In this document: positions 1 through 35,656 of the stretch, piece by piece
How the letters are laid out: the number at the start of each line of letters is the position of its first letter
Numbering within the stretch: position 1 is the first letter of the stretch
Assembly (NCBI GenBank): GCA_025356415.1
Contig: JANXTB010000242.1
Coordinates: 1-35,656, forward strand
Direction: 5' to 3'
From: Hyphomicrobiales bacterium
GTDB taxonomy: Bacteria; Pseudomonadota; Alphaproteobacteria; Rhizobiales; Beijerinckiaceae
Length of the DNA stretch: 35,656 nucleotides
Program-made: the position numbers and the translations under genes
The notes under the pieces: model-generated
Databases searched by the model: none
What the model was told of the DNA's origin: nothing
Seen by the model: only the letters and a program-made list of their open reading frames with translations

Positions 1-229
1 CATCCGCTGATCCGTTCGTAATATCGCTCGCGCGCTCGCGGGGGCTCACGGTGGTCACTGAAGAAAGTCCAGGGACCGATAATAAGCCAAAAATACCTTT
101 TGTGTGCGGTGCCTACAGGGTGAGGTGCATCTCCCTCTTGGAATTCTTGCGCGCGGAGAAATGGGTTATCGGCAGGCCGTGAACTGTTTATCACGGTCGC
201 GGCCGGCGCTCCGCATGCTCCGGGCGCGC

Positions 230-525
230 CTAGCGGTTAGCCGGATCGCCGTATCGACGCTCGCACCCGTAGCCGACGAAGCACTGACGCGTGTCGGCGG
301 TAGCCAGCCATCGCGGTTCGGCCTGTTCGTCCCGCTGGCAGAATGCGCGGCTCGCAACATAGCGATCGTAGAGGTTGGGGCAGGTTCCGAGCACGATCGC
401 GCCGGATTGGCGAACGATGCCGGCTGCTTGGCCGCAGGACATCCGCAACGTGTCGGGGGCCCTTGGGCGAAAACAGCCGTCTGACAAGCGATCAAGAACG
501 AAATCGACGTGAGCGTGCGGACCAT
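230..525 (-). pseudogene. Small secreted Cys-containing protein, frameshifted after the signal peptide
   Basis: The start has a strong ribosome site (GGAGGGGAAG before ATG at 525). The first ~21 residues form a signal peptide ending in VFAQ. The mature part (APDTLRMSCGQAAGIV, then LYDRYV and CFVGYGC) lies in another reading frame. The switch is at about 458-468, within CAAGGGCCCCCGAC; one extra base after CAAGG would rejoin the frames as AQGAPDTLRM. I recognise the mature part as a small periplasmic protein type common in bradyrhizobia, without known function. Four cysteines suggest disulfides after export. It is either a recent pseudogene or a sequencing error in a G/C run. Confidence 0.7.
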
Positions 526-654
526 CTTCCCCTCCTACCTTGCTGAGCAGGAACGAACGGCAATGCAAAAGGCTGCTATCGGCATCGGGGCTCTAGAATA
601 GGGGAGCACGCAAGCAACCCGTTGCCGGGTCGCGTCGCCAGTGCGCGCTTCCAA

Positions 655-861
655 TCAACCGCGGATTTTGCGCTTTCGCTTTGGCTCCTCGCCAGCGCTC
701 TTCAGCAGTTGCGTCTTCAAGTCGACGGAGCGATCGTATTTCGCCAGTAGATCGGCAAATGCTTCCTCTGCCAAATCCTGAAACGGCTGACCATTCTCTC
801 GCGCGAGCAAGTCGATCTGCGCCCAAGTCGCATCGTCAAATTGAACCCTCTTGCCCGGCAT
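655..861 (-). CDS. CopG/ribbon-helix-helix-like small protein
   Basis: A 68 aa protein starting MPGKRVQFDDATWAQIDLL and ending in a basic tail (KRKRKIRG). The opening strand (KRVQF) followed by two helices fits a ribbon-helix-helix-like fold, so DNA binding is possible. The DLAEEAFADLL helix is typical of small bradyrhizobial proteins of this type. The start lies 9 nt after the stop of a 44 aa membrane peptide (871-1005), so the two probably share a transcript. A broken copy of the same pair lies at 16169-16330. No partner toxin is recognisable. The family call is by pattern only. Confidence 0.75.
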   Translation of the reverse strand: MPGKRVQFDDATWAQIDLLARENGQPFQDLAEEAFADLLAKYDRSVDLKTQLLKSAGEEPKRKRKIRG

Positions 862-870
862 CGTCGTGGC

Positions 871-1005
871 TCACTTGAAAAATGAAAGCGCCACCGGATA
901 GATGATCAGCAGGTAAGACAGAACGACTAGGATATTGCCAATTACTGCGCCGATCCGAGACGCAAGGTCAGTCGGTCTTGCCTGGGCAGCTTCGAAATAA
1001 GACAT
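871..1005 (-). CDS. 44 aa single-span membrane peptide
   Basis: The frame starts ATG at 1005 and encodes MSYFEAAQARPTDLASRIG, then one hydrophobic span (about residues 20-42, with GNILVVLSYLLII), ending SFFK. The ribosome site is weak (GGGA). The gene is supported by a second, gap-free copy at 16169-16303 with very similar amino acids (YFEAPEARPADLASRIG, GNILVVLSYLLI). It ends 9 nt before the CopG-like start at 861. I infer a small inner-membrane protein, with the soluble N-terminus probably cytoplasmic. Function unknown. Confidence 0.7.
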   Translation of the reverse strand: MSYFEAAQARPTDLASRIGAVIGNILVVLSYLLIIYPVALSFFK

Positions 1006-1056
1006 ATTGGTCCCGTGCGTGTTTGAGTGCAGCTTCGGAGACGAGCGTACTTCGCT

Positions 1057-1676
1057 TTAGCGCCTGACCCAATCCGGATTCTTCGTATTGATCCAGTCTG
1101 CAGTCGGGCCGGCCCTGTACTTCGACCCGAGCCGCTTCGACACGATGCCCTCCAGCCCGAGCGTGCAGGTATGCGTGAAGACTGTGGCGCTCTCGCCCTC
1201 GATTGCTCGCTCAGCATAACAGTCGGCGGCGCGACGACGAGCAGCTCGGCGAGCATCCGGCGACGCCGCTTTATCGGCTGATCGCGAAAGTCGAGACCGT
1301 CGACCTCCAGCACATCGAAGGCGACCATGCTGGGGCCGGCGCTGGCCTCCCGGCTCCGGAGCGCGTCGAATGCGGAATGGCCATCTGGATGAAAGAGCAC
1401 AGCCTCGCCGTCGAGGACGCAGTTGATGCCGATCGCGGCCATGCCTTGTGCGACGCCGGTGAAGTGGTTCGTGTAATCCCTCCTGTTCCGCGACCAGATC
1501 CGCACGCGGCGGCCGTCCTGCTCGACGCGGGCGATCAGACGATAGCCGTCGTGCTTGACTTCATGCAGCCAGCCCGGGCCCGAGGGCGGCGTCTGGGCGA
1601 GCGTCGGCTGGCAGGTTTCGAGGAAGCCGGCAGGCGTCGGGCGGCGCTCGCGGGCGAGTTTGCGGATCCCATGCAT
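1057..1676 (-). pseudogene. Stand-alone ATP-dependent DNA ligase (LigD-ligase type), frameshifted
   Basis: The product begins near MHGIRKLARERR and carries the nucleotidyltransferase motif I (EVKHDGYR, Lys41 expected to take the AMP) and the LDGEAV motif at about residue 88. After VMLSEQ the frame is lost at about 1200/1201. In the next frame the protein resumes as EGESATVF, then LGLEGIVSKRLGSKYRAGP and DWINTKNPDWVRR, ending TAA at 1057-1059. The GLEGIVSKR and K-x-K/N-NP segments are the late adenylation motifs of the family. A single-base deletion explains the break. Rejoined length is about 205 aa, usual for the short stand-alone ligases associated with bacterial end joining. The product is probably inactive as sequenced, since motifs IV-V are out of frame. 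Confidence 0.8.
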
Positions 1677-1866
1677 GTTCAGATAGAGGCATAGGCGCCG
1701 TGGGTCGTCGACCTAAGCCCTGAGATCCGGGAACGCCGCCCCGCACTGATCCACCATCGCCTGGGGCCCGCCCAGCTCTGAATGGCCGCGCACGCTAATT
1801 TCCCATGCGGAGCTCCTGCACCAATGCCCGATTGGTGGTCCATCATCAGAATGCTTGCCTGAACAT

Positions 1867-1884
1867 GTAATGTTATATAGTTAC
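1867..1884 (+). promoter_or_regulatory. Zur-like operator
   Basis: GTAATGTTATATAGTTAC is an imperfect palindrome 28 nt before the start of the metal-binding protein gene. It resembles the AT-rich TGTTATA-centred boxes bound by the zinc repressor Zur in alphaproteobacteria. The position and neighbour suggest repression by zinc. The match was judged by eye only. Confidence 0.5.
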
Positions 1885-1912
1885 GATTATCGGTCGACGG
1901 GGATGTTGCGAA

Positions 1913-2824
1913 ATGACGACAAGAACATGGTTCATGGCCGGCTTTGCGGCCACAATGCTGGGGAGCGCGACCGTAAAGGCAGCGGAGGTTCAGGTAGTCG
2001 CGAGCTTCTCGATTTTGGGGGACATGGTCAGCCGAGTTGGCGGCGACCGCGTCAGCGTCACGACATTAGTAGGCCCGAATGGGGATGCTCACGAATATCA
2101 GCCCACGCCCATAGACATCCAAAAGGTCGCCACAGCGCGGGTGCTGGTCTTCAACGGGCTCGGGCTGGAAGGTTGGATGACCCGACTCCAAGGCTCGGCA
2201 AACTTCCATGGCACGGTCGTCACAGCCTCCAAGGGCGTGAAGCCGCAGCAGATGGAAGACGAAGATGCGCCTAAGGGCAAGCAGCGGAAAGTGAGTGATC
2301 CACATGCCTGGCAGAACCTCGCGAACGGCCGCGTGTACGTCCGCAATATCCAAGAGGGGCTGACGGCCGCAGACCCGGGTGGCCAGGACGTTTATCAATC
2401 GAACGCGGCTCGGCTGATTGCTGAAATTGACGCGCTCGAACCGGACGTGTATCGGGCAATTCAGGCGATACCACCAGAGCGGCGCAAGATCATCACAACC
2501 CATGACGCTTTCGGGTATTTCGCGACTGCATACGGAATGCAGTTCATTGCCCCGCAAGGCATCTCAACGGAGAGTGAGCCGACGGCTCGTGATATGGCGA
2601 AGATCATCCGTCAGATCAAGGTAGGGAAAATCCCGGCAGTCTTCGTGGAGAACATCTCCAGTTCGAGGTTGCTGGATCAGATCGGTCGGGAGTCGGGGGC
2701 GAAGATTGGCGGCAAGCTATTCTCAGACGCCTTGTCGGAGCCTGATGGTCCTGCCCCGAACTACGTTGCGATGTTCCGACATAATGTCGATACGCTGAGA
2801 AACGCGCTCGCATCAGACAAATAG
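1913..2824 (+). CDS. Zinc/manganese-type ABC transporter substrate-binding protein (ZnuA/AztC-like)
   Basis: A 303 aa periplasmic protein of the cluster A-I (ZnuA-like) family. A signal peptide runs to about residue 24. The expected metal ligands are His60 (DAHEYQPTP), His131 (DPHAWQN), His197 (TTHDAFGYF) and Asp272 (LFSDAL). The region between the first two histidines is a short acidic stretch (MEDED, then KGKQRK) rather than the His-rich loop of many ZnuA proteins. The DPHAWQNLANG segment resembles AztC-like proteins. No permease or ATPase gene is adjacent, so it would have to feed a transporter encoded elsewhere. The Zur-like box upstream suggests zinc. The next gene, an outer-membrane barrel, starts 36 nt downstream on the same strand. 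Confidence 0.88.
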   Translation: MTTRTWFMAGFAATMLGSATVKAAEVQVVASFSILGDMVSRVGGDRVSVTTLVGPNGDAHEYQPTPIDIQKVATARVLVFNGLGLEGWMTRLQGSANFHGTVVTASKGVKPQQMEDEDAPKGKQRKVSDPHAWQNLANGRVYVRNIQEGLTAADPGGQDVYQSNAARLIAEIDALEPDVYRAIQAIPPERRKIITTHDAFGYFATAYGMQFIAPQGISTESEPTARDMAKIIRQIKVGKIPAVFVENISSSRLLDQIGRESGAKIGGKLFSDALSEPDGPAPNYVAMFRHNVDTLRNALASDK

Positions 2825-2860
2825 GCAATCCCCATCATCGACATGGCTCAAGGAGTCGAG

Positions 2861-3775
2861 ATGTCATCGCGTGCGCTATACGTTGCAGCACTTTTTTTTC
2901 TTCCCACTTTGGCTGAAGCGGCTGATCTGACCGAGAGAACAGGTAAAGCTGCTGGCAATCCCGTCGACTCCGCCGAGTCTCCGGATGTGCCCGGTGGCGA
3001 CATCTTCGGGTTCACCAGCGGCACTGATGTGGGCAAGGTAGGCGACCGTGGCATTGCGCTTGAGAACTCAGGGGCGTACGGCATCAGCAATGGCCGTTGG
3101 CGTGGGCTCTCGCAGAAGCTGGAGTTCTCTGGCACGTTCGTTGAGAACTGGTCCTTTGCTGCCTCGTTGTTCGGGGTCTGGTCGAGCCTCAAGACCAGCA
3201 GCGACTTCCCAGATCGAACTGCTTACAATTTCGATGGTGTCTCTGTCGAAGCCCGCTACCGAGCCATCGAGCGCACAGCCACGAACCCATTCGCGGTGAC
3301 CCTTGCAATCGAGCCACGATGGAGTCGCATTGACGGTATCAGCGGGCTGTATTCTCCGTCGTATGGGGCGGAGTTCAAGGCGCAGGTTGATGCACCTGTT
3401 GCAGATCGCTTATATTGGGCGGCCAATGCCAATTTCGTGATTGGGCGGTCGCGCGATCCCCTTAACTTGACATGGACCAACGGCTCGGAGTCGGTCCTCT
3501 CCACGGCGCTCACGTACGAACTGATGAAGGACACGCTCTTCATCGGTGCGGAGGTTCGATGGCAGCATACGTGGCGCACCGGATTTTTCGGAGGACTTGA
3601 AGGGCAAGCTCTCTACGCTGGGCCGTCTGTTGCATGGAAGCCGGCTGACAACATCATGCTGAATGCGGTCCTTCTTCCGCAGGTCAGGGGTAAGGCTCGT
3701 GGTGTCTCGGGCCCACTCGATCTCGACAATTTTGAGCGCGCTAATTACCGGGTAAAGCTCGCAATCGGATTCTGA
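2861..3775 (+). CDS. Outer-membrane beta-barrel protein, probably zinc-regulated
   Basis: A 304 aa protein. I place the start at 2861 (AAGGAG six bases before ATG) rather than 2843. The signal peptide ends near AEAAD. The mature chain has alternating amphipathic strands rich in Trp, Tyr and Gly and ends in the strand RANYRVKLAIGF, with the terminal Phe typical of barrels inserted by the BAM complex. There is no TonB box or plug, so this is not a ZnuD-type receptor. Being downstream of the zinc-type binding protein suggests a passive channel or outer-membrane partner for metal uptake under zinc limitation; that role is inferred from position. Confidence 0.75.
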   Translation: MSSRALYVAALFFLPTLAEAADLTERTGKAAGNPVDSAESPDVPGGDIFGFTSGTDVGKVGDRGIALENSGAYGISNGRWRGLSQKLEFSGTFVENWSFAASLFGVWSSLKTSSDFPDRTAYNFDGVSVEARYRAIERTATNPFAVTLAIEPRWSRIDGISGLYSPSYGAEFKAQVDAPVADRLYWAANANFVIGRSRDPLNLTWTNGSESVLSTALTYELMKDTLFIGAEVRWQHTWRTGFFGGLEGQALYAGPSVAWKPADNIMLNAVLLPQVRGKARGVSGPLDLDNFERANYRVKLAIGF

Positions 3776-3938
3776 CGAACCATCAGGCCGCGCCTCTTTC
3801 AGCGGCCGCCCAAGCCTGGCCCGAACCACGGGAATTTCCTTCCGGTTACCCAACAAGGATCAAGTCGGAGTTGCCCGGAGCTGCCGCAAAACCGCCGCCT
3901 TGCCCGCCTCTGGAAGGAGCGCGGACAGGGGCGTGAAG

Positions 3939-4160
3939 TCACCACGAGACAATCAGCTCGCAGCCGTGACCAGCTGTCGAGACCGACGTGCGGCTCTCAA
4001 CATTATGAGGTGGGTGATAATATCGGCAGGTCCTAATCTGATGATCGCTATCATACGACGACGCGACGAGCCCCGCCTTTCCAGACAGGTAGAGATAGCC
4101 TCCCAGAGAGGAAACGAGGACAGTCGCCATCACCAGAATGGTCCCCAGAATATGCGCCAC
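3939..4160 (-). CDS. Small membrane-anchored protein (tentative)
   Basis: The frame encodes one hydrophobic span near the N-terminus (HILGTILVMATVLVSSLGGY) followed by a short tail with two cysteines. The most plausible start is GTG at 4160, preceded by GAGAGG; a TTG at 4181 is the alternative. The size and layout match other tiny exported or membrane proteins nearby. I know no family for it. Confidence 0.4.
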   Translation of the reverse strand: MAHILGTILVMATVLVSSLGGYLYLSGKAGLVASSYDSDHQIRTCRYYHPPHNVESRTSVSTAGHGCELIVSW

Positions 4161-4181
4161 CGACGACCTCTCAGTGAACAA

Positions 4182-4200
4182 GGAGGCTAATAAAGCCTCC
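4182..4200. other. Perfect short inverted repeat
   Basis: GGAGGCT, five-base loop AATAA, AGCCTCC. It lies just upstream of the small membrane gene read leftward. There is no T-run, so it may be a regulatory hairpin rather than a terminator. Confidence 0.4.
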
Positions 4201-4652
4201 GGTGAGTGCTGCGGTTAAAACGCTGATGCAATCGATCAAGTGCTTGGTGAGTACGTCGCTGGGCATGGCTTCCAAGTCCTAAATAGCTTCTATGCCGGCG
4301 GTTATAGCGATGCCGTTATTTTGAGCAAAAGAGTCTTTCGTATTTGATGAAATATTAAGGTTTCTAGCGACAGGCACGGCACAGCACCATTGAACGCCCA
4401 ATTCGGCGAGCAGATGGGCCAAGCCCCCGACCCATGCGGTGCTCATGAGCCGGACTTTGAGCGGAGCTGTTTTTGCCTCACTCCGCGCGCCGAGCGCAGC
4501 GATCGTCCCAAGAACAAGGTTGGACAGATGTCAAAAAATGCAGGTGCTTGCAGGACAGAACAGGAACAAGCAGTTTTTTCCAATGGAAGTCCATCACGAA
4601 AACGTGTAGATCATCCATCGCCATGATTAATGCCTAGGCAGGAGGTCCTGTC
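4201..4652. other. Stretch without a recognisable gene
   Basis: Only short frames of poor composition are present, including one of 78 codons at 4390-4626 that I do not believe. The AT-rich part (4280-4370) could hold promoter elements. The right end carries AGGAGG at 4639-4644, the ribosome site of the next gene. Confidence 0.5.
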
Positions 4653-4889
4653 GTGCCCCGATTTTTCCTGCACCATGTCCTGCGCGGTGATCGCATTGAG
4701 GACGAAGACGGTTACGTCTTCGACGACGTCGGCGCTGCGGAATGGGAAGCCGTCTTGGACATCCGATCTGTCGTCGGCCATGCGTTATTGGCAGGCGGCA
4801 CAATCCCAGACGTCCATGTTGAAATCGTCGACGAGAATGGCCGATCCGTATCGATGATCAGGCACGAGGACGCCCTGAAGCCGTCTTAA
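4653..4889 (+). CDS. DUF6894-type small protein
   Basis: A 78 aa protein starting at GTG 4653, with AGGAGG eight bases upstream. MPRFFLHHVLRGDRIEDEDG followed by F-D-D-x-x-A-A is the typical opening of DUF6894: an aromatic strand, then D-x-x-G, then an acidic patch. The C-terminus (VEIVDENGRSV) also matches the family's last strand. The family is abundant in rhizobia and has no established function; the protein is probably cytoplasmic. Confidence 0.85.
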   Translation: MPRFFLHHVLRGDRIEDEDGYVFDDVGAAEWEAVLDIRSVVGHALLAGGTIPDVHVEIVDENGRSVSMIRHEDALKPS

Positions 4890-4907
4890 CGCTGTCTCGG
4901 CTCGGGT

Positions 4908-5105
4908 TTATTGTTCCGACTGCGTCACTCGGCCGGACAACGCGGCATTGGCCGCGATTTCGAGCCGCAGTTGAGTGACCTTGTCGGCCAATTCCAGCCA
5001 GAGTTGCGCGATCATGATGTGGCTGAGGCGCATGGCCTCAGGCACTGTCTCCGCCTCGCGCAGACAGTCCTTCGCCAACGCGCGGTAATCCTCAGCACTT
5101 TTCAC
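4908..5105 (-). CDS. Conserved 65 aa alpha-helical protein, copy 1 of a duplicated cassette
   Basis: Starts at GTG 5105, with AGGAG eight bases upstream; the copy at 13774 has ATG at the equivalent place, which fixes this start. The protein (KSAEDYRALAKDCLREAETV, then SHIMIAQLWLELADKVTQLRLE) is helical and soluble. It belongs to a loose group of small rhizobial proteins with Y-R-x-x-A-x-x-C and W-L-x-L-A patterns. Copy 2 (64 aa) is nearly identical through residue 52. It is divergent from the 35 aa membrane peptide at 5310 across a 204 bp gap; copy 2 has the same arrangement. Function unknown. Confidence 0.75.
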   Translation of the reverse strand: MKSAEDYRALAKDCLREAETVPEAMRLSHIMIAQLWLELADKVTQLRLEIAANAALSGRVTQSEQ

Positions 5106-5309
5106 GATGACGCTCCTGTTGCACAGGGCGTGAATGTCGCAAACTAAATACAGTCGCAATCATTATCAGTGTTTCATAGCATAATACGTAACGACGCCAT
5201 TAATAGAATCAAAGAAATTAAATTTCGAGATATCCTCCAGAGTGTGCCATCCGGTTAGCTTGCTAAAGCGTAAGTCCGTGCGAATGCTTCGATTAAGGAG
5301 AGCGCGCGA

Positions 5310-5417
5310 ATGCGGTTTCGATCCTATTTCCCCCAAGATTTCGGAATCTTTGAAGTCCTGATGTCAGGCGTGATCTTGGTTGCCGCAACGTGTGCGGTCG
5401 TCGTTATGGGCCCGTAG
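5310..5417 (+). CDS. 35 aa membrane peptide, copy 1 of a duplicated cassette
   Basis: ATG at 5310 follows AAGGAG by nine bases. The peptide MRFRSYFPQDFGIFEVLMSG continues into a hydrophobic span (VILVAATCAVVVM) and ends GP-stop. The copy at 13407-13568 (opposite strand) shares MRFRSYFP, the span and MGP, plus about 65 bp of upstream DNA. That conservation is why I accept so short a gene. It is divergent from the 65 aa gene. Probably a small inner-membrane peptide of unknown role. Confidence 0.65.
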   Translation: MRFRSYFPQDFGIFEVLMSGVILVAATCAVVVMGP

Positions 5418-5849
5418 CCAGCGAGGCGACGGCCTACAAACAAATACGAGCGACCAGCGGGACAATTGAAAACGGCCCCGCGATACGCAACACGCGGAGC
5501 CGCCTCTTCGGCGCAGGACAACGCCATAGCTGCACACTAGGACGGGGGTGTTACGAAAAGTGTAGTGGGATGCGCGTCTTCGCGTAACAATTCCCGGGAC
5601 GTCGTCAAGAATGTTGATGATGAACGGTCTCAGATCTTGTCGTCGGCTGTTCCATTACCGGGCCGTTTCGCGATGCGATCTCAGTTTAGGTTCGCGCTCG
5701 GACAGGAGTTGCACCTGTCGCCGTCTTGCGGCGGCGTTCTCTCGCGAGGCGTTCGACGACTATTTAGGCTAGGGCGTCGGCTTTAAGCCCATTCCAGACA
5801 TCGTGCGGCCCTTTAGGTTCGGTGTATTGCGATTATCCATAGGCCCACC
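5418..5849. other. Intergenic stretch with one hairpin
   Basis: A hairpin at 5473-5502 (CGGCCCCGCG pairing with CGCGGAGCCG, one mismatch, ten-base loop) lies downstream of the 35 aa gene and may end its transcript, though no T-run follows. Nothing else in this stretch reads as a gene. Confidence 0.4.
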
Positions 5850-6314
5850 ATGATCAGAAAAGCCGTCGAGGGTGACGAGGCCAGCATCCGCAATTGCGCG
5901 GAGAAAGCATATGACCGCTACGTGGCGCTCATCGGTCGAAAGCCGGCGCCTATGGTCGCGGACTTCCCGTCGCAGATCGCCGCTGGGTACGTTTACGTTG
6001 CTACAGACGAGCAAGGCGCCATTCTCGGTTTCATCGTGTTCCACGAACGGGCTAAGCACATTATGCTGGAGAACGTGGCGGTTTTCCCCCATGCCGCCGG
6101 ACAGGGCGTCGGCAAGGCGCTTATCAGGTTTTGCGAGGATGTGGCTCGCCAACGCGGAGCGGAATCCGTCCACCTCTACACAAATGAGAAAATGGTAGAG
6201 AACCTCCAGATTTACCCGAGACTGGGTTATGTCGAGGTCAATCGGCGCACGGACGACGGCTTCAACCGCGTCTACTTTGAGAAGTCCTTATCCGAAGGAG
6301 GGCGGGGCCCCTGA
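5850..6314 (+). CDS. GNAT-family N-acetyltransferase
   Basis: A 154 aa single-domain GNAT enzyme, predicted to move an acetyl group from acetyl-CoA to an amine. The N-terminal MIRKAVEGDEASI strand-helix, the central strand IMLENVAVFP and the acetyl-CoA-binding loop AAGQGVGKALI (about residues 82-92) are all present. The C-terminal LYTNEKMVENLQIYPRLGY matches the family's motif with the late Tyr. The length is usual. The substrate cannot be told. The ribosome site is weak. A strong hairpin follows at 6331-6357. Nothing nearby suggests a pathway. Confidence 0.88.
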   Translation: MIRKAVEGDEASIRNCAEKAYDRYVALIGRKPAPMVADFPSQIAAGYVYVATDEQGAILGFIVFHERAKHIMLENVAVFPHAAGQGVGKALIRFCEDVARQRGAESVHLYTNEKMVENLQIYPRLGYVEVNRRTDDGFNRVYFEKSLSEGGRGP

Positions 6315-6330
6315 TGCCCAGCCGATTAGA

Positions 6331-6357
6331 AACCGGAGCCTATTTCTTGCTCCGGTT
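6331..6357 (+). terminator. Hairpin after the GNAT gene
   Basis: AACCGGAGC and GCTCCGGTT form a perfect nine-base stem with a nine-base loop, 17 nt after the GNAT stop. Only a loose T-rich stretch follows (CGCTTGTTTG), so it is probably a terminator but not a canonical one. Confidence 0.55.
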
Positions 6358-6550
6358 CGCTTGTTTGCTGAGGATTTTCAGATCGCGAGTCGATCCGTCA
6401 CCCGGCGTACTAAGCGGGTTGCGGTCGACGTGATCCGATGGCCGCGCCGACCGTCGAAATGAACGGCTTGCGCGCACCATGCGGGATCAGTTCGCATCGT
6501 CGTCCTTCTCTGGCGTAGTCCCGGAGTCGCCAAAGCTACCTACTGCGATG

Positions 6551-6769
6551 TCAGTCATCGTCGTCGTCATCATCATCATCCCACATGCATACCGGATCGT
6601 TCGGGCGTTGCGTGCAGTACTCGGTCATAATCGCGATGCACGCGGGATGAGATGGATTTTTTAAGCAAAAGGCTTCCGAGCTTTGAGCGCCGGACTGCGC
6701 GGAACTCTCAATCGCGATCGCCGGAAGCAAGACAATCGACGAAATTAGCACGAGATGTAGGCGGGTCAT
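6551..6769 (-). CDS. Secreted four-Cys peptide with poly-aspartate tail (paralogue 1)
   Basis: A 72 aa protein with GGAGG five bases before ATG 6769. The signal peptide ends near ESSAQ. The mature part has four cysteines in the pattern C-x3-P-x-H-P-A-C, then C-x3-P-N-D-P-x-C, followed by Trp and nine Asp encoded by a GAT/GAC run (6554-6580). Paralogues lie at 25074-25292 (tail DDDEED) and 30611-30724 (cut short). I infer a small periplasmic or secreted protein with two disulfides and an acidic tail that might bind divalent metal. No known family comes to mind. Confidence 0.75.
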   Translation of the reverse strand: MTRLHLVLISSIVLLPAIAIESSAQSGAQSSEAFCLKNPSHPACIAIMTEYCTQRPNDPVCMWDDDDDDDDD

Positions 6770-6994
6770 GTGATCCTCCGCTGGTTCGCGCCGTCGATTG
6801 CGAGACAGTGATCCTGATCCTTTGTTTTTTCAAGAGGCTGCACGAAAAAGCCCCCGCCGCAGCGACGTCCTGGATGGAAAGAAATTCGCCGCTCATGAGC
6901 GAGGGTTCGCCCTCCCCGCGTCATTGAACAGATGGCCTACTGTGCCTTGTGGGGACAAAATGAGATGCTTCGTGCGGCACAGAGGGAGGAAGCT

Positions 6995-7207
6995 ATGAGC
7001 ACTCTTACACTCGTCGGCGTAACCCATGAATTTGAGAAGAAGCGTTCTTTGGCGATTCTGGTGTGGAACGACGATCCCGAGAAGAAGATTTCAGTGCCGA
7101 TTCCATTTGGCTGCCCGTTTGATAGCACGCGGCAGGAGGCCGAGAAGGCTGTCCGCGACCTTGCGAACGAGATGATGACAATCGCGGTGCACGATGGGGA
7201 GCATTGA
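6995..7207 (+). CDS. Conserved 70 aa hypothetical protein
   Basis: Starts at ATG 6995 after GGGAGGAAGCT; the longer frame from 6932 has no ribosome site. The protein MSTLTLVGVTHEFEKKRSLA begins with strands and ends with a helix (EAEKAVRDLANEMMTIA). It is soluble, without cysteines at useful spacing. I do not recognise a named family. A seven-base hairpin follows at 7218-7239. Confidence 0.6.
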   Translation: MSTLTLVGVTHEFEKKRSLAILVWNDDPEKKISVPIPFGCPFDSTRQEAEKAVRDLANEMMTIAVHDGEH

Positions 7208-7217
7208 GAATGCAGGG

Positions 7218-7239
7218 CGCGCCTGCTGAAATAGGCGCG
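7218..7239 (+). terminator. Short GC-rich hairpin
   Basis: CGCGCCT and AGGCGCG pair perfectly around an eight-base loop, 11 nt after the preceding stop. There is no T-run; possible terminator shared with the convergent gene ending at 7273. Confidence 0.35.
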
Positions 7240-7272
7240 ACCTGATCGTTCGTCAGAACCCGATTGCGAGCT

Positions 7273-7551
7273 TCACTCGGTAGTTAGCGCGCTTAAAATT
7301 GTCGAGATCGAGCCGGCCGGCGACACTACGAGCCTTACCGCTGACCTCCGGAAGAAGAAATCATGCCGGTTCGTCAGGACAAACGCGACGGCGTCGATTG
7401 AGGAAAGGAGCTCCGAGGCCGCGACATACAGAGGGCCGTTGATCTGCATGCGGCTCATAGCAATCGCAACGTCGTGGCGGCAAGATTTCAGCGCCGCGAG
7501 CAATTGCTCAGGGTCGATAAGATCGTCCGATAGTTTGGGCCGCCGCGCCAT
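7273..7551 (-). CDS. Conserved 92 aa hypothetical protein
   Basis: The frame starts MARRPKLSDDLIDPEQLLAA and continues with helical segments (SRMQINGPLYVAASELLSSI, then DAVAFVLTN) and FFFRR. The pattern of a G-P-x-Y-x-A-A helix followed by I-D-A-V-A-x-V-L-T is one I associate with small bradyrhizobial proteins without function. It is convergent with the 70 aa gene on its left and divergent from 7637 on its right. Composition fits coding DNA. Confidence 0.6.
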   Translation of the reverse strand: MARRPKLSDDLIDPEQLLAALKSCRHDVAIAMSRMQINGPLYVAASELLSSIDAVAFVLTNRHDFFFRRSAVRLVVSPAGSISTILSALTTE

Positions 7552-7636
7552 TTTTGTTCCGCTTTTGTTCTAAGCTGAAACAACATACGATTGCCGGACA
7601 CGCAAGCCCGCACACCGTTGTCCACAGGAGGTCACC

Positions 7637-7876
7637 ATGGCCGGAGTCACCTACTACGTCGCGCTTCCATTCACTCGGACAGAAGGTGGCGATCTGGTCG
7701 CAGGAGAGCCCAAGGAGTTGCAAAGCTCTGACGCGGCTCGGCGCGAGGCAGGACGCATGGCTTTGGACGGTACCGGAGCAGTTGCGTTCTCACGAACTGG
7801 CGATCCTCGGACGGGAGAGTTCGAGGATGCGAAAGTGATCGCCAGCTATGGAGAGGTTGGCGATATAGCCGTTTGA
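7637..7876 (+). CDS. Conserved 79 aa hypothetical protein
   Basis: A textbook ribosome site (AGGAGGTCACC) precedes ATG 7637. The protein MAGVTYYVALPFTRTEGGDL continues with an A-R-R-E-A helix and a final strand (AKVIASYGEVGD). The fold appears to be a small alpha/beta protein. Similar proteins are frequent in bradyrhizobia, with no known role. No signal peptide. Confidence 0.75.
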   Translation: MAGVTYYVALPFTRTEGGDLVAGEPKELQSSDAARREAGRMALDGTGAVAFSRTGDPRTGEFEDAKVIASYGEVGDIAV

Positions 7877-7955
7877 TGGCACCACTCGCGAGCGTCGGGC
7901 GGGGCAGCGTGCTTGCCTCCCCTGTAGCTTAAAGGGTCGTCGGTTTGGCGTCAGG

Positions 7956-8074
7956 ACCGATCAGCCTCAGGCAAACCCGCCCCACGGACTTGGGGGCATT
8001 CTGACGCAAGCGCAAGGAAAGGCGAAATTGATTTCGCTCGGGCGGTCGACGCCGGCATTGTCACGTCGTTCGCG
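7956..8074 (+). pseudogene. Inverted fragment of the glycosidase-like gene whose start lies at 8061-8420
   Basis: Read on the plus strand, this encodes TDQPQANPPHGLGGILTQAQ and, after one missing base at about 8016, KGEIDFARAVDAGIVTSFA. I recognise this as the segment that normally follows the N-terminal part encoded on the minus strand at 8061-8420 in large secreted GH79/heparanase-like proteins of bradyrhizobia. It is therefore in reverse orientation to its own N-terminus. The join is near the CTGCAG at 8075-8080. The family name is recalled, not searched. Confidence 0.5.
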
Positions 8075-8420
8075 CTGCAGCGAGCTTGCGAAGTCGAGCG
8101 TTCGTGAGATCAATGGGCGGTCGGTATTCGTATAGCGCCGGGTTCGTGCCGGACGGCGTGTCGCCAGCCAAAACGATGGAAGGCGCCGGTTGCCGGAGCG
8201 CATCTGCGAGCTCCGAATTATACGGCCGCCAAAAACGTCCGCCGTTCACCTCCAGCATCTCGACGTTGTAGGACTGATATCGCTCGTCTACCATTTCGAT
8301 GCGCGGCATCGTGGACGGCATCAGTTGTTGCGTCTGCGCTGAGGCCCCGTTCGAACACCCAACGGCCGCGAGCAGCGGTGCAAAAGCCAATGTCACAACG
8401 TGTTTCGCGTTGGCTTTCAT
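8061..8420 (-). pseudogene. N-terminal remnant of a secreted glycosidase-like (GH79-type) protein
   Basis: Starts at ATG 8420 after GAGGAAAGACC, followed by a signal peptide (MKANAKHVVTLAFAPLLAAV, ending near GASAQ). The mature part has MVDERYQSYNVEMLEVNGGR, FWRPY, then YEYRPPIDLTNARLRKLAA before running into foreign sequence (ARTT-stop). In intact relatives the last segment continues into a long catalytic domain. Here it stops at 119 aa because the following DNA is an inverted later segment of the same gene (7956-8074). It could be exported but should lack activity. Confidence 0.6.
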
Positions 8421-8496
8421 GGTCTTTCCTCTTTTGCCGCTCATTTGAATTGGAGCAACAAAAGGGCCCACAAGGAACATCAGGCGAGCAAGACTG

Positions 8497-10126
8497 ATGG
8501 CGAGTGAAGACGCGGTTAAGACCGAAGGACAAGCCGTCGTGACAACATCAACGTGGAGGCCATTCAGCCACGCGGTGTTCAGGCGATTGTGGATTGCGTC
8601 CCTGATCGCCAACATTGGAGGATGGATCTACAATGCCGCAGCCGGATGGATGATGACGAGCCTCGACGCGGGCCCGCTGATGGTTTCGCTCGTCCAGGTC
8701 GCAACCAGCCTGCCTATGTTTTTGTTTGCGCTGCCGGCTGGGGCGCTGGCGGATATCGTCGACAAGCGCCGCTTCGTTCTCGGACTCGAAATCGCCGTAG
8801 CCCTCATCGCAGCACTCTTTGCCGCGCTCGTGACCGCTAACGTTGTCACCCCGTGGATCTTGCTCCTGTTCATGTTTCTGATCGGCACGGTCGAATCTTT
8901 GGAAGCGCCGTCATGGCAATCCATTGTCCCTCAACTCGTCCCGAAGCAGGATCTTGCCCCGGCCATCGCCGCCAACAGCGTGGGCATCAACATCAGTCGC
9001 GCAATCGGACCAGCGCTCGCCGCTCTCATCATTGCAGGATTTGGAATCGCGGCGCCATTCTGGCTCGTCGCGGTGAGCAATTTTGGAGTGATTGGCGTCT
9101 TTTTGTGGTGGAGACCGCCACAGCCGCGCGTATATGGTTTGCCATCCGAAAGGCTGATGAGCGCTGTCCGGACTGGCTTTCGTTACACGCGCAATAATCC
9201 TGTCTTGCGGGCAACATTGGCGCGTTCGGTTGGATTTTTTTTATTCGCCAGCGCCTACTGGGCGCTCCTTCCACTGGTGACACGCAACCAGATCGGCGGC
9301 GGCCCCTAACTATACGGCGTTTTGCTGGGCGCGATCGGCGTGGGGGCCGTGGGTGGGGCTTTCGTCTTGCCGAAAATCAAAGCCATGATCGGTGCAGACA
9401 GATTGGTTTCTCTCGGTGAAATTGGGACCGCGGTCGCCCTCGTGCTGTTCGGATTATCCCGCGAACCCATGATCGCCACGTTTGCTAGCCTCATCGCCGG
9501 ACTCTGTTGGATCGCTGTTGTGGCGAACCTCAACGTGTCCGCGCAGAAGGCCCTGCCGGGCGCGGTCGCGGCTCGCGATGTACGTGACCGTTTTCTTCGG
9601 GACGATGACCTTCGGCAGCGCAATTTGGGGAGACCTTGCCAGCTTCATCGGTTTGGCCTTCACGCATTTCCTTGCGGCGGCGGGGGCGCTCGCCGCGATT
9701 CCGCTGACATCCCGCTGGAAGCTGCACACGGACGTCGAACTCGATTTGACGCCATCCATGCACTGGCCGGCGCCCGTCGTGAGCGACGGGATCGTGACCG
9801 ATGCGGGGCCGATGATGGTGACGGTTCAATACCGGATTGAAGCGGAAAACCGTGAGGCATTCCTCATCGCGCTGGAAAAACTCGGTCACGAACGCAAGCG
9901 CGATGGCGCCTATGCATGGGATATTTTCCAAGATACATCCGATGAAGAGCTGTTCGTTGAAATATTCTTTCTCGAGTCACGGCTCGAGCATCTGCGGCAA
10001 CATTCACGCGTGACCGAGGCAGATCGGACGTTGGAACAAAACGTAGCTCAATACCTGCGACTGCCACCCGCCGTCACGCACTATGTCGCGGCCGAGGTTG
10101 GCAAGAACGCCATAGCATCGGCCTAA
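8497..10126 (+). pseudogene. MFS exporter (MFS_3/EntS-like) with C-terminal ABM-like domain, broken twice
   Basis: The first frame (8497-9309) gives about six membrane helices (FRRLWIASLIANIGGWIYNA, LADIVDKRR loop) and stops at TAA 9307-9309. The same frame continues with LYGVLLGAIGVGAVGGAFVL to about 9565, then the reading moves to another frame (RLAMYVTVFFGTMTFGSAIW) with more helices. A soluble tail of about 110 aa (VTVQYRIEAENREAFLIALE onward) resembles an antibiotic-biosynthesis-monooxygenase-type domain, a known fusion in this MFS group. Rejoined, it would be about 540 aa, the usual size. With a stop and a small deletion near 9570, no full transporter can be made. Confidence 0.85.
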
Positions 10127-10179
10127 AAACCTGACTTACGTGGCAATCCGATCCCGCCTTCGACGTCTTAGACATGGCG

Positions 10180-10719
10180 TCACCGCCATCCAAGCGCCGG
10201 GGCGACATGAGTCAGGATCGCTTCCATAATATGGACATTGTAGCTAACGCCCAATTGGTTGGGCACGGTTAGGAGCAGCGTGTCGGCCTCGGCGATCGCC
10301 TCGTCCTTCTTGAGTTGCTGGACAAGGATGTGCGGTTCGGCGGCATAGCTCCGACCGAAGATGGCCCGCGTTTTTTCGTCGATAAAGCCGACCTGATCGG
10401 CTTCGACGCTGCTGTGTCCAAAGTAGGCGCGATCGCGATCATCAACCAGCGCGAAGATGCTGCGGCTGACCGACACGCGCGGCTCACGCGTATGTCCAGC
10501 TTCTTTCCAGGCGGCGCGAAACGCCCGGATTTGCGCGGCTTGCTGAACGTGGAATGGCTCGCCGGTTTCGTCATCTTTGAGCGTTGAGCTTTGCACGTTC
10601 ATCCCGCGTTTCGCCGCCCAAATTGCTGTCGCATTCGACCCAGCGCCCCACCAAATTCGGTCGCGGAGCCCCTCCGCGATCGGCTCGACACGCAGCAAGC
10701 CCGGGGGATTTGGAAACAT
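10180..10719 (-). pseudogene. C-terminal part of a luciferase-like FMN monooxygenase
   Basis: The frame reads [34 protein letters not shown], the EADTLLLTVPNQLG segment and the C-terminus AILTHVAPALGWR. These are the second half of the bacterial luciferase-like TIM barrel (about 340 aa when complete). The first ~160 residues are absent: upstream of FPNPPG the DNA abruptly becomes a dctA-like gene in opposite orientation (about 10735). The apparent ATG at 10719 is not a true start. It is a truncated gene, not the same subfamily as the one at 34001. Confidence 0.75.
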
Positions 10720-10734
10720 CGGACGCGGGTTGGG

Positions 10735-11163
10735 CCGCGCAAGGTGATCCCGACAGGCTATTCATTCAATCTCGACGGCACATGTCTGTATCTGGCGACG
10801 GCAGCGGTGTTTCTCGCACAAGCGACTAACACGCCGATGAACATCGAGCAGCAGATCGGGCTGCTGCTCATCCTGCTTGCGACCTCAAAAGGCGCCGCCG
10901 GGATCGCCGGCGCGGCGTTCGTGGTTCTCGCGGCGACGCTGTCCGCACATGGGTCAATTCCCGTGCAGAGTGTCGCTCTTGTCCTTGGGATTCACCGCCT
11001 GATGTCGCAGGGCCTGACGCCCACCAACCTCGTCGGCAATGCAGTCGCGACGCTGGTGATTGCTAAATGGGAGAATGCACTCGACGAGACGCGTCTGCGC
11101 GCGGTCCTGGACGGACAGAAAACAACCAGAACGGATGCGCCCTCTGAGTTGGTGCAAGGCTAA
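10735..11163 (+). pseudogene. C-terminal part of a DctA-type C4-dicarboxylate symporter
   Basis: From about 10745 the frame gives [37 protein letters not shown] and [17 protein letters not shown], the conserved serine/glycine hairpin and last helices of the dicarboxylate/amino-acid:cation symporter family (DctA). About 300 N-terminal residues are missing; the DNA to the left belongs to a truncated monooxygenase on the other strand. It ends TAA at 11161-11163. No start or ribosome site is evident, so it is a remnant left by a rearrangement. Confidence 0.8.
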
Positions 11164-11202
11164 CGTCGTGCTGAGGTCATCGAGGCGGCCGGATATCCGG
11201 TT

Positions 11203-11346
11203 TTGGCGCAAAGCGGACGTTGGGTTGTGCGAACGTTATCCGTACCGCTCCAAATTATCGTCCGCGACCGCATCGGTTTCACAACGCCATTTTGCGTGTG
11301 GAAGTTACGGGTACAGAGACAGTGAGACCATCTCTTCCAAACCAAT
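11203..11346 (+). repeat. Dispersed intergenic repeat, copy A
   Basis: About 140 bp beginning GGCGCAAAGCGGACGT and containing GCGACCGCATCGGTTTCA and GTGTGGAAGTTACGGGTACA. It matches 30123-30267 over its length in the same orientation, and 32270-32310 in part. It resembles a non-coding repeat type I know from bradyrhizobial intergenic DNA. Confidence 0.75.
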
Positions 11347-11386
11347 ACCGACTGGTTCACGGAGACCGTGCATTCGTAGTCAGGAC

Positions 11387-12217
11387 TCAGAACGAGAACG
11401 TCGATCCGAGTCTGAACAGGTCCGCTCTGATCTTGCCGGAACTGTCGAAGGTGTTCCGGGCCACCGGGATTTGTACGACCGACACGAGGCCCGACGTCGA
11501 ATGGGAGCCGAAATTGACGTGCAGATATTCGGCCTTCAGCGTCCAGTTGCGCGCGACGCTCCATTCCAAACCGCCGCCGAACGCAGCGCCGATCGCCGGC
11601 GCGCTTGATCTTGAGCCGCCAATGGCGCCGCCGTTGAACTGCCAGTCGTCGGTGTAGGCGTTGGAGACCGTCTGTTTGGTCAGGGCGAGACCGCCGGTCG
11701 CGTAGACCAGCAAGGACGGCGAAACCAGATACCCGGCGCGCGCCCGCAGCGTCGCCAGCCCGTCGATCTGCGCCGACGAACCGATGGTCGCGATGACGGG
11801 CGCTGGCCCCGGGTTCGTGAGGCCGAGATTGAGGGACGACCGGCTCCCGCCATGGGTCGCCGACTGATGCAGCGCGCTGGCGTCCGCCTCAAGGCCGTAG
11901 ACAAATGTTCCGAGGCGCCAGTTGAAGCCGACGAGGACGCCAGCGGTGAACGTCGTCCGCGAGGTCGAACCGCCCGCCGCTGCGCTGAGCGCTGCGGCGT
12001 TTTCTGGATAGTGGGTAGGATCGCAGAGAAACCCGTTCGCGGCGCAGCCCACGACGCTTTGCGTCGCGCCCCGGTCTGAGGCTGCTCCGGCGATCGCGCC
12101 GACATAGGCGCCGCTCCAGGCATCTTCCGTCAACACAGGCGTCCGACGAGGTTCCTGCGCCAGGCCGGACATTGAGCCAGAAAGAATGAGCGCCGCAGCG
12201 AGACAAAATCTGTGCAT
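11387..12217 (-). CDS. Omp25/Omp31-type outer-membrane beta-barrel protein
   Basis: I choose ATG 12217 because it opens a signal peptide (MHRFCLAAALILSGSMSGLA, cleaved near AQE). The 276 aa protein shows WSGAYVGAIAGAA at the mature N-terminus, GVLVGFNWRLGTFVYGLEAD, an R-A-R-A-G-Y-L strand, FGGGLEWSVARNWTLKAEYL, and ends FRLGSTFSF. This is the eight-stranded Omp25/Omp31 (COG3637) family, in which W-x-G-x-Y-x-G-x-x-x-G opens the barrel. The final Phe fits BAM-dependent insertion. Such proteins stabilise the outer membrane of rhizobia and brucellae. Frame and length are intact. Confidence 0.88.
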   Translation of the reverse strand: MHRFCLAAALILSGSMSGLAQEPRRTPVLTEDAWSGAYVGAIAGAASDRGATQSVVGCAANGFLCDPTHYPENAAALSAAAGGSTSRTTFTAGVLVGFNWRLGTFVYGLEADASALHQSATHGGSRSSLNLGLTNPGPAPVIATIGSSAQIDGLATLRARAGYLVSPSLLVYATGGLALTKQTVSNAYTDDWQFNGGAIGGSRSSAPAIGAAFGGGLEWSVARNWTLKAEYLHVNFGSHSTSGLVSVVQIPVARNTFDSSGKIRADLFRLGSTFSF

Positions 12218-12734
12218 GGAGACAACCCAGTCGTCGGCTCGATCCGAATCGGTAAGAGCACCACGACCTGAGCTATACAGTTTCGGCGCGAGAAAGTCCG
12301 ATGTGCGAAGAGTTTGGAGGTAGGTCCGGCAGGATTCGGGCCTTTGCCCCCGCCCCGGCTTGGAATCGAAAGCCACGCCGCGTTGTGTATCGTCGGGCTT
12401 TTTGCGTTTTCCGACCGACCAATTGCCCTCAACTTTTCACTAGCGTAGCCGCCTAGTGTACGGCCAGCTCAAAAGGGCAGTCCTCTTGCTCCTTGGGCAG
12501 AAGCTCAGTCCGCTCCTCTATGCGGAGAGGGACGACGGTTAATTGGTTGGCCGAGAACTCTCGCTTCGGACGCCAGGGCGCGGGTTTTCTCGTTCTGACT
12601 TCGCTTCTCTTGCATCGCGAAAACGTTACCGCGGCGCAACAGAAGGCCAGCTGAAACGGGCAACTGTCGGCAGGGCGCTAAGTTGATGTCCGTCCTCAAG
12701 TAATTAGGGACATAAGGCTAAGCAGGAGTGAGCC
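12218..12734. other. Intergenic stretch between two divergent genes
   Basis: It carries the upstream regions of the Omp25-like gene and the 77 aa secreted protein. A 36-codon frame on the minus strand (12505-12615, MQEKRSQNEKTRALASEARV) has coding-like composition but no ribosome site. Nothing else is clear. Confidence 0.4.
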
Positions 12735-12968
12735 ATGATAACACGAGCCATTCTCTTTGCCGGCGCTGCGGTCGTTTTGCTGCCGACCGCAAGTTTTGCT
12801 CAGTGGCGCAATCAAAATCTTGAGCCGACATGTTCCGCAAGCGGCTCCGGAATGGACCCCCGCTGCGTCGGGGACACTTCCCCGGGCACCCTCAGCGACC
12901 TGACAACTGAACGTCAAGAACAAGCGATACGAATGGGTCGATACCGCTCGGGTTACTACCGTTATTAA
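12735..12968 (+). CDS. Small secreted protein, 77 aa
   Basis: AGGAG precedes ATG 12735 by seven bases. The signal peptide MITRAILFAGAAVVLLPTAS is cleaved near FAQ. The mature part is hydrophilic, with two cysteines (EPTCSASGSGMDPRCVG), and ends in a Tyr/Arg-rich tail (GRYRSGYYRY). The two cysteines could form a disulfide in the periplasm. I know no named family for it. Confidence 0.7.
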   Translation: MITRAILFAGAAVVLLPTASFAQWRNQNLEPTCSASGSGMDPRCVGDTSPGTLSDLTTERQEQAIRMGRYRSGYYRY

Positions 12969-13117
12969 AGGCGGCGATCCGTACGCCAGACTAGTACCGG
13001 CACCGCGTGTTACGTACCGCGGGGCCGTTTTCAGTTGCCTCGATTGTCGGGCTGATCCGCGTCAGTGGTGATAGTGATCAGGCGGGGGACGAAGTCGGCC
13101 ATGGGTGGAGAGCTACC

Positions 13118-13399
13118 ATGCTCAAAGCCGCGCAATATTGGTTCGCTTACAACGTCGCAACCGGCTGTAACGCGATCGATTTTGCTCTCAAAGCGCGGGC
13201 TTTCCTGAAATCGATCGGCGTCGATCCGGAAATCCAAGTGACAGATGAAGGCGGATTTCACCGGATCCGCGTTACCGTTCCCGAAAGTCTTGGAACGATA
13301 GCCAGCTTCAGGTTGATCCCACTAAATCGGCATCTCGCCAGTCAGGGCTCAAGCAACCAGCGTCAGCTTGGCAAAGCCGTGTCCGTGCTCGGACCATAA
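13118..13399 (+). CDS. Conserved 93 aa hypothetical protein
   Basis: The start ATG 13118 follows GGAGAGCTACC; a longer frame from 13007 lacks a ribosome site. The protein begins MLKAAQYWFAYNVATGCNAI, then a helix (FALKARAFLKSIGVDPEIQV) and a strand pair (FHRIRVTVPESLG). The middle resembles a small ACT-like or ferredoxin-like alpha/beta unit, but that is only a pattern guess. It is convergent with the 53 aa gene at 13407. Confidence 0.5.
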   Translation: MLKAAQYWFAYNVATGCNAIDFALKARAFLKSIGVDPEIQVTDEGGFHRIRVTVPESLGTIASFRLIPLNRHLASQGSSNQRQLGKAVSVLGP

Positions 13400-13406
13400 T
13401 TCGGCC

Positions 13407-13568
13407 TCATCGCACGACCGGATACACGGGCCGAGCCGAAGGATCACGGGATCGGAGACCTCGCCTAGGGCCCATGATGAAGACTGAGAAAGCCGCGGCC
13501 ACCACCATCAGGCCCAACATCAGAAATTCAAAGACCCCGTAAGAGGGGAAATAAGACCGAAACCGCAT
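13407..13568 (-). CDS. 53 aa membrane peptide, copy 2 of a duplicated cassette
   Basis: ATG 13568 follows AAGGAGAGCGCGCGA, the same leader as copy 1 at 5310. The first 34 residues (MRFRSYFPSYGVFEFLMLGL, a hydrophobic span, then IMGP) match copy 1, which stops right after MGP. Here the codons run on for 19 more residues (RRGLRSRDPSARPVYPVVR). The DNA GGCCCTAGG versus GGCCCGTAG shows that a one-base loss hides the original TAG, so the tail is probably an accident. It is divergent from the 64 aa partner across 205 bp. Confidence 0.6.
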   Translation of the reverse strand: MRFRSYFPSYGVFEFLMLGLMVVAAAFSVFIMGPRRGLRSRDPSARPVYPVVR

Positions 13569-13773
13569 TCGCGCGCTCTCCTTTGGTCGAAGCATCGCAC
13601 GAAGGTACGGGCTAGCAAGCCGACCGGATCGCCATTTTCTCGTGGCCGATCATGGGTTTAGTTAGTTACGGGTCGTTAAGGCCGCCGCGATAAACCCGTC
13701 TGAAAAGAGAGATGGGACTTGAGCTTGTGTACGGTATCGAACATTACCTCCCGGTGAAAACGGGAGCGTGATC

Positions 13774-13968
13774 ATGAAAAGTCCCGAGGAATACCGCGCG
13801 TTGGCAAAAGAATGTCTGCGGGAAGCGGAGACAGTGCCGGAAGGCATGCGCCTCAGCCACATCCTCATCGCGCAACTCTGGTTGGAACTGGCCGACAAAG
13901 TCACGCAACTGCGACTCGAAATCGAGGACAAAGCCGCGCGGTCCGGTGGGTCGGCACTGTCAAACTAA
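13774..13968 (+). CDS. Conserved 64 aa alpha-helical protein, copy 2 of a duplicated cassette
   Basis: ATG 13774; the upstream sequence CGGGAGCGTGATC matches that of copy 1. The protein MKSPEEYRALAKECLREAET continues through LSHILIAQLWLELADKVTQL, differing from copy 1 by only a few conservative changes up to residue 52; the C-termini differ. Retention of both open frames and of the paired divergent gene suggests selection. A strong terminator lies about 110 bp downstream. Confidence 0.75.
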   Translation: MKSPEEYRALAKECLREAETVPEGMRLSHILIAQLWLELADKVTQLRLEIEDKAARSGGSALSN

Positions 13969-14079
13969 TGTCTTGTGCCAAGCGGCCCCGTCTCGCTCGC
14001 CAGTGCTGGCAACCTTTTGCAAACCTTTGCCGTTGCAAGCTCAAGTGTTCCAGCTCACCCCCCCGGGCTCGGAACAGAA

Positions 14080-14112
14080 AGGCCCGCCGCGTAATGTACT
14101 GGCGGGCCTTTT
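14080..14112 (+). terminator. Rho-independent terminator
   Basis: AGGCCCGCC and GGCGGGCCT form a perfect nine-base stem around a 12-base loop, followed by TTTT. It probably ends the transcript of the 64 aa gene. Confidence 0.8.
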
Positions 14113-14220
14113 GCGTCAAAGCGCACCCTTCGATCGGGCAGCGTTGTTCTTCACGATCTGGCCGCTAAAATCGGGCTTGGCCAAGTGGTCGGACGAGCAA
14201 CCCTCCAGAAGATCAAACTT

Positions 14221-14247
14221 GCCGCTGGCTTGTCCGGCGGCTTTTTT
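14221..14247 (+). terminator. Possible second terminator
   Basis: GCCGC and GCGGC pair across an 11-base loop and are followed by six T. The stem is short, and the opposite strand here reads as an open, coding-like frame without a start, so this is uncertain. Confidence 0.35.
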
Positions 14248-14335
14248 CTTGTCCTAGTAGATCCATCACGATTGACTGAGCCAGCTGGACATCGGTCGTC
14301 TGATAGTCATCCAGGGTGAGGTTGAAGGCGGACCC

Positions 14336-15015
14336 TCATGCCAGACGAGAGAAGAAAATGGCGAGGGTGGCAAGCGCCTTCACGGCCGGCTCCTCGTCGC
14401 CCATCATCGTGGCCTCGCGCCCGGCGAATTCGGCAAGGGCTACTGCCCCGGCCAATGTTGTTGGCGAAGTGGCGAGAACCGCCTCCGCAAGTTCGTCCCG
14501 TGCATGTATGACGCGTGTTTTTCGCTTCGTCGGTTACATTGAGGCCCGTTGCGATGCGGACTTTCTCGATCGCGGTTTCATAGACGCGACTTCAGCGTGA
14601 AGGCGTTCGCGCAAAGCGTCCTATTCACGAGCGGCGTTCGGGTCTTCCTGTGTGGGCGCAAAACGCTATGCGATCATTTCGCCGCTGTTAGACAGGACCT
14701 TGTGCAGCTTGGCGCGGATCTCCACCGTCAGGCTCAGTTTAGTCACGAGCCGATCAACTTCCTCGGGCGACTGCAGCTTCGCGCCATCGTGATGCGGCAC
14801 TTTCACCTTCGCCCGCTGGTCAATATGGCGCCGCTACGCTTTGTCGTGAGCAGCGGCACAGCGGTCAAATATGTCATCGGCTTCGGCAATCAGGCGGATC
14901 TTCTCGTAAATCGGATCGAGGCCGGAGTCGGCTTTGGCGGCTGCTATGAATCCTGCGGCGAGGTCAGCTGTGGATGCGAGCAGGCAGGGATAGAGCGGCG
15001 TGTGAATTTGGACAT
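14336..15015 (-). pseudogene. Degenerate gene with Tat-like start (MSKFTRRSI) and three stops
   Basis: Reading leftward from ATG 15015 gives MSKFTRRSI, then after a frame change LLASTADLAAGFIAAAKADS, GLDPIYEKIRLIAEADDIFD, a TAG, VPHHDGAKLQSPEEVDRLVT, two more TAG codons, a further frame change, and finally ARDELAEAVLATSPTTLAGA, ALAEFAGREATMMGDEEPAV and the end FFSRLA with TGA at 14336-14338. The parts fit the twin-arginine-led, helical bradyrhizobial proteins that carry a D-P-I-x-x-x-I element and a late P-T-T-L-A-G motif. The gene is clearly dead, with at least three stops and two shifts. Confidence 0.65.
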
Positions 15016-15073
15016 GACTGGAGATCCCATTGGTTCGGGGTGGGTAGGCTTCGATTTTGAAAGTCGGTGAGGT

Positions 15074-15184
15074 TTAGGTGCGGAGCTCTAGGCGCTGGGC
15101 TGTCATGTGCGAGACGGTGGCGAGCATGCGGTGAGTGTTGTCGATTGCGGCCCCGAAGAGCAGGGGGGCGTGTTCCTTCATCAT
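15074..15184 (-). CDS. Possible 36 aa peptide
   Basis: The frame MMKEHAPLLFGAAIDNTHRM then LATVSHMTAQRLELRT, ending TAA at 15074, looks protein-like. It may be the true C-terminus of the degenerate gene to its right (a frame change would join them) rather than a separate gene. No ribosome site. Confidence 0.3.
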   Translation of the reverse strand: MMKEHAPLLFGAAIDNTHRMLATVSHMTAQRLELRT

Positions 15185-15357
15185 GTGCGACTTGCTCCGC
15201 AGTGCGCAGAGCTGCAGCGCGTTCGCGTTTGGCCTGAGCACACGCGTTTATGAGGGCGCTGCGGAATGCTTCGCGGGTACGTCGGGACGCTCTGCCACTC
15301 GCTGAAGCGGACCTGGCTAGCACGCGCCCGCTTATGCGCGAGCTTCACGATATCTGA
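15160..15357 (-). pseudogene. Degenerate small gene (DIVKLAHKRAR type)
   Basis: From 15357 leftward the reading is SDIVKLAHKRARASQVRFSE then WQSVPTY in one frame, and REAFRSALINACAQAKRERA in the next; one extra C at about 15280-15290 explains the change. The S/D-I-V-K-L-A-H opening followed by a helix ending A-W/C-A-Q-A-K-R-E-R is a small protein type I know from rhizobial accessory regions. The start codon is not visible. Function unknown. Confidence 0.45.
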
Positions 15358-15407
15358 CGGATGTATGAGTGATCCGCGTTCGACATCGTCGGTTCCTTTT
15401 CGTCATC

Positions 15408-15470
15408 AGTGATATCACTAATGATATGAGGTTAAATATGATATCAATGATGAATTTGATATTAATATCA
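15408..15470. promoter_or_regulatory. Cluster of TGATAT palindromes, probable RHH operator
   Basis: AGTGATATCACT (15408-15419), TGATAT (15422-15427), TGATATCA (15439-15446) and the perfect 14-base palindrome TGATATTAATATCA (15457-15470) lie in AT-rich DNA just before the RHH gene. Repeated half-sites at short spacing are typical of operators bound cooperatively by ribbon-helix-helix dimers. Confidence 0.6.
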
Positions 15471-15519
15471 TCTGTTGCTCGAATCTGATTATGTTGCTTC
15501 GCCACAACGGGGGAGCCCA

Positions 15520-15705
15520 ATGCCGAAAGAAAAGACCATGGCCGATAAGCGGACGATCATTTCGATGCCAGAGGAGCTGCGGGAAAAGGTGCGCTCCTAT
15601 CGCTTTTCAAAGCAGATCAACACAGAGGCCGAAGCGATCCGGACGCTTATCGGGAAGGGGCTAGAGGCCGAGGGGCGGAATGTGGGCAAAGGGGAGAGCG
15701 CTTGA
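15520..15705 (+). CDS. Ribbon-helix-helix regulator/antitoxin-like protein
   Basis: A 61 aa protein with GGGGGAGCCCA before ATG 15520; a second ATG at 15538 (MADKRT) is possible. The core KRTIISMPEELREKVRSYRF is the DNA-binding strand and first helix, and INTEAEAIRTLIGKGLEAEG is the second helix, as in CopG/Arc-type regulators. Its stop overlaps the next start (TGATG), so the two are translationally coupled. The TGATAT palindromes just upstream suggest that it represses its own operon. An antitoxin role is inferred from layout alone. Confidence 0.75.
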   Translation: MPKEKTMADKRTIISMPEELREKVRSYRFSKQINTEAEAIRTLIGKGLEAEGRNVGKGESA

Positions 15706-16034
15706 TGGCGAACTACCCAGACTTGGATTGGGTCATCGAGCCTTGGCTCATCCAGCCGCGCGGATTTCGCGGCCAGCACAGTGATGAGGCCGAGCAGGCG
15801 CGCCAGGAGGCGATCGAAAGCCTTGAGCACCTGATCCGAGCGGGCATGATGATGTCCCTACAGATGCGGGGCGATCCCGCATCTCCCGAGTACGTCGAGG
15901 CCTTTGCGTCCAGCCGTGCTTTGCTTGAAATTAGTCGGGACCATGCGACGCAAAACATCGCCAAATTTCGAGAGCTCGCGCAAATCGCGCCGGAGCCAGC
16001 CGACTTTTTTCCGGACTGGAAATCGATGCACTAA
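15705..16034 (+). CDS. Partner of the RHH protein, 109 aa, unknown family
   Basis: The start ATG 15705 overlaps the RHH stop. The protein MANYPDLDWVIEPWLIQPRG continues with an acidic helix (DEAEQARQEAIESLEHLI), a Met-rich stretch (RAGMMMSLQMRG), further helices and the C-terminus DFFPDWKSMH. It is soluble, with no signal, membrane span or known nuclease or kinase motif visible. The order (RHH first, coupled partner second, palindromic promoter) is that of many toxin-antitoxin operons, but nothing proves toxicity. Confidence 0.6.
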   Translation: MANYPDLDWVIEPWLIQPRGFRGQHSDEAEQARQEAIESLEHLIRAGMMMSLQMRGDPASPEYVEAFASSRALLEISRDHATQNIAKFRELAQIAPEPADFFPDWKSMH

Positions 16035-16168
16035 TCCAGCCAAATAATACGGGGCTCATTCGCGCCAGAGATGATCTTGCAGTCCAAGCCCTCACTGCGG
16101 CCTGCCCCGCGCTCCCGCTTCTTGGACTGAACGGTCAGAGCCCTTCTTTCGTAGTTTCCGTTCGCAAC

Positions 16169-16330
16169 GCAACCTATTTCGAAGCCCCCGAGGCTAGGCC
16201 AGCTGACCTCGCATCGCGTATTGGATCTGTGATCGGCAACATCCTCGTCGTTTTGTCCTACTTGCTGATCCCTAAACCGATCGCGCTTTAATTCTCGAAG
16301 TGAGCTCGGCCATGCCGGGCAAGAGGGGCG
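16169..16330 (+). pseudogene. Dead copy of the 44 aa membrane peptide/CopG-like cassette
   Basis: The 135 bases from 16169 to 16303 align without gaps to 1005-871. The ATG is replaced by GCA, the 40th codon is TAA (16289-16291), and the original TGA is still at 16301-16303. Between them YFEAPEARPADLASRIGSVI and NILVVLSYLLI match the intact peptide. Next, ATG CCG GGC AAG AGG at 16312 repeats the start of the CopG-like gene (MPGKR); homology then ends at about 16328. A minus-strand open frame here (16031-16336) is therefore probably spurious. Confidence 0.7.
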
Positions 16331-16465
16331 CAACACGCCGCAAGTTTAACGCGAAGGAACGCAACTTTGTTCGGCAGGCCCGCTTGCCAGCTTTGTTTGG
16401 ATTACAGCTGCACTTCCTGGCTGGACGCAACTGGCCTTGTGAGGTGAGAGCCATGTGTCCATCGT

Positions 16466-19126
16466 TTACGCTATCCGCTTGCGAACAGTGAATTCAACGA
16501 TTCGACTGGCGGGCATTGGCGCTCCGAAAAGATAGCCTTGACCTTCAGTGCATCCAGCCAATTTGGCATGCATCCACTGCTCGTCCGTTTCGATTCCCTC
16601 CGCGGTCGTGCTCATGCCAAGTGAATTGGCCAGACTGGCCACGGATCTGACGATTGCCGCGCAGTCTTTTCGGGTGCCTAGCTCACTAACGAAGGACCGA
16701 TCTATCTTTAGTTTATCGAAGGGAAATAGGCGCAAGCCACTGAGCGAGCTGTAGCCAGTGCCGAAGTCGTCCATCGATATCCTTAAGCCGAGGCTCCTCA
16801 ACGCCAGCAGCGCCGAGACATTGCTCTCAGCATGTTTTAGCATGACGCTTTCCGTCACCTCCATTTCGAGCCTGTCCGGCCGGAGCCCAGTAACAGCAAG
16901 CGAATTTTCGACACACGCAGACAGGCTGCTGGATTGCAATTGGACAACCGAGAGATTTACAGCAACTCGGAGACGGTCTGGCCACTTTGCCGCTTCATGG
17001 CAGGCCTGCGAAATTACCCATTCCCCAATATCTTTTATCAGTCCAGTTTCCTCAGCCAACTCGATGAACGAAGCTGGCATGAGTAGCCCGCGTTCCGGAT
17101 GACGCCAACGCAACAGCGCTTCGAACCCGATCAGCTCGGCATTATCAAGTCGCACCTGTGGCTGGTAATACAATTCGAGCTGACCAGACGGCAGCGCAAC
17201 TCTCAGCTCCGTTTCCAGACGCACGCGCTCTCGCGTCGCCTCCTCAATTTCGCGCCGGAAGAATTGGTACGTGTTGCGCCCTGCGCCTTTGGCCGCGTAA
17301 AGCGCCATGTCGGCATTCTTGATGAGCTGATCAGGATCGAGGGCGTCATCAGGAGCAAGCGACACACCAACGCTTGATCCTATTCGAATTTGGTGTCCGT
17401 CCACCTCGAAAGGTTCGCTCATCAGTTCGTTCAAGCGAACCGCCAGCCGCTGAGCCTCGTCGGGCGAACCGATGGACTGCAGGATCGAAAATTCGTCACC
17501 GCCCAAGCGCGCCAATGTGTCCGTTGAGCGAACGGCTGCCGCCAAGCGTCTTGCAACCTTCTGCAGCAAGACATCCCCGGCCGTGTGTCCAAGCGTGTCG
17601 TTGACCAGCTTGAAGCCATCGAGATCCAGATAGAGAACGGCCAGTCGTTCACCGGCCGAGAGACCTTCTATTCTGGCATTGAGCGTCTGCTTGAAGACCA
17701 TTCGATTGGGCAGTTCGGTGAGCCCGTCACGCTGCGCTAGTCGCAAGATCTTTTCTTCTGCTCGCCGCTGGTCTGTGATGTCCTCGTGGGTGCTAACAAA
17801 GCCCCCGCCGATCATCGGCGCGTGAGAAATGGTTATCGTTCGCCCGTCTTCGAGTTCGTTGAGGCGGTGGCGGTCGTTCATGATGGTCCGCGTGAGCGGC
17901 TGTGTTCCAGCGAGAGCGCGCTGCTCCAACAGGATGTGACGCGGCGTATTGGGCGCCAGGATATCCGGGTTCAGCCTGTACAGCTCTCCATACTGCCGAT
18001 TGCAGACAATCAAGTTCTCGTCGGCATCAAACATTGCCAGGCCTTGCCGCATGTTGCTGATCGCGGCGGTGAAAAAGCCCTGCGCCTTTTCGTGTGCGCG
18101 CGAGACGTCGAGCTCCGATCGTGTTTGCGCCAACTGCTCCGTCGCGCTCGCCAAAATCAGAGCCAGAAAGATCAAGGCAAGCGCCGCACCGAGGCCGACA
18201 ATGGCCAAACACACCACCTGCCCGCGCCATTCCGTCAATACGTCCTCAATCGCCGCGGTAACCACGATCGCGACCGGGAAATCGTGAATATAGTGCAGCG
18301 CCGCCAGCCGTTCGCGTCCGTCCGTCGGACTTATATGCCTTGCTACCCCTTCCTCCCCTTTCAGGAACAGCTCCGCGAGCGGTCCTCTCGAGTCAAAAGA
18401 CCTTCCGATAACCTTTTCGACTCGCGGGTATCTCACGAGCAGCGTGCCGTCCCTGCGCGCCATCCAGATTGAGCCATGCTCGCCCACTGCGATTTTCGAG
18501 TAAACTTTTTCGAGGGTCGATAATTCGATCACGCCAGTGACCACGCCGAGGAATTCACCGCTCGGGCTGCTGACTCGTTTGGCCAGGAAAATGCTCCACT
18601 CGCCCGTAATCAGACTTTTCACCGGCGTGCTGATGTAAAGGTCGCGAGCGCCGGAGTTGCGAGCGCCGGCAATATACTCGCCGTCTGAAAGATCGAGGGA
18701 TGGGAGCGGCCCCGACGCGCCCCTGGCGACGAGTTTTCCCCGCGCACTGGCGACCGCCAGATTGTCGAGTTGGCCGAAACCCGTGATCGAGCCTTGCAGC
18801 GTGTCCTGGATCGCAGCACTTCTGGCAATCTCTTCAAATTCCTCAACGGTTGAGGGTTTCGCCGCCTCAATTCGCTCTGCGACAACTGACACAATCAAGT
18901 GCGCTGCTTGAAGCGATTTCTCGGTTTGCTGCGCCAAGGCATACGAAAGGTTTCCCGTTTCCCTTTCGCCAAAAGCAATCGCTTGGTTACGCAGATAAAA
19001 AACCAGCGCTCCATCTGCGACGAAAAGGGCGATCATGACCGCTCCGATTACCATCGCGAGCATCGGTTGCGACCAGAGAGCTGCGAATTGACGCTGAAAC
19101 CAGACTAATGGTGGAAATGCCCGCAT
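16466..19126 (-). CDS. Membrane GGDEF-EAL protein with Cache-like sensor and PAS domain (c-di-GMP turnover)
   Basis: I start at ATG 19126 (AAGAGGAACAAA upstream) rather than the TTG at 19159, giving 886 aa. In order, counted from the TTG: membrane helix (34-55), a periplasmic region of about 250 aa resembling a Cache sensor, a second helix (315-338), a PAS domain (360-465), GGDEF (480-635, with intact RLGGDEFS at 551-558) and EAL (645-890, with FEALLRWRHP, NLS and DDFGTGYSSL). Both active-site signatures look complete, so it may make and break cyclic di-GMP, with one activity possibly used for GTP sensing. It is divergent from a single-domain response regulator, suggesting a shared signalling function in motility or attachment. 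Confidence 0.92.
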   Translation of the reverse strand: MRAFPPLVWFQRQFAALWSQPMLAMVIGAVMIALFVADGALVFYLRNQAIAFGERETGNLSYALAQQTEKSLQAAHLIVSVVAERIEAAKPSTVEEFEEIARSAAIQDTLQGSITGFGQLDNLAVASARGKLVARGASGPLPSLDLSDGEYIAGARNSGARDLYISTPVKSLITGEWSIFLAKRVSSPSGEFLGVVTGVIELSTLEKVYSKIAVGEHGSIWMARRDGTLLVRYPRVEKVIGRSFDSRGPLAELFLKGEEGVARHISPTDGRERLAALHYIHDFPVAIVVTAAIEDVLTEWRGQVVCLAIVGLGAALALIFLALILASATEQLAQTRSELDVSRAHEKAQGFFTAAISNMRQGLAMFDADENLIVCNRQYGELYRLNPDILAPNTPRHILLEQRALAGTQPLTRTIMNDRHRLNELEDGRTITISHAPMIGGGFVSTHEDITDQRRAEEKILRLAQRDGLTELPNRMVFKQTLNARIEGLSAGERLAVLYLDLDGFKLVNDTLGHTAGDVLLQKVARRLAAAVRSTDTLARLGGDEFSILQSIGSPDEAQRLAVRLNELMSEPFEVDGHQIRIGSSVGVSLAPDDALDPDQLIKNADMALYAAKGAGRNTYQFFRREIEEATRERVRLETELRVALPSGQLELYYQPQVRLDNAELIGFEALLRWRHPERGLLMPASFIELAEETGLIKDIGEWVISQACHEAAKWPDRLRVAVNLSVVQLQSSSLSACVENSLAVTGLRPDRLEMEVTESVMLKHAESNVSALLALRSLGLRISMDDFGTGYSSLSGLRLFPFDKLKIDRSFVSELGTRKDCAAIVRSVASLANSLGMSTTAEGIETDEQWMHAKLAGCTEGQGYLFGAPMPASRIVEFTVRKRIA

Positions 19127-19353
19127 TTTGTTCCTCTTGCGGGGGAACTTGAGCCTCAATTATTAAGGGGCATTTGCGGCAAATCGCCAATCGACTTGGA
19201 TACTTACTTTTTCGTTAAAGGCACGCTTACCGCTGGCCAAAAGACGCGGCCTTTGCACAGGAGAAACCGCGCCAGAATGGCTTGGATAGCTTTAGCGCTC
19301 CGCTTGCACTGCGGCTGCGCTTTGTGTTCTGTCCAACACTCTCGGAGGTTGGA

Positions 19354-19710
19354 ATGGAACGTAAGCTGACGGTGCTCCTCGTCGAAGACGAGCCGTTGAT
19401 TACCCTTCTATACGAGCAGCTGCTCGAGACCACAGAATTTGATCTGGTGGCGATTGCGCCGTGCAACCGTCAGGCGCTGACCTGGCTCGAGTCAAATCGT
19501 CCGGATCTTGCTATCGTCGATTTTTTCCTAAACGACGGGCCCTGCATTGCGGTTATGGCTCGGCTCGACCAGTTGAGCATCCCATTCATCGTCGTGACCG
19601 CGTTCGGCGATTTGGTGCCCGAGCACGTGCCTCCTGAGCGACGGATTCGCAAGCCGATCAGAGGACGCCACCTTACGGGTGCGCTACGGCGTCTTGCCAC
19701 GCCTTTGTAA
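19354..19710 (+). CDS. Single-domain response regulator (receiver only)
   Basis: ATG 19354 follows GGAGGTTGGA; the longer frame from 19282 is not needed. The 118 aa protein MERKLTVLLVEDEPLITLLY has the acidic pair Glu11/Asp12, the phospho-acceptor Asp56 (LAIVDFFLNDG), Thr82 and Lys100 (RKP), all the residues of an active receiver. There is no output domain, so it should act by binding a partner protein, as in the CheY or phosphorelay group common in alphaproteobacteria. No kinase is nearby. Confidence 0.85.
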   Translation: MERKLTVLLVEDEPLITLLYEQLLETTEFDLVAIAPCNRQALTWLESNRPDLAIVDFFLNDGPCIAVMARLDQLSIPFIVVTAFGDLVPEHVPPERRIRKPIRGRHLTGALRRLATPL

Positions 19711-19731
19711 AAAAGAAGAAGAAGAAGAAAG
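19708..19731 (+). repeat. Purine-only GAA repeat
   Basis: AAAAAAGAAGAAGAAGAAG is a run of four to five GAA units between the response regulator and the membrane protein, partly where a ribosome site would lie. Such runs can vary in length. Confidence 0.7.
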
Positions 19732-19744
19732 ATAGGGTAGTGCC

Positions 19745-20194
19745 ATGTTCTGGTTCGGAATCGGGTGTGCAATTGCCGGGCTTGCCGTGGGTTGGTTGCT
19801 GAGACTTCCGCTTTTCGTTGCTCTGACCAGTTTTCAAACCCTCCTATTCGTCGTTGGTCTTGCGTTAGCCGGCGAGCTATCCGGATTGGAGGCTTTTTTT
19901 TGGGCGATGTCGGGGCTCTTCTGTCACCAAGCTGCATACCTTGCTGGCGCAATAATGCGAGCCATCCTCCAAAGCCCAGCGCTTAATTCGGAGCGTTCGG
20001 TCGCTGCCGAAGTCGATGAGGAGCTGTCCTCCATCGATCACCTCGCAACCAGATTTGCATCGCAAGCCCCACAACTCCGTCGTGAGGCGGCGACCTTGTC
20101 CTATATAGTTTCCCGATTACGTCGAACCCTGAACGATCAGCAGGAGCTGGAAGCTCTTATGGTTGAAAGGCGAACAGCCGTGCCGATGGATTAA
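19745..20194 (+). CDS. Small two-to-three-helix membrane protein with coiled C-terminus
   Basis: A 149 aa protein. MFWFGIGCAIAGLAVGWLLR forms the first helix, TSFQTLLFVVGLALAGELSG the second, and FFWAMSGLFCHQAAYLAGAI the third. The remaining ~75 aa are charged and helical (LRREAATLSYIVSRLRRTL), ending in a short tail. It starts 34 nt after the response regulator stop, past a purine repeat. I infer a possible signalling partner in the membrane, from position only. The family is not recognised. Confidence 0.65.
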   Translation: MFWFGIGCAIAGLAVGWLLRLPLFVALTSFQTLLFVVGLALAGELSGLEAFFWAMSGLFCHQAAYLAGAIMRAILQSPALNSERSVAAEVDEELSSIDHLATRFASQAPQLRREAATLSYIVSRLRRTLNDQQELEALMVERRTAVPMD

Positions 20195-20346
20195 CGCCAC
20201 ACCAAAGTTAAGTCCGTGCGGTGCTCATGCGCGCACGCCCATGTCACCTGCTGCAGCAAAACGTCCGGAAACGTCCGGACAAGACGATTTCCGACCTGTG
20301 CCGTCAGACCTAAGTTGTCGAACTGCTAGCGGGAGGCCTCGATGCA

Positions 20347-20460
20347 TTGATTGCCTGCCGTACAATTGCGCCGACCCTGATGCTTAGCGCCGTCCTTGCC
20401 GCGACTGGTTTAGTCATGGCGAATCTGTTTTGGCGCATCGCATTGAAAAACGCGTTCTGA
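20347..20460 (+). CDS. Possible 37 aa membrane peptide
   Basis: From TTG 20347 (GGGAGG 16 to 11 bases upstream) the frame reads LIACRTIAPTLMLSAVLAAT, then GLVMANLFWRIALKNAF, ending TGA at 20458. A hydrophobic core followed by a basic end fits a tiny membrane protein. The start codon is weak and no second copy is in the window. Confidence 0.35.
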   Translation: MIACRTIAPTLMLSAVLAATGLVMANLFWRIALKNAF

Positions 20461-21083
20461 ATCCCACGACTTCACACAGCGTTTGAGAGTCGCGCAATTT
20501 CGACCTGCGAGAGCGAGCGAAACGCTTTGAACCGACCGCCACCGATCGCGTGCGCATTCAGGTTGACGTGCCATGGCTTTTCGCCGCTGCCAAAGGAGAA
20601 TGGCCGTATCAAATGGCGTCTGGCGTGTCTCGGACTTGGGCAGCGCTCGCTCGTCCAACGAGCTAGTGGATTCCCTTTGTGATTTCGACAATTCCCGTTT
20701 CACAGAACAAGACCGTTCGAAATGCCGCGCGGTTACTGAGTAACTTCGGCCTTCGGGGAGAACTAAACGGGCCCGTGCGCCCCATCAATACGAGATCGAG
20801 AATCGAATGCGCGAAGGACTGGTGATGCGCCCGCAGCACACAGGAGACGCGCCGCGAAATCACGGCGCGCCAATTCCTGAAGCTCGTAGCCGCCTATCGT
20901 GACACCTCCGCGGAGCGGCAACGCGAGGTCCGAGCAGAGGGCGGAAAAAGGTCGTCTTGCCAACACCGTGATGCGCCGCGCAACGGAATCATCTTTGGAG
21001 AGCCCGCGCCTTACACATGCGACAAGACCTATCCGCCTTCAAAATTCTTGAAGTCAAACGTGCAACTGTTCGACCGACAAACG
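20461..21083. other. Stretch without a clear gene; one protein-like reading
   Basis: On the plus strand, from about 20841, the frame reads ETRREITARQFLKLVAAYRD, TSAERQREVRAEGGKRSSCQ and continues open to 21162 without a start. It is helical and basic and could be a remnant of a small DNA-associated protein. I do not recognise it, and call nothing else in this stretch. Confidence 0.35.
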
Positions 21084-21461
21084 TCAGCGCGCCGCGTCGC
21101 CAGCACCATAATAGCTGCAGGTCTCGCCCGCGCTGTCACGGTGCACCGACACCTTGTATAGACCTGGGCACGTGCCATTAAGCTTCTTCCAGATCCAGAC
21201 CGACAGGTTTTCGAGCGTGGGGGGACCAAGGTCCGCGACCTCATCAAGGAAACGGTGATCGAGGTCCTCGCGCGCGTCGAGCAGCGCGCGCTCGAAAAGC
21301 CCGAGGTCGATGACCATCCCGCTGTCCTGATCGGCCTCGCCACGCACGCTCACCTCGGCGCGATAGGAGTGACCATGGATGCGCCTGCTGGACTCGGTCT
21401 CGATCGCGCGCTTCAACGTATGCGCCGCTTCGAACCGGAATTGCTTGGTGACTTCGAACAT
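21084..21461 (-). CDS. queD: QueD-like 6-carboxytetrahydropterin synthase homologue lacking the usual Cys
   Basis: The start is ATG 21461, which overlaps the queE stop (TGATG). The 125 aa protein MFEVTKQFRFEAAHTLKRAI has the three zinc ligands His14, His29 and His31 (RIHGHSY), the DLDHRFLDE segment with His69, and the late Glu (PTLEN). QueD makes 6-carboxy-5,6,7,8-tetrahydropterin in queuosine and 7-deazaguanine synthesis. In classical QueD a catalytic Cys sits just before the HGH motif; here that position is ESSRR, without Cys. It may be a variant subgroup using another residue. Coupling to queE supports the pathway assignment. Confidence 0.8.
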   Translation of the reverse strand: MFEVTKQFRFEAAHTLKRAIETESSRRIHGHSYRAEVSVRGEADQDSGMVIDLGLFERALLDAREDLDHRFLDEVADLGPPTLENLSVWIWKKLNGTCPGLYKVSVHRDSAGETCSYYGAGDAAR

Positions 21462-22096
21462 CAGGCGATCCCGATCAGCTTGTGTGTCTGGATGCTGAGC
21501 CGCCAACGCGGGTGGTCCAGGCAATAGGCGACCGCCGCATCCGTATTCGCCTGCCGCTCTGGGCCATCCATCGGCTGCAGCCAGAAATGCCTGAAATCTA
21601 GCCCGGCGAAGACTTGCGGATCGTGTTCGCGCTGCGGGAACACCAGCTTCAACTCGTGGCCTTTTGTGACGTTCAGGGGCGCATTGGCCTTGGGACTCAC
21701 GCAGACCCAGTCGATCCCGTCGACGAGAGCAACGGTGCCGTTGGTCTCGACCGCGATTTCAAAGCCGAGCCGATGCACTGCCTCGATCAGCGCGGGATCA
21801 ATCTGGAGCAGCGGCTCGCCGCCGGTGAAGACGACGAATCGATTGGCGGACGAGGAGTGTTCCCAACAATCGGCAACAGCCTGCGCGAGCGCGTCTGCGG
21901 ACACGAATTTCCCGCCGCCCGTCCCGTCGGTTCCGACGAAATCCGTATCGCAGAAGGTGCAGACAGCCGACGCGCGGTCCACTTCGCGCCCCGACCAGAG
22001 ATTGCACCCGCTGAAGCGACAGAACACGGCAGGCCGGCCCGCATGGTAGCCTTCGCCCTGCAGCGTCCTGAACAGCTCCTTTACCGAATAGGTCAT
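21461..22096 (-). CDS. queE: 7-carboxy-7-deazaguanine synthase (radical SAM)
   Basis: I start at ATG 22096 (MTYSVKELFRTLQGEGYHAG); a longer frame to 22171 adds no homology. The 211 aa enzyme has the extended QueE cluster motif: CNLWSGREVDRASAVC followed by TFC, that is C-x14-C-x2-C, binding the 4Fe-4S cluster. FTGGEPLLQ binds S-adenosylmethionine, and VETNGT and SPKANAPL follow. It converts 6-carboxytetrahydropterin to 7-carboxy-7-deazaguanine, the next step after QueD. No queC or queF is in the window. Confidence 0.92.
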   Translation of the reverse strand: MTYSVKELFRTLQGEGYHAGRPAVFCRFSGCNLWSGREVDRASAVCTFCDTDFVGTDGTGGGKFVSADALAQAVADCWEHSSSANRFVVFTGGEPLLQIDPALIEAVHRLGFEIAVETNGTVALVDGIDWVCVSPKANAPLNVTKGHELKLVFPQREHDPQVFAGLDFRHFWLQPMDGPERQANTDAAVAYCLDHPRWRLSIQTHKLIGIA

Positions 22097-22654
22097 GGTT
22101 CTCACCTTGGTGGGATGCAGCTCTCGCTCGCCGACGAGGATTTCACCAGCCCGCGCCCTTCCTCGGGCCACACAAAAATCCGCCAGCCCGGAAAAGCCGA
22201 AAAGCCCCCGCTGTCTTCGCGACAGTTACCCCTACGATGGATGTCAACGTAGCGCTCGCCGCCAGTGTTACCCCTTACTCCCGCGGATAGTAGCGCTACC
22301 TCTTATCGAACCGACGGCTGATGTCCACTGCTTGCGTAGGGTCCAAACGTATTTTTGACGCCAAAGAATCCCTTATCGGAACCTGTCAACTTGGCACTTA
22401 AGGATCGAGGATCATCTCGGCTCCTTCGTCATGGTGACGAGGCCAAAACTATTAAATCACAAACTCAAATCCGGGACACAGGTGGTGACGGGGAACAGCG
22501 TTATCACCCAGATTAGCGGCACATTGACGCTGTAACCTTCGAGACCATCAGCAACGCGGGCTATATGCCTTGAATTAGCCGCGTCCGGCGTGTTTAGAGC
22601 CTCAGATACAAATAAATCATCTCGAAGCTTCCCTCACCTGGAGGTTGCCCCTGC
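22097..22654. other. Upstream region of queE and gene-free stretch
   Basis: A perfect small hairpin (CTGTC/GACAG, five-base loop) lies at 22211-22225, about 115-130 nt before queE. I looked for a preQ1-type leader by eye and see no convincing match. The rest, to 22654, holds only short frames. Confidence 0.4.
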
Positions 22655-22963
22655 ATGTCCGAGTTTGTTCGACCTACCGATATCCGCGTGTTTATGCATC
22701 AGCAAAAGCAAGATCCTGTCTCTGTGGCGGATTTGCCTTTCGACACGACCGATCAATCGCCCAAGCAGCCCCTAAAGAAATCAGGCGTCGAAATCATGGC
22801 CCTGCGTGAGCATCACTGCCGTTGGCCGCTCGTACGCGCTGCGGACGAGGCTCAGAAATATTGCGGAATGGGTCGCTTCGCTAATAGCTCTTATTGCGCC
22901 ACTCATGCGAAAATCAGCTACGTCCCGTCGCAGAGCAGACAGCGCATGGCAAGGGCTAGTTAG
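22655..22963 (+). CDS. GcrA-like C-terminal domain protein
   Basis: A 102 aa protein; GGAGG lies ten bases before ATG 22655. Residues 50-90 read LREHHCRWPLVRAADEAQKY, CGMGRFANSSYCATHAKISY. This C-R-W-P, C-G, Y-C-x-x-H pattern is the C-terminal signature of GcrA-type alphaproteobacterial regulators and of many short orphan proteins. The N-terminal half lacks the GcrA DNA-binding helix-turn-helix, so this is not a full cell-cycle regulator. The Cys/His set may bind a metal. Function unknown. Confidence 0.7.
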   Translation: MSEFVRPTDIRVFMHQQKQDPVSVADLPFDTTDQSPKQPLKKSGVEIMALREHHCRWPLVRAADEAQKYCGMGRFANSSYCATHAKISYVPSQSRQRMARAS

Positions 22964-23461
22964 CCAAACTGCGAAAATGTGCCCCGACGTCATGGCTAAC
23001 TCGCGCTCTCCTTTTTGTGGATCACCACTACCTCAGCCTCGTTAGCGTGATCTGGCTACTGTTCGCCTTGGGTTTCGCAGAGGCTGCGCAGGTATTGATT
23101 CAGCAGCAGCGTGAATCCCCGAAGCAAATGTAGCTTGCAGCGCACGGCGACTTTCGAGTTTTTCAACACAATCGGACGCAAAGCGGACGCCGGGAGATGA
23201 GAACGACAGCCGCGATATATTTCCGAAGCCCCGCGTTTCACTTGTAGGCGTCAATGCTCGCGCATATCGAAGATAGTCGATGCGTGGGACGGTTCGAAGA
23301 GCGCGGCGCAGATCGTTCGTCCGCCGCCTAGTGCCGCGGTCATCAAGAGACGATCTCGCCGTGGGTTTGCAAACATTGAGCGGCCACGTTTCAGGCGGCC
23401 GCGCTAGTGGCTGTTGCGCTTAACTAGCCACCACCCACCGGCAATCTCGGGCGCAGTTAGA
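22964..23461. other. Gene-free stretch with a faint repeat remnant
   Basis: 23175-23204 (ACGCAAAGCGGACGCC, then GAGAAC) resembles the start of the dispersed repeat at 11205 and 30125. The rest shows no reading I can support. Confidence 0.35.
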
Positions 23462-24124
23462 TCAAATGCTGCGCGGCTTAGGTATAATCCTAAGGTACGG
23501 CCTCGGGGCCGCCCAGCCATCCGGATAGAGACTCCTAGTCTCATCGTCGGAAACGGAGCCTGCGATGATTACATTATCACCCACATTCCAGTTCGCCGGC
23601 GTCGCCACTCGGTGCTTCGCAGTCAGCTGGAGTGAATCGATGACGCGTAAAACCTCGTCGAAGTTGCGCCCTGTCGTCATCGGGTAGACGAGGATGAGCT
23701 TCAGCTTTTTATCGGGACCAATCACGAACACGTTGCGCACGGTCTGGTTGTCACTCGCTGTGCGCTTTGACGAGTCACCATCAGTATCGGCCGGCAGCAT
23801 ACCGTAGAGTTTTGCGACCATCAGGTCTGGATTCTGCGATCATCGGAAAATGGGCGCGGTCCCTTGGGTTTCACGGATGTCGTCCGCCCAACGCCCGTGA
23901 CTGTCGATCGGATCGACGCTGAGCCCGATGACCTTCACGCCACGAGAGTCGAACTCGGGCTTGATCCTGGCCATGTAGCCGAGTTCGGTCGTGCAGACCG
24001 GCGTGAAATCCTTTGGATGTGAAAAAAATACGCACCAAGAACCGTCTATCCAGTCATGGAAACGGAGCCTGCCTTCGGTCGTTTCGGCGTCAAAATCTGG
24101 AGCCGTGTCACCAAGCTTCAACAT
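23462..24124 (-). pseudogene. 1-Cys peroxiredoxin (Prx6 type), interrupted by a local double frameshift
   Basis: ATG 24124 follows GGGAGGCGGGTT. The N-terminal half (MLKLGDTAPDFDAETTEGRL, then PKDFTPVCTTELG with the peroxidatic Cys44) and the C-terminal half (VFVIGPDKKLKLILVYPMTT, ATPANWNVGDNVIIAGSVSD, GWAAPRPYLR) are in the same frame but separated by IFR-stop-SQNPDL where relatives have a P-M-I-A segment. The DNA fits a one-base loss near 23842 and a one-base gain about 15 bases later, creating TGA at 23840-23842. The rejoined length (about 220 aa) is normal for the family, which reduces peroxides. As sequenced, only a 94 aa fragment would be made. Confidence 0.85.
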
Positions 24125-24776
24125 AACCCGCCTCCCCACATCGAGAAGTGATTAGGTGTTCCTCAGCCAATTAGAGCGAACAAAACCGCCTCTCTCTACA
24201 AAAGTTTGCTGCCACCTCATACAAAGCTCAAACGCCACGTTTTCCACTATGCAAAGTCGTGCCAAATGCATTACTTGCCAGGTTATTGCCTTTCGTTTCT
24301 CTCGCTGCGCTCGCGAAGCCATATGATGTCGAGCCTCGAAGCTCAGATCGGGAGTGCAGCCAGCGACTTCGGATTGCCACGAACGTCAGACGCAGCCTCC
24401 GGAGAAATGCCTCAACTGGTCGCCGCCACCATGGCTCGCCAATCCGCGGCGAACTCCATTTCCGAGTCTCACTCCGCATGATGGGCGACCGCATGTAGCG
24501 CTCTACCGACGAGATCGACCAGGCCTTGTCGTTGTTGCTTCAAACCCGGCCGGCAACGCGTTCGGGACCATGCAATCGGGCAGCTTGACCACGTTCACAC
24601 GACGGCTCCCACGATGTTCCCCGCGTGGCGCGCCTCTACCCCCGGTTAAGGATGAGCCGCCAAGCTGCTCCTGACAATCAATGGATGCAGACGCAATTGG
24701 CCGCGAGATCTCCGGCATTTGACCTACGACAGGGAGGCGCGAACTCGGCTTCTGTGACTTGAATGGGAGTTCTAGC
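24125..24776. other. Stretch without a supported gene
   Basis: Several overlapping frames are open on both strands, including one of 112 codons at 24503-24841 (minus, TTG start), but none shows a ribosome site plus family-like sequence. I leave it uncalled. Confidence 0.45.
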
Positions 24777-24961
24777 ATGTCCGGCCTCCCAAGTACGCAT
24801 ACCGCTACGCCAAGTCCGAGAAGTCTGCGGTAAGTCTTCAATTACATGGTCAGGCGAGGGCTTATTTGCAAGCCGCCGGGTCCGGGAGTGAACGCTACTC
24901 TGAGACTGAGCACTTGGCGGCTAGCTTATCGGAGTACGCGCGTTTATTAGCCCGAGACTGA
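24777..24961 (+). pseudogene. Frameshifted small helical protein
   Basis: GGGAG lies seven bases before ATG 24777 (MSGLP). After one lost or gained base near 24785 a clean frame follows: KYAYRYAKSEKSAVSLQLHG, QARAYLQAAGSGSERYSETE, HLAASLSEYARLLARD, ending TGA at 24959. The Ala/Leu-rich helices and coding-like composition suggest a real, recently broken gene. Family unknown. Confidence 0.4.
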
Positions 24962-25073
24962 CATATTGAACGTCAATGTCTCACTTATTCGTCAGCGGAT
25001 GAGGCACGCGGATTGCGCGAACAAGGAAAAAAGATCAGCGTCTATCGCCCATCGTCACTTATTGGGTGATGCT

Positions 25074-25292
25074 ATGAGACGCTTTCTTCTTGTGCTTGTT
25101 ACGCCGCTCATTGCGCTGCCTTGGACGATGACGAAGAGCTCGGCGCAATCCAACCGGCTAGAGGAGGAGAGTTTGTGCTCGCAACAGCCGACCCATCCGG
25201 CCTGCCTCGCAATCTTGTTGCAGCACTGCGCTCATAATCCTAATGACCCGGCTTGCATCTCTGACGACGACGAGGAGGACAGCGCGCTGTAG
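25074..25292 (+). CDS. Secreted four-Cys peptide with acidic tail (paralogue 2)
   Basis: The ATG is at 25074; the leader GGTGATGCT also precedes paralogue 3. The signal peptide MRRFLLVLVTPLIALPWTMT ends near SSAQ. The mature part has C-x3-P-T-H-P-A-C-L-A-I and C-A-x2-P-N-D-P-A-C, then ISDDDEEDSAL. It shares the four Cys, the H-P-A-C and P-N-D-P patterns and the acidic end with the protein at 6551-6769. Probably exported with two disulfides. The ribosome site is poor. Confidence 0.7.
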   Translation: MRRFLLVLVTPLIALPWTMTKSSAQSNRLEEESLCSQQPTHPACLAILLQHCAHNPNDPACISDDDEEDSAL

Positions 25293-25505
25293 GACGGGAA
25301 ATAGCAGGAGAGCTCGTCATTATATCGCGATTCTCGCAGGAATTGCATGCTTTACGAAAGTTGCGCCGGCAGGCCTCGTTTTATTTTTTGTCGGCGATTA
25401 AACAGGCCCTCGGGGGTTCGAAAGCACTTCCGTAAGCGCGAGGCGAATTGTTGCTCAAATCGAATGCAAACGAATCTTTGGTGAGTGAACTGCGAGGAGG
25501 CTGGC

Positions 25506-25799
25506 ATGACGACATACGTAATGCTTGCGAACTGGACCGACCAAGGCGTCCGGAACGCACCGGATTCAGCCACACGCCTCGACAAAGCTAGAAGCGCGCT
25601 GAGCGCCATGGGCGGCAAGTTTAGCTCTGTATTTCTCACGATGGGCGCGTTCGATCTGGTGATCGTCTATGAGGCGCCAGACGACGCAATCGCCGCGCGA
25701 TTTAGCATTCAACTGGGCATGTTGGGAAACGTAAGAACTAATACGCTGAAAGCCTTTCCGGAAGAGGCGTATCGAGAAATCATCGCGTCGCTTGCATGA
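25506..25799 (+). CDS. GYD domain protein
   Basis: GGAGG precedes ATG 25506 by five bases. The 97 aa protein MTTYVMLANWTDQGVRNAPD has the strand-helix layout of the GYD family (Pfam PF08734): the first strand with T-x-Q-G, then LSAMGGKFSSVFLTMGAFDL, where G-A-F-D-L replaces the signature G-x-Y-D, then VIVYEAPDD and a final helix (YREIIASL). These are ferredoxin-like proteins of unknown role, common in soil bacteria. Confidence 0.85.
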   Translation: MTTYVMLANWTDQGVRNAPDSATRLDKARSALSAMGGKFSSVFLTMGAFDLVIVYEAPDDAIAARFSIQLGMLGNVRTNTLKAFPEEAYREIIASLA

Positions 25800-25949
25800 C
25801 AGAAATTGTGCGAGATCAGAGCTCAACGTAAAGAGACTGAAGCACGGGTGATCGCAATGTCAGGTTGCCGGCGTGATCCTCAACACGCGATATTCCGTTG
25901 GTCACTCGATTGGCCCTGCCTAAACATCTGGTAATTACAAAAAATAGCA

Positions 25950-26150
25950 CTAGGGCTGAATAGGATCTAGCGCCTCTTCTGGAACCAAAACAATCTCACG
26001 TTTCGGCTCGAGTATTTCAACGAAGTACTCACCTCCGAGTGACGACGCAACCACAACGCATTCCGTACCCGCCGGGAATACGACGCCATCGCACTCAACA
26101 TCCCGTTTGAGGACGGCAACGTCGCCCTTTTGAAATTCATCCTGGCTCAT
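25950..26150 (-). CDS. Small beta-barrel protein (DUF4926-like)
   Basis: A 66 aa protein from ATG 26150. It reads as five or six short strands: GDVAVLKRDV, FPAGTECVVVASS, EYFVEILE, REIVLVPEEAL. The K-G-D-V-A-V-L-K opening and P-x-G-T turn are those of small SH3-like (DUF4926/KOW-like) proteins. Probably cytoplasmic. No operon partner: the CHRD gene starts well upstream on the same strand, with a 62-base gap between them. Confidence 0.6.
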   Translation of the reverse strand: MSQDEFQKGDVAVLKRDVECDGVVFPAGTECVVVASSLGGEYFVEILEPKREIVLVPEEALDPIQP

Positions 26151-26212
26151 GACGAAATTCCGTGCCTTGCGGAGGAGAGGAGACTCGCCACGAAGTCGGC
26201 GCCTGACTTTCC

Positions 26213-26638
26213 TTATTGTCCTTTTACGACTTGACCCCGAACCTCCCCGTTTGGATTGGCTGCGGTGTGAACATTGAAATAGATCTGGCCAGCCATAAAG
26301 GCCTTAGCCTGCTCATCGGTGAGGGTCCCGGAACTCACCCCCATGGCCGGCACGAGCACCCCGGCGTTTTTACCCGGGTCTGCGGGACCATGAAAGTGAG
26401 CAGCTGTTGCGTTGCCGCTAAGGCCAGAAACTGAGCCGCGCCATGTCAGCTTTTTGCTCGCGGTATCGTAGGTGGCGCTCAGATTGCCGACGCCCTGACT
26501 GGTCGTTGGCGGAACCTCTGACGCGCCCTTCAGGTCAGCCTTGAATGTCGTTGTTTGCGCGAAGGCTGTGGCAACTAGCGCAGTTCCTAGGAGGAGTATA
26601 CCAGCACCAATACTGAAAACCTCGAAGAAGCGTTTCAT
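26213..26638 (-). CDS. CHRD domain secreted protein
   Basis: I start at ATG 26638 (GGAGGGCCCG upstream). The 141 aa protein has a signal peptide (MKRFFEVFSIGAGILLLGTA, cleaved near AFAQ) and one CHRD domain: FKADLKGASEVPPTTSQGVG, then ATAAHFHGPADPG and a final YFNVHTAANPNGEVRGQV. The A-H-F/I-H-G and N-V-H-T-x-x-N-P-x-G-E-x-R-G-Q motifs are diagnostic. CHRD domains occur in chordin and in many bacterial exported proteins; the bacterial role is unknown. Confidence 0.9.
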   Translation of the reverse strand: MKRFFEVFSIGAGILLLGTALVATAFAQTTTFKADLKGASEVPPTTSQGVGNLSATYDTASKKLTWRGSVSGLSGNATAAHFHGPADPGKNAGVLVPAMGVSSGTLTDEQAKAFMAGQIYFNVHTAANPNGEVRGQVVKGQ

Positions 26639-27021
26639 CGGGCCCTCCACCGAAAGACCTCAACTCAGAACAAGTGATACGAATGGGAGTTCCTCGTACG
26701 TCGGCTGGCAAGTGAGCGGCCTAGACAGAGAAATTAGGACGGGTGGGCGCGCCGAACAAAATTACTACCAATTCGCCGCGGCGAGAATCGAGCCACTCAC
26801 AGGCGGCCCATGCGTTTCCGTGGACGCTGACGCGACAGGACCGGCGGCCCGGCGTCCAAACTGGGGTCAGTCCCTGCAGTAACAAGGGAGTGCTGCCTCG
26901 CTGCAACGCGGAGATAAGGTATGGCAGGTGCAGGTCTCGCGAGTGCTTGCCGACTTCTCCGAGCTTGAGCTGGAACTCGCGTCGATTACCAAAAATCAAA
27001 ATGAGCGCATAGGGGTTCGAT
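26639..27021. other. Intergenic stretch
   Basis: An open frame (about 26884-27176, plus strand; LQRGDKVWQVQVSRVLADFS) has some protein-like character but no start I trust, and it overlaps the DUF2934 gene. Nothing else is supported. Confidence 0.35.
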
Positions 27022-27231
27022 ATGAACGACGACAAACCATCGGAAAAACGCCAGCCTCTGGATCAACAGGAACTCGAGCATCTGGTCCGAGAGCGAGCCC
27101 ATCAGCTCTGGGAAGCGGCGGGGAGCCCAGCCGAACAGTCTATGGAATTTTGGCACCTTGCCCGCGAGCTCGTTGAAGCTGAAACCCGAGCATCCCAGGC
27201 ACCCGAGCAGCCTGAGGAAGAAAACACATAA
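27022..27231 (+). CDS. DUF2934 protein
   Basis: A 69 aa protein MNDDKPSEKRQPLDQQELEH whose middle, LVRERAHQLWEAAGSPAEQS followed by FWHLARELVEAE, is the DUF2934 signature (R-E-R-A-x-x-L-W-E-x-x-G-x-P). The C-terminus is acidic. AGGGG lies a few bases upstream. The family is widespread in rhizobia and other proteobacteria, without a known role. Confidence 0.85.
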   Translation: MNDDKPSEKRQPLDQQELEHLVRERAHQLWEAAGSPAEQSMEFWHLARELVEAETRASQAPEQPEEENT

Positions 27232-27573
27232 CTTCCTGTTGCTGTGCGGATGCAGGCTGGACGGCGCACATAGCTTGGCGAGCGGCGCAGGTGGAGTGGC
27301 ACGAATGCGTCGGGTCGAAAAAATTGTCTCGAAGCACAATAGCGGGGCGCTTTAGCCGAGGTAACTGCGCCCCATCGCCATATCAGCATTGCACCTTGCC
27401 CGGCGGGTTACATTTCCAATAGGCATTGTGTCGGCTTCCACGCTTTTTTCTGCTGTATCAATGACCTTGCCTCGCGGAAAACTTATCCCGCGCGCCGCGT
27501 AGAGATTTAATGTGGATGCATTAATCTCGACTAGCGCTGTTTGAAATCAGTGGTCCTAGAGGAGGTCGAACGC
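27232..27573. other. Intergenic stretch
   Basis: No gene seen. TAATGTGGATGCATTA at 27510-27525 is a loose inverted repeat. Confidence 0.45.
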
Positions 27574-29085
27574 CTAGTCGGTTCGCTCATGCACCTGTAT
27601 TAGTTCCGCCTGCTGGCGACCCGATGTCATGTTCAGGATTACTGATATCGCGCCAGCCACCAAAACGTTAGCCAGGAGTGCGAGGAGGCCGATGTAGATC
27701 GAATAGGTAGCGCCGCCGATGGTGATCGCGTGCAGCGGCTTCAGACCATCCGTCCAGACGACGTAGGTGCCGCCCAGGAAGCCGACAAGCCACCCCATCA
27801 GGAGGCCTGTCGCATGAAAGAACCGCGTGAATAGGCCAAAGACCACGGCCGGAAAGGTCTGCAGGATCCACATCCCGCCGAGCAATTGCAGGTCGAGCGC
27901 AAATTGCGTTGGCAGAAACAGGATGCACAGCAGCGCGCCGACTTTGACGAGGAGTGAGGTGATCTTCGCCACTTGCGCCTCGCCAGCAGGCGTCACCTGC
28001 GGGTTGATATATGCCTTCCAAAAATTGCGGGTGAAGAGGTTGGCGGCGCCAATTGACATCACTGCTGCGGGAACCAGCGCCCCAATCGCAATGGCCGCGA
28101 AGGCGAAGCCGACGAACCAATCGGAGAACAAGCTCTTGAACAAGGCCGGGACGACGTCATTGTTAGAAGAAACCTTCACCCCCGCCGCATGCGCCATATC
28201 GCCCATCAGCGCAATGAGGCCGAGGAGCAGCGTGTAGACCGGCAGCAGGATGGCGTTCTTCCGGATGGTGTCTGCGCTCTTCGAGGCGAAGATCCCGGTG
28301 AGCGTGTGCGGGTACATGAAGGCCGCCAGCGCGGAGCCAAGCGCCAATGTCGCGTAAGCCCAATATTGCGACGGCGCCAGCGTCAGGCCGGTTGCGCCGC
28401 CCTTGGCGACGTAAACCGCGTCGGCGGCGCTAAACACGGCCGCGTAGCCTCCAAGCTTCATCGGGATGATGGCGACCGCCACCAGCACCACGATGTAGAT
28501 CATGATGTCTTTCACAAAGGCGATCAGCGCCGGCGCACGCAGACCCGAGGAATAGGTGTAGACCGCAAGGATCAGAAAGGCCGCGATCAGCGGCAGTTCG
28601 CCAGTAAGCCCGAGCGCCTGGATGACGACCTGCATGCCGATCAGCTGCAGAGCGATGTAGGGCATGGTCGCGAGCACACCGGTGAAGGCCACGGCCAGTT
28701 CGAGAGTCCGCGATTCGTAGCGAGCGTGCACGACGTCCGCCGCCGTCACATGCCCGCTGGCATGCGCCACGCTCCAGAGTTTCGGCATGATCAAAAACAC
28801 GATCGGATAAACGATGATCGTGTAAGGCAACGCGAAAAATCCATAGGCGCCGACCGCATAGACAAGCGCCGGAACAGCGATGACGGTGTAGGCGGTGTAG
28901 AAATCGCCGCCGACTAGAAACCAAGTGATCCAGGTGCCGAATTGGCGGCCTCCCAAACCCCATTCGTCGAGATGTGCTGGCGCCGACGCCATTTTCCAGC
29001 GCGACGCGTAGAAGCCCATTACCGTCACGAGGGCGAAGAAGCCGACGAAGACGCCGAGCGACAGCCAATTGATTTCAGCCGTCAT
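27574..29085 (-). CDS. mctP: Sodium:solute symporter, MctP-like monocarboxylate permease
   Basis: A 503 aa protein with about 13 membrane helices of the sodium:solute symporter (SSS) family. DEWGLGGRQFGTWITWFLVG and GGDFYTAYT near residues 40-65 and YTYSSGLRAPALIAFVKDIM near 193 are characteristic of the family. The closest group I know is MctP of rhizobia, which takes up lactate, pyruvate, alanine and other monocarboxylates. The start ATG overlaps the end of the DUF3311 gene by 11 nt, a common pairing for such symporters. No MctRS-type regulators are adjacent, so the exact substrate is open. Confidence 0.85.
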   Translation of the reverse strand: MTAEINWLSLGVFVGFFALVTVMGFYASRWKMASAPAHLDEWGLGGRQFGTWITWFLVGGDFYTAYTVIAVPALVYAVGAYGFFALPYTIIVYPIVFLIMPKLWSVAHASGHVTAADVVHARYESRTLELAVAFTGVLATMPYIALQLIGMQVVIQALGLTGELPLIAAFLILAVYTYSSGLRAPALIAFVKDIMIYIVVLVAVAIIPMKLGGYAAVFSAADAVYVAKGGATGLTLAPSQYWAYATLALGSALAAFMYPHTLTGIFASKSADTIRKNAILLPVYTLLLGLIALMGDMAHAAGVKVSSNNDVVPALFKSLFSDWFVGFAFAAIAIGALVPAAVMSIGAANLFTRNFWKAYINPQVTPAGEAQVAKITSLLVKVGALLCILFLPTQFALDLQLLGGMWILQTFPAVVFGLFTRFFHATGLLMGWLVGFLGGTYVVWTDGLKPLHAITIGGATYSIYIGLLALLANVLVAGAISVILNMTSGRQQAELIQVHERTD

Positions 29086-29251
29086 GTTTCACCTTCAGAT
29101 AGACGAGGTAAGTCAAGAAAGCCGAGACCGGCACAAAGGAAAGTTGGTACCAATAAAAGAATGGAAAACCGAAGAGCGCCGGCTCCCGGAAATTGTAGAA
29201 AGGCACCCAGAGCAAACCGATGAACGGGATTAACAAAAGCAGCCGGATCAT
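29075..29251 (-). CDS. DUF3311 small membrane protein
   Basis: ATG 29251 follows GGGAGGAAGACG; an earlier start at 29278 is unnecessary. The 58 aa protein MIRLLLLIPFIGLLWVPFYN has two membrane helices, with the second part FPFFYWYQLSFVPVSAFLTY. The F-x-Y-W-Y-Q core is the DUF3311 signature. These proteins are encoded just before SSS-type symporters and probably act as small subunits or assembly factors, as the overlap with the next gene suggests. Confidence 0.88.
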   Translation of the reverse strand: MIRLLLLIPFIGLLWVPFYNFREPALFGFPFFYWYQLSFVPVSAFLTYLVYLKVKHDG

Positions 29252-30122
29252 CGTCTTCCTCCCCGCGGCAGTTACCAACTACGCCAGGCGTCGTTTGGTG
29301 ACGGAAAGACCCAAATCTCTAACGCAAATAACTGTTCGAGTTCCACCCTTCGTCAAGAGGCCGGTCGGGGTACCCCGCCACCGGACTACAACGGCTGGAG
29401 GTCGCAGAAGTTGGACACCGTCGATTGTGCATCGCAATACCTGACGTACGCCTTCTCGATCTCAGATGAGACAGCTGCGGCTATTTGCGATTCGGCACGA
29501 AGGGGCGCGTGGACTGGCTGGCTTGTCGGGCGGAAGCCGCTCTAGACAGCCTCGACTCTCCTTTGCTCGACGAAAGCCGTCGGGCAGGGCAATAATACCG
29601 CCGACGACGTGTCTAACATCGTGCTGGTGAGCAAACTGTCTCTGCCCGGACAATTAATGACTGCGATGTTCCAGCTCCTAAACACTGGCGGTGCGTCAGC
29701 CTCTCAATTAATAAGAGATTCAAGGCCGGATCCGACCTGTCCGCTGCTCGGCGCAATTCGAATGAAACGCTCGCAGCCATTATCCGCTTTTGTCATCTTG
29801 GCCGGAGCGGGCGAGGTTATACGGCGGTTTGGAGCGTAAGAATAAGTTGGACGACCGGCATCTCGCGACGACCCCCAGGCTGGCCTGCTGATGTCGGCGA
29901 GCATCCGGCCGGCGATCCGCCGATCGATGGTGCTTGCGAGTCGATGCGAACTGTCGTCCATCGCGCGGAAAACGCTGACCGCCCTCGCAAGAAAAGCAAT
30001 CGCTGCTCGAGTGTCGCAAGGCCAGCTCGGATGGCGGTTGCTTAGATAGATGGCAACCGAGGATCCCATATTACAAACGGATTTTCTTTGCACTTTTACA
30101 ACTTGGCCTTCGAGGTCCGTGT
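29252..30122. other. Long stretch without an intact gene
   Basis: One open reading on the plus strand (about 29392-29544: WRSQKLDTVDCASQYLTYAF, SISDETAAAICDSARRGAW) looks like a gene remnant without a start. Other frames, including 29609-29839, are unconvincing. The part from 29700 to 30100 shows only incidental open frames on both strands. Confidence 0.4.
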
Positions 30123-30267
30123 AGGGCGCAAAGTGGACGTCGGGATGTGCGAACTTTAACCGTACTGCTCCAAATTCTCGTCAGCGACCGCATCGGTTTC
30201 AGAGCGGCAGTTTGCGTGTGGAAGTTACGGGTACAGAGACAGTCAGACCAGCTCGTTTAAATCAATA
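30123..30267 (+). repeat. Dispersed intergenic repeat, copy B
   Basis: Matches 11203-11346 in the same orientation, for example GCGACCGCATCGGTTTCA and GTGTGGAAGTTACGGGTACA. Differences are scattered base changes. Confidence 0.75.
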
Positions 30268-30339
30268 TGCCCTAATATCAGTACGTTGAAGGCACAACTG
30301 GAAAACTCGTAAGTGACTGTTCTCACTCAGGAAAGACGC

Positions 30340-30362
30340 TGGCGGAGCAAGAGGGATTCGAA
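30340..30362 (-). other. tRNA 3'-end-like sequence
   Basis: On the minus strand this reads TTCGAATCCCTCTTGCTCC followed by GCCA: a T-loop, a half T-stem, an acceptor strand and the CCA end. The matching 5' T-stem and the rest of a tRNA are absent. It could be an attachment-site scar of an element that integrates in a tRNA gene (Ser-like end), or chance. Confidence 0.35.
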
Positions 30363-30610
30363 CTTCCGATATGCTTGCATCTCCAAGCCTCGGAAATGTC
30401 GGCACCTTCCCCGTCCGTCTTCCGGCAGAGAACAATCAAGCAAAATGGCGCCAGGTGGCGCGGAGGAGCTCCAATCTACGAGATTCTCATGCCTCGCTAA
30501 CGGCTGGGTCCGACCCATTTCTGACTCTGGGAACGTCTGCTGCGGGGCAGTGTGGAAAGTTGCTGACGGCCACTTGCCGCTGCCCCCAGCCCACTCAATA
30601 AGGTGATGCC

Positions 30611-30724
30611 ATGAGACGCTTTCTTCTCGTGCTCTTGACGCCGCTTGTTGCGCTGCCTTTGACGATGACAACGGGCTCGGCGCAGTCCTACAGCCTCGAC
30701 GCGGAAGCAGTGTGCTCAGAATAG
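30611..30724 (+). pseudogene. Truncated paralogue 3 of the secreted four-Cys peptide
   Basis: The first 37 codons (MRRFLLVLLTPLVALPLTMT, then TGSAQ and AVCSE) follow paralogue 2 closely, including the DNA just before the ATG. A TAG at 30722 stands where paralogue 2 has a Gln codon (CAG), and the Pro after it is still present. Downstream homology then fades. Only the signal peptide and one Cys remain. Confidence 0.7.
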
Positions 30725-30786
30725 CCGCGCCAGCTTCGCAGCGCATGAGGCGACCGTAGCTCGGTCAAGAAGTGCGATTTTGGCGT

Positions 30787-30999
30787 TTAGGGTGTTTCGT
30801 ACAGGATCTGCTTTGTGTCGATCACCTGATAGAACCCACCGCCAATCCGCTTGGCCTTTTGGCCGTTGGGCAGGCTGAAACGACGTTCCTTTCGCGAAAG
30901 GCTTTTGCATGGCTCGAATGCGTGGACTTCCGTCAAGCGAACGATTTCGCCATCCTGGGTTTCGGCTTCAAATTCTCTGGCGTAGTACTCGTGTTCCAT
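30787..30999 (-). CDS. Conserved 70 aa hypothetical protein
   Basis: Starts at ATG 30999 (AAGGA nine bases upstream); a GTG two codons earlier is possible. MEHEYYAREFEAETQDGEIV, the middle ERRFSLPNGQKAKRIGGG and the end FYQVIDTKQILYETP suggest a small all-beta protein with a basic loop. No cysteine pattern, signal or membrane span. I do not know the family. Confidence 0.6.
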   Translation of the reverse strand: MEHEYYAREFEAETQDGEIVRLTEVHAFEPCKSLSRKERRFSLPNGQKAKRIGGGFYQVIDTKQILYETP

Positions 31000-31283
31000 T
31001 TTCACCGTCCTTGTCCGCTCGATCGCCGCAACCGTCAGGGAGAGTGTTCGTCGAAGCTCTGACGGAGCTGCTGATGTAACCGCGCCAGGCTGAAGCAGCC
31101 CGGCGGTGCACCGGGGCCATTTTCACTTGCGCGGTGTTGGTACCCGCATGGCCTTCATATCGCAGGCTTCTGCCCGAATGGGCAAGGCCCGCTGCACCTT
31201 TGAGCGGACGATCACTGATTGGGCTCGACCCAACGACTTACGGGACTTACAATCCAAGGCGGAGGAAGGAATGGGAGGCGTGC

Positions 31284-32186
31284 ATGCCGGCAGCCTATCG
31301 CCCAACCAGCTTCGAAGATCTGGAGTCGGTTGACGCTCTCGTCGTCTCCAGCATAAACGATCTTACCGAGCGCCACGGCTTCGGCCGTATGGCTTCTCCT
31401 TCCGCGCCGCGATTTCAGGCGTTCAGCCTCCAAGATGACCCGCGGGGACTTTGGACTGCAGAGGATGATGGCAGGCCGGTCGGTTTTGCCTGGAGCTGGG
31501 CATGCGAGGACTTCTGGTTCCTGGCGCAACTCTTCGTAAAGCCGGGCCTTCAAGCTGCCGGAGTCGGACGCACGCTGCTTCACCGAACGATGGAGCACGC
31601 CGAGGCCATCGGCGCCCGAAATCGGGCCTTGATCACGTTCGCTTTCAACACCGTGTCACAGGGCCTCTATATTCAGCACGGATTTCTGCCGCGCTTTCCC
31701 CTATACCTCATGAGCATCCCACGCGAGCGGTTCGGCGGCCGCATTCCCGATCGAGTGCTTGAGGTCAGACCCCTCGATGGCTCCGATGCCGAGACTTCCC
31801 TCCTTTCCGAGCTTGATCGGCTCGCACTCGGCTTCTCACGCGCCAAGCATCACCGGCTGCTCGCTGGCGAGCCGGGAATACGAGCTTTTGGGTTCAATCA
31901 GGGAGGGCAATTGGTTGGCTATTGCTACATCAGCCAGAGCGGTCACATCGGCCCATTCGCGGTCGCTTCGCCCGAGCTCACAATGGCCGGCTTTGAGACA
32001 GCGCTCGCCGTTGCGGCGGAAGGAGCAGTTGAGAGCATTTCTTGCTTCGTTCCTGGCTCAAACGCCAACGTTCTTCGCTGCGCAGCGGCTGCTGGTTTGC
32101 ACATCAAGCTCCCCATGCTGGTATTGTCCACAGACGAGCTTGGGAAATGGCCCTGCTACCTCCCCAGGAACCCCGGCTTTATGTGA
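31284..32186 (+). CDS. Two-domain GNAT N-acetyltransferase
   Basis: ATG 31284 follows GGAGGCGTGC. The 300 aa protein has a first GNAT domain (about 1-150) with FWFLAQLFVKPGLQAAGVGR, containing the acetyl-CoA loop Q-A-A-G-V-G-R (90-96), and AFNTVSQGLYIQHGFLPRFP as the family's last motif. The second half (about 160-300: FGFNQGGQLVGYCYISQSGH, then IGPFAVASPEL) is a degenerate GNAT-like domain. Such tandem GNAT enzymes acetylate amines, but the substrate is unknown. The gene stands alone. Confidence 0.85.
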   Translation: MPAAYRPTSFEDLESVDALVVSSINDLTERHGFGRMASPSAPRFQAFSLQDDPRGLWTAEDDGRPVGFAWSWACEDFWFLAQLFVKPGLQAAGVGRTLLHRTMEHAEAIGARNRALITFAFNTVSQGLYIQHGFLPRFPLYLMSIPRERFGGRIPDRVLEVRPLDGSDAETSLLSELDRLALGFSRAKHHRLLAGEPGIRAFGFNQGGQLVGYCYISQSGHIGPFAVASPELTMAGFETALAVAAEGAVESISCFVPGSNANVLRCAAAAGLHIKLPMLVLSTDELGKWPCYLPRNPGFM

Positions 32187-32577
32187 GCCCGCATGATCGA
32201 CTTGATACCCAGTTGCGTAGCCGCGCGGTCGAGCGGAGGTCCGCTGCTGGCTTGTCCAGCCGAAAATCTATCCGTACTGCTCCCAATTGCCCTCAGCGAC
32301 GACATCGGCTCATCAAGGTACATGCCCACTAGGAACCAAGCGACAGCAAGTGAACAAAGCTCTCGTCGCTCCCTAATCACTGGTTCTGACCCGAAGTGGC
32401 CACTCGGCTGCATTCACCTATCGGGGGATACAAGGCTTCTTTTGGGTAAGAATATTCCCGGCATCGTCAACATGTGCACTCTCACCTTCAGACTTTCTGA
32501 TCGCCGCGATTTGACGGCCCGCCGATGGCAGCTAGTCTCGTTTCACGCGAGTCGTTAGCGCGATTCGGGGAGGTCTC
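32187..32577. other. Intergenic stretch containing a repeat fragment
   Basis: 32270-32310 repeats part of the dispersed repeat (ATCCGTACTGCTCCCAATT, then AGCGACGACATCGGCT). The remainder shows no credible gene. Confidence 0.5.
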
Positions 32578-32910
32578 ATGCGCCGAATTTTGCCAATCTG
32601 CGGTCTTCTCGTCGCTCTCGGCGGGTGCATGTCGACCTCTCCACCCGATTATGCGCGCGGCCTTGATGCGCGCGATCCGCGCTTCAATTCTGCCCAGTGC
32701 CAAGATATGCGCAAACAGGCCGCGACCTATGACCCGAACACGGTCGGCCAATTCGCGGCGGGCATGGCAGCGAGCCCCTTCGGCGGGGTAGTCGCGAGTG
32801 CCGAGAACACACGGCGCAAGCGCTTCCTCACCGCCATGCACCAAGCTTGTTCGACAAGACCCGTGCCGGACGAAATCGATCCCAACAAGGGCGTCAGGCC
32901 GGCGTTCTAA
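32578..32910 (+). CDS. Small lipoprotein
   Basis: GGGAGG precedes ATG 32578 by about four bases. The 110 aa protein has a lipoprotein signal (MRRILPICGLLVALGGC; lipobox L-G-G-C, Cys17 lipidated), followed by STSPPDYARGLDARDPRFNS, a Cys pair (Cys41, Cys91) and the segment VGQFAAGMAASPFGG. It is probably anchored in a membrane facing the periplasm. The function is not recognisable. Confidence 0.8.
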   Translation: MRRILPICGLLVALGGCMSTSPPDYARGLDARDPRFNSAQCQDMRKQAATYDPNTVGQFAAGMAASPFGGVVASAENTRRKRFLTAMHQACSTRPVPDEIDPNKGVRPAF

Positions 32911-33211
32911 AGCGCGCCGGTCTTCACCTAAATACCTTCCTCGCACGCGACCGGCACGCAGGTTTCGCAAGGAAACCTGGCTGAGCGGCATGTCGGCTTA
33001 GCCATTAGCTCTTGCATAACGGACTAACGCGCGGCCCTAAGTCATACGCAAAATACTTGAAGCGCGCTGATGGACGCGCGACAATTTTGAGCGAGCCCAT
33101 GCAACGCCTTGCCTGAAATCGATCGCCCAAAAGACATCAATCGTAACGGTGAGCGGCTGTCCTTGCGCGCACGGCCGCCGACGGAACTCTGCAGTCCAGG
33201 GTGACTGCATC
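32911..33211. other. Gene-free stretch
   Basis: Nothing supported. A GC-rich region near 33060-33085 contains GCGCGCTGATGGACGCGC, a small inverted repeat. Confidence 0.45.
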
Positions 33212-33676
33212 CTAGAGCTTCGACGCCTCGAAATTAATGGCTTCTGAAAGCTTGAATTTTTGTTCCGAGAGATCCGTCCGTCCGCCGCTTCTCTGGCCGG
33301 CGTTGGCGTTCGCCGCGATCTGAAGCAGTTCGAGATCGCCTTCACCGCAATTTTCGAACCAGTACCGCGAAAAACGCGGGGTCACTGTGCCCTCATAGGG
33401 ACCGTATTCGCCCATAAGAATGTCATTCGGCCCATAAAAGCGAACTCGCCCCTTTAGAACCATCCAGAAGGTGTCGACCGATGTATGGTAGTGAAGGTTG
33501 TTCTCGCCACCATTTTTTTTGACGACCTGCACCACACCCTTGATCAGCGGGGTCACTGCGAGCCGTACGAAGCCTTTGCCACGATCAACGCCTTCTGGCT
33601 TGGAATATGAAAAACCCTTGATGGTCGCCTCCGCCTCAAGATGACGTTGTTCAAGCTCCGAATCTGGCTCGTTCAT
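33212..33676 (-). CDS. Cupin-domain protein
   Basis: A 154 aa protein starting MNEPDSELEQRHLEAEATIK. The cupin core is ENNLHYHTSVDTFWMVLKGR (H-x-H metal ligands, with Asp where many cupins have Glu) followed by G-x-V-R-F-Y-G, and a second motif with WFENCGEGDLELLQIA. The metal set is therefore partly altered; it may bind metal or act as a sensor or isomerase. It lies in the same direction as the monooxygenase and binding-protein genes to its right, separated from them by a gene remnant whose stop abuts its ATG. Confidence 0.85.
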   Translation of the reverse strand: MNEPDSELEQRHLEAEATIKGFSYSKPEGVDRGKGFVRLAVTPLIKGVVQVVKKNGGENNLHYHTSVDTFWMVLKGRVRFYGPNDILMGEYGPYEGTVTPRFSRYWFENCGEGDLELLQIAANANAGQRSGGRTDLSEQKFKLSEAINFEASKL

Positions 33677-33815
33677 TCATGCGTCTCCTCTGCTAGTCGT
33701 TGCCTTGGCCGGGCGATCGGACCGGCCTATGAGCGCGCCTTCCTTGGCGAGCTCGAACCATTTCATCAGCAGACCAATGATGGCTGCAATTATGGGGCCG
33801 GGCCACCCTTAAATC
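33677..33815 (-). pseudogene. C-terminal remnant of a membrane protein
   Basis: The frame reads WPGPIIAAIIGLLMKWFELA, then KEGALIGRSDRPAKATTSRG and DA, ending TGA exactly before the cupin ATG. One hydrophobic span followed by a basic tail suggests the end of a permease-like protein, otherwise lost: a stop lies just upstream of WPGP. It suggests the cupin once belonged to a transport operon. Confidence 0.4.
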
Positions 33816-34000
33816 TGGAAACTGGCGTTCGGACCCCAAAACCGCCCCTCATCGATTTTGTGTCTGCCCGTGATGCCGTCCTCTGCGTAGGCGGTAACTT
33901 GCCGTAATTGGCTTAGTGGTGGCGTCGTGGAGGGACGCAGCATCGCCGATCGGCCGGAAAAAATGCGAGACCAGCGACGTCGTTGGAAGGCATCGTTTCA

Positions 34001-35329
34001 TTAGTCCCCGCGCGCTTCCGAACGGGAGCGTGCGAACCTGTTTTTCGGCTTCGGCAGACCAAGATGCTCCCGCAAAGTGGTCCCCTGATAATCTTTTCGA
34101 AACAGGCCGCGTCTCTGCAATTCCGGGATGACGAGGTCGATGAAATCATCGAAGGCTTCGGGAAAATGCGCCGGCAGCAGGACGAAGCCGTCCATCGCGC
34201 CGCCCTCAAACCATTCCTGCATGACATCGGCAACCGTCGTCGGGCTGCCGCAAGCGAGAAGATATCCCCTCGCGATCGCGATCTCGTTGTAAATGTCCCG
34301 AAGCTTTAATCCCAGACGCTTCGCCTTGGCGGACGCGACCGTGCTGTATCCCTGCTTCAGGTTGGACACCGGCAGGTCCGGAACGGGCCCGTCAAGCGGA
34401 TATTGGGACATGTCATGGCCGAAACGACGAGACATCGTCCGCATGGCGCTCGTCGAATCCACATAGGACATGAGGTGCGCGAGTTTGGCTTGCGCTTCCT
34501 CGTCCGTTCGCCCGACGATCGGGACCATGCCGGGAACAATTTTGCAATGCTCCGGACGACGGCCTGCCGCGACAGCATGTTTCTTGATGTTGTCATAATA
34601 TTCGCGGGCCACATCCAGTTCGAGCTGAACGGTGAAGACGACTTCGGCAATGCGCCCTGCAAGCGCCTGGCCGGTGGTCGAGGAGCCCGCCTGTACGATG
34701 ACGGGCTGCCCTTGCGGGGTACGGGTTATATTGAGCGGACCTTTTACCGAATAGAACTGTCCCTTGTGGTCGAGAGCATGCACTTTGCTGTAGTCATAGT
34801 ATTGTCCGGTTTCCTTGTTTTCGACGCGGGCGCCATCTTCCCAGGTGTCCCACAAACCCTGAACCACATCGACAAACTCACCAGCGATTTCGTACCGCCG
34901 ATCGTGATCCACCATCTCTCGCCCAAAATTTTCGGCGGCTTCGGGCAATGTCGACGTGACCACATTCCAGCCTGCGCGGCCGCCGCTGAGATGATCCAGC
35001 GACGCAAATTGCCGTGCGATGTTGAAGGGTTCGCTGTAGGTGGTGGAGGCGGTACCGATAAGGCCGACGTGCGTCGTGACGCCGGCGAGCGCCGAGAGGA
35101 GCGTCGTCGGCTCGAAGCGCGTGACCTGCCCCGGATGCCCCTCGGGCAAGAAGGCAAGGCTGTCGCCCACGAACAGGAAGTCGAGCTTGCCCCTTTCGCA
35201 AGAGGCTGCGATCTTTTTGAAGACCTCCAAATTCTCGCCACTTGTCGTGGCGCCCGGATAACGCCAGCCGGCGATGTGGTTGCCGGATCCGACCGCGTAT
35301 ACGCCGAGGTGCATCTGCCGCTCGCTCAT
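34001..35329 (-). CDS. FMN-dependent monooxygenase, NtaA/SnaA/DszA family
   Basis: A 442 aa luciferase-like enzyme using FMNH2 from a partner reductase. MSERQMHLGVYAVGSGNHIA, GWRYPGA, LDFLFVGDS, the HLSGGRAGWNVVTS segment (around residue 115), the NFGREMVDHDRRYEIAGEFV segment and GPLNITRTPQGQPVIVQAGS are typical of this subfamily, which oxidises nitrilotriacetate, EDTA, sulfur heterocycles and similar compounds. It is complete. The neighbouring TctC/Bug-type binding protein and cupin suggest uptake and catabolism of an organic acid. No flavin reductase is in view. Confidence 0.92.
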   Translation of the reverse strand: MSERQMHLGVYAVGSGNHIAGWRYPGATTSGENLEVFKKIAASCERGKLDFLFVGDSLAFLPEGHPGQVTRFEPTTLLSALAGVTTHVGLIGTASTTYSEPFNIARQFASLDHLSGGRAGWNVVTSTLPEAAENFGREMVDHDRRYEIAGEFVDVVQGLWDTWEDGARVENKETGQYYDYSKVHALDHKGQFYSVKGPLNITRTPQGQPVIVQAGSSTTGQALAGRIAEVVFTVQLELDVAREYYDNIKKHAVAAGRRPEHCKIVPGMVPIVGRTDEEAQAKLAHLMSYVDSTSAMRTMSRRFGHDMSQYPLDGPVPDLPVSNLKQGYSTVASAKAKRLGLKLRDIYNEIAIARGYLLACGSPTTVADVMQEWFEGGAMDGFVLLPAHFPEAFDDFIDLVIPELQRRGLFRKDYQGTTLREHLGLPKPKNRFARSRSEARGD

Positions 35330-35353
35330 GTGCCATCCTTTTTTTCGTTGTTG

Positions 35354-35656
35354 TTATCTGGCCTCTGTCAGCTCGATCGCGCGATCGATGACAGAACGGT
35401 CGAACGTCGCGATCCGGGCGACGACTTGCTGCATCGTCTCGCCGGAGACGGGATCGACCTCGATTTGAACCCTTTCCGCGTCGGCCTGGAAAGCCGGATC
35501 CTTCATGGTGGACTCAAAGGCGCGACGCAGGATTGCGATGCGCTCCTTCGGGACCTCGGGAGGCGCAATCAGCGGCCAGGCGCTGATTTGCGGCGAGAAC
35601 AGCAATTCCAGTGCTTTCTTATCGAGGTCGGTCTTTGCGAAATCCATGATCAAAGG
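35354..35656 (-). CDS. C-terminal part of a TctC/Bug-type substrate-binding protein (runs past the window edge)
   Basis: The frame is open to the right edge, so the ATG at 35653 is likely internal. The visible ~100 aa include SAWPLIAPPEVPKERIAILR, RAFESTMKDPAFQADAERVQ and VDPVSGETMQQVV, ending AIELTEAR. This is the last helix-strand-helix part of the tripartite tricarboxylate transporter binding proteins (TctC/Bug family, about 320 aa). It is encoded just before the monooxygenase on the same strand (24 nt gap) and probably captures its substrate in the periplasm. Confidence 0.85.
   Translation of the reverse strand, partial: PLIMDFAKTDLDKKALELLFSPQISAWPLIAPPEVPKERIAILRRAFESTMKDPAFQADAERVQIEVDPVSGETMQQVVARIATFDRSVIDRAIELTEAR

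Follow-up and report, generated by a model that had tools for sequence, protein, structure and literature searches.

A duplicated and probably rearranged block of very small genes around a divergent gene pair in a Beijerinckiaceae genome

Small bacterial membrane proteins with a single membrane pass include known classes such as type I toxins and regulators, e.g., TimP, and we know of no divergently encoded protein partner in the type I toxin scheme. Type II toxin-antitoxin genes are usually laid out as a co-directional operon, and in ROSE thermometers the ribosome site is covered by a hairpin of the leader. The locus described here lies in a window of 35,656 nucleotides (the whole stretch of DNA analysed) from a Hyphomicrobiales bacterium of the Beijerinckiaceae, and shares some features with these systems. 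Its 35-aa membrane peptide resembles the known single-pass proteins in size, in having one hydrophobic helix and in its basic N-terminus, but a sequence relative was not found. The gene beside it, encoding a 65-aa soluble protein, is divergent from it, in contrast to the co-directional type II layout. Like a ROSE thermometer, the 65-aa gene has its ribosome site inside a predicted hairpin in both copies of the pair, but the fold z-scores are modest (−0.73 and −2.13, from two sequences) and even a relaxed Rfam threshold gave no match to an element of this kind. A further gene at 4653-4889 (plus strand, convergent with the 65-aa gene) encodes a 78-aa protein that matches DUF6894 (PF21834, E = 5.6×10−11), a term not found in the literature searched. 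Together with a portion of the 65-aa gene, the DUF6894 gene is present again on another contig, C274, but it is a neighbor of the pair and not one of its two genes.

In the first copy of the pair, the 65-aa protein is encoded on the minus strand at 4908-5105 (GTG start) and the 35-aa peptide on the plus strand at 5310-5417, separated by a divergent gap of 204 nt (5106-5309). In the second copy, the homologue of the membrane peptide is on the minus strand at 13407-13568 and a 64-aa homologue of the soluble protein on the plus strand at 13774-13968, with 205 nt between them (13569-13773). The two genes and the gap together give a single inverted blastn match (4933-5413 versus 13946-13468, 489 columns, 73.6% identity, E = 1.2×10−69), which by this alignment score is far beyond chance. 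The preliminary description of the locus as an inverted duplication of a divergent pair, with both partners present and their spacing nearly equal, was thus correct in coordinates and strands. It had taken two genes as the extent of the duplication; the pair is indeed duplicated, but the duplication is not limited to it, since it also takes in a block lying downstream of the 35-aa gene (5451-5502 versus 12998-13049, inverted), and neighboring blocks have copies on contig C274. A 93-aa ORF (13118-13399, plus strand) between the downstream block and the membrane gene of copy 2 has no counterpart in copy 1 and no match in a Pfam search. The surroundings are rich in repeats.

It is evident directly from the sequences that three blocks are common to the window and contig C274, with order and orientation changed: 3934-4369 (88% identity), 4466-5057 (79.8%, inverted) and 5468-5554 (88.5%). 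The first block, block A, contains two tiny hydrophobic ORFs, p31 (31 aa, 4171-4266, minus strand) and, 10 nt after it, p73 (73 aa with one hydrophobic segment, 3939-4160, minus strand). The DUF6894 gene and a portion of the 65-aa gene fall in the second, and a palindrome in the third, block D (plus strand; minus strand at 12998-13049 in copy 2). Searched with the consensus of its own copies and up to 3 mismatches, the palindrome occurs three times in the genome, always adjoining a copy, and the reversed control gave 0. The 65-aa sequence on C274 is a third copy whose 5′ part is missing, and it lies beside DUF6894 without a 35-aa gene. Between the window and C274, dN/dS is 0.13 for the DUF6894 protein, 0.12 for p31 (27 of 31 residues identical) and 0.31 for p73. 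Relatives of p73 were found in 10 of 397 genomes of the bacterial family at E≤0.01, the own genome included, with a strong one in a genus-mate (G008, E = 4.8×10−28) and weaker ones in six more; a misbinned contig was largely rejected on these grounds. No p73 relative was confirmed in viral contigs or found in a search of plasmid proteins. Compared with p73, the 65-aa and 35-aa genes are without a close relative in the genus.

The overall explanation that we regard as probable, though well short of certain, is a rearranged duplicated block of micro-genes in which both pair genes are real and have separate jobs. An ancestral block of about 1.6 kb would have carried p31 and p73 in one direction, followed by the DUF6894, 65-aa and 35-aa genes and the palindrome. 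It would have been copied piecewise and rearranged within the genome, giving rise to the fullest copy (3934-5554), the inverted partial copy (12998-13968) and the shuffled, truncated copy on C274. The fullest copy would then represent the ancestral form, in a history read from only three copies, all in a single draft genome (429 contigs).

Purifying selection on the 65-aa gene since the copies split is well supported by the comparison of copies 1 and 2: dN/dS is 0.19 (58 codons), and the amino-acid changes are more conservative than the same substitutions placed at random (BLOSUM P = 0.00005). Synonymous distances among the three copies are nearly equal (pS of 0.34, 0.37 and 0.36). An AF2 prediction made for P0001 with P0002 gives a two-helix hairpin (helices 4-18 and 23-63, mean pLDDT 92.1), so the product is probably a soluble helical hairpin. 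It also appears to be a divergent member of a family of small helical proteins (YRxxAxxC ... MAxxWxxLA) in related bacteria. A profile built from the three own copies and a protein of genome G127, itself first met as a weak match (8.3×10−4), retrieves 14 of 248 genomes of the bacterial family (the own genome and 13 others, G127 included), and the profile match spans both the YR-A--C and the MA--W--LA segments. With the own copies only, the profile gave two weak outside matches (E = 0.003 and 0.007). Both window proteins have the Y, A, W and L that are invariant in the family (loci L017-L039, same bacterial family), but copy 2 is only 21-36% identical to distant members in alignment A7, and the turn is one residue shorter. 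A wider profile from A7 found one weak match in a genus-mate, G013 (2 of 61 genomes with the own), where no 35-aa relative was found; this lone match speaks against a strong family signal within the genus.

Other searches with the soluble protein returned little. At E 1 the two window proteins have no match among Pfam or NCBIfam models, and other single family members have only weak Pfam scores (best E = 0.015). An alignment scan of genome contigs gave 92 pattern matches, none confirmed; no relatives were found among plasmid proteins (searched with P0001 and the L006 protein), none were confirmed in viral contigs, and in PHROGs the copies reach only E = 0.1 and 0.21. A PDB fold search, in which none of the 86 matches up to E 10 reached E≤0.001, and a search of PDB sequences with the A7 profile (11 matches up to E 1, led by a designed helical repeat at 0.0027) were uninformative.

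For the 35-aa gene, dN/dS between the copies is 0.27 (34 codons, with one in-frame codon indel), against values of 0.63 and 2.57 for the remaining forward frames. Nucleotide differences at the three codon positions number 9/4/14, and the amino-acid changes are more conservative than under random placement (BLOSUM P = 0.0002). If only the number of amino-acid changes is considered, the coding signal is marginal (P = 0.064), and a frame free of stops carries no information, being expected in 58% of random placements. These results lend moderate support to purifying selection on the 35-aa gene since the copies split; the codon-level conservation on which the preliminary description had made its proposal depend is therefore present. 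The peptide is predicted to form a single helix (AF2, residues 9-33, mean pLDDT 79.8; Kyte-Doolittle 19-mer 2.46) and is probably an inner-membrane peptide whose basic N-terminus lies on the inner side. In copy 2 a homologous gene has been kept as described, but its ORF is 53 aa rather than 35 aa, as a 1-nt alignment difference at 13467 removes the stop; homology ends at this position and the added tail is unrelated. No convincing relative of the peptide was found in any other genome searched. Eleven other genomes of the bacterial family gave profile matches at E = 0.018-0.093 (12 of 397 with the own), which were taken as chance, being partial and in many cases inside long frames. An alignment scan of genome contigs gave 37 pattern matches, none confirmed, as was the case for viral contigs; PHROGs gave nothing for the membrane peptides, and the Pfam score (E = 0.14) is chance-like.

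The leader of the 35-aa gene (5295-5309, plus strand), AAGGAGAGCGCGCGA, with a Shine-Dalgarno-like AAGGAG, is identical in both copies, as had been noted. Both ends of the gap are strongly conserved, over about 35 nt next to the 65-aa gene and about 65 nt next to the 35-aa gene. Its middle had been described as diverged, which agrees with the 44-56% identity in 25-nt windows, but residual similarity in the central segments is slightly above that of shuffles (P = 0.02-0.06, two sequences only). This pattern of conserved ends around a weakly conserved middle suggests two private leaders, one per gene. Consensus promoter scans found none at either gap, so expression of the pair is only putative. 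Rfam at the gathering and relaxed thresholds gave no match at the gaps, and one F6 score at the palindrome is far below the cutoff.

Do the two genes act together? The preliminary description had proposed joint action from one shared promoter region; the codon-level conservation and the retention of both genes in both copies agree with it but do not by themselves establish joint action; the gap center is the least conserved part and each leader is kept. A functional two-protein module, with a membrane peptide and a soluble partner (regulator or toxin/antidote) kept as a unit around a shared divergent regulatory region, would account for two frames conserved as coding, the near-constant gap and the identical 35-aa leader. 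We nevertheless consider it rather unlikely, given the weakly conserved gap center and the unrelated tail gained by the copy 2 peptide, the lack of a 35-aa gene beside the C274 copy, and the absence of any PADLOC match at E 0.1. Of 51 genomes of the genus, the pair was found only in the one that contains the window. Among remote relatives of the 65-aa gene the two genes are apart: none of 22 loci has a 35-aa relative by tblastn (best E = 0.71), and a scan for divergent hydrophobic ORFs upstream, covering 21 of the 22, found one unrelated 28-aa ORF. A strict reading of separate jobs would not predict that the two window copies both retain the two genes at nearly the same spacing. Order and spacing are conserved, however, because one block duplication carries both. 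A direct partnership of the 65-aa and 35-aa products is thus possible, but we would not expect it.

Alternatively, the cassette could be the cargo of a small mobile element, with copies arising by transposition, as the inverted copies on two contigs, their reshuffled order and the repeat-rich surroundings would allow. This seems improbable, since neither terminal inverted repeats nor a transposase of a transposon or MITE was found: at the settings used there is no inverted repeat of at least 12 nt around the window copies (4880-5560 and 12980-14000), two inverted pairs of 13-14 nt at 85-86% within 3900-5600 were taken as chance without a control, and no transposase domain occurs among 22 ORFs scanned between and beside the copies. 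Moreover, copy ends differ between sites, and no relative was found in viral contigs (35-aa, 65-aa and p73) or plasmids (65-aa and p73). Finally, that the 35-aa frame is not a gene, but an incidental open frame in a stretch conserved as a small RNA or a leader RNA, would suit the very conserved 5′ part (39 nt at 95% identity between copies, synonymous sites included) and the marginal change count, but is very unlikely in view of the codon-position pattern, the whole-codon indel, the lower dN/dS than in the other frames, the conservative changes, the lack of an Rfam match at the gaps and a leader whose predicted fold does not surpass that of shuffled sequences (z = 0.65 and 0.47).

In the duplicated-block explanation that we favor, each gene of the pair would have a conserved leader of its own for translation, and its job is most likely separate, condition-dependent and dispensable. 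We can also imagine, as a long shot, that the five tiny genes form a new modular small-protein system of three hydrophobic peptides (31, 73 and 35 aa) and two soluble proteins (DUF6894 and the 65-aa hairpin), in which interchangeable members are duplicated and recombined and the soluble proteins control or neutralize membrane peptides. As it stands, the locus amounts to a block of accessory micro-genes that has been duplicated. It puts DUF6894 and a family of small helical proteins into a context copied more than once, and illustrates that a comparison of the copies present in a single draft genome can be used to check lineage-restricted genes of 31-78 codons, which often fall below the limits of annotation. 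If the cluster is functional, it would offer a testable set of five genes.

The two tiny genes are present in the window as inverted copies. In copy 1, a 65-aa ORF with a GTG start (4908-5105, minus strand) and a 35-aa ORF (5310-5417, plus strand) lie on either side of a 204-nt gap, and in copy 2 a membrane ORF (13407-13568, minus strand) and a 64-aa ORF (13774-13968, plus strand) are separated by 205 nt. A single inverted blastn match of 489 columns (73.6%) unites both copies, which bears out the inverted duplication of both genes put forward in the preliminary description. The kept leader and near-equal gaps described there also hold: AAGGAGAGCGCGCGA is exact in both copies and, with up to two mismatches, is found at 4 sites in the window versus 0.38 expected. 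In the membrane frame of copy 2, a 1-nt alignment difference removes the stop, giving 53 aa with an unrelated tail. A second inverted duplication (3671-3809 / 7219-7357, 139 nt, 88%) overlaps the same 8 kb as the pair.

Judged from their substitution patterns, both frames look like real genes. Between the copies, the 65-aa gene shows 25 nucleotide differences over 58 codons (6/4/15 at the three codon positions; dN/dS 0.19), and the 35-aa gene shows 27 over 34 codons (9/4/14; dN/dS 0.27) plus a single indel of a whole codon. Read in its two other forward frames, the 35-aa gene yields dN/dS of 0.63 and 2.57. When the same substitutions were placed at random over each gene, amino-acid changes this few had P = 0.00135 for the 65-aa gene and 0.064 for the 35-aa gene; for changes this conservative, P was 0.00005 and 0.0002, respectively. 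Stop-free frames are expected in more than half of the random placements and are thus weakly informative. The codon-level conservation named beforehand as a check on the 35-aa frame is present; the case for this frame draws mostly on its changes being conservative (P = 0.0002) rather than few (P = 0.064).

It had also been proposed that the soluble and membrane peptides act together from one shared promoter region, which goes beyond the evidence. In a global alignment of the two gaps, conservation covers the first ~35 nt, which form the leader of the 65-aa gene, and the last ~65 nt, which form that of the 35-aa gene, but the centre retains 44-56% identity per 25 nt, its segments reaching P = 0.02-0.06 against shuffles. 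With two sequences compared, the gap appears to consist of two leaders and not of an operator common to both genes. The Shine-Dalgarno site of the 65-aa gene lies inside a predicted hairpin in both copies (5085-5150 and 13725-13793), with modest z-scores of -0.73 and -2.13, and one copy-to-copy change keeps pairing on both sides, as read from the predicted folds.

The 65-aa protein was found in 1 of 51 genus genomes, the window's source genome, and in 2 of 298 family genomes, the second being G127 (8.3e-4); its profile, searched at E 0.01, hit three of 297 genomes of the order, the source and two others weakly. A profile with the G127 protein added matched 14 of 248 family genomes (source and G127 included), and YRxxAxxC and MAxxWxxLA are evident among the aligned members. 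A still wider profile reached 2 of 61 relatives, source included, so within the genus the family is sparsely represented. The protein is predicted to form a helical hairpin (AF2, pLDDT 92.1), for which a PDB fold search was uninformative.

The 35-aa peptide was found in 1 of 51 genus genomes and, at E 0.1, in 12 of 397 family genomes, convincingly in the source only (others E 0.018 or worse); the named genome collection gave no confirmed match. Its pairing with the 65-aa gene was not found at 22 remote 65-aa loci (tblastn, best E 0.71), and an upstream scan reporting on 21 of these loci found a divergent hydrophobic ORF, unrelated, in one.

Sequence comparison within the genome indicates that the pair is part of a larger unit. 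A search with window 4600-5600 matched another contig, C274, in addition to the two window copies. Three blocks are common to both contigs, 3934-4369 (direct, 88%), 4466-5057 (inverted, 79.8%) and 5468-5554 (direct, 88.5%), and their order on C274 differs from that in the window. The first holds two minus-strand ORFs with hydrophobic segments, p31 (31 aa, 4171-4266, dN/dS 0.12) and p73 (73 aa, 3939-4160, dN/dS 0.31). The second combines a DUF6894 gene (dN/dS 0.13) with the final 49 codons of the 65-aa gene, which is truncated at its 5′ side on C274. The third is a palindrome. Allowing for as many as three mismatches, its consensus 34-mer has three sites in the genome, one next to each window copy (12998-13031 for copy 2) and one on C274, and the reversed control has none. 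A 93-aa ORF separates palindrome and membrane gene in copy 2. The three 65-aa copies are about equidistant (pS 0.34, 0.37 and 0.36 over 58, 49 and 41 codons), and the 35-aa gene has two copies in the genome, both in the window. An ATP-dependent DNA ligase domain ORF is found on both contigs (window 942-1676; C274 locus L059, 4186-4863), and C274 (loci L058/L059) carries a 1,085-bp direct duplication (7316-8400 / 21983-23067, 86%).

Relatives of p73 occur in 10 of 397 family genomes, a count that takes in the source; eight of the 10 belong to the genus. At nine such loci (2.5-3.2 kb each) the other four tiny proteins were absent at E 0.05. The cluster members thus seem to have had separate histories.

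Other sequences are repeated in the window. A dispersed repeat of ~140 nt (11205-11347 and 30125-30267, 87% identical; shorter copies near 23177 and 32264) has a forward frame open in both copies, a candidate coding sequence, and resembles a repeat common in bradyrhizobia-like genomes. A tiny gene start, signal-peptide-like (MRRFLLVL..TPL.ALP.TMT..SAQS), is present twice (25065-25190 / 30602-30727, 79% at the DNA level). Broken genes at 8497-10126, 10180-10719 and 10591-11163 comprise an MFS_3 transporter in two pieces, a luciferase-like fragment with a weak score (E 0.0017, below cutoff) and the C-terminal part of an SDF symporter. On the most plausible reading, the duplication consists of pieces of a micro-gene cluster that was duplicated and shuffled, in a region where several genes are broken.
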